Source of the DNA: Diadema setosum
Lineage: Eukaryota > Echinodermata > Echinoidea > Diadematoida > Diadematidae
Assembly: GCF_964275005.1 (NCBI RefSeq)
Contig: NC_092701.1
Coordinates: 32,817,919-32,881,918 of the forward strand
Length of the DNA stretch: 64,000 bases
Direction of reading: 5' to 3'
Positions within the stretch are counted from its first letter, which is position 1. Every line of letters starts with the position of its first letter. Under the pieces are notes generated by a model. It had not been told where the DNA came from and did not search any database. It saw only the letters and a program-made list of their open reading frames with translations. This document shows positions 1-64,000 of the stretch, piece after piece. Position numbers and translations under genes: made by a program.

Positions 1-165
1 TCAACGTTTATTTGATGAAAATTGGTTTTGAAATGGCTGGGATATCCAAAAAAAGAGCGATTCTAATAAAGTGTGGAACCCACACTTTATTACAATCGCT
101 ATGTTCTACTTTGTTTTTGGATGTTTCAGACATTCCAAACCCGATTTTCATCAAATAAACTTTGA
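1..165. repeat. Foldback-type inverted repeat at the window edge
   Basis: The two halves (about 1-77 and 89-165) are imperfect reverse complements around a short centre near 78-88. The outer arms share GTTTATTTGATGAAAAT and the inner arms share AATAAAGTGTGG. This is the layout of a palindromic MITE or foldback element. It may continue left of the window, so its true end and any target duplication cannot be seen. No coding capacity. Confidence 0.6.
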
Positions 166-1569
166 ATTCCTCTTAAGGTGTGCTCTTTACTACATCATAA
201 GTGTTTTCTTGGTATCTCGCAAAAAGTTAAAAGCCCAATTCTCATCTCCACCCTCATGTACCCATTCCTTTAATAGCGCCTTTACATTTCTTGTACGCTA
301 TAATCATAATTTATTGTTGTGCGTGTAGGCCTAAACTGTAATTGAATGCCTGAATTGTAAGAATAAGACCCATGTCTATGAAAAAAAAAAATGAGAGACA
401 TAGAAACCCTTATATTTACATTTTTAGTCTTATATTTTGTTCTTATTCTGGTATATGCTTACATCAATATTTAGACACTGCACATTAGTATAATATGTAG
501 GACTACCAGTGTGATAATCACTTGAACACTGCAGCAGTGACTTCTTGGTAGACTACTCTTTCCAGGGAGAAGGGCCTTTCTCTGTGACATACAGATTTAT
601 GTAGGCCTACGTTGTCTCGGCTTTGGTGTCAAAATGGGACTGAGCTTTGAATCCTATAATAAATCTTAGTCAGAGGCAAATTGTCAAACATAATAAAAAA
701 AAATGGAATGGACCACAGGTAACATAACATAATTCTTGTAGGCTTACTATCTAGGAGGAGCCAGGGACACAAGACAGAAAAAAAAAAAAACCAACAACAA
801 CAGGGTTAGGTTAGGTATATAAGGAGCCAAGGAAGGGGGTTAATTAAGCAAAGAGATGCTAGCAAAGCCTGAAAAGGAAATGTATAGGGCCAGTGACGAT
901 CCCAACATCCAAAGGCTCACAGATGTGCAACCTGTGAAGGTTAGATGATTTATGAATAGACAGGCAACATAATAGTGAAACAAGATCAGGAACAACCACG
1001 TAGGCCTAGTGGTGAAGAATAAGAAGGGGTGAACAACAACAACAACAACAACAACATAACACAGCAACAACAGGACAAGTGAGGAGCTTAGGAGGGGTAA
1101 CCGGTACAGCTACAGAAAGGCCAAAAGCTTGCAAGTACGTCACAAATATGGCCAAAAGAAGTTAGAGCCAAATTAGAGCCAATGCACCTCGGACCAAACA
1201 TAATCAAAAATCAAAACAGGATACTCAGTAATAACAGCAGCCTCTATTATGGCAAAGCTGCGGTGGCTTTTAAACATTTCGCTGATCCACATGTGAGGAA
1301 ACATAGATTGGTGGTAGCTGAATCAGAGAACTGAATTCAGCGAATATCTGTATTGCGTATGTACGGAGGAGCCAGACTGCGTAGATCCCATAGAGCTCCG
1401 CTCAGGCATTATAACACACGTAGCCATAGCATAAACACAGACAAGCTCATCATCAGGTTTCGGCGACGTGTACAGCACCTAAGTGAACATCATGGCCAAC
1501 TAAGTCAAGAAAGAACATTTTATCTGTTTTAACTTCTGACCACCGATCGGGATCCAGCTGAGTGGCATC
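166..1569. other. EDEM3 upstream region and 5' UTR
   Basis: No gene is visible here. The sequence is AT-rich with short A runs and a CAA-repeat stretch near 1035-1056. It must hold the EDEM3 promoter and 5' UTR because the first coding exon starts at 1570. An in-frame stop (TGA, 1537-1539) precedes that start. No TATA box or obvious core promoter is evident, and the transcription start cannot be placed. Confidence 0.45.
1465..1470 (+). promoter_or_regulatory. Possible UPR-type ACGT-core site (GACGTG)
   Basis: GACGTG lies about 100 bases upstream of the EDEM3 start codon. EDEM genes in other animals are induced by the unfolded protein response, through XBP1/ATF6 sites with a (T)GACGTG core. 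The six-base match alone is weak, and the site could lie within the 5' UTR. Confidence 0.2.
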
Positions 1570-1676
1570 ATGATGAGGAAAATGTCGGTTTCTTCGCTCC
1601 ACGTATGTCTCGTGATCGTAGCTGTGTCGGAATTCTGTAATTATGCATCTGGGAACATCGATAAAAACACACGCAA
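1570..1676 (+). CDS. EDEM3: EDEM3 exon 1: start codon and signal peptide
   Basis: ATG at 1570 (a second ATG follows at once) opens a 35-codon reading frame beginning [20 protein letters not shown]. This has a short basic start and then a hydrophobic core, as in an ER signal peptide. An in-frame TGA lies 31 bases upstream. The frame ends at a GTGAGT donor in phase 2 (AA). Exon 2 at 28241 starts with G, completing a lysine codon and giving TRKEEVLEMF, which aligns with the human region preceding VLEMF. No other signal-peptide exon of matching phase was found between here and 28241. The call rests on phase, position and signal-peptide character, not on transcript data. Confidence 0.75.
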
Positions 1677-4600
1677 GTGAGTTTGTTTTGTAATTTATTG
1701 CTTTGCTTTGCCTTTGGCTTTGGTTTGGCTTTTTGGTTAGATTTGACGTTTAAGATGCTATAATTTAAGTGGGCCTTTGTAGTTTCCACAGACCACTGAT
1801 AAGTCGATAATTTCCAAAGATCACTGATAAGTTGATAGTTGAGAAGGTAGTGTCTACTGCATACAAACTACTAGTTAACCCCGGGGCGCTCCATTTGGCA
1901 TTCCAGTTGTGAACTCTTTGTGGACGCCGTGGTGAGTGTGGCTGTGGAGGCTCGAACGCCTTTGCGTTCCGGCTGCTCGAAGTTACTGTACAATGTACAG
2001 TGTACATTCTGCAGAAGGTTCAATAGGAACATATCAGGCCAAAAGCCCAAGGCCAAGTCAACTGCAAAGCATACCCTACTGGTTGCAGGTGCCTGCTTTT
2101 CAGTAGGGGAGCAGAGACAAAATCGCAGGTTCCTGCGTATTCGCAGAAACCTGCATATATGCAGGCGATTTTAGAGGTTTTTCGCTCTAAAAACCTGCGA
2201 ATTCGCAGGTTGCGTTCCGATTACAGCCTCTTGCGGCCAGGCGTTTCATCAGAGGTTTCCGAAAATGGCACCATCCGAAGCAGCGCCTAACGTTGCCTTA
2301 GATGCGAAATTTATAGAAAATTCTGGTGTTGCGTTTTCTTTTAAATCGCCGATAAGTGAAAAATGTGTAATCGATCGAAAATGACGTCATCGTAATACAA
2401 GCCCAGTCATGTGACCAGAGCACGTGACACACAAAACCTGCGAATTCGCGATCGCAGGTCGACCTCATGGAGGGGAATGTTATTACTGCCAGTGATCAGA
2501 CTGCAATGGGGGTATACATTTCAACTCCCCCAGGAAGGCTAATTGATTGACACCGTTTATCTTGTCTTCTGTGGTCTGGTCATGTAATCTATTTTTATTG
2601 GCTGTCTGAGGATTTAAATACGTGAAAGCTGTTTCTGCTTATAGATCTTGGTGATACAGTTAACTTAAGCGACTATGCGACCTCCAGACCTTGGCATTGA
2701 TTGTGTAGTGTGTACTGTTTAATATGAATCTCAACCTGCAATGTTATGACTGCCGTTTACATGTATTATCACCTCCCTGATTATACCATGGAGCTACCAA
2801 CATAGCTCCATGATTATACTGAGTAGGTCATGTAATCTACTAGTAGATGCGTCAAAGTGACCATCCGCATGCAGGTGTACTATACCATGGAGTAGCTCCA
2901 TGACTGTACACAGATTCTCCATGTAGTTTTAGCAGACCATGGAGGTAAACAAACACTGACTCGCTATGCATCATGGAGCTCCATGCGTGCATGATGAACA
3001 CCATGTAATTCCATACTCTGCAGCTCCATGTCTGTAGTATGCTGATACTTGATGTATATACAATGAGATAAAAATCGATTCAAGAAACCGAGTCGATTAT
3101 TGCTCATTAAATTGCTTGAAACTTTGATGATTTGCGCTCATATTAGCTGTAAAAGCTAATTTTTATTGTAACATTTTCATTTTGCCCTGAGCTTGGGATT
3201 GTTTTATATTTATATTTTTGTATGTAGATGTATTATATCATTCCTATAAATTATTTAACTATGTTTGTGTGAAAGGGACATAGCTTATGTACTAGGCCTA
3301 CTGTTTTGGATCACTTATGTTGTATATCATTTTCATTATGTATTGTTTCATGATATATCTACATTTTGTTTGTGAATATATTTAACATAAAAAAGTTGCC
3401 CAAAAATTGCATGTTACATCAACACCAAACTTGAACTCATGATTCCCAATCTAACTTAGCAACACAAAAATGAACATACACTGACAGTATACAGAGTGAC
3501 ACGGCACAAACACGTATATTATCCATATTCCACACACACACCCACCCATACACAAAACGTCTGTACAAAAATGGAAATAAAGACGATGTAAAACGGCAAG
3601 ATGAGAATAACAGTAGTAAGAACAATAAAAACAGAACATGAAGAAGGAAACGTGGAAGAGGAGGAAGATGACGGTGAAAAGACGGGAAGTTCGAATAATA
3701 ATAGAACACCACTCTTAGAAAAAAAAAAAAAAAAACAACCTAAAAAAAACCTCCCTGAACCGTGGGGGGGGGGGGGGGGGGCGGATGATTGTACATGCCA
3801 TCCCCCACTCTGTCAGTTGGGGGATTGATCCCCCATCCCTCTCCTGTCTATACGCGCCTGATATTACGATAACAATGTCTAGTCAGTCACACAGATTCAA
3901 CACATCATTATAATCTACAGAGAATGCAGGCACATTTAAACAATCGGTAACTAGAAACATATATGCAGCATATTTATCAAATAATACAAAGTCACATTTT
4001 AGAGATACAAACAAGACATTGGGAATGGCCTCCATTTATGCATATCCACCCCTAAAGCCAATATACGCTTATTTAAAAAAAATGGACCTATTTGTCCTTT
4101 GACAAAATTCCTCCGAAAAACCATGCATTTGATTTCTCATATAGATCACATTTGGTTGCGAAGGCATACAAGCCTCTTAATCATGTATGACAGTGATAAA
4201 ACAAGATTTTAATATCCTCGTCCGACCTTCACAGTGGTTATGTGCACAGTAACAATTCAAAACTAGAACCATCACTGAAGGTGTTAGATAATACTCTCGC
4301 CCAATCGTCAAGTCTTGTATTAAAAGCACCGGTCAAAAACTACAAAAGTTCACTTTGCAAGGTTTGTCAGTAACTTATAATTTTTCAGTAACTTATAATT
4401 TGTACACAATATCAGATACGCTAAAAACATTTGGCGTCACAAAACCAGAATTTTCAAACATAGTACAACGTAAGTCAATGCCTTCAAGTATATTTTGAAC
4501 CATTTATAAGAATACTGGTACATATATATGTTATACAAAATAACCATATAACTTATTTATAAAGCACATATCATGAATACGTCTCTATGTGCTTTATTAA

Positions 4601-7600
4601 AAACTAATTGTTTGTGGAGGTATTTAGGAATAAATGAGTTAGATTATTAACAACATATGAACAATTATTATCAAGAGTACCAGAGGCGGCTCTCGGGGGG
4701 GGGGGGGGGGGGGGGGGGGTGACTTTCCGACTTTTTGAAGTACCCAAATAATGTGCCCTTTTCTCTTGGGAAAGTGCCCCTTTTCAGGACAAAAAGTGCC
4801 CCCTTCTCAAAAAAAGAAAGAAAAATAGTTAAAGTGTCCCCTTTTCAAGCCCAAAAGTGCCCCTTTCTACTACAAAAAAAAAAAAAAAAAAAGAATGTGC
4901 TTCTTTTTCTTGGGAAAGTGTCCTTTCTAAAAAAAAAAAAATGTGCCCTTTTCCTTGGGAAAGTGCCCCTTTTCAGGCCAAAAGTGCCCATTTCTTTTTC
5001 GGTAATTAACAAATTTGTGTGCCCTTTTAGGCTGCGCCCCCCCCCCCCCCCCCCCACTTTCAACCTCGCTCCGCCGCCCCTGAAGAGTATACTACAGTAT
5101 ATAGTATGTACATGAAATCATGAAATCACGCTGGCGGTTTTCAAGTTTTACTGCCTTGCCTGTGTAATTTCCGTAGGTTGATGAATACATGAATACATTG
5201 GAATATGGATAGAAGATAATGTTTTATTAACAACAATTAGTAGGCCTGTACTGTACATGTGCGATGTCAATGCTTAACGATACAAAGTAAGTGACTATAA
5301 TGTTTACAATGTTTCTTAAGCCCCTAACTACTACACAAGGCAAGTGCCAAATTGTGTCTCGCCCATTTGCGTACAAGATATTACTATTTTTCTAACTCAA
5401 AGAAGTTCATTTGACCGGGCTATGACACTCCAATAGCGAATCCGTGCCCGCACAGACTGAGAGTGCCAAGGAATATGTTCATTTCATAGAAAATGCCGCC
5501 GTCCCAAAAGCGATGTCGATCGACGACATTAAAATCGCTGGTTCCGCCGATCCCGTGTATCAAGCTGTGATTGAAGCGATCCGGAACGGCGCATGGCCTC
5601 TCAACCACGACAACGAACTCTCCGCATACAACAGGGTGCGAGGCGAGCTCATTCCCCTGACCGATAACGACATCGTTCTCCGTGATCGCCGTCGCATTGT
5701 GCCGCGATCTCTCCGCGATCATGTGATCTCACTTGCACTCGAGGGACATCAAGGCATGGCGAAAACAAAGCAACTTTTTCGCACCAAAGTTTGGTTTCCA
5801 CAGATCGACAGCCTTGTCGAAAAGAAAATTCGAGAATGCCTGGCATGTCAGGCAAACGTCGATCGAGGAAAACATCCGTGCGCTGCTGAAAATGACTACT
5901 CTCCCGGCACGCCCCTGGGAGCAAATCGCGATCGACTTCCATGGCCAACTGCCGTCTGGCCATTGCCTACTTGTAATTGTCGACGAATATTCGCGATTCC
6001 CCGTCGTCGAAATCCTCAAATCTACCTCCGCTAAAGCGACTTCGCGATCTTCGGCATACCCGCGACCGTTGAGTCCGATGACGGCCCGCCATTCCAGAGC
6101 GCTGAATTCCTCGACTTTGCGAAACGATTGAGCTCCCGCCATCATCGCATGACACCCTACTAGTCAGAAGCGAATGGCACCGCTGAAAGGTTCATGCGAA
6201 ATCTCAACAAAGTTCTACGAACCGCGAAATCGGAAGAAGCTAATGTAACACTCTATTGTTTTTTTGGATTGATTGTGGTAAGCGTGGACTTTGTAGGCGA
6301 GTGTCACTGGAGTATAAGTATCAGGATCACGACGGTGATAATAATGCAAAGTCACCACTCGTAACACTTGTATAACTGAGTGTTACTAGAAACGTATAAC
6401 AGTTCAGTAGAATGTGCGATGACAGTCTCAGCTGGATGACACAATGATAATGATGACGAAGAGACGCGAAGGAAAGTACAGTTCAGCCAGAATGTATACT
6501 TTATTTGTAGTAATACAGGAACTTGGTGAAAGTACAATCTCAATATATGAACACTTGGCACTCCCTGGTATGCTCCCAATCGGGGCTAGAGTGTATCGCT
6601 GATATCCCTCTGCCGGGTGGCAAGAGGCCTGGCCGAACCAGTGTAAGTTTGGCTGAACAAGAACTAAGAGTATGGATGTACAGGGACATTTATACTAAAA
6701 CCTGTGAATACATTATTATTGACACTTTGCATAAAATAAAAGGGGAGAGTATTGTTTACTAATACATATGCAGGATATCTCTTAGAAGGCAATCCAAATT
6801 TGGGAAGGGGAAAGTCCTAATACCATATTTGGTCATGAGAGTTTATGAATGAACTCACTATTCTGTAATAGTGGTCATCAGCACAAAGGAATGTGCTGGT
6901 CAAGTGTTTTAGGGAGAAGTCTAAACAAAGGGGCTCATAATCGGTGGGTGGCATGGGTCAGTGGGGACTGACCACTTTCCAAATAAACCAGTGCGTCCTG
7001 CGTCATAATGCACTGCAAGGACATCTACAGTGGGAAGTGAGGAGTGGGGAAGAAGGACATAATTTTGGATCTTACATTCGTCCGGCATTTCAAAAAGAAA
7101 CGTCCTCGTTTCATATAGGAAATAAAACAAACATTATTTTTAGATATTGCAAGGGAATGTACAAATTGTAATATCAAAAGCGTATACTCGAACTTAGATG
7201 TGATTAACTTAACAAAAGTAATCGAAATTGGCAAACTGAGTGAAAGTGTTGATTAAAACGATTGACTGACTGATACTGGAAACATAATTAAACATAGAAG
7301 CATAAAAGAAGTACAAATCATAACAGTGTAATCGACTGATTACAGTAAACAAAATGGCATAAAAGACAAGGATTAAACATAAAATATCAATGTAATTCAA
7401 GTACACCTAAAGTTATCGTAACAACTGTCGGCTGTGTAACATTATGATCATACAATAAGGACTTAACCTGTTGTATGAAAAACTTTGAAAGTGGTGATGT
7501 CAGCTTTCACCTAGTCAGGAAATGCTACTTACGACAAAATTAACCATCACATAAAGTCAGCAGGCATAGAGAGACCTAACATACAGGCAAAATCAATTTC

Positions 7601-10600
7601 TATTAAGATAAACATATCATATAACTAGGCATCAGCATTAGAATTACATCATTATTATTGTAGTACCGTTGTACAGTCATCATCCACGTGTGATTATCTT
7701 AGTAAAGGGGAATACCATAAAAATCAGGTCTCTTAATTAACCTACCACTACGAGTGTGGGTGTGAGGGTCATGGTTCCGGGCATGGGCATCATGGGAAGG
7801 TGGAAGAGGAGGAGGAGGAGAAAGAGATGGAGCTTCAGCAGTTGGTTGAGAAGACGAGTAGGTAGGAAATGGAAACACAGGTATGTGAAAAACAACTTGT
7901 TCCTCAGATGTAGGTGGAGAGGGTGGGTTGGGAGTGAAAGGGGGCGTGGGTTGTGATGTGGGCTCAAGATAGGGTTTGAGGCGGTTGTAGTGGAGAACTT
8001 TAGGGGGAGAGCTGGGATTAGACAAATCTGATAGGTGATATAGAATGCCATTGTCATCTTTTCGCATTATGCGATAGGGGCCTTTCCATTTCGCAGAGAG
8101 CTTCTCACGAGTTGGAACAGTTACAAGCACTTTATCTCCTACTTCGTATGGGATGAAACGTGTGGTTCTGTCATAATGCGCTTTTTGTGAGTGTCGCGCC
8201 CGTTCGGTCTTTGCGTCGGCATGCTCAAATGCTGAGTGCAAACGGTGGAGGAGGGTTGTTGCGTAATCATCTGGTGTGTGTGATGTTGCAACGGGGTCAG
8301 ATGAGGTCAAGACTGAGAGAGGGGTGGAAGCTTCACGTCCGTGGACAAGAAAGAAGGGGGTGAAACCAGTAGTGGAATTAGGTGTAGTGTTGTACGCAAA
8401 TTGATGCTGGCTGAGGACAAGATCCCAGTCGGTAAGGGCGGAGGAAAGGCGTTTACCAAGTTCAAGTTTGAGGGTGCGGTTATGTCTTTCGACTAAACCA
8501 TCTGACTGAGGGTGGTAGGGGGTGGTGCGTGTTTTGGAAATGCCAAGTTTTGTACACAACCTAGTCATGAGATTCGACTCAAATTGTCGACCTTGGTCGG
8601 AATGAATGGAGTCAGGAATGCCATGTTGACAAATGAAATTGTCGAATAGGCAGTCTGCTACAGAAGTCGCTGTCTGATTTGGCATAGGGTAGAGGTTGAC
8701 ATATTTTGTGAAATAGTCAACTACGACAAGTACGTATCGATTTGCACGAGGGGTGAGGGGTAACTCAGTTATGTCAACACCAATGCGCTGAAAGGGACGG
8801 GAGGAGGGGATGGGTTTGAGGGGGGCTCTGTGAGCAGGGACAGGGTTGCGCCTTACCTGACATGGGAGGCAGCGGTTGCAAAAATCTGCAATGTCGCTAC
8901 GCATTCCAGGCCAGTAACACATCTGATCAGCCTTCTGTAAGACTTTATCAGCACTGAAATGACCAGATAGTGGTCCACCATGGAGGATAGAGAGCACCAA
9001 TGGGGTGAGTGAATGTGGAATGACAACTTGTCTGTTCATAGCGCCTGAAGGGAGGCGTCGAATGCGACATAGCAGTCCGTCATGAATTTCTAAGCGTTCA
9101 AGTTCACTATGAAATTTACGCAGGGGAATTTCATACCTAGGGATGGCAGATCGAGGGGGAATGGAACCAGATCGAATCCATGACATTACTTTGCTCAAAG
9201 TGGGGTCAGATTGTTGTGCTTGATGGAGACGATGACCATCAGCCAACAATGATGCACACAGTGTATCAAGATTACCAGGAGGTGTTGCTGTTTGTGAGGG
9301 CAAGCTGGGGGTGGGGTCAGTTGTGACAGCAGGATTGTCAGTTTGGGTAGGAGGAGGGGAGACAGGTGAGGAATGGTGACATGAACATGATGATGATGAA
9401 ATAGGTGGAGGTGATGAGAGGGGAGGTAGTGAATGAGATGGAGGGATGGAGACGACAGATATGATAGGAGGTTCAGGTGGTTCAGGTGGAGGTGGTACAC
9501 GAGACAATGCGTCTGCATTGGCATGACGAGCACCATCACGATGTTCGATGACCCAATCGAACGTCTCTAGCTCGAGGGCCCATCGGCTACGTCGTGAAGT
9601 TGCCGTGCCAGAGTCGTGACCAACAGGCAGCCGCCTGAGGCCGACAAGAGGCTTGTGATCTGTGATGATGGTAAATGGGGAAGTCAGCAGATAGTGGCGG
9701 AAATGACGTACAGACCAGACTATTGCCCACAATTCACGATCATAGGTAGACCAACGTCGCTCAGTGTGCGACAGCGCACGACTAGCATACGCTATTACAT
9801 GTTCCTTGCCATTGAGGCGTTGCGTCAATACTGCACCTACAGCAAAGTTTGATGCGTCAGTATGCAGTGTGAATGGCTCAGAAAAGACAGGGAATGACAT
9901 GATAGGGGGTGAAGTGAGTGTGTCTCGCAATGTGCGAAATGCTTTTCCGCACTCATCTGACCACTCAAACAAGGCACCTTTCATTGTAAGTGCATATAGC
10001 GATCGAGCTACATGCGCAAAATTCTTCACAAATCGGCGGTAATACGAACACAAACCCAGGAAAGCTCGAAGTTCAGTGACATTGCGAGGGGTGGGCCATG
10101 AACGTACCTTGTCAATGTTGGTAGGGTCAGGGAGGACCTTCTGAAAGAAAGTACACTTGTCAGGACGTAGTTTGAGACCAGCTGACCGAAGACGATCAAA
10201 CACTGCACGCAATCGACCAAGTTTCTCATCAAATGTGCGGCCAAATATGATTATGTCATCAAGATAGACCAGCACAGAATCCCAGTGCAAACCACGCAAA
10301 ACTAATTGCATGAGTCGTTGGAAGGTAGATGGGGCGTTTCGAAGTCCCATGGGCATCACAGTGAATTGATACAAATCAGTACCTGTAGTGAAAGCAGTTT
10401 TTGGTTTGTCATCTGGATCCATAGCAACTTGCCAATACCCACTGGACAAATCTATCGTACTGAAATAGACATTTCCAGCAAGTGCATCAAGCGTGTCATC
10501 AATTCTGGGGAGAGGATGGGAATCAGGACATGTAACTCTATTCAACTTGCGATAGTCAACACAGAACCGATATGAACCAGACTTTTTCTTCACCATAACA

Positions 10601-13600
10601 ACAGGTGAGCTCCAAGGGCTAGAACTAGGTTCAATAACTCCAGCCTCAAGCAGGCGATCACATTGCTGCTTGATTTCTTGGCGAATGTTGGGAGAAGTCC
10701 GGTATGCACGTTGTCGAATGGGAGGAGCGGTGTCAGTAGGGATGACATGTTGAACAAGATCAGTGCGACCATAATCATCAGCAGACTGGCTGAAAACATC
10801 TGCATATTCATTGAGCAGAGCAGTAACCTGAGCACATTCATCAGAAGTCAATGATGTTGAAGAGAGATCAAATGAGGGAGAGGTGTGAGAGTTAGTAGAG
10901 GGGATAGGTTGAGTGACATTCGAGGCACAATATTGTTCTCCAGAGCGGCCGAGGAGGGGGTGAAATTCACCTAGCGGCATCCCAGGGTACAACGTGATCG
11001 ACGATGATGTCGGATTTGCTACACGAACTGGGATTGCACCATCAACTACTGAGGAGAGAGTACATGCAACAACAACAGGCAACTCATTAGTAGGTTCAAG
11101 CACACCATCAATGTCTGATGAGGAATTGACAAAAGTCTCGCCAAGGGAGATGGGGAGGACTGTTTCACTCCAAGGAGGGATAACAACCTCGACATCGACG
11201 ACTGCAGACACAACTAGTGGAACAGTAAGGGCAGGTTCTACGAGACGGAGGGAAATAGATGACAGTGAAATAGAGCCTTGATTCAAGTCTAAGCAAGCCT
11301 GATGAGCACATAGGAAATCCCATCCCAAGATGACTTGAGGATGAATTCCACGTGCAACCTGAAAATGGTGTGAAAATTGAGCCGAATGAGAAGAAAAGTC
11401 AACCAAAATAGAGCCTAATGTATCTAAGACATCACCTGAAACAGCTTTGATAGGGGTAGGCAATGATAGATATGGTCGGGAAGAGAGTGAGGGGAGAGAG
11501 AAGCGAAGTTGCTCACCAATGAGTGACACCGTAGCACCAGTATCGATCAGAGCATGTATTGCAGTTGAACCAATGGATATCAATAGACGGGATGAAATGG
11601 AGGGAGGAGGGGAAGGGCGGGGTTGGGTCTCAGTGGAGGATGCTGACAGGTGACCCGTGCTCTCAGCTTGTTTTAGTTTCCCTGGTTCTGAAATGATACG
11701 CGGGCAGGAGAATTGCGGCGCATTGCACTAGGCATTGATCGGGAGGAAGGGCTTTGAGATCGATGACGATACTGGACATCGTCTCGACGTCTATCTTCTG
11801 AGTCACGCGACTGTACATCGTCACGACGTCTATCGTCATGACGTCTATCATCTGAGTAACGCGAGCTATAACTGTAGCGGGGAGAATCGCGCGGCGACGC
11901 AGGGTAATCACGCGAATAGGGATCGGCAGTGTAATTGTTGCTATGACGACGAGTGGGGTATGGGCTTGGGCTTCGCCCGCGGGAGGGCGGCATAGGGGAA
12001 TAATGTCGTCGATCAGGAGTCGGTGATCGAGGTCGGGGGTATGACTGGCGATGATATGTATCACCATAGAACCTATCATGACGGTCATGGGCAGAAGGGG
12101 AGCGGTAACGATCACGAGAATGAGACCGGGTGTAATCAGGACGATAACGAGGACGGGAACGAGATGCGTCGCTCTGAGCATTCTGAAACGAGTCATATTG
12201 TGATTGTAGGGCATGGACTGACAATTGAAGAGAGTCGATTCGTTGTAAAATTTTGTCAAGGGGATCGCCAGGAGCAGTTGCAGTAGCAGCAACATGGTTG
12301 TGGTTGGGTTGTGAAGAGAAAGGAGAGGAAAATTTTAGTGATTCTGATGCACGCTCAATGCGTTGAGCTATGCTCAGCGCTTCGTCGGTGTTGCGGGCTC
12401 CATGCTCGTGGCATTTCGCCTGCATGTCCGGGCTGAGGCCAGCCACAAATCTCCGAAATATTTCGTCCTCACGGGCGGCAGTATCTAATTTGGGGAAGGC
12501 TAGAGTTGTCAGGCGGTTTAATTCCGACAAAAAAACTTCCAGGGGTTCATTTGGTTGTCTGGGGCGAGCATTTAGCATTCTACGGAAAGAGGTAATTTCA
12601 TCTTGTCTTGAAAAAATTCTCTCAAGTTGCTCTTTGGCCTTCTTGAAGTCTTGTTTGGTTGCTGCAGGGAAAGCATCCCAAACTGCAAATGCAGCGCCCT
12701 GTAGACGGGACCCTAACATTTTTGCCATATCAATATTATCTGAATTGGGACAGGCATCAATTGCCACTTCCAAGCGTCGACACCACTGGCGAAAATCAGT
12801 GGTGCCATCACCCGAAAAGGATGGGGGGAACGAGATTGGGACAAAAGCACCAGGAAGGGAGGGGGAGGTAGAACCAATGTCAGAGTCAGGCATTGTGAAA
12901 GTAACCAAATAACGTAAGTGACAAAAAGGCTACGAGAAATAAAACTATGAAAACGGATCAGGGGACTGGAGGAGGATGAGAGGCACTATAACTTTGCAAT
13001 GTAATGCAAAGCTATAAAATCACATGTAATACGCTTAGTAAAGTGTCTGCCGACAACACAAAGAAGAAAACAATTGCTATAAAGGGAGGGGTAGTATAGT
13101 GTATAGCAAAGAAAACAAACTATATGATATACTACTATAAGCTATCACAATACCTATATCATATATGTATAAATCATGGAATGCAGTGATAATGACAGCT
13201 AACATAAAAACTTAAAATAGAGCATAAGGTCGTATACACACAAAGAAATGCAATATAATTCATACAATAGAAATAATATAGAAAGAGGGAAAATAAAGTT
13301 CGAAAGTAGACTTAACAATCTGGAGAGAAGTGACAGATGAACAGGCGAGGTTAGCCGGGAAGACTGTGTTGAGGAGCCCACGAAGGCAGCTTCCTTGCAG
13401 GCGCAGCTTCAGGTAGCACAAGTCCGGAGACAGGATGAGGAGGATGACCACAGTAGAGGGAAGATGATGGGTTGACAGAAGATCGTCAGGTACAGAAGGT
13501 TGTCAGGTAGAAGCCGAAGGTAGACAGGAAGAAGATGAACAGGATCCCAGAAAGTCGATGAGAAGAGATGACCGGGGGGAGTTGAACAGGAAACACAGAC

Positions 13601-14709
13601 AGAGTACACTTGAACACTGACTAACCTGCGTTAGTCCACAACAGCATAGCGTTCAAAAAATTATCGTACAATTGTACGATATGCAGGAAACATACACATG
13701 TACCAGGCTCATATAAGTTGACATCCGGATGAACAGCAGCGGGACGAGTAGTCAATCACGCCAACGGGTTGCAGGTCACCGTTTTGCTGCTGCCACCAAG
13801 AGTAACGTCGAGCGGGTAGATGGCTCCGCTTTACACCGCTGCCACCACTGTAACACTCTATTGTTTTTTTGGATTGATTGTGGTAAGCGTGGACTTTGTA
13901 GGCGAGTGTCACTGGAGTATAAGTATCAGGATCACGACGGTGATAATAATGCAAAGTCACCACTCGTAACACTTGTATAACTGAGTGTTACTAGAAACGT
14001 ATAACAGTTCAGTAGAATGTGCGATGACAGTCTCAGCTGGATGACACAATGATAATGATGACGAAGAGACGCGAAGGAAAGTACAGTTCAGCCAGAATGT
14101 ATACTTTATTTGTAGTAATACAGGAACTTGGTGAAAGTACAATCTCAATATATGAACACTTGGCACTCCCTGGTATGCTCCCAATCGGGGCTAGAGTGTA
14201 TCGCTGATATCCCTCTGCCGGGTGGCAAGAGGCCTGGCCGAACCAGTGTAAGTTTGGCTGAACAAGAACTAAGAGTATGGATGTACAGGGACATTTATAC
14301 TAAAACCTGTGAATACATTATTATTGACACTTTGCATAAAATAAAAGGGGAGAGTATTGTTTACTAATACATATGCAGGATATCTCTTAGAAGGCAATCC
14401 AAATTTGGGAAGGGGAAAGTCCTAATACCATATTTGGTCATGAGAGTTTATGAATGAACTCACTATTCTGTAATAGTGGTCATCAGCACAAAGGAATGTG
14501 CTGGTCAAGTGTTTTAGGGAGAAGTCTAAACAAAGGGGCTCATAATCGGTGGGTGGCATGGGTCAGTGGGGACTGACCACTTTCCAAATAAACCAGTGCG
14601 TCCTGCGTCATAATGCACTGCAAGGACATCTACAGTGGGAAGTGAGGAGTGGGGAAGAAGGACATAATTTTGGATCTTACACTAAGCTAAGCCTCTTCGT
14701 CATGAACTA

Positions 14710-14747
<38 letters not shown>

Positions 14748-17700
14748 ATTGGGATAAGTCACTATTTTACAATGTACAGCGTAACCATAAATGACTTATA
14801 GTTTTACATATTGTGTCAACAGAAAGTACATAATGTAGTACACTGTATACCCTCTCAAATAAATTGTGGGCTTCTATTTGGATCAAGTTTCACATGTGAT
14901 CACTGGAGGATCATTTGAACGCAAATTTGTTTGGATATTTCCATAGTACGATAAACATTTTTCAAACTTTGCTTTTTTACAGCATTTGTTGCATTACATT
15001 GTAGAAACAGATCAAAGAGTCTGTATTTTAATCTTTCTCCATATACAATAACATATCAGCATGCAATCATCCGTTTTGCATTACGAGTATCAAAAGTAAA
15101 GCTAAGCCATCTTTAGAGGGGCTATATTCTAAGTTAACTAATATGAAACATAAAAAAGATTATACCCTCAACTCTTCAAAGATACATATGTGCATGAGTG
15201 CATCCGATATCACGCATAATCAAGTAAATTTCCAATGAAAATGTCAGATACAAATTCAGTTTGTGCAAGTTCTTGTAAAAGGATGCAAGACTGAGTGAAC
15301 GCTGTTACTTTTGTTTGTTTGATTTATTTTTCTTCCAACACAATTTCATACATAAATCAAGATTCTTTTCAGTAATATCACATGGATATCAGAAAGCAGA
15401 TTACAATGTACATGATGCAAAGAAGGAAAATCGATGTGTAAATTAATTTCATTAACAAAATATAACTCGTATTACCAAATAATTATCTGAGAAATTATGC
15501 GGAAGAAGGACTGCCACTATAAGCAAAAGCTTGAGCACGTGGCAGCCCAGGGATCTATCTACATAATACACAAAAAATTATATTGTTTGCGGAATGGAGA
15601 AATACTACAAAATATAAGACACTGTAAATACATTATGTTGTTATATTCCTAGTGCATAGATACGATTAAGAGTAAATTGATGATGTATGATGATGATGAC
15701 AGGGTAATGATGAGGAAAAATGTGATAACGAAGATGAAAGTGATGGTGGTGATGCTGAAGATAATGGGAATGAAATGAAATGATAGACACAGAAACATTG
15801 CGTATACTTATTGTAGTTTTAAATCCAATTTACAGGAAAACAAATGTGATCAAGCAAAACAAAATATATATTCAAATGCTATATTCATAGATTGTAATCT
15901 GACAGTAATGTAGTTTTCAATCTAGCCTTGAAAGAATATAAAGTTTTACATGATTTAACATAATCTGGGAGTGTGTTCCAAAGATTTGGTCCATTATGTC
16001 TTATAGATTTTTGTGCAATTAATAATTTGGGATTTACTAAATGAAAATTTTGCTAATTACGAGTGGGATATGAATGAACGGTATAATTCAGTTTAAAGAA
16101 ATCGTGAAAAATGTTTGGAAGTAAGTTGTTCGAATACTTAAACATAAAAAGCAAAGAATGAAAGGTATTTATATCAAATATATTCAGTGTTTTTAACTGA
16201 TAAAAAGTGAACTGGTGTGGGCTAAGTATTGTGATCCAGTACAGATGCGAATGGCTTTCTTTTGTATTTAATAAATAAACAGAGTTGAGTTTAGTTTTTG
16301 AACTTGTAGCCCACACTAGATTACAATACATAATATATGGTAGGATTAAGGAATTGTAAAGCATAAAAAGAGTATGTTCAGGAAGATAACTTTTCATCTT
16401 TGAAAGAACACCTATATTTCTAGAAATACAGGTTGTAACATAACGTATATGATCATTCCAGGTTAGGTTTTCATCAATAAAATGCCTAAAAACTTAGTAG
16501 AACTTTTACGTTCAAGAAATACATTATCAATCCTGATATTATTTACGAAATCATCTGTGTGAGTTTTCATATGCTTAAAATAAATATAATTTGTTTTATC
16601 AATATTAAGTGATAATTTATTATTCTTAAACCAATTTGATACATTTGGTAACTCTGCATTAAGTGTGGATACTAACGTTTCTATATTATCGTGGGAATAA
16701 AAAATATTCGTGTCATCGGCATATAGTATAAATGATAATATAGACGACGAATTAACAATATCATTGCTATATAACAAAAAGAGAAGGGGACCTAATATTG
16801 ACCCCTGGGGCACACCACATTTTATCGGTAAAAAATTTGACGACATGTCATTATGTACAACATATTGCTGTCTACATGATAAATAATCCCTAAACCACGA
16901 GAGTGCAACACCGCGAACACCATAAAACTGTAACTTTTTAAGTAAAATATCATGTTGTAACGTATCAAACGCCTTAGATAAATCCATAAAAACTCCTATA
17001 ACATGTTTTCTATTTGCCATTGCGTTTGTAATTTGATCATACAACTGGATCAAAGCCAAATCTGTAGAATAATTCTTTCGGAAACCATATTGATGTAAAT
17101 TCAAAACTGCTAACGGGTACTGTTACTGTGTCACATGCTGTCAAACATCATCGAACACACTTGATGTATCCTCAGGAAATAGACCCCCTAGGTCCTGAAT
17201 AATAATAAAAAAATATATATATTATGTATTCCTTATTTCAGTTAGATACACCTTAATCACAATTTCAGGACTTCCCTGATTCCGCCAATTAGAAAAACAT
17301 CACAGTTTCATGTAAGAACAGAGAAAGCCTCCTTCAATGACTTTCTCTTTGATTTCCAAGAGAAACTATGACTCACTCAAAATATTTCCCAACACCCCGA
17401 AAGAGAGGAAGCAGTGTTCAAGACACACGACACCAGATCCAATTTTCATGCCATGCAGAACAGTCATCTTGAACATCTCCTTCTATGTATTCATTTCCAG
17501 GTAAGAAATTACAATTTCTACCCCATTTCTCATTTATCTTTTGTTGTAACTATTAACCAATGATGTTATCATATATCTATGTTGAGGTGAATGAGTACCG
17601 GTATTCGGCAAATGGATATACACTGTATTGCCAATTTATTGATATTTGATTGAGTGTGTTTAATTCTATATACCAGCATCTCTGGAATGTTCATTATTAC

Positions 17701-20700
17701 TAATGTACACTCCTTCTGTTAAATAATAATTGTTTTACTGTTGTTAGTGTTCATTATCAATATCATACTGATATAAAATTATGTTAGTGATAATTGTGGT
17801 GTTGATAGTTTGATAATTAGATATTATGTGAAATTAATTAATACAATGTAAGTGGAATGAGATTCAATATGCGAGTGGGAACACAGCCTAGATTGCTTGC
17901 TATTTGTAACTAGATGTATTACAAGGCCGAGTTCACATTGTAGTTCACATCCTGGGAGAAGTGAGAGAAATAACTTTAACACCGTTATGATGAGTAATGG
18001 CCCGTCGGCCATGAAGTGAGTTGTGTTCTGAAAGCACTCCTGGCTGAGCAACAAGGGACCGCCTCAGAATGCTTTACTGTGTAGAGTGGAGAAGTGTCCA
18101 GTTAGCGCATTTACCATAGTTTCACTTTTGCCTGAAAGAAGGGACCTTCTCATATGATCTGGCAGCCGGTCCAGAGAATGGAATGTGTGTGGTTGCTGTG
18201 GCCTAGGATGTTATCAAGACTACGGAGAAGAAAGTGAGTGAGAGAGAGAACCTTCAGTGTTTTAACATACATGTAGTGCAGGTTTAGGCATTATGAAGCT
18301 TGTATACGTCCAGTTCTCTCTTACCCTCTCTCTCCTTTTCTCTTTCTCTTCTTTGTATCCCTCGCCCTCCTTTTCTCTTCCTCTTCTCCCACTCCATCGA
18401 TATCTCCCTCTTTCGCACTCTCTCTTTTCCTCTCCCCCTTTCTCTCCTTTTCTCTCTATATACATCTCCCTTAGCACTCTTCCCATAACGACCGCTGTGA
18501 CTACGTACGTGTATTTGTTTAGGATAGTATTGTGTATCATACCACTCATCTAAAGTTTAGTATATTATTTGGAGTGCATAGATACAGCTTACATGTAGGC
18601 ACGGATGATAAAATCAGGACATTATGTTTTCCTCTGATCATGTAAAGGTCGATGTAAACTGTTTTGATGCATCAGTTATCAAAGTAAAGTGTTATTTCAT
18701 TATTATCATCATCATCAATGAGTTATATAAGATAAGCAGTGAATATGAAGGAGAGTTATGGTGTATGTTATCAGTTATATTGCAAAGGATCATTAGATTA
18801 ACGATAAGTAATTTTGATAATTTATGATTCAAGGTACAAAGCCAAATCGGAATATAGGCATACAGTTTGCCCCGATCACAACTTAGTGTTAATATTACAA
18901 TGAGTTGTTACATAACGAATTTAGCTTGAGTGACAACTAATTATGCCGTTCCCACGAGTTTGTATAATGACTATCAAGGTATTAGTGTTATAGATGCAAT
19001 TGGACATTAAAAGTTCAAGCTATGACGACATTCAGTTAGTTTAGGAATATATGTGTTTCAAATCTTGAATTAGAACTATCCTGTTGCATATTAATGGATA
19101 TTATATATTATGTCATTTCTTCAGTTGATTTTAATAAACCAGATCCAATTTTGATGCCATGCAGACCAGTCGTCTTGACCATCTCCTTCTATTCATTTCC
19201 AGATCTGGCAATTCAAGCCCATCCACGGCCGGGCGGGCGTAACACAATCCTAATGAGAAGTGCGAGCAGTGAAGTACTTTCATTGGCATAGAACGTGCAA
19301 AAATGGGAGTTTGAGCCTGTGTCACCTTCATCAGTGATGCAAGTTTGAAATTCGAGGGGGGGGGGGGCATGGTCCCCCCCCCCCTAATCGCCGCCAATGG
19401 ACATCAATATTTACATTAACATTTTTCACAATTTTATGGAAGGGGCCTATACATTACCCAGTCTATAGCTAACACTTGTCGGCCTGTAGAGACACACAAA
19501 CTGCAATATGGAAAACTCTTGTAGTGGTAGTAAATCCACACACATACATGTAGCAGAAACAATACTAAATGCGAACCGTTATGTTTAAAAATGCTGACGT
19601 AACACTGGCACTACATCAAAACAGCAAATTTGGTAATATTTGCTTGATTTGGTAACAAACTGACATAAACTGATATAACTGATCTTTGTTGTGGTGACTT
19701 TTGCGCCCTCTCAGTACACAAAATCATTTTGACAAATTCATACTGTAAATGTTTGAAAAACATGAATTTGTGAAATTTGACGTAACAATGACATCGTGTC
19801 AATGTGACGTCAAACGAAGCATGTTACATATCATGTGTCCGACAAGACACATGCGCATGTCAAAAAAAAAAAATAAATTAAAAAAAATGAAATTTCTTGC
19901 ACACCCAAAGGTGCTTCGTACATGAAATAAGTGATACTTTCATGGTTCTCGCCAGGAATTTCTTCACGCTTGTCGGCACTAATTCGCGCTGTTCTGGGGG
20001 TGGGCGGAAGCCTTCGCTAATGCTCAAATACAACATAGATAAATCGCCGCTAAATTGCCACTAAATGCGACATTTTCACGGAGATGTAATGAACGTTGTG
20101 AAGGGCATATTCTCACAGAAACAATGCAGAAACTCCATACCTTTTGTTGGCGGCAGTTCCTAAATAATAAATGAAAGAGAAGTAGGTGCCGATGGTGAAG
20201 GTTCCGATTTCTTTCAGGCCTTTCCCGATTCACTGTCTCTGCATCGCAACAACGCGCGCCGTGTATATCCGTAGGCCCGAATTCTCAAAGCTGGAATAAC
20301 TATTCCACGGAATAGTTATTCCGGGGAATAAGTTATTCCACCTTTGACAATAGATTCCGGGGATTAATCGCGTCATTTTACGTCACAAGGGCCTGATTTG
20401 CATAAGAGGCATAATAAATCGGCGGAATAAGGGTGTAATAAAGTTATTCCACCTTTGAGAATTCGGGCCGTAGTGTTTTTGCTTTCTCGCTCGCCGTCTG
20501 CTCGACCACGTGGTAGGCCTATTGCATGCAGATGCGCGAGAAGCGATCGAGAACTTTCGGGACATCGTTGCACTTTCCTTTCTGGGTATACTCCGGTAGT
20601 TTGGCCGTGACATCAAAGAGATACCATACAAAAATGTAATGATGGTCATTATTACGAAGGTTTGTTTAATCATAAAATGAAACGATTCATTACTGAGTAC

Positions 20701-23700
20701 TTCGAAGGTTTGTAATCGAAAACGACAACAACACCAAAGGTCGGTACTACAGATGAATGTTCAAAATAAACAAAACTGATTTCGTTCGGAGTTTAACAAA
20801 TATTTTTTTCTTAATTATTTTCCGATCAACGAACCTTCAGAAAGGAATCTATCATCTATCATCGTTACTGTTTCGGAATAACAAACCTTCAGAGTAAAGA
20901 AAACTAACCGTTTTGGGGCCGTTGTTGTATTCCGAAATTATACTGGCAGAACGTTCGAAATAACAAAACTGATTTCGTTTGGATATAAACGAATATTATT
21001 TTCTCCTTTATCATTTTTCGATGAACGATCATTCAGAATTAAGAATGTAGAGTATTATTTTACCATTATTCTTTCGGAGTAACGAACCCTCATAGAACGA
21101 AAATTGTAACCGTTTTGGGGCCGTCGTTTTATTCCGTAATTATACTGGCAGAACGTTCGAAATAACAAAACTGATTTCGTTTGGAAATAACGAAAATTTC
21201 TTCTTTATCGTTTTCCGATTAACGGTCGTTCAGAATTAAGAATCTAAAGTATTTTATAATCATTATTCTTTTGGAGGAACGAACCTTCAGAGTAAAAGAA
21301 AACTGTAACCGTTTTGGGGCCGTCGTTTTATTCCGAAATTTCACTGGCAGAACGTTCGAAATAACAAAACTGATTTCGTTATGAAATGAACGGACATTTT
21401 TTCTAATCATTTTTGGATGAACGAACCTTCAGAATAAAGAATCTAGCATCATTTTATCATTAATCTGTCGGAGTAACGAACCCTCAGAGTGAGAAAACTG
21501 CAACTGTTTTTGGGCATGATTTTCTTAATCATTTTTGGATTAACGAACCTTCAGAATAAAGAATCTACAATGTATTATTTTATCATTGCTATTTCTGTCG
21601 GAGTAACAGACCCTTAGAGTACGAAAACACGCTGTTTTGTGCCGTCGTTTAATTCCGAAATTTCACTGGCAGAACGTTCGAAATAACAAAACCGATTTCG
21701 TTGTGAAATGAACGGACATTTTTTCTCAATCATTTTTGGATTATCGAACCTTCAGAATAAAGAATCTATAGTATTATTTTATCATCAATCTGTCGGAGTA
21801 ACGAACCCTCAGAGTAAAAATACTGCAACTGTTTTTGGGCAGTCGTTTTATTCCGAAATTTCACTGGCAAAACGCTCGAAATGACGCACTGATTTCGTTT
21901 TGAAATTTACGGACATTTTTCTTTATTTAATTTTCGGTTAACGAACCTTCAGAATAAAAAATCTACAATGTATTATTTCATCATTACTATTTCTGTCGGA
22001 TTAACAGACCCTTAGAGTATGAAAACACGCTGTTTTGTGCCGTCATTTTATTCCGAAATTTCACTGACAGAACGTTCGAAATGACAACTGATTTCGTTTT
22101 GAAATTTAAGGACATGTTTTTTTTTTTCTTTATTATCTTTCGGTTAACGAACCTTCAGAATATAGAATCTAGTACTATTTCATTACTATTTTTTTTTTCC
22201 TGTCGGAGTTACGAACCCTCAGAGTAAGAAAACTGTTACTGTTTCATTCCGAAATTTCACTGGCAGAACGTTCGAAACAACAAAACTGATTTTATTTGGA
22301 AATTAACGGACATTGTTTCTTTATTATTGTCCGATTAACGAACCTTCAGAATAATAAGGAATGTAGTATTATTCTATTGCTATTTCGGAACAAACCCTCA
22401 GGGTAAACCCGTTTGGGGCATCGCTTTATTTAGAAATTTCACTGGCAGCGAACTGAACACAGGCTAACCAAACTGCTTTTGTGAATGTGAAAAACATTGT
22501 TAATTTTCACTAAATCAAGAACTGATCTGGAAAGAGAAAAATTCACGTGTTTACGAAAATCAAAACTGCGTCACAATATATGATATGTATATATGCCTAT
22601 GTAGGCCGTCATTGCTAAAGAGAAGAACATTTCGCTCTCTCCCGTAAAAGAAAAAAAAAAGAAAATGCTCGGCAGTTAAGCGCATGAAAAGTCAAAATAA
22701 TATTTTTTACATTACTTGCACAACCAAACATTCTTTATTTTAAATTAAAAAAATTATTATATATAGATAAAGAATGTATGGTTCTTCACGTCAAAGCGTG
22801 CATGGGCCTCTGCGTGCGATATCCATTATTAATTTTACGCGGGAAAAGCGTAGCTCCTTGAAGCAAGAGCATGATAAAAAAAAGAATAAACACAGACACA
22901 CACTGATGCTGGTGTAGAGAAAAACAAAGACAGCTTGCTCAAAAGATGCTTCCTTTTTTCATTTTATTTTCTCCCCAGTCATTCCTATTGTTCTACTCCC
23001 ATGAACCCCTGCCATGCACGGACGATGAACAAAACAAAATATTACCGACGCTGCAATAAAAAAAAAAAAAGAAACACGTGTTCGAAGCAAATTATCTACA
23101 CTTTTCAAGTTGAACAAATTGATGTTCGTAATGAAGAATGAAAAAAAAACACACACACACACACACGACCACAGGCAGTGGGGAAACTTGATATCATGGT
23201 ACTGCCACCTTGCTTCAGTGGTCGTAAATATAGCGTGTAAATAGCATGTAAACCAGCTGGGAACATTGATGAATGATTTATCCATTTATTTTCTGCCCAT
23301 GAAGGCCCCCTAACCCACCTGTTCAAGCCAGAAGCACGTGGAGCATTACGTGCGTTGAACTTGAAAGACCATTATGACAGAATTACTATAAATGTCGACC
23401 CGGAGAAGGAAAATGCATGGAATATTCACGAATGACGTTTACAAATCCATGGAAAGTGAAAAGGCTCAAATGGAACGCATGGCTTTTTAAATAAATAATA
23501 ATTAAAAAAAATAACCCGCTGAAACTACCAAAAAAAAAAAATAACAATTTGCATTTGCTTACTCCATCGCACGTTCTTTTTTCTTCTTTTTTTTTTTTTG
23601 ACGAAAGATGGAGTTAATTTTCTCTCTGCGGCAATGCTTTGAACGCATCTAATTTTGCGTCATTGCCGATGGCCAGCTTCCTAAAGAATTGATACGAATC

Positions 23701-23923
23701 CTTTCAAATATACAAAACAAAGTCTAAAAATCTTGGATCCTGGCGGTGAATTCCGGTGGTATCATAAATCCTGCTCACTATCAAAATTTAATCATATTCT
23801 GTTCCTTGCGCCATTTTACCTACCAACTGTTCCTGAAAATTTCATCCTAATCTGTTCCCAAATGTTCACATACTTTGCGAATAGAGAGACAGACAGGCAG
23901 ATAAACGAACAAACAAACCAAAG

Positions 23924-23963
<40 letters not shown>

Positions 23964-26900
23964 GGCGGAGGGGGGCATGCATTAGAGATCGTTTGTTTTT
24001 GCGTAACCCGACAACAAGCGTGACAACAAGCGAGCATGTGTCAGCCTTCCTCTAGCCTCCCTCGGCCTCCGACCATCTTTCCGTCCTCTCTCTCCCTCTC
24101 ACAATACCGTCGTACACACAGGCGGCTGTCTGTGGCCGGCTGGGTGCATGCACCAGGCAGGCGCAGGGAGGTGATGACCATGTGTGTGATCCCGAATCAG
24201 AGCGCAAGTGAGTGAGCAAGTGAGTGATGTGGTGTGTATGGATTGTGCAGCTAGTACATGTACGTCGCTATGTTGAGCCGCGTTGTTGTGATCGGTGCGT
24301 AACTTTTTGCGCTTGTAAACTGCTGCTCCTTTCAACATCTAGCTTCTTTTCTAGCCAGATTACAAAGAGTAAAAAAGGCGAGAAATTGGTCCGAACTTAG
24401 CTCGTCAAGCAAGTTCACACGTGCATGGTGTTACCCTTGTCGGCAAGTTCACGCGTGGTGTTACCCTTGTCGGCAAGTTTTACCCTTGTCGGCAATTGTT
24501 TCTTCAAACCGCACGCTTGTCGGCGCCGACAAGGGTGATGTACTATGTACGCTGGCGAGATCCCTGACTTTTGATGATACAGTGTCATTTCACACTTTTG
24601 ACTCCTCGATCGTGTGTCCCAACCTGACGAAATGACCCATACTATGTACGGAGTCTAGTTCTCAACGATACAATCTAGGCATTAAGCAGAAACAGCTTTC
24701 ACAGACAGCCAATAAAAATAGATTACATGACCAGACCACAGAAGACAAGATAAACGGTGTCAATCACTAGTAGCCTTCCTGGGGGAGTTGAAATGTATAC
24801 CCCCATTGCAGTCTGATCGCTGGCGGTAATAACATTCCCCTCCATGAGGTCGACCTGCGAATTCGCAGGTTTTGTGTGTCACGTGCTCTGGTCACATGAC
24901 TAGGCTTGTCTTACGATGACGTTATTTTCGATCGATTACACATTTTTCACTTATCGGCGATTTAAAAGAAAACGCAACACCAGAATTTTCTATAAATTTC
25001 GCATCTAAGGCAACGTTAGGCGCTGCTTCGGATGGTGCCATTTTCGGAAACCTCTGATGAAACGCCTGGCCGCAAGAGGCTGTAATCGGAACGCAACCTG
25101 CGAATTCGCAGGTTTTTAGAGCGAAAAACCTCTAAAATCGCCTGCATATATGCAGGTTTCTGCGAATACGCAGGAACCTGCGATTTTGTCTCTGCTCCCC
25201 TACTGGCTTTTAGTTAGGTTAGTGTGTGTGCGTGTGAATTTTGGAATCTCGTAACTCTGTGTGATGATGAAATGTGTGGTTACAGAATAGGACCAGTATG
25301 ATTCTGTGTTGATGTGTCCACATGACTGACCTTTTCCTGTTTTACGAAAGATTTCCCTTACAATATTGCCTTTAGAATTTTTACGTTGCTATTTAACTTT
25401 AGTCATTCTTTTGCTTCATTAGCTCACCTGAGCCAAAGGCTCAAGTGAGCTATTGCGATCGCCCTTCGTCCGGCGTCCGGCGTGCGTCGTGCGTCGTGCG
25501 TCGTCCGTCGTGCGTCGTCCGTCGTGCGTCGTCCGTCGTGCGTAAACTTTTACATTTTTATCTTCTTCTTGAAAACCCCAAGACCGATTTTCATCAAACT
25601 TGGCAGGTAGCATCCCTAGGGGGTTAGGAACTCAATTTGTTAAAATGGGCACCATGCCCCACCCAGGGGGCCCCCAGGGGGGCCCAAACCCCCCAAAATT
25701 AAGGAATCTGTAAAAATCTTCTTCTCTAGAACCAGAAGTGATAGAGCTAAGTTAATACTATGAGTTAGTACATTGATGACTGTAGTTTCAAGTTTGTTCA
25801 TGGCAGAATCAGGGGTGCCCCCCTTGGGACCCAGGGGAGGGGGGTGGGGAGGGGTCCTAATGGGGCCTAAATTATACATTTTCATCTTCTTCTTGAGAAC
25901 CCCATGACCAATTTTCACCAAACTTGGCAGGTAGTATCCCTAGGGGGTTAGGATCTCAATTTGTTAAAATGGGCACCATGCCCCACCCAGGGGCCCCAGC
26001 GGGGCCAAACCCCCCAAAATGAAGGAATCTTTAAAAATCTTCTCTAGAATCAGAAGTTATAGAGCTAAGATAATACTATGAGTGAGTACATTAATGACTG
26101 TAGTTTCAAGTTTGTTCATGGCAAATCCAGGGGTGCCCCTCTTGGGGGCAGGGGGGGGGGGGGGTTGGGAAGGTCCAAATGGGGGCCTGAATTGTACATT
26201 TTCATCTTCTTCCTGAAAACCTCATGATGGATTTTCGTCAAACTTGGCAGGTAGCATCCCTAGGGGGTCAGGATCTCAATTTATCAAAATGGGCACCATG
26301 CCCCACCCAGAGGCCCCCAGGGGGCCCCCAATCCCCCCAAATGAAGGAATCTTTAAAAATTTCGGCCCTTATTGTACATTTTCATCTTCTACTTGAGAAG
26401 CCTGGTCAAATTTTAGTAGAGCTGTGAATAATTTAGATTAGTAACTGCGTGAAAGGTGAACTTGCGATACTCAGGTGAGCGCTAGACCCGCGGGTCTCTT
26501 GTTTAAATTTTGTTTTTATTGATTTACAGTAGTACAGTACGTGAGATTGTATAGTAAGGGTACTAGATCTCGCGCAGGGACCTAATGATCGCGCATAGCG
26601 TAACTGCGTATAGCAAGCGATATTACGCGTAGGAATAAGCGCAAAATTTGCCGATACGCCCATAGAATAAACATACCTGACTTACCGCCCAACATGAGAA
26701 GGAAGCACGTAAGAAATTTTGATTTCCAACAAATTTTCCACTAAATTTCCAATTTTTTACCTTGTAATTTACCTACCTAACCTTAAAATCTGTTCTAAGG
26801 ATGTTGTAGCCTACACAACGTAGACGTGTCGTCTCGCTTGTCTCGTTCGTAGTCGATAGAATTCGTAATTTGTTCGATCGATCGTTTACCATGTGACGTC

Positions 26901-29900
26901 ATCATACACAAGAACAATGTACTTAGTATGCTGCCAGCTACGCTGAAATACTGTTAATAAATGTTGTTTTAAGTCAAATTTTAACACAACGATTATAATA
27001 TTACAAAGGAATAAATATTTCAGTGTATCGAAGTTGAAGTGTGATTTCAATTTGAATTTGCTTGTGATTTCTTGCGCTAACTTGTGATATATTTGTGACA
27101 GGGGAGGGTCATAATGATACTGAAGAAAAATTAGATGAGAGTGACAAATGGGTGACGAAAATGAGAGGGTGACGAATGGGTAAGCACACACACAAACACA
27201 CACACACACACACAAAATATATGTTCATATTTTACTTTTTTCCATTTTATATTACGTGTATATTATTGGTTAAAGTGATTAGAAATATTGTAAGAAAACT
27301 TTATAAATGAAAATCATTACCGATTATGAAAATATCAATGATAAAGATAATGATAATAAGAATGATAAAATGATGATGGTGGTGGAAGTGATAATAATAA
27401 TAATAATGAAAATGATAATGATGATGATTTTTTTTTCCATAATCTTTTATTGATTCCATATTCAATACAGTTTCATGATAAATCAAATCACATGTATCAT
27501 ATCACATATCACATGTTGAATCCACGATTCAACAAAACACAATTATAATGAAATCAAACCAAGCTGTACTTTCAGCAGAAACAGTGCATTCGTAAGAAAA
27601 AAAAAAAGAATCGAGCTGTACTTTCAGCATGACATTGCTTCATAAAAAAAAGGAAAAAAAGATGATGATTATGATGATCGATGATGGTGGTGGTGATAAT
27701 AGTAATAATGATAATAATAATAATAACAATAATAATACTGCTGTTGCTTATCAGGGACAAATTTAATATCAAGTGAAAAAATATTCTACGAAAGCCGGAG
27801 CACGTTACAGCCGCAGAGGGGCAGACACTTTCACGCATGAAACTACAGAGGGCAGCTGCGCGATCTTTACATACCCCGAGAAATTGAACGCATAAAAAAA
27901 AAGTCCGACATACAAACGGCGACAGCGCACTACTCCGTCATCGTATCATCAGGAGATTTTGGGAGGTGATTTTTCTGCATTTTCGTGATATTCATTGAGA
28001 AATTCAGGTACGATTATGGAATAACTTCTATTATAAGAGCATTTCAAATTTTCGTGTGCGATATCTAGACCCCTCAACCATACTGAAACAAACGAAAACA
28101 AGCAGGGAAAGGTTGCTTTCAATGTGTAGGTGAAGAGAAGAGCATGTGTTGTTTATTGAGCATTAATAATAGCCCTAGTAAATAATCATGTGATAGGAAC
28201 TGACTGTGACTGTTTCTCATGTTTGTATTCATTGTTCCAGGGAGGAGGTTCTGGAGATGTTCCGACACGCCTATGATTCTTACATGGTATGTAACCCTTC
28301 CCCACACATTTATGAAAATGCCTGCATCCCCTAAAAAAATATGGCATATGCCAAGCTCTATCCTTAATTTCGATGTTTAATTGGCACATACAGTATAGTC
28401 TACCCTTTTTCTACCATTTTACATGTACATAAATAGATGTACAGTGTAGTGTGACATGTATTCATGGAACCAATGGAAGATTCTCATTTCTCAGAGGTAA
28501 TATACAATTGTATGCCAAATTGATATTTTGTTGTTTTTTTTTGCCATTTGTGTTGTCTCAGAAAATGTGACTCATTTGGGATCCAAATACTAGGTAGTCA
28601 CTATTTTATGATTCCATTCTTTCCATCTTGAAATTTGTTTGTTTGTTTGTTTGTTTTTACACAATTTTTAATTGATTGATACCATGGCTTACTTGCAGTA
28701 TGCATGTCAAGGTCTTTGAAGCACAAAATACAGTACATGTATGTACATGTACCATGAATACAAATACAGGGTATAATGCTTACACACGTAGAAAAACATT
28801 TTAGCTTTGTGCCCGCTGTGCATTGCAGTCTCAGGTACTGTACACTTCTTGTACAGTCTGTATTTGCAACTTACAATGAAAGCATGCCACTTAAAAAAGA
28901 AGGCAAAGTACAGGAAAGCAGAGTTTGCAAAGCAAATTCAGTACTCTGTGTGTGTGTGTGTGTTGTTGGGTTTTTTGTTGCTGTAAGTATGCTAATACTT
29001 TTTGAAACAATTTACATTATGTCAGAATAGGACCTCACCTTTATTCCAAGTCTGTGAATTTTTTTCACTACCGAAGATATTTAAAGAGGGCTCATCTCTA
29101 TTCAAAATGTGTCTATTACCTTTCCTTTGTGCCCTTCTACAATCATCATGTGTTGGTACGTGTGTGTTTGTGTAGACCTACGCCTATCCAGCAGACGAAC
29201 TGATGCCACTTAGCTGCAAGGGTCGGGTCAGAGGTCGTGAGCCAAACCGTGGAGATGTTGATGATGCACTTGGAAAGTAAGAGAACTTATACAACTTCCA
29301 TTTTGCAGGAAGCAGGAAAAATACAAAAAGAGGCTCATGTGTTGATTTTGTGTAAAATCAGTTCAAAGATGCAAGCAATCGTTTTTGTCACATTTTAAAA
29401 AAAAAACACACAGAAATAACATGTTGAATTTACAAAGATTCAATGCAAGAATACACTTGTAATCTGACATTTTTTGAGCATTCAAAATCAAATGAGACAA
29501 GGCAACTCTACTGTATTAAAGTCTACTCTGTGTAAATCGACTTCACATAAAAGCCAAATAATTGGCTAAGTCAATGAAAAAGAAAAAAGTCCCAGTTTAC
29601 ATTCCAAGCCTCAAGGTATGTTTATTTTCTATGCAATGGTTCATGCAGTTGTAGAATATTGCCTAAGTCAATGTGTTTTCCCCAGTCCCGTTACAATCGA
29701 CTCAATGTGAGGTTGACTTTATTTTTGGCCTTTGCTGGCTGTCAAACTTTGAGAAAAGCCCTGGAATGAAGGTTGTCTGTCAGACAAGACCGAATGTTCA
29801 TGTGGCTGTTTTCTGTCCTCATCTATGCTTGTATAATGTTGCACACCTTTTGAATTGAATTGGAATTTGAAGTTTTCTACACTGTACATGAACAAGAGAG

Positions 29901-32900
29901 CAGTGCATGCTTGCGATCAAACTTACTTCAATGTACAGTTAAACTCGCATAAGTCGATCTTCTCGGGACTGAGCAAAACACATCGACTTAGGCGATTTTC
30001 GACTTGTGCGTAAGTCGAAAAAAATCGACTTACAGTTTCACCACAGGTACATATACATGTATGTTTAATGTACATGTATGTTGTCTACTCTGGAGCCGAG
30101 AGCTGGAGCGGTGTGCCGCAGCACGGGTCGCCCAGCAGGGCCGCGGCTAACTTTGCATGGACAGTGCATTAGTATTGGCACAGGTCCGATTACTTTACAC
30201 CCTTGTTAAACCTCGGGGAAGTGAATATGAACGATATTTGAGCAGTGATTGATTCCAGTTTACCATACCGTGGCTTGAAATGCGTGTAGAGGTGCAATTC
30301 CGATTTACGCGTGCCCGTAACTTTCCCCCTACTTTCCGCTTTGAAAACTCAGCAGCTTCATCCATTATACCACTCCACTGCACAGCGCTGCAAATGTCAA
30401 GCTACATGTACACTGCAAGCTCAATACTGCATGTAAATGAACGCATGTGTACTGTACGAACGCTGTACGTACGTAGCGCGACAGCTGACAGGGCTGTACC
30501 AGCGGACCTCCAAATACGAAGAGAGTTAAACAATCCCATGCGATCGCTTTGAATTTGATTTTAGATCATTTTTTTTTTTTGGCCACCTCAAACTCATCTG
30601 ACAAACAAAATAATGATGAGTAATAAATAATGAATAATAAATGACAGTGATTTACTACACAATAAAATCTTATTCGACTTAGGCACAGTGAATTCAATGG
30701 TTTTTCCGTGAAAGTGTTCTTGGAATTTCATCGACTTGGGCGAGTATTCGACTTACAAAATTCGACTTGTGAGTGAATTAATACACGTACGTCAATGGGG
30801 AAAAATCGGGACTTTTTGAAATCATCGACTTACGCGATTATTCGACATATGCGACGTCGACTTAGGCGAGTTTAACTGTACATGTACTACTGAAGCGACA
30901 GCTTTAATCCCCCTCTGAATGATAAAGCAGTGAGAGTAAAGTGCATTGCCCAGGAGCAGAAATCACTGCTGCCATTGGATTCAATCCAGGGAGTTCATGA
31001 TTTATTGGAGTGGTTATATCCATAAGAGCCACATCACATGTAGCTCCATATCATGATTGGCGTTATTTTCATAGTTTTTAGGAGTTGACTGATATTTGTA
31101 AAACCAGCCAAAACGTTGCCTCCCATAAAGCAGTTGCGAGGTACATACGCTGTATCTATCATCTTTGAGGCAGATATTGCTGATTTTGCTGCTTGAAAAA
31201 AGGGATGAAACATCTTCCTTCGAACTGTTACTTTGGTTCTCAATTGCAAATTTAATCTCTCACAAAATTATGTAACTTGTCCCTTTTGGCAGAATACATA
31301 TTAGGCTTGCAAATGGCATGTGCAGTGTCTTGAATATGCAGAGAATTGGTTTCTATTGTGCATATCTCATGTTTATGCATGTCTCATGCTCACCTACCTG
31401 CAGCTTCTCCCTGACCCTCATCGACACACTGGACACTCTGGCGGTGCTCGGGATGGTTGGTGAGTTTGAGGATGCGGTGAAGAAGGTCATCGAGGGCGTC
31501 AGCTTTGACACAGATGTGGTCGTATCTGTGTTTGAAACCAACATCAGGGTGGTTGGGTAAGTTTGACATGGCCTGTGTGTAATTGTACGGGCAATGTCTT
31601 TCATCTTTGTTAACATGTGAGCTACCTCAATCGTAGCTGGTGTGGGGGGGGGGGGGTGTTCTTTCCACCATGCTCCTTCTTTGCTCTGTTTGTAGCCAGC
31701 TCCAGATCTACTGAGATTTTGTCCATCTATTCATATGCCTCATACCCCTCTCCTCATCCAATGTCCTATTTTCATTATGACACTCATTTTGAAAACATTG
31801 ATCCCATAACTCTGTATTATCAGAGTCGGTTCTTCAAATTTTTATTGATCCCTGCATCCTTGAAAGCATCCCAAATCATCCTACCAAGAGTGCCTAGCAT
31901 CTCTGATCTCAAAGAAGATGTATAGTAGTGAGAGGTATAAAACCGATGAAGCTTGAAAACTAGACGTAAACAACAGGGTAACGTATACAGAAGTGTTTGT
32001 GTGGAAATCTATGAATACATACATGTACCAGTATTAATGCACTCTAATGTCTTTCACAGTTATCAACAGACAAAGATGTCCATGAGCTGTGCAGTCACTT
32101 TCCATTTAAACTTGTGTCATCCTGATCAGTACACTATGAAAGAATGTCTCTTGGCCCAGCTTGTAGGTCAGTGAATTTCATGTAACATTGGATATGTGTG
32201 TCTCTCCCTTCTCCCATACTTTTAAAAACAGAGGTCTCCTTGGGGGCCATGTGGTAGCTAAAGACTTGCAGGAGCAGTATGGCCACCTGGAGTGGTACCA
32301 GGACGAACTCCTGCAGATGGCGAAGGAAGTTGGCTACCGCCTCTTGCCGGCCTTCAACACCTCCACGGGGGTGCCGTATCCCAAGGTTCGTAGGGCGGGC
32401 ATGATGAGATGGTGCTCATTGTAGATAGTTAGCAGCCCTCAGTTGCAAGGTTAACCAAACTGCATGCAATAGCCGACAAAGAAGTACATTCATGACTGGA
32501 TAACGGTAAAGTAACTACTATGTGTCACAAAGCAAAACTAAGGTTCTGGTATGGGATGAAAACTGTCACTTTAATGTCACTGATGTAGCTGTTTTTTTTT
32601 TTTTTTTTTTTTTTTTTTGTCCTTTAGTAGTGTTGTTGCTTTGATTGAATTACAAATCATTATGAGTTATGCCCATGGATGAATATTCGAGTTGCCTTCT
32701 ATATCAATTCATGGTATTTATCGGTTCAAGTATATGGCATTCAGATTATGAGGAAGGGAAGTGTTATTGCAGCCCAATCATTGTTGGCCAACACATGTGA
32801 GTAAAGGATGCCAAAAAAAAAAAAAAAATAGCTTAAGATGCATTATTGGCCTCTTTACACACATGCACTCACACACATGTAGGCTAGTGGTATAGGAACA

Positions 32901-35900
32901 GATGTGTCTTCACCTAATTCTTGTGTTTTCTGTAGGTTAATCTGAAGCATGGTCTAGGCAAGGGGCGTTCTGAGCGTGACACCTGTACAGCGTGTGCTGG
33001 GACCATGCTTCTGGAATTCTCTGCCCTCAGTCGCTTGTCGGGTGACCCCATATTTGAGGTGAGTGCAGTAATGAAAACCGACCCTTGACCTACAATCTGC
33101 TACTTTGATGATAAATTTACTGCAGCTCATATTTCTTAGTTGTCCTGTTCAAAATACAATGGTATCTCTTGAGAAGTGTTTGGAAGTAATAACCGGTAAT
33201 GATTTAACAATAATTACCACTTACAGCATTACTTTTGCATGCAGTGTTTACTTTTGTGGAAACTTTTCTCATATTTTTCCTACCTACAAAAATTGAAATG
33301 AGTTATATTGAATGACATCTCGCGATGAATGCATATGTTCCAATGATGATTCAAGAGGTTAAGAATATCATGATGATGGAAACAATATGCTCTTTTGTTG
33401 AAAAAGTACAATATTATAGATTTAAAGCCATTTAACCATGAATAGTAATCTCACTTTTGTTAGCAGAATTACCAAGCACTTAGAAAGTAAAGGTTTATTT
33501 TAGTCACCAATATGCAGGAAAAGCCAAAAAATAATATGTCATTGAAATTATTATGCATCCACTTTCCCTGTACTTCTGCTGAAACAATTGTTTTACATTT
33601 CCTACCTTTATGTCACAAAGTGTCCACTTTGTATTCCCCACCCCCACACTATTCAATGAGGCATTGCTTCATTCAGTTCAGAGTTTAATTGTTTTTTGTG
33701 TGCTAAGTTTATTTTTTTTTTATTCATCCATGTTCAATCATGTATATCTACATTATTGAAAGCACTTAATAGATAGTATACTGTGGAAAGCTTACTTTGT
33801 ATTTCTTCCCATCTTCTCCATGATGACATATCCCCTCTGCCTCCCTCTCCCTCATGTGTGTGCGTGTTTTGCATTGCTTGTGTTGCAGGAGAAGGCACGG
33901 AGCGTCATGCAGACCCTTTGGTCGCGTCGGCAGAGGACGAGCAACTTGGTCGGCACGGTGATCAACATACACACAGGGGACTGGGTTCGAAGAGGTGGGT
34001 GTTCTATGCCGGCGTAATGGCCCATGTGCAGTGCTGTCAGATTTATCAATGTTTTCTCTGTGAATATGTTGTGATGAGATGTTCAAAATATACCCATTTC
34101 TGTTGGATATGTTTCAACTTTTGCAACCCAGTTTGTGGGCATTAATTTTGATGTTGTTATGTCTGGCAAACCCTTGGCAAGCTCTTTGGTTACTCATGAA
34201 TAACCTGTGCTCTAGAAGGCACACAAATGATTCAATTGTGTTTATGTATTGATCCATTTGGGGACAAATCGCTTTTTAGCTTGAATCTGAAGCCCTTCTG
34301 TATGCAAGAAACAAAGTGAAGTGTAGGCTTTGTATGTTGAAGCATAGTTTTAGTTGATCAATATTAAGATTAACATGTTCTATTGATTGCCTGATGAGTG
34401 AAAACATGCCTCATGGTTTTACTTGACTTCACAGAGAGCGGAGTTGGTGCTGGCATTGACTCCTACTATGAATACCTCTTAAAGGGATACATCCTTCTTG
34501 GTGAGGATTTATACTTGGACAGATTTAATACGGTGAGTGTCAATTTTGTTTGCTAATCTTGATGTGTCAGCAAAGGTTAAAGAGGCATTTCATGTACAAT
34601 TTTCATGTTTGTTTTTGTTTCTGTGGGTAAAGGGGAAAGTGTTCAAGTTTCAGAATCAAAGCTTTCATTTGTACTTGAATAAGGTATTTATGACAAAAGG
34701 CACATACAGTGATTCTTTTTCCTTTTTTTTTGTATGAAAGTTTATGAGGACTGTCGTAATGTTATACATACCAAATATGGGAGTATGTTACATTCTTGCA
34801 TATTACTGATCATTATGACGTCAAGTTTTATTCATCAATTCTTTGTTCCAAGATGTCTTGCATGGATTTGCCTTTCTTGTTGTCTTTTCTTTTCTTTTCT
34901 TTTTTGGCTGTATTCCAAGGAAGACTGAACATGAAACCTTTGACTCAAAAATGTCTGTGATTACAAGTCATGTGAGACAAACTTCACCTGCTTGTGTTAT
35001 CATGTAGCTAGACAATGTAAATGTTGTGCCTTATGATAGCACAAACACAGTGAACCTGGAGTATGGACAGTTGTCATATACTCTAGAGCAAGACATTTTT
35101 GGGGCATAAAATTTTCACAAATTGAAGGGGAAAGCCTGTTTCGCAAAATACCACTGGCATGCAATGCATCTAGTGTAGACAAGAACTGTCATATGAATTT
35201 AAGTTTTGCAAATCTTGGCTCTCATGAAATTGCGAAGTTAAAATGTGGGCAAACACTTCTGGTTTTACAGTGTCCACTGTGTTTTGCATACTTTCTATGT
35301 CCTTGGCCTCTATCTGTGTGTGGATATGAGTTGCAGGTATACCAGTTTTCAGGTTAAAGCCTGAATCCAGGCCTTGGCTTTATCAAATTCCAAATTCCAG
35401 GCCCTTTTATGTATGATCCAGCTTCTTGTAGATGATTTTTGGGTCCTTTTCTTTCATTCTAAAACTGGCATCCCTCTAATTGCCTTGCATGTGCTGCCTT
35501 CTCACTCTGACAGCATTATGAAGCAGTGAGGAGGTACATCAGCGATGGACCGCTCCTCATGGACGTTCAGATGCACCGTCCCCACGCCCGGTCCAGGAAC
35601 TTCATGGATGCACTCTTAGCCTTTTGGCCAGGTCTACAGGTTAGACCAATGTCCCCCCCCCCCCCACAAATATTTAGCAAGTTATGTGTTTGCCTGAACG
35701 TGACAGACTTCCACTACCTATTTCAAATGTTTAAGTGCTTATGTCACGTCCAACCTATCCTAAAGTGTTCCCTCAAACATTTGTATGAAGTTCAGAACTG
35801 ATAATATTAGAACATAGAACACATTCTTTATTTCCTGTGACTTAGTAGCTCCTCTGTTTTCCATGTTTGAATAACCTTCTGAACTTCATAGCCATTCTTG

Positions 35901-38900
35901 TTGTCCAATTGTCTATCAAATACTCAGACTTTATGAGTGGATTTGTTTGCGCCTGCACATATAAGCAGGAAAGATGGCCATCCCAGGAAATTTGATAAAT
36001 GGCATCACCTTTGCAATGTAAATTGATAGGTGTTAATGAGATGACTGCATATGACAGATGACGCTGTGGTGAACCTCAGCTGACTGACTGTGCGTCAGAA
36101 TGTAAATAACTGAAGTTTGCATGTCTGGTGACGTTGGCTCTAGGATGCATTTGTTTGTTCAGGGAGTACAGCAGTGACAGCTGCATTGTGTGGTTACGCA
36201 CAAGCATGTTGAATACTCCGCAGAGAGTCCATTACAGTGAAAGATGTGAGAAAGTACAAGTACAATGTAAGCTTTGAGTTCATTTCATTATTGAACAGCA
36301 ATGTGTCTATTGTCATAATGATTAATTTTTGGCCCTTTTAAGCCACCATCCCTGCATTTATATGTTTTTCATTGTCTCACAGGTGCTGTTTGGAGATATA
36401 GAGCCAGCAATAGAAACACATGAAATGCTGTATCAAGTTACTCAAAGACACAACTTTCTCCCAGAGGTACCATGATTACTGTGACAGAAAGAGTCTCATA
36501 TTCCTGTACTATTTTCTTCTTGTTGTTTGTCTACATGCTGTTATTTCTCGAAACTCAGTGTAGATGTTGCCAGCCAGCTTTACCCGACTAAACACTTATT
36601 TTCTCATAGATGCAAAACCTTAAACGTGGTGCATAGATTACAACATTGTTCAGCGGGGAATTGTCAGTATAGAGGCTCAGAAAAACAAAAGTACTGTACA
36701 ACTATTCAAGTGTCATGATAAAAATTCAGACTGTATTCAAATCGCTTTTGTTGAATTATTGTATGTGCAGTGTTTTTCAATGAATTTCAGAAGGGAAAGT
36801 AAAATCATCATTTCAGGTTACGTAGTTTGAATCATGTTTTATTTGCTTTTCAATGACATTTGTCAGAATGATGCATGAATTAAGTGTGATTGAGGGGGAT
36901 TTACAACTGCATACCTCTCACAAATCATCGTAATCAATCAGAAATGTACATCAGGGAATGACAGTGGTCCATGGTTGTAATTCTTTCCACATTGCTCCTC
37001 CTTCTCAGGCTTTCACACCTCAGTATGATGTCTACTGGGCCCAGCATCCACTTCGGCCAGAGTTCATTGAGAGCACATACATGCTGTACAAGGTGAGGAA
37101 CTTGTCTTGAAAATATGCAGAAAAAAAGGTGAAAGCAAGATTACATCCTAGTAAAGCCTCATTAGTAGAACTTCATAATGCAAATGAAATGTATGGGAGA
37201 TGTTGCTGTGTTGTTATATATCTTTGATTTGATTGTAAATGAGAGAAATGTAGTTGTAGTCAGTCTTAGATTCTTAGTGATCTGATGGATAAACAATTAT
37301 TGAATGCAAAGTGTGTTACGACTTTGCAGTGTGAATGATTTCTGTCTGTTTGGCCTCACACTGTTAATGACCTTGTCCTGCACCTGTTTCTTTGTATCGA
37401 TGCAGGCCACAAGTGACCCCTACTACCTGGAGGTTGGAGCCAAGATCATTGATGCGCTCCAGAACCACGCCCGTGTGCACTGCGGATTCGCAGGCATCAA
37501 GGATGTGAGGACTGGTAGTCATGAGGACAGGTGAGTGTGGTCCACCTGCTACAATCCTAACTTTGAGCTTCTCTGAATCATTTAGGGAGCTGTTTTGAAA
37601 GACAGTGACTTGTACATTTGTACTGCCCATGTGTCCATTGCAGAATCTTCTAAAAGCCCTGGCCTCCCAGATCAATTGGGCTCACAAGTAAAAGTCGGCG
37701 TCACATGGAATTGACTCTGCGTGCTCCACACATGTATGCACACATGCAGTCTATAGTTTGCCATCATTACCTTCTGCATGGTTCAACATTAGTGTTGGCC
37801 TAGGGCCACTCAAATTTAATGTCAGGTCTTCAAATTTCCAATAAGGCTACCTCTTGGTGACATGATTAGGCAGCTAAATGCAAAATGAATTTTTACATTT
37901 CCTTCTTATTTTGGGCCTCTACGTTTCTTTTTCGGGCCACCAAAATTTCAAATTAAAAGATTGTAGTGGCCTGAACAAGTCACTAGAGAAAGCAAGTCAG
38001 AGTCGAGTTCTGCTTTATGGATGTATCAGTGCTTTAATTTGTACACACAGATGTGTTATTACAAAAGTAAGTGCTTGAGAAAGAGCGGCACACTAGCAAT
38101 TACTGTCCATTTCATGATGCATACCCCCCCCCCCCCCCAATCCAATGCCTGGCATTGATCCTGTGGCTATGAAGTATTCACCACCATCTTCTCTCCTGTA
38201 TCTAGGATGGACTCCTTCGTGCTGGCGGAGACCTTCAAGTACCTGTATCTGCTCTTTGCGGAGCCAGAGGAACTCGTGTTGGATGTTGACAACTACCTCC
38301 TGACGACGGAGGCCCACCTCCTCCCTCTCTCCATCTCCAAGATCAGGGGAGAGCAGGCCAACACAACGGCAGACACAAATTCTGTGAGGGCACTGACCTC
38401 TGTCTTATGTATAAACCTTTAGTGGTGTCTTCAACTTATGTATAAATCTGTAGTGGTGTCTTATGTATAAACCTCTAGTGATGTCTTATGTCGAAACCTT
38501 TAGTGATGTCTTATGCATAAACCTTTAGGGATGTCTTATGTATAAACCTTTAGTGATGTCTTATGTATGAACCTTTAGTGATGTCTTATGTATAAACCTT
38601 TAGTGATGTCTTACGTATAAACCTTTAGTGATGTCTTATGTATAAACCCTTCGTGGTGTCTTATGTAGAAACCTTTATTGATGTCTTATGTATGAACCTG
38701 TAGTGTGTATATGAGGTGCCCTATCATTGTTGGGAAAACATTTCTTTTATGACAGGGAGGAGTGATATAATTACTATGATAGCAGGGGAAGAATATCTTT
38801 AGGTTCTGTTTCTTCCTCTCTTTCTTGCTCTCTCTCTCTCTCTCTCTCTCTCTGCCACTCTCGTTCTCTGTCAGATATATGATTGCCAATTTATTCAGTC

Positions 38901-41900
38901 ATATACATTTCACTTTTTTTCTTTTTCTTTTTTGGCAATAGCTACTCCTCTCTCCCACAGAAAATAGAAGCCATAAAGTGTATCATTGCAATCAAGAAAT
39001 TACATATGTGGTTGATTAAACAGGATATAAAAAAACTGACGGAAATTTTAGATGCAGATGGGATGTAATAAAATAACAGCGAGATGGATAGATTGATAAG
39101 TTTTGTACCTCCCATTTATATGGCAAATTATCATACCATATGGAGGATCAAAAATATGGGGCTATCTTTTTAAGAGACTGCTATGGGATCCAGTTAAGAA
39201 CAGCAAACCTTTGGCCAATACTGAATGGACTATCTCATTTGCTCACCTTTTACAGTTGAACCTCTTGTATCCGGACAAGTCGGGACCGGGGCTCATCCGG
39301 ATAAGGGATTTGGCCGGATACGGGAGACTCAATGCTTTATACATGTACATATGCAGACACATGTACTGATGTAGCCCATTGTAGTACCACATGTAGTAAT
39401 GTGTATACTGCAACCTTTTCATTGTTACATTTGGGGATGTTTGGGGATGTTGAAATGTCTGGAGGTAAGCAATTTGGAAGGAAATTTGATGTAATGTATG
39501 TTAATCATGTTGGAAGTAATATGTAATTCATGTGTGTTTGGGTAGGAGTTGTCAAGGAGTTGGGAATCCCCCTTTCCTCCCGTAATTATTTTTTTTTTTT
39601 AAATCACGGCGAGATTGCGTCCGTATAATAGAGAGATCCGGATAAAGGGAGGGCGGATAAGAGAGGTTCAACTGTATGTTTACTTTGGAATGTACAATGT
39701 TTGTGTGTTTCTCCTATATATAATTTTGATTAGGTGAATGGATAAGTAGATAATAAGATACATTCTCTATTTCTATTTTTTCTGACTTTTATGCCCCTTC
39801 ACACACAGACTGCCGAAGAAGTGACCACTACGGTCATCGTGGACAGGTCCTGTGCCAACCACAAGTTCCTGTTCCCGGCCGGCAGCACCTACGCCCAAGC
39901 CCTGAGAGACCCTCTGAGGAAGGCCAAGGACAGTCAGCCGGGCCAGTGTCCCTCCAGCCCTCAGCCCAGCATGGTGGTGTAAGTGGGAGGAGAGCAGTTA
40001 TCACAGGATATTACTATGATGATGATGGTGGTGGTGGTGGTGGTGGTGAGGGTGATGGTGGCGGTGGTGGTGGTGAGAGTGAGGGTGATGGTGATGGTAA
40101 TGGTGGTGGTGGTGGTGAGAGTGGTGGTGGTGGTGAGGGTGGTGGTGGTGGTGGCGAGAGTGGTGATGGTGGTGATAGTGAGGGTGGTGGTGGTGGTGGC
40201 GAGAGTGGTGATGGTGGTGGTAGTGAGGGTGGTGGTTATGGTGGTGGTGGTGAGGGTGAGAGTGGCAATGGTGGTGGTAGTGAGGGTGATGGTTGTGGTG
40301 GTGGTGGTAGTGGTGGTAGTGAGGGTGGTGGTGATGATAATGGTGGTGGTGGTGGTGGTGGTGGTGGTGGTGATGGTGGTGATGATGATGATCCCAACAT
40401 GCACGAGACGGGCATGCATACATTTCTCCGTTCAGTGTTTTAACTACACAATCACAAATTCAACCACTTGAAATTGACGGAAACTTCCAATTCATGAAAA
40501 ATTAGACTCGCTTAATACATGTATATAACATAAACAGTACTTGCCAATAAGGCATGTCATCACAATATTGCAATAAACCTCCCTCAAATCGGTTATTACC
40601 CATGCCTCTTATCTCCTCACTTTTATCCAACCCCGGCCAGGTCTGACAGCCAGCGTCTGAAGGCAGCAGAGTTTGTGCCGGGCAACCCAGACCACATGCA
40701 GCAGCTGACCCGCATGGGAATCAGACTCATCACCATGAAAGATGGCCGGGTTCAGCTCATGCACACAGCCTCAAATGTAAGAACTACAATGTAGTGGAAG
40801 TGGTAGTAGAACAGAGTGGACGTGTGAATGACCAGTTGACCATTACCTATTTGTCAAAGGGCTATATGAGATTCCTTGATAATTGACCTCATGCACGCAG
40901 CCTCAAACATAAGACCTACTGACCATTCTCCAGTCCTCCTTGGGGCTAAATAGATCCCTCCCTAGCAGCAAAAAGTGGCAGTAGGACCGAATAGACATGT
41001 TAATGACCAATTGACCATTTGCTTTTTTGCCATAGGGCCACATCAGACTCCTTGTTAAGCCGAGTGCTTGTAAAACTGGATAGACACATGAATGACCCGC
41101 TTACTATATGTAATTCATTTGTCCAAGGGCTGTTGTGGACTCCTCAATGTTAACAGTGCCAGGAAAACAGAAAGGCCACACCATGTCCTGTTCACTAAAA
41201 AATGTTGTTAAACAGGACACAAATCAATGCCAAAATGGAGCATATATGATGGTGGAATAGAGATACAAATGATCATTTGACTTCCATGGTAATATTCCAT
41301 ATTCTTTGGTGAAAACAAGACCAAGCAGAATGTAGATTTAATTGCACCAAGTGTGTTACAAGATAAGGGAATATGTCCCTGTTAAATGTTGTATAAACTG
41401 AGAGTGGGTCCTATTTTCTGATCGAATGAGATTGCCAGTTATCGCCATTCATTTGCAATCCCAACACTCTATTCTTTCCAGGCGGTCACTCCGCAAGCTG
41501 CGGAACAGGGCGCCCTCTTCATGCAGGAGATGATAGAACTCTCCAAGAGTCAGCAGGCTGAAGGTAATTACTAATTCTCTCTTTTCAAATCCAATTTAAT
41601 TTCCAATATAACATTTTGTTTGATACAGATAAAAAAAAAATAATACAAAAACATAAATATATGAAACTGTGTGTTTAAAATTATGGTATTCTTGAAAAAG
41701 AGAGGCCCATGTAAAAGAAAAGCTCTCCTGTCCCCTGTGAGTGTGGTCCTTCTTTTTATCAGTTATGCCACAGTAATATTTTTCTTCTGAATCTTACAGT
41801 TCTTCATCATACTAAAATAACCCAAATTGATAATAAAGATGTCACAGAATTCAGTTGTTCACATCCTGCAGTAGGATGGAGCAGGTACCACAAACTACAA

Positions 41901-44900
41901 TGTTTCAGCAACACTGTAAAGAGTTGCTCGGTGTTTCATGCATAGGGAGACATATAGACCGTATCATAGCAGGTGCTCACAATAATCCCCTGCTTGTGCT
42001 GTCATTAAAGGACAAGTTCACCTTCATTAACATAAGGATTGAGAGAATGTAGCAATATTAGTAGAACACATCATTGAAAGTTTGAGGAAAATCGGACAAT
42101 CCGTTCAAAAATTATGAATTTTTGAAGTTTTTGTGCAGTCACCGCTGGATGAGAAGACTACTGCAGTGTATGATGTCACATGCGTACAACAATATAAGGA
42201 AAATATAAAGAGAATTTCACAAAATTTCATCTTTTGAAAAAAGTACACATTCCCTTGACTTGTTACTGACATATGTTATGGGTAATATTATTCCCATTGC
42301 CTTTAGAAAGAGGCAAGTCAAGTGCTCTTTTATTATGCGAAAAAAGTGAAAATATGTTGAATTTTCTTTACATTTTCTTTATACTGTTGTACTCTTATGA
42401 CATCACGAGCCTTATTAGTCTCCTCATCCAGCGGTTGCAACACAAAAATTTTAAAAATTCATAACTTTTGCATCGATTGTCCAATTTTCCTCAAACTTTC
42501 ACTGATGTGTTGTACTAATATTGCTGCATTCTCTCAATCCTTATGTTAATGAAGGTGAACTTGTCCTTTAAAGCAGGAAGCAGAAAACCTTCTTGACTCC
42601 TATGTAAGCTTTGAGTTGAGCCCATAAATCACAGCTAAGCTCAGAGAGGACAACTAGAGGCTATGCAAATATTAGGCATTGGTTTGATTGATTGCTTTAC
42701 TGATTAGTGCAGCCTCACGGAGCACATTGCTGATGGGCTGAAAGTACACTATCTTTTTCACCTGTCTGTTCCCACAATTGTATCGGTGTGTACACTGTAC
42801 AAATGTATGTGCAAGAAATGTATTTCATACCTTGTCAATACAGGGGACCAAAGGCATTATGCATTCAGATTATCTGTTCAAACATACATGAATATGTCCA
42901 TAGGGATGTCTGTGTGTGTGTGTGTCTGCTTGTCTGTTGGTCCATCAATCTTCCCACCCCATATTGTGATTGGAGAAAAACTCTATATTGGATTTTATCA
43001 GTACTTGTCAGCAAGATTGGCTGATCAGAATTTGGGCTAAATCCCTTTGCGTCCAAGGTTACAGGTCTTTCAATGCAAATGTCATTTTGCAGTCAGAGGT
43101 ACAGCCAAGAATGACAAATAGTAACAGGATTTGCCAGGAAGGATTTTTTAAAGGAATCAACAGTTATCTGTGTGAACCATTTTGGCGAATGTCCAAGGCC
43201 AAAGTCAAAGGTCAATTTAACAAGAAATGCCACCTCAGCCCTGAATGTCCAGCGATAATATAGTTCCATAGGAAGGAAATACATATGGTTTAGGGCAAAG
43301 TTTCTTAAGTGTGTAGGGTCAAAGGTTATCAAGTCTGTTGAAAGTGTGTACATATGCATAAGAAGTGCTGCTGTTGAATGAAGTCACTTACAATGAGATG
43401 ATGATGAATATGTAGAGATGTCAAAAAATACTACATAACTTTATGAAAAAGACATGATTTTGTTCTTATCAATAAAATCCAGAAATGAACAAAAAATATG
43501 TAGAGGTGACTTATATGATGCACTTACTTCGGGCAAACTATTTCTTCCACCACTCATTCCTCTGTCCCTGATTAGTTGCAGAGAATCACCCGAGGGTTGT
43601 CCAGGTGATGTCACCCGAGCACTTGAAGAACGTTGTGCTGGCTGCGGGACCCGCCCAGTTTGGCATGGACCTGAATGAGAACTTTGCAGTAAGTGGGAGA
43701 TTTGCAGGGATGGTTGTCGTGATGATGTCTGTTGCCATGGCAACTCATAGATGGGTTTTGTTCCAAGGACAAGTTTCTTTGTATGGAATTAAATGTTGTT
43801 AAACCCCATACATGAGAAAGCCATTGCAAGTGAGACATTGCTTGATTTAATGTTAATATGTTTATTTGTTGTTTTGTTTCACCACCAGAAAGAACTCTCT
43901 TTTATTTCACTTGCCTTTTTGCATTTTTTCTTTCATTCTTTGTTTTGATAGGAGACAAAGTTCTTTCTGTCTTCAAAATTGGCAAGAATTAATGTTTGGA
44001 ATTGAATAGAGTGTAGATTGTGAAAGATGGCCGTCATGATTCATGTTATGAGCACAATTTAATCATCTCAAATCTTCTTAAATTCAATTCAGTGTCAATT
44101 TTACAGTGACTCTCAGTTTTGATGACAACATTGTAATTCTATTCTTTCAAGTGTAACACAACTTGGCTAAATGATTCAAGTATCAGGTTCTTTCACGTTT
44201 TAGCTACGAATGCAACCCCTGGCAGATAATGACCACAATTCATCTAGTAATAATTATAAACATTTTTCTGTCCCAGGCTGTTGGTGAGTTAGTGGTCGCG
44301 GAGCCACTGACCGCCTGCTCGGACATCACCAACGGTCACCTGATGCAGGGAAAGATTGTCATCGTGTCACGAGGAGACTGCATGTTCATTGAGAAGGTGG
44401 GGAATCAATCCCTGCTCATCTGTGTAGCTTTTATGTCATCATGATATACTGCAAAACACAATATTTTTGTGGCATGAAATTTTCCCGAATGGGAGTCATC
44501 GGCCTTGTTCACAGCGTGAAATTTTCCCCAGGTTGCCTCCAACATTCAGTGCATATAGTGTGGACAAGATCTTCAGCATGCATTTTGATTTCGCGAAACT
44601 TGGCTCTCGCGAACTTTTATTCGCGAAATTAAAATGCACGCCAACATTGCTCGTTTTACAGTATGCAAATTTATTCCAAATTACAGAAGTATTAGCTTAT
44701 CTTTTTCTGAATGACCTTACTTTTTCATACATTTGAAAAAGAAAAACGACATTACTCGCATATGTGTGTAATTTCTTTTGTCTTGCTCCATTCCATTTCA
44801 TTATGATAATTGATTATGAATTTTTCATTCATTATATTATTTCTCTTCCATTGTTTCATGACATGTTTTGATATTTCAAAACCATCTGATTCTTGAAATT

Positions 44901-47900
44901 CAAACTTCCCTCCTTGATCCTTACCCTGACCCTTTCCCATTATCTTTTTTTTGTGTTGGCAGTATGCTGAGTCTTATGTTTTCTTATGGCTCAGCCCTAA
45001 AGGGAGCTGAAGGCATTATTTTTCAAATTAGTTAAAAAAAAAAAAAAAAAAATCAAATCAATGTAGTATCATTGTCCTATGATAGGAAAACCAGATCTCA
45101 TGTCTCTGCAAAGACTTAATGCATGATATCAACAGCCAGGTAACTTTCCCTAACTTGAATAATTTCCTACAATGTTCTGCTATTATGGAGAACAACATTT
45201 TTCAACATCAAATGCTGTCCTTTCAAGGCATTTTCTAATCAAATTTCAGTAATGCAGTCATTCTCACCAGTGCAATTCAAATGTGATTGCACCAGTTTTC
45301 ACTGCTCATAAGAACCCAGAAGTAGATTTTCAGGAGACACGTAGTATAACCTCACTCTTGACTTGTCTTCCCCTCCACGACTTTGCCGGCCAGGCGAGGC
45401 AACTGGAGCAGCTTGGAGCCCACGGCGGCATCGTCATCGACAACGTGCCGGACACGAGCAGCGACACGGCGGCCATGTTCGCCATGTCTGGGGATGGCAC
45501 CGACGACGTCAACATCCCCATGGTGTTCCTCTTCACCAAGGAGGGGCGGATCCTGATGGATGCCATCCAGGACCACAAGACCGTCGAGGTCCTCCTACTC
45601 GACAAGGCCAAGACTCTGGGTGAGTTTGATCAGCTGACCTGGGGGAATTCCCTTACCCAAATATTACTGTAAAACCGATGATTTTACGGCATGAAATTGT
45701 CACAAGTTGCCTCTAACATTCAATGCATATAGTGTAGACAAGAACTTTTGCATGCATTTTAATTTCACGAATCTTGGCTCTCGCGAAATTTGCGAAATTA
45801 AAATGCACGCGAACATTCCTCGCTTTACAGTATTGAATACAGCATATATTTAGCAAGTCTAATCTTTCACAACTTGCTGCTTCCTGACAATTCTGTGAGA
45901 GGTTAAATTCGCGATTGTGAAGTACGCAGGTACAGTACTGAATGGGAAAATGCATGCATGCACCACACATTCGTGTAGGGATCAGAGTTAAAATTTTCGC
46001 ATGTTTATAATTTTGTGAATACCACCTTACTCGCAAAAGTTGTGAAAATAAAAACCTTGTGTAATATTCAGAGTTTACAGTAACAGTGTCTTTCCCTAGC
46101 CTCTCCATGTGCCTTTCTTTTCATGTGATGATTCATAGATATGATGAAATGCCACAACCTGCAGTTATGTCACATCACAGAATGACTTATGTACTGTGTG
46201 CACCATATATTTTGCAGGGCTTCATTTTCATGAATTTCGCTAGTTGGGTGTTATATGCGAATTGAACAACACACAGAAATATTAACTCTAATCCTGACAT
46301 GAATGCCATGTGCACATGTACACTTCTCCACCCATTGCTGTACTCTTCGACTGTGAATTAAACTCGTGAAATCATCCGGAACTCACTATTCATGACAAAT
46401 TAAGACTGACAGCATAGATGGCTTTTACAATAGTCCCTACATTCGAGACCTGTGCATTTATTGCAAGTCATTTCTAGGGCATGTATAGGTCTCAAGAGCA
46501 TAAATGCTATCTTTGTGCCTATTGATTACAACCCATTAGTAATCAGCTCTCTTACCTTGCGTGGGTTCTATGACAACTATCCCCTGGACAATTACCCCGG
46601 ACCCTTCTCGTGACCCTAAATATAATCCAGATCCTGACCTTAACCAATATCCTAACCCTAATCCCAGTTCCTGAACCTAATCCTATCACTAAATGGTGTT
46701 TAGCTTGTCCTGGTACGCTTGTATATAGTTACGAAACAGATGCATACAATATCATTTGTGAGAGGAAGAGTACAGGAACAGTGCATGACGACCCCCTGTG
46801 CAGAGATTCTTTTGATTTGAAATTTCTTTTCCGTGTGTCACTACATATGTGTATATATTATCCTCTCTTCCCAGCGGAACTGAATGAAATCTGGGGGCAC
46901 TATCACACCAGCAATGCCGACAGGCCCCTGCTGCGGGTACGGGCCGAGGTGGAGAAGGTCCAGGTCTCTTCCTGTGAGGATGGAGCCGATGAAGACGACG
47001 AGCCAGATTATTCGAGCCAGGACATCGACGGCTATGACGAGGATGGAGATGAAGAGTTTGAATGCCCCGCCCAGAAGCAGCCACCCCTGGGGCAGCCAGT
47101 GGATGTCATGGAGCACCATCCAGGATGGCGGGAGAGAGCCCAGGAGGTGTGGACAGAGAGGGGCCAGGCCTCCGACGAGATGCAGAAGGCGATGGAGTTC
47201 GCGAAGCAGCTCAAGCAATTTTCCCTCACCAAGAGTGAAATAGAGAAGCTCCTGAACCAGCCAGGAGCTCTCGGCCACGGAGGAAGCTTTGTCGCCGACA
47301 TGCAGGCCAAAGTGGACGCGCTGATGAAACAGTACCATCAGGTCAACGGAGAAGCAAAGCAGCGCCTCAGGAAGGATGCGTCCACCTTCCTGTCCAGCAG
47401 CACTCCACCTCAGCTGCAGGCAGCGTTTGACAACATACTGAAATTATATACAGAGACACCGGACGGTCAGGAGTTTCGTGCAGAAAGGGCGGAGAGCGCT
47501 CTGAAGCATGGCATCGACGCGTATGACAACTTCCAGGTGGACCCTAGTGCGCTGTCCGCCCTTGGAGACCTCCCGGAAGGGGTCATGGAGAATATAGTGG
47601 AGGAGTACATCAAGATGGAGAGTGTGAGGTTAGGGATGGACAAGGTCAACCCTCTGCATCGAATGCAGGAGCATGAAGAGGTGCAGCAAGCAAACTTAGC
47701 TTTCAATTCAAATCAGGACGCCAGTAGGACTAAGTCCATATCGCCTGCCGGAGTAGCAGATGAGCAAAATGTTGGTGAGAGCAAGGAGTCTGACACGAGA
47801 ACTGCCGCGAGCCATCAGGCGTCTTCAAATGTGGCGGAAGGGGAGCATATACGACAGCCAGCCCCACAGGGGGATACAGAGTCGGGTCCAGAGAGTAAAA

Positions 47901-48034
47901 GCGCCGTGGATCCCCAGTGGAAGCACAGGCAGGAGATGTTGCAGCAGCGCCGCCAACAGCTGGAGCGGCAGATGGACGCTAATCGCGCTAAGCAGGAGAG
48001 GAAAGAGGAGGAGGAGGCAAAGGAAAAACTATGA
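1570..48034 (+). CDS. EDEM3: EDEM3, ER degradation-enhancing alpha-mannosidase-like protein 3 (20 coding exons)
   Basis: Coding exons read from GT/AG boundaries: 1570-1676, 28241-28286, 29176-29276, 31404-31556, 32232-32385, 32936-33058, 33889-33994, 34435-34532, 35514-35639, 36383-36466, 37009-37092, 37406-37530, 38206-38383, 39809-39978, 40641-40776, 41482-41563, 43582-43688, 44277-44396, 45394-45619, 46875-48034. All phases agree, giving 1,161 residues. The protein trims mannose from N-glycans of misfolded ER glycoproteins, marking them for ER-associated degradation. Visible parts are a signal peptide (about 1-27), a GH47 domain (about 36-490) with [10 protein letters not shown], the catalytic-acid context VFETNIRV (Glu129) and TTEAHLLPL, and a PA domain (about 640-770) with [10 protein letters not shown] and MAGDG-like MSGDG. 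The acidic tail follows (776-1161). Human EDEM3 is shorter (932 residues) and ends KDEL; this protein ends AKEKL. Family identity is certain. Exon 1 and the weak donor after 32385 (GTTCGT) are the least certain points. Confidence 0.93.
2101..2641 (+). repeat. Left terminal inverted repeat of the 23-kb unit
   Basis: Reverse-complementary to 24683-25205. By eye the outermost ~285 bases match exactly; the inner half differs by roughly ten substitutions and a few small indels. The outer 110 bases are a string of short hairpins: an AAAATCGC/GCGATTTT pair, CCTGCATATATGCAGG, and the 18-bp palindrome ACCTGCGAATTCGCAGGT near 2190. A related ACCTGCGAATTCGCG motif recurs near 2437. These could be binding sites for a transposition protein. 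Confidence 0.85.
2788..3032. repeat. Cluster of CATGGAG/CTCCATG motifs
   Basis: Nine copies of CATGGAG or its complement CTCCATG occur in about 245 bases, several paired as short palindromes (for example CATGGAGCTCCATG at about 2971-2984). The cluster sits just inside the left terminal repeat of the 23-kb unit. No reading frame is associated with it. Confidence 0.6.
3033..4672. other. Non-coding interior of the 23-kb unit
   Basis: AT-rich sequence without a credible gene. It contains an A run (3720-3735) and an 18-base G run (about 3764-3781) followed by a C-rich patch, as at the edges of other repeats here. Short frames near 3437-3828 come from these low-complexity runs. Confidence 0.5.
4681..5082. 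mobile_element. hAT-like miniature element with internal G/C runs
   Basis: The ends CAGAGGCGG (4681) and CCGCCCCTG (ending 5082) form a short hAT-type inverted repeat. They are flanked by AAGAGTAC (4673-4680) and AAGAGTAT (5083-5090), an 8-bp target duplication with one difference. Inside are a long G run at the left, a long C run at the right, and about seven tandem copies of an AAAGTGCCCCTTTT-type unit. The frames across it are low-complexity artefacts. Confidence 0.7.
5091..5429. other. Unassigned sequence
   Basis: No gene or repeat recognised between the hAT-like element and the integrase fossil. Confidence 0.4.
5430..6243 (+). mobile_element. Old Ty3/gypsy-type retroelement fossil (integrase region)
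   Basis: Translation of this + strand stretch resembles the end of the RNase H linker, the zinc-binding H2C2 region and part of the integrase core of a Ty3/gypsy-type pol. It belongs to a different family from the younger element next door and is in the opposite orientation. It is a broken fragment with a few breaks and no recognisable LTRs. The younger 8.4-kb element is inserted into it at 6244; a short trace of the fossil appears to resume just right of 14685 before a CA repeat. Clearly older than its insert. Confidence 0.8.
6244..7076 (-). repeat. 3' LTR of the young Ty3/gypsy element
   Basis: 833 bp, starting TGTAACACTC and ending GGATCTTACA on the + strand, matching 13849-14681 throughout on inspection. 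A TTTATT near 6500 is AATAAA on the element's strand, a possible poly(A) signal. No clear polypurine tract was recognised just inside this LTR. Confidence 0.93.
7077..7698 (-). other. Non-coding stretch between pol and the 3' LTR
   Basis: About 620 bases after the pol stop. AT-rich, with no envelope-like or other frame of note. Confidence 0.5.
7699..11583 (-). CDS. pol: Pol polyprotein of the Ty3/gypsy element
   Basis: A 1,294-residue open frame from its first methionine. In order: aspartic protease with [10 protein letters not shown] (about residue 14), reverse transcriptase with YLDD (about 440), RNase H with TDAS (about 575), integrase with an H2C2 zinc region (about 890-930), and a DDE core including [10 protein letters not shown] and [14 protein letters not shown]. 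It ends in a proline-rich tail. This machinery would process the polyprotein, copy RNA to DNA and integrate it. Pol is in a different frame from gag, an arrangement common in this group and usually bridged by programmed frameshifting. Confidence 0.92.
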   Translation of the reverse strand: MISIGSTAIHALIDTGATVSLIGEQLRFSLPSLSSRPYLSLPTPIKAVSGDVLDTLGSILVDFSSHSAQFSHHFQVARGIHPQVILGWDFLCAHQACLDLNQGSISLSSISLRLVEPALTVPLVVSAVVDVEVVIPPWSETVLPISLGETFVNSSSDIDGVLEPTNELPVVVACTLSSVVDGAIPVRVANPTSSSITLYPGMPLGEFHPLLGRSGEQYCASNVTQPIPSTNSHTSPSFDLSSTSLTSDECAQVTALLNEYADVFSQSADDYGRTDLVQHVIPTDTAPPIRQRAYRTSPNIRQEIKQQCDRLLEAGVIEPSSSPWSSPVVMVKKKSGSYRFCVDYRKLNRVTCPDSHPLPRIDDTLDALAGNVYFSTIDLSSGYWQVAMDPDDKPKTAFTTGTDLYQFTVMPMGLRNAPSTFQRLMQLVLRGLHWDSVLVYLDDIIIFGRTFDEKLGRLRAVFDRLRSAGLKLRPDKCTFFQKVLPDPTNIDKVRSWPTPRNVTELRAFLGLCSYYRRFVKNFAHVARSLYALTMKGALFEWSDECGKAFRTLRDTLTSPPIMSFPVFSEPFTLHTDASNFAVGAVLTQRLNGKEHVIAYASRALSHTERRWSTYDRELWAIVWSVRHFRHYLLTSPFTIITDHKPLVGLRRLPVGHDSGTATSRRSRWALELETFDWVIEHRDGARHANADALSRVPPPPEPPEPPIISVVSIPPSHSLPPLSSPPPISSSSCSCHHSSPVSPPPTQTDNPAVTTDPTPSLPSQTATPPGNLDTLCASLLADGHRLHQAQQSDPTLSKVMSWIRSGSIPPRSAIPRYEIPLRKFHSELERLEIHDGLLCRIRRLPSGAMNRQVVIPHSLTPLVLSILHGGPLSGHFSADKVLQKADQMCYWPGMRSDIADFCNRCLPCQVRRNPVPAHRAPLKPIPSSRPFQRIGVDITELPLTPRANRYVLVVVDYFTKYVNLYPMPNQTATSVADCLFDNFICQHGIPDSIHSDQGRQFESNLMTRLCTKLGISKTRTTPYHPQSDGLVERHNRTLKLELGKRLSSALTDWDLVLSQHQFAYNTTPNSTTGFTPFFLVHGREASTPLSVLTSSDPVATSHTPDDYATTLLHRLHSAFEHADAKTERARHSQKAHYDRTTRFIPYEVGDKVLVTVPTREKLSAKWKGPYRIMRKDDNGILYHLSDLSNPSSPPKVLHYNRLKPYLEPTSQPTPPFTPNPPSPPTSEEQVVFHIPVFPFPTYSSSQPTAEAPSLSPPPPLPPSHDAHARNHDPHTHTRSGRLIKRPDFYGIPLY
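11673..12908 (-). CDS. gag: Gag protein of the Ty3/gypsy element
   Basis: 411 residues. The N-terminal part (about 25-190) matches the retrotransposon gag capsid pattern, with [17 protein letters not shown] and a later [13 protein letters not shown]. The C-terminal half is very rich in Arg, Ser, Tyr and Asp with repeated RRRDDVQ-like motifs. No CCHC zinc knuckle is visible, so RNA binding may depend on the arginine-rich tail. The gene would form the particle shell of the element. Confidence 0.88.
   Translation of the reverse strand: MVTFTMPDSDIGSTSPSLPGAFVPISFPPSFSGDGTTDFRQWCRRLEVAIDACPNSDNIDMAKMLGSRLQGAAFAVWDAFPAATKQDFKKAKEQLERIFSRQDEITSFRRMLNARPRQPNEPLEVFLSELNRLTTLAFPKLDTAAREDEIFRRFVAGLSPDMQAKCHEHGARNTDEALSIAQRIERASESLKFSSPFSSQPNHNHVAATATAPGDPLDKILQRIDSLQLSVHALQSQYDSFQNAQSDASRSRPRYRPDYTRSHSRDRYRSPSAHDRHDRFYGDTYHRQSYPRPRSPTPDRRHYSPMPPSRGRSPSPYPTRRHSNNYTADPYSRDYPASPRDSPRYSYSSRYSDDRRHDDRRRDDVQSRDSEDRRRDDVQYRHRSQSPSSRSMPSAMRRNSPARVSFQNQGN
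12909..13848 (-). other. 5' leader of the Ty3/gypsy element
   Basis: About 940 bases between the 5' LTR and gag with no significant frame. Contains a short palindrome (TATCGTACAATTGTACGATA) near 13662-13681. Confidence 0.5.
13831..13847 (-). promoter_or_regulatory. Probable primer binding site of the Ty3/gypsy element
   Basis: Reading the minus strand inward from the 5' LTR there is one base, then TGGTGGCAGCGGTGTAA. A TGG start next to the LTR is the normal place and form of a tRNA primer site. I do not assign the tRNA. Confidence 0.5.
13849..14681 (-). repeat. 5' LTR of the young Ty3/gypsy element
   Basis: 833 bp, the same length and apparently the same sequence as 6244-7076. Followed by CTAA, the right copy of the target duplication. 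Confidence 0.93.
14710..14742. repeat. (CA)n microsatellite
   Basis: About 16 CA units directly beside the trace of the older retroelement fossil. Confidence 0.9.
14743..15679. other. Unassigned sequence
   Basis: AT-rich, no gene or clear repeat recognised. Lies just downstream of the LINE 3' end. Confidence 0.4.
15680..17107 (-). mobile_element. 5'-truncated LINE (CR1/L2/Jockey-type reverse transcriptase)
   Basis: The minus strand from 17104 encodes the middle and end of a non-LTR reverse transcriptase: [41 protein letters not shown] and the catalytic LYADDTNIF. The frame is lost near 16,400-16,460 and resumes at 16397-16053; a stop follows SYPTRN. Beyond it the family's usual C-terminal sequence ([15 protein letters not shown]-like) can still be read to about 15897. 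The endonuclease and RT N-terminus are missing, so it is a dead 5'-truncated copy. The 3' end appears to be a TCA-rich simple repeat near 15680-15705. Confidence 0.85.
17433..17503 (+). repeat. Direct repeat copy 1
   Basis: CCAGATCCAATTTTCATGCC... ending CATTTCCAG. It recurs at 19139-19203 with a few differences and one 5-base length change. The flanks are unrelated. Confidence 0.7.
19139..19203 (+). repeat. Direct repeat copy 2
   Basis: Second copy of the repeat at 17433-17503, about 1.7 kb away. Confidence 0.7.
20274..20469. mobile_element. 196-bp inverted-repeat miniature element
   Basis: The ends GGCCCGAATTCTCAAAG and CTTTGAGAATTCGGGCC are perfect reverse complements and continue into GGAATAAC/GTTATTCC with little change. 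GTA adjoins both sides, a possible 3-bp target duplication. Several internal GGAATA/TATTCC palindromes. No coding capacity; class not assigned. Confidence 0.75.
20755..22450 (+). repeat. Satellite array, about nine units of ~200 bp
   Basis: Phrases such as AACGAACCTTCAGAATAAAG, GGAGTAACGAACCCTCAGAG, TTATTCCGAAATTTCACTGG and CAGAACGTTCGAAATAACAA recur in order. AACCTTCAG-type anchors fall near 20836, 21025, 21229, 21425, 21547, 21748, 21947, 22151 and 22343, so the period is about 190-204 bp with one unit shortened to about 122. Units are diverged. Each unit carries two related half-motifs (CTTCAG and CCTCAG), so it may be an older dimer. Confidence 0.9.
22451..24423. other. Non-coding interior of the 23-kb unit
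   Basis: AT-rich with several A and T homopolymers (for example 23930-23958) and a short CA repeat near 23150-23165. No credible gene. Confidence 0.5.
24424..24542. repeat. CTTGTCGGC repeats with palindrome
   Basis: ACCCTTGTCGGCAAGTT-type units occur three times in direct order. They are followed by CTTGTCGGCGCCGACAAG, a perfect 18-bp palindrome near 24517-24534. A related CACGCTTGTCGGCACT is at about 19967. Confidence 0.65.
24683..25205 (-). repeat. Right terminal inverted repeat of the 23-kb unit
   Basis: Reverse complement of 2101-2641; 523 bp because it lacks a ~13-bp segment and a few bases present on the left. Followed at once by GCTTTT, the right copy of the 6-bp target duplication. 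Confidence 0.85.
25416..26505. repeat. Composite dispersed repeat with ~323-bp internal tandem units
   Basis: Opens with a hairpin (GCTCACCTGAGCC/GGCTCAAGTGAGC), then a CGTCGTGCGTCGTCCGT-type minisatellite. Three to four tandem units of about 323 bp follow, each with TTCATCTTCTTCTTGA, CAAACTTGGCAGGTAG and GGGCACCATGCCCCACCCAG. It closes with CTCAGGTGAGCGC and GACCCGCGGGTCTCTTG. This layout resembles repeats I know from other marine invertebrate genomes. No real protein; frames are repeat translations. Confidence 0.75.
26506..28240. other. End of EDEM3 intron 1, simple repeats
   Basis: No gene. Holds a CA tract (27184-27214), ATG/GAT-rich simple repeats (about 27305-27430 and 27660-27735) and a short direct duplication (CTGTACTTTCAGCA near 27563 and 27614). 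A polypyrimidine stretch and TTCCAG at 28240 precede EDEM3 exon 2. Confidence 0.6.
29936..30878. mobile_element. pogo/Tigger-like non-autonomous element in EDEM3 intron 3
   Basis: The ends CAGTTAAACTCGCATAAGTCG and CGACTTAGGCGAGTTTAACTG are near-perfect inverted repeats flanked by TA on both sides (29934-29935, 30879-30880). TCGACTTA-type sub-repeats recur near both ends. 943 bp, no transposase frame. A TA target and CAGTT...AACTG ends fit the Tc1/mariner-pogo group. Confidence 0.75.
30918..30995. repeat. Possible degraded SINE fragment
   Basis: GTGCATTGCCCAGGAGCAGAA followed by GGATTCAATCCAGGGA resembles the body and tRNA B-box region of the SINE at 59059. Short and diverged. Confidence 0.25.
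35090..35270. mobile_element. Diverged TA-type miniature element in EDEM3 intron 8
   Basis: Shares TAGTGTAGACAAGAACT, AATCTTGGCTCTC and GGTTTTACAG with the elements at 44449 and 45667. The left end is uncertain. Confidence 0.5.
38394..38706 (+). repeat. Minisatellite, ~27-bp unit, just after EDEM3 exon 13
   Basis: About twelve copies of a TTTAGTGATGTCTTATGTATAAACC-type unit begin about ten bases after the exon 13 splice donor (38384). It lies wholly in the intron. Confidence 0.85.
39253..39674. mobile_element. pogo/Tigger-like miniature element in EDEM3 intron 13
   Basis: The ends CAGTTGAACCTCTTGTATCC and GGATAAGAGAGGTTCAACTG are inverted repeats flanked by TA (39251-39252, 39675-39676). 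Inside, TCCGGATAA-type motifs repeat. 422 bp, no coding capacity. The terminal CAGTTGAACCTC is typical of Tigger-like elements. Confidence 0.8.
40016..40397. repeat. (GGT)n-rich microsatellite in EDEM3 intron 14
   Basis: About 380 bases of GGT/GAT/GAG triplets starting some 40 bases after the exon 14 donor. It produces long frames on both strands (poly-Gly, poly-Val, poly-His, poly-Thr) that are artefacts. Confidence 0.95.
40757..41150 (+). repeat. Tandem partial duplication of the exon 15 donor region
   Basis: The end of exon 15 and its intron start (CTCATGCACACAGCCTCAAAT then GTAAGA, 40757-40782) are echoed at about 40888 as CTCATGCACGCAGCCTCAAAC then ATAAGA. The following sequence (AATGACCAGTTGACCATT ... 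AAGGGCTATATGAGATTCC) is echoed near 41010 and more weakly near 41090. The second copy has lost the GT donor, so it is a dead duplicate. Confidence 0.65.
42005..42571. mobile_element. piggyBac-like miniature element in EDEM3 intron 16
   Basis: AGGACAAGTTCACCTTCATTAACATAAGG and its complement, extending to about 150 bp of imperfect inverted repeat, bound 42009-42567. TTAA flanks both ends (42005-42008, 42568-42571), the piggyBac signature. No transposase frame. Confidence 0.8.
44449..44661. mobile_element. TA-flanked miniature element in EDEM3 intron 18
   Basis: CTGCAAAAC ... GTTTTACAG flanked by TA. Shares GTTGCCTCCAACATTCA, GCATATAGTGTGGACAAGA and AATTAAAATGCACGC with the copy at 45667. Tc1/mariner-like by target site. 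Confidence 0.65.
45667..45830. mobile_element. TA-flanked miniature element in EDEM3 intron 19
   Basis: CTGTAAAACC ... GCTTTACAG flanked by TA (45665-45666, 45831-45832). Same family as 44449-44661 and the diverged copy near 35090. Confidence 0.7.
45840..46079. mobile_element. Second miniature family, copy in EDEM3 intron 19
   Basis: CAGCATATATTTAGCAAGTC and the following landmarks (GGTTAAATTCGCGATTGTG, GCATGCATG, AATAAAAACC) match 51181-51414. It abuts the element ending at 45830. Confidence 0.6.
46875..48034 (+). CDS. EDEM3: EDEM3 exon 20: acidic, helical C-terminal tail
   Basis: Encodes residues 776-1161. After a short continuation of the luminal region comes an acidic block ([16 protein letters not shown] ... 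DEDGDEEFE, about 812-840). A long, probably helical region follows with [21 protein letters not shown], then a low-complexity Ser/Glu/Gln stretch. It ends with a charged coiled-coil-like segment ([19 protein letters not shown] ... EEEEAKEKL). The human tail is shorter and ends KDEL. No KDEL-type retrieval signal is encoded here, so ER retention would have to work another way. The exon starts after the acceptor CCCAG at 46874; the open frame upstream of it is intron. Confidence 0.88.
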
Positions 48035-51000
48035 GTCCAAATCTTTGCTCCCTCCTCCCTCCCCTCTTCCTCTTGTATTCTAATACACATGTGGTAAAGT
48101 TCATAAGTCTATCACTCTGAAACTTGACTACAAATTACTAACAGAGTGAAACTTGACTACAAATTACTATTAAACAGAGCAGAACTTGTGTCACAAAGGT
48201 GCTGCTGTGCGTCAATGTTTGTGCCCACTGAGTATTGACAACCAAATTTTCTGTGTGATGCTGCCCACTAAGATACGGATAATACTGTACACAGTACAGC
48301 AATGGTGTCACATTGCCAGCCATGCCTCCTGTAGAGAAATCAATGCCATGGTGACTAAAAAGGTTCTCCACGATTCTTCCACACACTGTCAGAGAGCCTG
48401 TGTATGATATTGACAGTCTTTTCATATTTGTATGAATGAGTAAACGTTTGGCATCAATTGTAAAAAAAAAAAAAAGAAAAAAAAAAAGAAGAGAGAACAT
48501 GCCTATGAAATCGATGGCAGTATGTGGATGGATCGTTTTGTTTTCGTGGCGGCCAGAGGCTGCTCATGCCCAGCCTTGGGCTGGGGCAAGGCAAGGCCCG
48601 TCGCCAGCATCGACTCCTGAGTGTGTGGAACATTGAAGTGTATTCATAGCCAAGCATGTGTATGAAGCATTAGTGCCAAACGGGGTGCATGGTAGCGCAC
48701 TGCCCCTCCTAGCTTCATCCAGGTATCACTGCTCATCAAGTAGCTTTCTTTTCTTGTTCTTCTAAGAAGGAAGTTGCACTTCCCTGTGAGCAGGGGTAGA
48801 TATAGTCGCCTGGCTGCATTTTACAGCACTCAGTCCAGGGTACTTACAATATCTCAATCTTGCTGCACAAGTTATCTCATCAAACGGAAAATTAATGCAT
48901 AATTCATTTGTAGTACAAAAACAAAAACAAGCCTCTTACCTGCAGAAAAGAAAATAAATTGATAATCAAGAGTTCTTCATGTGTTGGTGACTCACAATGT
49001 ATGATGGCTCAGGTTCCAATATGTGCAAAGGAGAAATGGCATACCTAGGAGTATGTAGAATCTCCAAGAGTTTTGACCTGTTTTCTTATGAAGGAATCTA
49101 CCAGTGTTCTTGCACATCACCGTGGTAGCTGATGCAGGGGTATTCTCTGAAGGTACATTTCATGCTGTTGAAATGTTCATATGCTTGCTAGTAACGTTAT
49201 TCACCGAGGTTTAGCCTCGCAAGCTGCAGCAAAATCCAGCAATATTGGTCTTCTTGTGTCCCAGTGGGCCACTTATACCACCCCACCTGATTGGCAGAGT
49301 TACTTAAGTTGAGTTACCAAAGATCTACTTGTGGTGCTCGATTGAACTCAGGTCCCATTTGTGGTTTGTGTGGTATGCAGCCTTTTAAGTTGCACAGGGT
49401 GTTAGCAGTGCCAGCTATAATGTTAGATCGGCCTTTCGCCGGACAAGAGCAACAGTAACACCAGGACCAGCTGCAATTTCAGTGTGCATCTTAAAGAGCA
49501 AGGTAGAAATTTCATAACCTGCAAATCATTCTTGCAATGTGACACTCGTTTCCAGGCATTGAGCTAGTGTAGATGGATCGACTCCTGACTTTAGTGGAGT
49601 CTCCACAATGTTAGGATGAGAATGTTTGTGAAGAGTGGGCAAATCCCTCTCAATTCCTGCTTTTGTGAAATGAGATCCGCTAATACCTTTCTGCCTCTCA
49701 AGTATAAGACAATTACTTTCTCTTTCAGCATTGCTGGAAATGAGGTTCAATCCCCTTTCTCCGTGCTGAGAAGCAGAGAGTCTTTAATGCTCTCAGGTTG
49801 GTCAAGTTAATGCAGATCTTTTTGACTGGCCGAGTGAGTATTCATAGCACTCAGCTTGCTGTGTTGAGACAGATCTCATTTCTTACACGTTATCATTCCA
49901 TGTATGTAAAGGAGTCTTTGTCAGCGTAAGTTCTGAGATGTAAAAGTGTTCAGATTGCATGAAAGATACATCAAGTTTATGTAGAGTTATGAAAGAATTA
50001 TGACGGTATATATGAAGTTTTCTTTATCATGCCAGTATTTACCAAGCTGTATTTCCTACTTCAACTGTGGTGAAAGCATTGTAGATGTGTTCTATAGGAT
50101 TTGTTTTTTTTTTTAGGGGGGAGGGGGCAGGAGAAAGGAGGAGGCATTATTTTTTCTTTCGTTCTTTCTTTCTTTCTGGAAAAAACAAAACACAAACATA
50201 TATGTTAGGCAGTAGTAGAAGAAAAACTTTATCTCGTACATATCAAAAGAACTTGAAAGTGGCCCCAGTATGTCATTGCTGTAAGATTCTAGGCATGTTT
50301 GTTCCCGGCCAGATGTACGTTAAATTGGAACCAGACAACATGCGATTGGTTAAAGCACTAATTAAAATTCCAATTTTAAAAAAAAAAAAAGAGGAAAAGG
50401 AGAGGTGCTATTGATGGGTGTCCCTACTTAAGAATAGTGATGAATACTTCTTTTTTCTTTTCTTTTTTTCCTTTCGAGTGTGTGTGCAGTAACAAAATAT
50501 TTCTTCATACTGTATGTGTACCTCAAGGCAAATTGATGTATCCTGTTTGTTCTGTGTTTATTAAAGAAATTATACTATTTAGCAAACAAACTTCATATTT
50601 ATAGTTCTGAAAAAGAGGAATGAAGTTTAGATATATGGAAATACAACTTTGAAATAAGACTTATAGCTACCTGGAAGGGGGATGGGGGGGGGGGGGGGGA
50701 GGGGTTGGGGTTGTACTTATATTGATACTGTCAGTCCAATCATGTTTCACAAGTTATTTTATACATAAAAAGTTGAATAGCAATTTGCTATCATGAATTA
50801 GAAAAGGGAAGCAACCTTAACCATGTTATAGTGAAATAAATTCCTTCAATTCTTTATGCTTTTTTTTTCTTTCATATGTTAAGTAGAAATCATAAATGAC
50901 TTTCCTAGCAAATGCTTGTGTAATTTTTTCAGGTGTAGTTTCTTTTTTATTCATGTCTATTCCATCTTATCCTTTCATCGTGTGTCTGTGAATCTGGCAA

Positions 51001-53196
51001 GATCTGTATGTCCTTGATGTATTTATGTGAGTCGGCATTCAAAGGAAAGCAAAACCGTCCAAAACTGCCAGAGTAAATCAAGACAAGGGCTGGTGCCAGT
51101 TTAGTTTTCCTTTTGCAGGATTCTTATTTTTTTTTTGTAACCAAAGATACTGGGAAGTGGGGGAAGGGCTTTACTGCATACGCCATATATTTAGCGAGTC
51201 TAATTTTCTGTGGATAGGGACTTCCCAACAATTTGCCGAGTGGTTAAATTCACAGTTGTGGAGTACAGCAATTGACAGAGAATCATACGCATGCATGTCA
51301 CAATAGACATTCATGTCGGGTTGAGAGTTAATATTTGCGTGCATTGTTAAATTCGCCCATAGTACCTGACGCGCAAAATTCGAGAAAATTAAAAACCCAG
51401 CGAAATATATGGCGTATATTGTGTATCATCATCTGTGTGCATGAAAGTGTTCAGATCACATGTATTCTTAATCGGTTTGAATACCTTGTGTGTGGTTTCA
51501 TGGCCAATGAGGAAGTATGGACCTTTGGGTTTTGGCTTGCTTGCATCTGTACCATGTATAAAGCATCATATGTTTAGTAAGATGCATACTACAATGATTT
51601 CTAATAGTGATATTGTTTTTATTTTACCAGATGAAGCGGCCATTGTGTGGAAATATTGAATATATTACTCCTTGTGCAGCACAGTGGGAGAATATGTGTG
51701 TATGAGCGTTGACATCAGGCCTACTGCTATTTATTTCATTCTTTTTGTTTTTTTATGTGATGGTACAGTGTATTTATCTATTATATGTGATTGTAACAGA
51801 GCAATTTTATTTGCAGATGATCAAGATGGGATATTGTGAACATAAAAATGAAAATATTTGATGTGTGTTTGCTTACATCTGAAATGGTTTTAATTTAATT
51901 TTATTGGGGCATTATTCTCACCGAGTGAGACATGTTGACCTTTGACCTTTGACTCACTCCTGACGGCAGATCATTCACAAGAGTATGTAATCGTTGGGTC
52001 GGGCCAGCACCACTGCCTTTCAGAGAGCAGTTCGCACAAACCGGGCTTGGTGCAAAGCCGTGTGTATGCATGTCATCAGTCACAAAACTTATGTGAGAAC
52101 AGTGATAGTAATCATCTGGGAGGTAAAATCGAACCAACCGCAGCAGTGCAGTTTGGTGGTGGGTTACCAGATCAGAGAAGAGGAAAACAAAACTAAAAGA
52201 ACAAAATAAAGGCAGGTATTGCCTTCTTGATTGCTTCTTGAGGTGACTGCATGAGGAGATGTCAAATTTGTCTTGTCCTACCATGTCCAGTAGAAAGCAC
52301 CTATGTGCCTGGCATGAATGGCTGACATGAATGACCAACTGAGACAGTGGTCAAGGGAACCTGTGATGGTCATAATCACTTGTGGACAATAGAGTTTTGG
52401 ATGATTGACCATCCAAATTCTGGCTGTATACATGCTAAATGACTTGTCTTATTCGTATGTGTTGGAATTCAGTAGATTGATTTTTTTTGTTTTGTTTTTT
52501 TGTAAGGGGTTCAGATATTTTTATCATATGAACAACCAAGTTGAGTAAGATTTGTATATAATTCCTTCAGTTCATTGTTTATAACACAGTTTGATGGGCA
52601 CCCAATGCAGAGTAAGAAAATGCTCGTATGGAGTCAGGTTTATTTTCATTGCAACAAAGAAAAAAGAAAAGAAAAGAATTGGCCTGTTGTGTGAAGGTAG
52701 ATTTTGGCAATCATGACATGACTTCACTTTTGATGTGGGTAGGGTTTATTGTGGAAGTGGCAGTTACACATGATTCATGTGTGATGATGTTTAAATTTCA
52801 CAGTTGATGAGAGTTACTCCACATGCAAAATGACTTCCACCCAGCATGGAAAAGCAAACCCATTGAGAAGTGGTAACGTCGAAGTAGTAGACATGTGTTG
52901 GTGGGTAAAAGCTTCTGTCTTGCCTCGTCTGGCAAGATGAACTCTTCTGTCCCTGCTTTCATTTGCCAAAGAATTGTCTCTGATTCCATTTGGTTAGAAT
53001 GTCAGATTTAGAGGAGCCAACATTATTCTCTAGTGCTCTAGGCTGTCCATGCTATCATTAACTCTTTGAACTCTTTAAAACGGAATTCATCCTCATGATG
53101 TCTTTTGTGGATGTCCCCTTTCTTTGCTGTTCCATTTCTATGTTGAATCCACTCTAGACCCATTCGGGATGTCCTTGAATCAATGAACAAGAGACC
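48035..53196. other. EDEM3 3' UTR and downstream non-coding sequence
   Basis: No gene seen. A 26-bp tandem duplication (GAAACTTGACTACAAATTACTA repeated, about 48119-48170) lies soon after the stop. Possible poly(A) signals are AATAAA at 48953, ATTAAA at 50560, AATAAA at 50835 and AATAAA at 52205; sequence alone does not choose between them. A G-rich run is at about 50684-50702. Confidence 0.5.
51181..51414. mobile_element. Second miniature family, copy downstream of EDEM3
   Basis: CGCCATATATTTAGCGAG and CAGCGAAATATATGGCG form near-matching inverted ends flanked by TA. Internal sequence matches 45840-46079. Confidence 0.65.
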
Positions 53197-53629
53197 TTAA
53201 AGGTGCATGGTCCCGGTGTTTTAGTCAAGTGCGTACGCGGGCGCACGGCGCAAGTTTCCTATAGAAACTTACGCTATTGACTCCTCTTTAGCGCTTAAGC
53301 TTTGGCCCACTTTCCCGAGTCCGAAGAAGTCCGATTCACTGTAGTCAGCGGTCGGATCACAGTTCAGCTCATGATTCGGCTGAAGGGGATGACAGCTTTA
53401 GCAAACTTCTTTTGTGATGTCATAATAACAAGCACATATGCACGCACCCTGGCATTACTACAGACTACACGTTGCGCAGAGAAGACAACAAAGGCAACAT
53501 TACTTAGTAACACCTATGCGCTTTACTCTTGATGACCGCTTAACTTTGGTAATCTTCGTATCAATGCTAACGGTGATCGGCAGTATCATCAACAGCGCCC
53601 TCTACACTACTGGGACTGTGCACCTTTAA
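53197..53629. mobile_element. piggyBac-like miniature element
   Basis: AGGTGCATGGTCCCGGTG and CACTACTGGGACTGTGCACCT are inverted ends of a 425-bp element (53201-53625), with TTAA on both sides (53197-53200, 53626-53629). Different family from the element at 42005. No transposase. Confidence 0.78.
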
Positions 53630-56600
53630 AATTATCCTATTCAGGAATTGTGCCATGCAAATCATAAAGAACTCCAGAAAAGGACATGACATATTTAGAC
53701 ACTGTGCATCTAAGCCCTCCTAATCGTCTTCCAATAAGAAATATTTGAGACATAAACTTGTAAATGACCCCCTGTACAGATAACATATGGCATTGCACAA
53801 GCTGGAGAGCTTCTCCTCTTGTACAGAGAATGCAAATATAAGGGAATAGGAGCTAATGGCAACTCTCCTTTTTCTCAGAAAACCTTTTGGTGGAATTTAG
53901 GGTTAATTGTAGGAATTATTCCATCAGATCTTAAGGTAAATGATGGGAGAGGGCCCCATCACCATCAGTTCTGAGTAAGCAAGACACTCTTGACAATACA
54001 CTCTTGCTGCGCACCAGGAAATCATTTCAAAATGGCCAAACATTGATTCATTTCGCAGCTGCACAATTCCAACTCTAGAGGAAGTTGACTTTGTTTTTGT
54101 AGTCTTCCGATGTTAAAAGGAAAGAAAAATTAAGAAAGAAATCTATGGATGGAATTGCTATCAAGAAATGATATTTGTAGATATTAGGACAAGAACTCTT
54201 TCCTTTTTAATAGTTAGTCAGGAATGGAAACCTGGTGAGAGTTTGTCTTTCTGTTTCAAATGCTCACAGCAATTTCCCAATCGACCCACGAGAAGTAACA
54301 TTTCATCCTGACCCTGCATTCATTGTTGCGTCTACCATCACAATCGTTATTTCCAGTACAGTGATCCATTATTCCCTCCAGCACCCAGGTGAATTGGGGC
54401 TGTGTCCTCAATAGCCTACATCAAACAGGATTTCATGGCATTGCTACTAGTGTGGTTTGCAGCCCTATTTTTTTTTCTCTCTCTCCATTTTCTTTTCACA
54501 TTTTTTTTTTCTCTATGGTGATTCGGTTAAAGAGGGAGAAGCATAAAGGTGCCAAACAATGCAAAAGCAGCTAACAACTGTAGATCAGTGTGTGTGCTGC
54601 TGCAAACATGGCTTAATATACAATTTGAAAGTTTTTTGTTTGCTTGCTTGCTTGTTTTTATTGCATGCTGGACTGAATTGCTGGAAAAATGATTGCGTGC
54701 AAATCTTTTGGAAAATGTTCAATTCTGTACAAACATACTAATCTGTGGAATTCTAAACAAGCATGTTTACTGCATTTGGTCGTGGATGAAAAGGTAGTCA
54801 TGGAAAAATTTCCACTTTGATAGCATAGTCATCTTGGGCAGTGGCAGTTAATGCATTTCAATGTAATTTGTAGTTCACATGATACACTGTACCTTACAAA
54901 AAAAAGAAGAAAAAAAAAAAGAAGGCAGTCGCACAAACTGTATCTGCAATTGCTTTTGTTTCCTTAGGAGAAGAAATCTCAGCCAATTCTATGTATTTTA
55001 TTTTTTAAGACTTTTAAACTCTTCCCCTGTCATGCTGTCATAATTCACTAATATGCCTTTTCTTTCTTTTCTTCTTTTTTTTTTTTAAAGATGTACAGAA
55101 TCCATGCTTTCACTTATGTGTGTTTTAATGTGTCAGTTCATGCCCAAAGTTGAGTGGATGATTGTGGATTTAAATTTAGAGATGAGTTACAATGATGGTA
55201 TTGTGCAAACTTCAAAAGTATGTTTGTCTTGGCCAAGTAGACCGAAACTTAGTTGCAATGTTCTAGTCAGTAGCCATATATATCTTATCATCTTCTATTC
55301 CTGTATGTAAAGGATGCTACTTACAATTCTTTATCAACTGTATGGTTGCAATATCATTATACATGTTCAGGTGGTAGCATACCGTTTGTGTACATTAATG
55401 TACTTCACAATTTTGTTCTTCTTCTTTTCAAAATTTTTCTATATTTCATTACTAATGATACGTCAGATGTATTTATGTGTGTATATATGAATATGGACAT
55501 ATATTTAAGAAAGTACTTGCCTTATTTCAGTTAGACAGCAAGTTGAGATAATTGCCTCTGATATTTTGTTTTACTTAAGCATCGCAAGAGTTAGAGGAGA
55601 ATGTGAATTGAGACAGAGCTGGTGTATACAATGTATATACACCCTTAACAACATGCTTCACTTTATTGCATGTGAACAGTCGTGCATTCTACTTGTTAGA
55701 ATGTTTGTTCACATTGGGTGGAAATGTGGGGATTTCCCTATTTTTTTTTTTTTTTTTTTTTGGGGGGGGGGGTATTTACACTTTGTAAGACTATTCTTGG
55801 AATTGTGGTTGTTATGGAATAAAGTGAGTTTTAGGGCCAGTGTGTAAGAGCTTTGCCAAGCTATTAGAACAATGTCTGGAATGTTTCCAGTTTCGCTGAA
55901 TTTCCGGTGTACCTATAAATCAGGCTTGTATACAGTAAGTATAGTTTTCCAGCTGGTCAAGACTTACTGTTGATATTGAGGCAAATATCAAAGGCGATAC
56001 GATATTCAACATTGGTGACAAATATTTCAGTATTGTGAAAAGTGTAACTAATGTGATGTTCCATATGGATTTCTTTATAGCAGTCAATATCTTCATTTTG
56101 TGTTTACTGGACGGGTAGGGTCTGTTTGTGGGTTCTCATATTTATCTCTGATTTCCCTCTGATTTTGTGACAAAATTGATGAAACATGTTTCATAGTAGG
56201 CTAAAATGAAGTGTAAAATATTTGTAGAAAAGAGCAACAAAGGTTTTTTACCAGTTTTAAAGTGGATTGAGATTTTGCCACTCAGTGAATATATCAATTC
56301 AACTATTTTTCTTGCAGAAGCTTTTCAAACACAGGCCTCTTTGAGTGGTTTTCCTTGAAGGCCAATAGATGTGTAGATTCAGTTTAGATGTTTCCATTCA
56401 TGTGCAGAGTATCAACATGTCAGTATTGTCAAATCCACAATTCCCATTTGTGAATTTGAAAATACACAATTCATTTTTAGACTGGCTCAGTATATCCTTA
56501 TTGTTTCTTTCTTTTCCATGTCAAGATGGCATGAGATCATGCTCAGTACATGTATGTCAAGGGATTTAAATTTGTTTTCTGTTGAGAGAGATTGGCACTT

Positions 56601-57744
56601 GGCACAACAGAATAAGTCTCCAAGAGCTGCAGTACAATATGACTTTTAGGGGTCATCCCACAAGACAGACACCCATGATTGATACAGCCCATGAGTTCAA
56701 CACTAGGCAAATAAGACCCATGAGTTCGACACTACAACTCGGGGCTTAATGTATCAGTCTCATGGGCCTTGTTTGTTTAGTGTTGAACTCATGGGCTGTA
56801 TGTCTCCTAGGCTGTATGATTCATAAATGTGGGACTCTATGATGTGCATCCAAGTTTTATGCCACAGTAATGCATCTATAAATTATGTTTCCCATATTGA
56901 ATGTCGAATCTCTCTCTTTGTAAAACAGGTCAGATCTGGATAGACACACTGAAATGATGTTTGGTTGATTTCTTTATTATGCTGAGTGATGTAAAGAATT
57001 ACTTCCACTTCCTGGAATCTGTTTTGCTGGTGGTATGTCGGAGATGTACTGCTCAAATTATCATCCAGCACTTCAGATGTTCAGGTATATGCTACTTGTA
57101 CTCGAGGAGGCTATTGTCGATCTGTAACTTTGCACTCTTCACAATTTACACCAGTCGATGAGACAGAGTATGTCTTGGCTGTGTGTGTTCAAGAACTTTT
57201 GCTCTGTTGTTTTTTCTTTCTGAAGCTGTTTTAGTATCACGTATGAGGCAGAATCATTCCACTTGTGGAAATAGCGTTTGAGGGGATTAGATACAGCAAT
57301 ATTATTATTGTGCTTCAGAATATAAATTGATGATGATTTGAAGAGATAATGAAGCTGCATATAGGAATAACGTACAGTGAACTTCAAAAATAAAAGAAGT
57401 ACTTTGATGACAAGATTGTGTGCATGTTTGGTTATTTCTCATTTTTATACCAAACAATGTATGAAACATGATTTGTGAATTGTTAAATGTGCAACATATC
57501 AGTTATTCCTATAATTGTAGTAATGGTCAAGTGCATTCTTTGATGGGGAATCCACATATCAGAGAATTATGAAGTAACTGAATTATGAAGTAACTGACAA
57601 CCTTCATATGTCTGTGTGTGTGTGTCTGTGACACTACATGAGGGTTACATTTTATGCACATGTTTCCCTTGTGATCTAGCACAGAGTGTTTAAGACTATG
57701 TGCTGTCTAAGGATAGTGTTGCCTCTTGTAAATTATTCCTCAGT
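53630..57744. other. Non-coding, T-rich sequence downstream of EDEM3
   Basis: No gene recognised on either strand. It may be far 3' UTR or intergenic DNA. An AATAAA with a G/T-rich sequence after it is at 55818-55823, and another lies near 57389. Poly-T/poly-G run at about 55741-55771. Confidence 0.45.
56682..56801. repeat. Inverted repeat with ~43-bp arms
   Basis: 56682-56724 (ATACAGCCCATGAGTTCAAC...) and 56759-56801 are reverse complements with a few mismatches, around a ~34-base loop. No target duplication identified. Confidence 0.75.
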
Positions 57745-57915
57745 TGAGGGAGAAAGATTTGCAGTGACACCATGTGTATGTAGTCCTTAACTGGATCGTT
57801 GTTTGGCAGAATGTCGCTTCCCTCTTCAATTCTCCTCTTTCTAGGCTCTTCTGCCAAACAACGATCCGGTTAAGGACTACATACACATGGTGTCACTGCA
57901 AATCTTTCTCCCTCA
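57745..57915. repeat. Near-perfect hairpin with 66-bp arms
   Basis: 57745-57810 and 57850-57915 are reverse complements with a single mismatch (CTGGATC against CCGGATC), around a 39-base pyrimidine-rich loop. ATTCCTCAGTTG occurs just left of the left arm and again near 57950. An RNA through here would form a long stem. It could be a very young foldback insertion or a precursor-like hairpin. Confidence 0.85.
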
Positions 57916-58094
57916 TTTACTTCACCATGGAAACCTTCAAACAACACATATTCCTCAGTTGTTTAATTTTGATGACCTATGGACATTTTAGTTGACAATA
58001 TGATTTGTGTTCGATTCTTGGATGGAGTCAGAAAGGGGTGAACAACTATTGATTGATGGCTGGGTTGGACAATCGGGAGATTGTTCGAAAATTG

Positions 58095-58940
58095 AGAGTT
58101 ATGGTCGATTTAGGGAGGGGTTAATGGAAGATGGATGAAAGGATGAAAGATGGATGAAAGAGTAATGAATGGAAGATTGATGGAGGATGGATGGAAGATT
58201 GATGAATGGATGAAAGATGGATGAATAAATGGAAGGTGGATGGAAGATGGGAGATGGATGAAAGATAGATGAATGGAAGATTGATGGAGGATGGATGGAA
58301 GATTGATGAATGGATGCAAGATGGATGGAGGATGGATGGAAGATTGATGAATGGATGAAAGATGGATGAATAAATGGAAGGTGGATGGAAGATGGGAGAT
58401 GGATGAAAGAGTAATGAATGGAAGATTGATGGAGGATGGATGGAAGATTGATGAATGGATGGAAGATGGATGAATGAATGGAAGGTGGATGGAAGATGGG
58501 AGATGGATGAAAGAGAGAAAAATGGGTGGAAATAGATGGTAGATGGATAAAGGAATGGAAGATAAATGGAAGATGGATAAATTGGTGGAAGACAGATGGA
58601 AGATAGATAAATAAATGGAGGATGGATGGAAGATGGATGAATAGATGGAAGATAAATGGAAGATGAATGAATGGGTAAAAGATGGATGAATGAGTGGAAG
58701 ATAGATGAATGGATAGAAGATAGATGTAAGGTGGATCAATGCATGGAAGATAGATGGAAGACAGGTGGAAGATGGATGAATGGAAGATAAATAGAAGATA
58801 GATGAATGGATAAGAGAGGTGGGAGAGTCTAGATGAATGAATAGAAGATGGATGGATAGATGAATGAATGGAAGATGGATAGAATATGGATAGAGGATGG
58901 GTGAAAGAATAGATGGATGAATGGATGGAAGATAGATATG
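58095..58940. repeat. GGATGGAAGAT-type minisatellite
   Basis: Over 800 bases of GATGGATGAATGGAAGATGG-like units with higher-order copies of about 150 bp (compare 58180-58260 with 58330-58400). The 209-codon minus frame here is a repeat translation (Ser/Ile/His/Leu/Pro). Confidence 0.9.
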
Positions 58941-58990
58941 TTAGTCAGGTGATGATTGATTTTGTGGTGAGTAGATGATCAGTTTGATGA

Positions 58991-59058
<68 letters not shown>
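58991..59058. repeat. (TAG)n microsatellite, SINE tail
   Basis: About 22 TAG triplets adjoining the 3' end of the minus-strand SINE at 59059, where a SINE tail would be. Confidence 0.85.
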
Positions 59059-59287
59059 AGGTCTTATTTACCCAGGGTAGCCTCTTCAGTGTTGCCACTG
59101 CTCTACCAGAGGGTCCTGCCATTATTACCCTAGCGGTGCCAGGTACCTATTCATACACTAGCTGGGTCGAGAGGGACATGGTGGGCAAAACATCTTGTCC
59201 AAGGACGTCAGCACTGGGCGGGATTCGAACTCGGGTGCTCCGATCGGGAGTCGAGAGTCTTATCCATTATATGCCACAGCGCCCCCA
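59059..59287 (-). mobile_element. tRNA-derived SINE
   Basis: Read on the minus strand it begins GGGGGCGCTGTGGCATATAATGG, has a tRNA-like head with a B-box-like GAGTTCGAATCCCGCCC (59218-59232) and an A-box-like start. A body with CTTGGACAAGATGTTTTG follows, ending in a (TAC)n tail. Non-autonomous and moved by LINEs. No intact tRNA gene is implied. Confidence 0.75.
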
Positions 59288-59290
59288 CTG

Positions 59291-60744
59291 ATCGGTGTCA
59301 CAATGTTAAAGGAAAGATACGGAGGAAGATGCGTGATGATTTGTTGGATCATCTCTTCGATGCATTCGTGGCTGACCGACTGATTGATGAATGAAGGCAT
59401 GCGTTAATGGTTTGAGGAAAGATGAGTAGACGAAATGAATACTTGACTAGGGGATAGCTTGATGATTAAAGTTATTTGTAGATGAATAGGTGAATGAAAG
59501 AATATTTAGATAGATAAGGTAATCTATACTACAAAAATTATATAAAAGGATTACAATATGTTGTGGAAAGTAAAACTACTCAACTGAATGCCACAGATGA
59601 CCCTGAACATTACAAGAGAGAATGTGCAACTATGTAACAGGAGAGATCAAGAGAGAAATGAAGTGTGACATTGGCTTGCTATATATTAGAGAAATTGCAA
59701 CAAATTCTTTCCTAAATTTATATAGGAGACACCGCGATATAAGGGTCACACATTTGGACGTGCTCATTGTATCGTACTGATATCATGATTTACGTGTACG
59801 TAATGTACGTAAGATGTGTATGAGGGCCCTTTATAGTAGATATGTAGTGGTCAGGGACATTCTATTAAGTTTTGAAGAAAAAAAAAGCGCGCATTAATAG
59901 TCCATATACTTCGAGGATCAGAAATACAAAATGCCCTAATACGAAGAAGAAAGAGGTCTTAGGGCTATAATAATAACGATCTTTGATGTTTTGTTTTTTT
60001 GTCCTCTATAATAGTCAGAAATAGTCTAGAGATATACAGAATCACTAAGCAAGTCTTGAAGTAGCAAACACCTTTCTGAAACCGCTGGATTTTAACTCAA
60101 AAGCGGAGCTCAAAATGAACCAATGCAGCTACCCGAGCTACGTCACGTGTCTTCTCTGTGCTATGTATACACTTTATACTTATCCCTTCTCGACACAATA
60201 ACGTTCTTGGACATACAGGCACCTACGCTCTTTGAGCGACCCTGTGTAATATTGTTTTCTCTTTATACTTTTATTATTATTTATTTATACTTTTTATTAG
60301 ACTAAAGGAAGGAACGGAACAACACTTGATACTGACGACAATAAAAAGAATAATGTGATGCTCGTCAAGAAATTCTATAAAGTTCCACTTGCAACCTAAG
60401 AATAGTGGGGCATTTCATCTGCTTTTATTTATCATTGTTGAATCCGCTATCGACTACTTGTGAACAGACAATGTGTTTTGAAAGAAAGGTTCCGGTAAAA
60501 CATCATATGCATTTTCTGGAAACACTTTAAATGCCTGTATGGGCGAAAAAGAAGAAAAAAAAAACGTATCATTGTCATTCTAGCATTTTACAAATCAGTT
60601 GTGACGTGTTAACATGATCAATTTATCAGAGTTTTGCACTCGTGACTGTGGCTCATAAAAACCAGTGCTTGGTGATTGTGAAATTTTGAAATCTGATAAC
60701 TTTTGTCTGATTTTTAATCACATCACTTTGCTAATAGTATTTAT
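59291..60744. other. Unassigned intergenic sequence
   Basis: AT-rich. No gene or clear repeat recognised. Confidence 0.4.
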
Positions 60745-62325
60745 CATATTTTGGATCTTTTTTTTAAAGTGTATCCTGTAGTGATTGGTTGAAAGAGCTT
60801 CACGCGATCTATGCTACACTGCATATGTCAGAATGTTGCCAGTATGTTTGACATCCCATCATGCTATTTGCAAAATTACATCATTTTTATGACGACATTT
60901 TGCAAAAAGTATCTTTCACTCAGTACTAACTTTGTTAAATGTATGTTACAAAGCAATTATGACATCACAAAGCGATTCTGACATCGCGCGCTGCAGTCGT
61001 ACTGTCATTCTGTGAAATGTACTGTAACAATTCATTGTGACATCACAAAGCAATTCTAACATCGCGCACTGTTTCGTACCGTCCCTCTCTGAAATGTATG
61101 AATTTCTAACAAAACAATTGCGACGCCACAAAGCAATTCTGACATCGCGCGCTGCATCGTACTGTCGAGTATCACCCTCTGAAATTGTAACAATTTCTTA
61201 CAAAACAATTGTGACATCACAAAACAATTTTGACATCGCGCACTGCATACTGTAGTAATACTTTCACTCTGTGAGATGTAACAATTTCTAGCAAAACAAT
61301 TGTGACATCACAAAGCAATTCTAACATCGCGCACGGTCACTCTCTGAAATGTAACAATTTCTAACAAAACAATTGTGACATCAAAAAACAATTCTGACAT
61401 CGCGCACTGCGCCATGCTGTCACTCTCTGAAAAGTAACAATTAAAAAAAAAAACAATTGTGACATCACAAAACAATTCTGACATTGCGCGCTGCATCGTA
61501 ATGTCACTATGTAAGATGTAACCATTTCTAACAAAACAATTGCGACAACACAAAGCAATTCTGACATTGCGCACTGCTTCGCTCAGTCACTCTGTGAAAT
61601 GTAACAATTTCTAACAATACAATTGTGACATCACAAAGCAATTCTAACATCGCGCACTGCTTCGTACTGTCACTCTCTGAAATGTAACAATTTCTAACAA
61701 AACAATTGTGACATCACAAAGCAATTCTGACATCGCGCACTGCTTTGCTCCGTCACTCTGTGAAAATGTAACAATTTCTAACAATACAATTGTGACATCA
61801 CTAAGCAATTCTAACATCGCACACTGATTCTTACCGTCACTCTCTGAATGTAACAATTTCTAACTTCGTAAATTTACATTGTGCGCTGCATGCTTTCAAC
61901 TGTCAGTATTGGATTCCTCCACAAAATCGCATCCACCACATGACTTCTTGCCTCACATTTCCCCATTCTCTTGTTTATTTTTTTTCTAACACATACAACA
62001 AATATATAATTTTTCCTAATTTCGAGTTCTGTGTCAGAAGTATTATTCACTACTGGGCCGCACCCCTCAGCGAGAAGGCCTTGTACTATTTTTAGTCACC
62101 TTAGTGCCTATAGTTTTAATCAGAAACTCTCAGGGCAAAGTATATTTGTATGCTATTTGCAAAATTTCGTCATAGTGACGACATTTTGCAAATAGTACGC
62201 CATGGCCGTGTCAAACGTGCCAACATTCTGACATTGCTGAAGATATCTAATCAAATGTCAAAGCTCTTTCAACCAATCACTAGAGGATAGATTAAAAAAA
62301 AAAATCAAAAATATGATATCTCTTT
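60745..62325. mobile_element. Foldback (TU-like) element with internal tandem array
   Basis: Outer arms of about 180 bp (about 60745-60925 and 62145-62325) are inverted repeats sharing TAGTGATTGGTTGAAAGAGCT, GTCAGAATGTTG and GTTTGACA. Each arm also holds a hairpin built on CTATTTGCAAAAT/ATTTTGCAAATAG around CGTCA/TGACG. Between them lies a tandem array. Long arms plus internal tandem repeats is the layout of foldback elements, including the TU elements described from sea urchins. No coding capacity. Confidence 0.75.
60950..61870 (+). repeat. Tandem array of eleven ~83-bp units
   Basis: GTGACATCACAAAGCAATTC followed by TGACATCGCGCACTGC and CACTCTCTGAAATGTAACAA recurs at about 60961, 61039, 61122, 61213, 61305, 61377, 61460, 61544, 61627, 61709 and 61794. 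Spacing is 72-92 bp. Forms the core of the foldback element. Confidence 0.9.
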
Positions 62326-63273
62326 GAAGCCTATATCTTTGTGTTATTATGTATTCATCTGCAAGAATTGTATAAGCCAGTTCGTAATTAGCTCATGTAC
62401 ACATTGGTACAAATGACCTTTCTTTTTTCTCAGATAGTTAGGCACTTCACTCGTCTACAAAGCGGCATAAAATGCCTAAGCTTGCGTGACGTAACAATTT
62501 ATGGAATTCATGTTCAAACAAAGAATTATCTCGCGTTTAGAGCAGGTGATCAGAATACTCCATCAGTTGACAATTTAGCGGGCATCCATTTCATTGTTTT
62601 GTATTGAATGCAATAACAGCCTATTTCCATTTATATTGCGAAATACCATTCTTGCTGTAGGGTGGATGTGCTGGCAATTAAAGCACCATTTAGATAAGGA
62701 TCACATGAATAATTATCGCATCACAGATGCTTATCTCAGTGAATTTACAAACTGAAATGCCTGTTGGTACAAATGACCTTTTTTCTGCTCATGCGCAAAG
62801 TGGAATTACGAACTTTTCTATTCACTTGTATGTTATTCTGTTATTTATTTTCTTTCTTTGTTTGTACTATCATATCCCGACAAGGGGTCGAAAGAGCTAA
62901 TAAGATTCTGCAAAATGCCTCGATATTATTCTCACAGATCCGCTAGGGCTAGGCTCTCTATCAACTCATTGGAAATTGTTCTCCGATATTCAACAGCGCC
63001 ATCCCTTTTGCACAGCACATTGAGAGCTGCCTTGCGCCTGACGACACTGCTGCCGCACCTCGCTCAACGATAGTCATCCGGACTAAACATGGCGATACCT
63101 ACTTCCTGATTGAATGAACCATATCCAGACCAATGAATACCTGCTCTTAATTCGCATAATCGGACGAGTTGTTGTTGCTACAGCATTGGATAGTGTCAAG
63201 GCTTCCAAAAGCTCTCTCCTCGCCCCATTAACTAGGTGAGTTTATGCCCATGTGAGCCGCCTGACCATGTAAC
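62326..63273. other. Upstream region and 5' UTR of the next gene
   Basis: TTGGTACAAATGACCTTT occurs at about 62404 and again at 62764. From about 62980 the sequence becomes richer in CpG, as in a promoter or 5' UTR. A GTGAGT at 63236 could be a donor of an upstream non-coding exon. An in-frame TGA (63262) precedes the start at 63274. Confidence 0.4.
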
Positions 63274-63406
63274 ATGGGGCAGCATCAAACGAAGGAGGGG
63301 GATCAGCGGAGGTCGTCCGCAAGCAACAGCGATCGCCCCGCGAAGACAAAATCTGAGTCAACGAAGCGACACCCAAGCAAGTTGCCCGTCATCGAACAGA
63401 AAGTCG
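63274..63406 (+). CDS. ABL: Candidate first coding exon of an ABL-family tyrosine kinase (1b-type)
   Basis: ATG at 63274 in a strong context (AACATGG), with an in-frame stop just upstream, opens 44 codons plus one base ending at a GTATGT donor. The peptide begins MGQHQTKEGDQRRSSAS. A glycine at position 2 followed by basic residues fits N-myristoylation. Human ABL1 isoform 1b begins MGQQPGKVLGDQRRPS; its first exon codes 45 residues and also ends in phase 1. The match is short and the kinase exons would lie beyond the window, so this is a good hypothesis, not proof. ABL ties cell-surface and stress signals to the actin skeleton. In human, ABL2 and EDEM3 both lie at 1q25. Confidence 0.5.
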
Positions 63407-64000
63407 GTATGTAGACGTGTCGAAACTTGGCACTAATATTCATGATACTCTCGTGTCTTCGATGGTCCTTATTGTTCATTAAACTTGGTCATAGATAAAA
63501 CTTCACAAGTTTCTATGGCCTATGAAAGCTGTGTTACGCGCGCTGGCCTGTAACGTTAGATGGGTCTCAGTTATGGTGATATAGTAATTAGTAGTGGTCT
63601 ACAGTGTCGGTGTATGTTTTGGTGATTATTGCACGCATGTAAGAAACATAGATCCAGCTTCTACATCCAATTCAGCTCAGTCGAACAGGTCAAATACACC
63701 CTGCCACTATGATTCAACGAGCGACAAAGCAGGTGCACAATAAGCCGTTCTCTATGGATGATCAAAAATTGTATGGATGTCTATGACTGTTATGCTGGGT
63801 TGACTGCCAGTTCATCTTTTGTAGCACGTTTTTTGTTTTCCTATGCAAGATTTTTGCTGTGATTTTTGTACTCGTAATCAGAAGTGCTAGCGTGTACACT
63901 GTACAAGGACAAGGAGGGCATTGCATGAAGCATTTTGTCAATTTTTTTTTTCCCTGACAAACTGTGAGTGTTATAAGCTACAGAAATCCTTGCATCTGAT
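63407..64000 (+). other. Start of intron 1 of the candidate ABL gene
   Basis: Follows the GTATGT donor. No further exon recognised before the window ends. Confidence 0.4.

Follow-up and report, generated by a model that had tools for sequence, protein, structure and literature searches.

Giant units with long inverted ends in the Diadema setosum genome probably form a family of non-autonomous DNA transposons moved in trans

The window analysed here, a 64,000-nucleotide stretch of Diadema setosum contig NC_092701.1, contains a unit that very probably belongs, as a single copy, to a family of giant, non-autonomous DNA transposons moved in trans by a putative enzyme, and recent mobility of the family is the best reading of the data. 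A search of the 912.7-Mb host assembly with the terminal inverted repeat (TIR) of this unit returned six inverted pairs, 10.5-24.3 kb apart, together with one fragment (C12); the 12 full-length matches all belong to these pairs, and no full-length end without a partner was found in the assembly. The copies are labelled C3a, C3b, C11, C16, C17 and C19, with C17 being the copy in the window and the most diverged of the six. All share a core with substitutions of 0.4-2.0%, and long matches to a 2.8-kb core query were confined to the six copies among the best 40 of 126 candidates. Since six inverted pairs are present in the genome, and the core gives long matches only there, pairing of the TIRs goes beyond chance. 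The 1-kb flanks of the copies are mutually unlike except for dispersed repeats, and copy length, 10.5-24.3 kb as found, is reduced to ~10-15 kb when the clearest later insertions are subtracted. A preliminary description of this DNA had suggested an undescribed giant non-autonomous family, to be sought as paired inverted ends 5-30 kb apart; the six pairs, with their long TIRs and common core in different flanks, support the existence of a giant non-autonomous family. No description of such a family was met among the open-licence papers listed, including some of those that contain CAGTAGGGG. Coordinates of the features of the window copy are collected in Table 1.

Table 1. Features of the window copy (positions are those of the window)
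Feature	Position	Strand	Remarks
Left target-site duplication, GCTTTT	2095-2100		Flush 6-bp direct repeat
Left TIR, 541 bp, starts CAGTAGGGGAGC	2101-2641	+	Six inverted pairs in genome
Invariant outer TIR domain	2101-2382	+	Mirrored at 24924-25205; no change in 11 of 12 family ends
Terminal palindrome cluster with CCTGCATATATGCAGG and CCTGCGAATTCGCAGG	2101-2217	+	Outer 117 bp; predicted single-strand fold is a stem with two arms
Segment unique to window copy	4140-16594		C16 and C19 join across it; C11, C3a and C3b collinear with C19 there
Frameshifted integrase relic	5426-6243	+	Cut by Gypsy; Integrase_H2C2 above cut-off, rve below cut-off
Nested Gypsy LTR retrotransposon	6244-14681	-	Flanked by CTAA; LTRs 6244-7076 and 13849-14681
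Gypsy pol ORF	7699-11727	-	Inside nested Gypsy
Gypsy upstream ORF	11673-12929	-	Assigned to gag from its position alone
LINE-type reverse-transcriptase relic	15888-17122	-	RVT_1 on 16466-17122; remainder to 15888 by position, no Pfam match
Dispersed genomic repeat in core, ~325 bp	19940-20265		At least 33 places outside family
Tandem (satellite) array, ~198-bp unit	20755-22447		In all six copies
Right TIR, 523 bp	24683-25205	-	6-bp and 14-bp stretches of left TIR missing; 2 extra bases
Right target-site duplication, GCTTTT	25206-25211		Flush 6-bp direct repeat

The termini of the window copy, with end sequence CAGTAGG and an end pair of the CAG..CTG type, lie exactly where the preliminary description had placed them, at 2101 and 25205, flush with GCTTTT on both sides. 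The outer bases of the two TIRs, of which about 285 had been described as looking identical, show no difference over 282 bp, and identity over the BLAST alignment of 510 columns is 97%, the right TIR being without 6-bp and 14-bp stretches of the left and having 2 additional bases. In five of the six copies, a short direct repeat directly adjoins the inverted ends. The 6-bp duplication proposed earlier is real for the window copy but exceptional in the family, since the duplication is 5 bp long in the other four copies that retain two intact ends (TCAGT, CTAGA, TACAA and TCAGG), giving 5, 5, 5, 5 and 6 bp overall; slippage in the T run of the window copy's duplication is possible. The sixth copy, C16, lacks 20 nt of its right end and is not flanked by a direct repeat. 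The variable duplication length (5 or 6 bp) and the absence of a duplication at C16 are points against the transposon reading. The 14-base terminus CAGTAGGGGAGCAG has 16 exact matches in the genome, 11 being family ends and five alike in the motif only, compared with four for its reversed control.

Whether each ~540-bp end is instead a separate element, with pairing that is merely coincidental, can be judged from the same copies and from the insertion site of C19, which lies inside a dispersed repeat. When this site was queried in its empty form, each of the 40 scored matches (of 315 candidates) spanned both flanks with 92-97% identity, and six of these empty repeats, when aligned, were uninterrupted at the expected point and had a single copy of the target (TACAA in five, TGCAA in one). 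These paralogous empty sites define precisely where this one copy begins and ends, establish its 5-bp duplication, and place the first C of the terminus inside the element. The corresponding query for C17 matched only the flanks of C17 itself. In addition, an end-specific 14-bp indel separates left from right ends in all 12 cases, indicating that the two ends travelled together. Independence of the ends is barely conceivable given that all 12 full-length matches pair up around one common core, that left and right remain distinct throughout, and that the C19 empty site spans the whole pair; nothing in its favour was found. The six pairs without a lone full-length end, the C19 empty sites that break exactly at the inferred termini, and the retention of end identity thus bear out the earlier proposal that the unit moved in one piece.

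Approximately 280 bp at each end are unchanged in 11 of the 12 ends although the cores have diverged. Over a tree of the copies whose topology was set by hand, ~19 substitutions would be expected in the outer 2x281 bp, against 3 seen (P ~5e-6), and all three fall in the shortened right end of C16. The outermost part of this domain has a folding z of -5.67 (positions 2101-2225), compared with -0.29 for the next 125 nt, and takes ninth place among 2556 overlapping 125-nt windows once G+C content is corrected for. Of the 24 occurrences of the palindrome CCTGCGAATTCGCAGG in the genome, 23 are inside the six copies and one is beside the C12 fragment. This fragment matches TIR positions 10-92 and 89-117 by BLAST, with 1.6 kb between the two and CAGTAG immediately ahead, and its homology ends at position 117, where the palindrome cluster also ends. 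C12 is interpreted as an old remnant; no second end was found in the DNA that follows, including 30 kb further. By eye, ORFs listed after C12 resemble reverse transcriptase and other DNA.

A terminal palindrome with flip/flop inversion is a defining trait of a parvovirus-type telomere, and the outer part of the inverted terminal repeat (ITR) of the densovirus JcDV is hairpin-forming. Descent of the TIRs from hairpin telomeres of a densovirus-like parvovirus, turned transposon ends, would accord with the predicted folding of the terminal 125 nt as a stem with two arms, with the halt of C12 homology at the cluster edge, and with repeats of ~540 nt in both systems (547 nt for JcDV in PMC5978394, near the family's 541). 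Such descent is nevertheless very unlikely. No viral gene was found in the family, which is larger than the 6-kb JcDV genome and has clean duplications, unlike the scrambled JcDV integrants described in PMC5978394, and flip/flop variants are absent, with one orientation in 12 of 12 ends. Moreover, the main predicted stem does not include the first 23 nt, the predicted pairing shifts with the stretch folded, other 125-nt windows fold more strongly, and paired binding sites could yield the same fold. A database search for a viral origin gave no support: a 24-base end sequence had no exact match in IMG/VR, and the one match of an 18-base palindrome, to a phage-like contig, was judged due to chance. 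It is also quite improbable that the family is a transposon lineage in which hairpin-type replication telomeres, whether densovirus-like or new, are joined to integration with a 5-bp stagger. Were this so, the ~280-bp end domain would be a replication origin that copying through the terminal palindromes keeps free of change; the tolerance of 10-24-kb cargo would then be accounted for, as would ends that stay identical in copies otherwise diverged.

With regard to cargo, the preliminary description envisaged a unit carrying or collecting other transposons and satellite DNA. The satellite is indeed cargo of the family, but the Gypsy element and the integrase relic have no counterpart in the other five copies. 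The Gypsy element is a fresh insertion with LTRs of 833 bp each that are 100% identical. The integrase relic had no match in PDB, and its sole match in NCBIfam was to IS481 (E 0.061); it could possibly be the element's own integrase, but it sits in the segment missing from the other five copies, and it resembles a Gypsy fragment. The RVT_1 match of the LINE-type relic crosses position 16595 in the window copy, and in C16, the one other copy with such an ORF scanned, it ends at that junction. The window copy appears to retain ~4 kb that was lost in an ancestor of the other five, and Gypsy would have entered it later.

Among 30 ORFs of at least ~50 aa from the six copies, scanned against Pfam, no transposase was detected, although a decayed or intron-rich gene could escape such a scan, and the domains above cut-off were of retroelement type only, with integrase domains limited to those of Gypsy and the H2C2 relic. 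The earlier statement that no mobility gene is visible therefore holds for a gene of the element's own among the ORFs scanned, but not for the retroelement genes inside it (Gypsy, integrase relic and reverse-transcriptase relic). Of the ORFs that all six copies retain, the longest encodes 124-125 aa. Relative to C3b, and leaving out C16, which is one codon shorter, its synonymous plus non-synonymous changes number 1+2 in C11, 2+4 in C19, 0+4 in C3a and 1+8 in C17; since these are mostly non-synonymous, protein constraint is not seen, and a coding reading of the core was rejected. A weak DAG_kinase_N match (E 3.8e-4) was below the Pfam cut-off. No autonomous partner with the same ends came out of the searches of this assembly: apart from the six pairs, the TIR search returned C12 alone, exact matches of the 14-base terminus lay in the family or at five places that are unrelated beyond the motif, and the 16-base palindrome was confined to the six copies and C12. 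Because none of the six copies was found with a jumping gene, a separate enzyme presumably moves them; no enzyme partner was found in the assembly, which counts against this reading and leaves mobilisation in trans an inference. A putative DDE-type transposase or integrase, supplied in trans, would recognise the ~280-bp end domain with its palindrome cluster, link the CAG...CTG ends to target DNA cut with a 5-bp stagger, and carry the whole unit regardless of cargo.

As a rule, non-autonomous DNA transposons are much shorter than the autonomous elements related to them, whereas the units described here span 10-24 kb, lack a recognisable mobility gene of their own, are laden with satellite and retroelement DNA, and were moved whole. 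If this reading is correct, a self-encoding element is not required for arbitrary DNA to be transported over long distances in a eukaryote. The invariant 280-bp ends and family-specific palindrome would then offer a route to the responsible enzyme, itself of potential interest as a long-cargo tool.

Enzymes of the Polinton type and of the hAT5/hAT6 type are candidate movers of the family. In the former case, which is possible but doubtful, the family would be a gene-less satellite of a Polinton/Maverick-type element, with a retroviral-like integrase formerly in cis and now acting in trans. Its size of 10-25 kb and TIRs of hundreds of bp fall within or close to the span given for intact vertebrate Mavericks in PMC8097293 (12.7-24.6 kb; TIRs of 46-1,447 bp, mean 402), and its 5-6-bp duplications fit the cuts 4-6 bp apart made by retroviral-type integrases, Polintons having 6-bp duplications, according to PMC10045372. 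Past its initial C the terminus continues as AGTAGG, which differs by one base from (AGT)2; the end motif of vertebrate Mavericks is (AG)3 or (AGT)2 in PMC8097293. However, the C19 empty sites assign that first C to the element, such that the family end, CAGTAGG, is not this motif; the duplication is 5 bp, not 6, in four of five copies; and the H2C2 zinc domain of the relic is absent from Polinton integrases according to PMC10045372. The 30 scanned ORFs yielded none of the Polinton core genes (PolB, protease, ATPase, capsid or integrase of that type). The earlier view that the termini differ from those of Polintons and that no core gene is seen agrees with these results.

hAT ends resemble the CAG...CTG type, and typical hAT TIRs are short. 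Mobilisation by a hAT5- or hAT6-type transposase, with the long TIR serving as subterminal binding sequence, is possible but doubtful. The duplications of 5 or 6 bp agree, though not specifically, with those by which hAT5 and hAT6 are defined in PMC12730594, but these are separate groups, while one family here shows both lengths; near-identical 541-bp TIRs and giant size are also unusual, and no hAT domain was found in the 30 ORFs scanned. Dada elements, with reported duplications of 6-7 bp, resemble the window copy with its 6 bp; they are, however, reported to be without TIRs and to insert in small-RNA genes, whereas the window copy has 541-bp TIRs, and searches of the window with Rfam at gathering score and for tRNAs gave no match. 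Finally, IS3EU/GingerRoot, Ginger1 and Ginger2 share duplications of 4-6 bp with the family, and an H2C2 integrase relic is found in the window copy, albeit in a segment missing from five of six copies; their ends, however, are TA..TA or TG..CA in IS3EU/GingerRoot (PMC10045372) and reportedly TGTNR in Ginger1 and Ginger2, in contrast to the CAG..CTG of the family.

The preliminary description had proposed a genome search for other inverted end pairs, and the terminal inverted repeat (TIR) of the window copy (C17) was used as a query against the 912.7-Mb host assembly of 102 contigs. Thirteen matches were returned, 12 of which make up six inverted pairs, that of the window copy included; the remaining one covers 97 bp on contig C12. 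Piecewise comparison of the fetched copies revealed a single internal core common to all six, with the window copy in the opposite orientation, and, of 126 candidates for a 2.8-kb core query, the best 40 were scored and gave long matches in these copies alone. The core also harbours a dispersed repeat of ∼325 bp, which this query located in at least 33 places outside the family. The 1-kb flanks showed no match between copies except dispersed repeats, which speaks against segmental duplication. The six copies constitute a genuine family of giant, non-autonomous DNA transposons that has moved recently and whose ends are unclassified. As the absence of a visible mobility gene had indicated, no transposase was recognised by Pfam among 30 ORFs from the six copies; domains above the cut-offs were restricted to reverse-transcriptase, RNase H and Gypsy-type integrase.

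Family copies (named by contig) and features of the window copy
Feature	Position	Length	Direct repeat at ends
C17 (window copy)	2101-25205	23.1 kb	GCTTTT, flush
C11		12.8 kb	TCAGT, flush
C3b	C3, near 0.27 Mb	12.3 kb	CTAGA, flush
C3a	C3, near 34.9 Mb	24.3 kb	TCAGG, flush
C16		11.0 kb	
C19		10.5 kb	TACAA, flush
C17 left TIR	2101-2641	541 bp	
C17 right TIR	24683-25205	523 bp	
Gypsy nested in C17	6244-14681		CTAA, flanking

All the end features first described for the window copy were confirmed at their stated positions: the termini, the long inverted repeats and the flush GCTTTT. Its TIRs share 97% identity across 510 aligned columns with zero differences in the outer 282 bp. The 6-bp target duplication stands for this copy and does not extend to C11, C3b, C19 and C3a, where the duplication is 5 bp in each case; no direct repeat was detected at the ends of C16, the right end of which has lost 20 nt. 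C19 sits within a dispersed repeat, and a query joining its two flanks around a single TACAA was covered on both sides in all 40 scored matches (the best of 315 candidates), with 92-97% identity. Six matches from near the top of the ranking, when fetched and aligned, ran uninterrupted across the junction with one target copy (TACAA in five, TGCAA in one), so that C is established as the terminal base of C19 and 5 bp as the length of its duplication. The corresponding C17 query matched its own flanks only. Exact insertion is demonstrated for C19; for a further four copies it is backed by their duplications.

Alignment of the 12 TIRs revealed end-specific variants in the inner part. A 14-bp stretch (2607-2620) is present in the left end of C17 and the right ends of the other five copies, and absent from the C17 right end and the other left ends; this holds in 12/12 ends, the grouping being expected because C17 is inverted. 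It follows that the two ends were already paired when the copies separated and have moved jointly ever since, which, with the C19 empty sites, bears out the proposal that the unit moved as one piece. A variant at 2385, common to both ends in four copies, suggests that the ends occasionally exchange sequence.

Substitution divergence between cores is 0.43-2.00%, excluding alignments of <300 bp and with possible misalignment of satellite units. Fitting a tree with a fixed, hand-picked topology to these distances gave a total length of 3.46%, from which 19.4 changes would be expected across both outer 281-bp domains. Three were observed, every one of them at the right end of C16, which is truncated, and one adjoining its deletion (P ∼5e-6); without C16 there were none (P ∼1e-8), both values assuming independent neutral change. 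This shortage implies that the outer domain is either required for mobility or homogenised, and that the insertions are young.

Folded as single-stranded DNA, the outer 125 nt are predicted to form a two-armed stem (z -5.67; 0/200 shuffles as good), the pairing varying with the stretch folded; the adjacent 125 nt fold unremarkably (z -0.29; 67/200). After G+C correction the outer stretch ranked ninth of 2556 overlapping windows, those above it being simple inverted repeats; the two strongest are long hairpins at 57745-57915 and 56682-56801. The genome contains 24 occurrences of CCTGCGAATTCGCAGG, of which 23 lie in the six copies and one at C12, and none of its reversed control. Homology at C12 (L020:5000-6751), interrupted by 1.6 kb of other DNA, ends where the palindrome cluster does, at TIR position 117; the stretch folds strongly (z -5.41). 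C12 is probably an old fragment of the family's TIR end; no second end was found in the next 30 kb. The cluster is likeliest to be a transposase binding array, a replication telomere being a bolder alternative. Three copies of a repeat unrelated to the family also contain the 14-base terminus (C1:48973182, C2:20270717 and C18:3864116), all with TGGTCAAATCGGAAT just before it.

Segment 4140-16594 is restricted to the window copy. It contains a relic of an H2C2 integrase as well as the Gypsy, the 833-bp LTRs of which are identical (100%) and show that the Gypsy itself is young, nothing more. In the window copy the reverse-transcriptase match continues across 16595; in C16, which supplied the only further ORF of this kind that was scanned, it ends at the equivalent junction. 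Since C11, C3a, C3b and C19 are collinear there, a ∼4-kb deletion is probably common to the other five and the window copy the more complete form, an order of events that we infer. Core ORF 23685-24020 (+) has a weak DAG_kinase_N match (E 3.8e-4, below the Pfam cut-off), which may reflect low-complexity noise or a piece of host sequence that was captured. Another 12-kb element is nested in C3a (C3:34907379-34919457), with 3.7-kb inverted repeats (99.5% identical) that hold all its listed ORFs of at least 95 aa. The ends of this element resemble TGGACAACTCGACC, and TCCATAC lies a few bases from each of them. Elsewhere, the window carries a 567-bp MITE-like inverted-repeat element (42005-42571; arms 81%, TTAA near both edges) and, at 45253-48034, ORFs resembling exons of a host gene, presumably EDEM3-like; a search with one of these returned a single relative (39% identity).

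The known TIR length of hAT5/hAT6 elements does not fit the family, and an enzyme of that type seems rather unlikely. The duplication length does agree with the published definition of these groups (PMC12730594). A Polinton/Maverick-type enzyme is similarly doubtful: the family resembles that group in size, TIR length and AGTAG, but departs from its published descriptions in genes, among the 30 ORFs scanned, and in the 6-bp rule and end motif (PMC8097293; PMC6431247). Ends and structures, as published for IS3EU/GingerRoot (PMC10045372), Ginger (PMC2836005) and Dada (PMC3706591), are at odds with CAG..CTG and 5-6-bp duplications. Densovirus ITRs, at 547 nt, are similar in length to the family's TIRs, whereas densovirus integrants are reported to be scrambled (PMC5978394).
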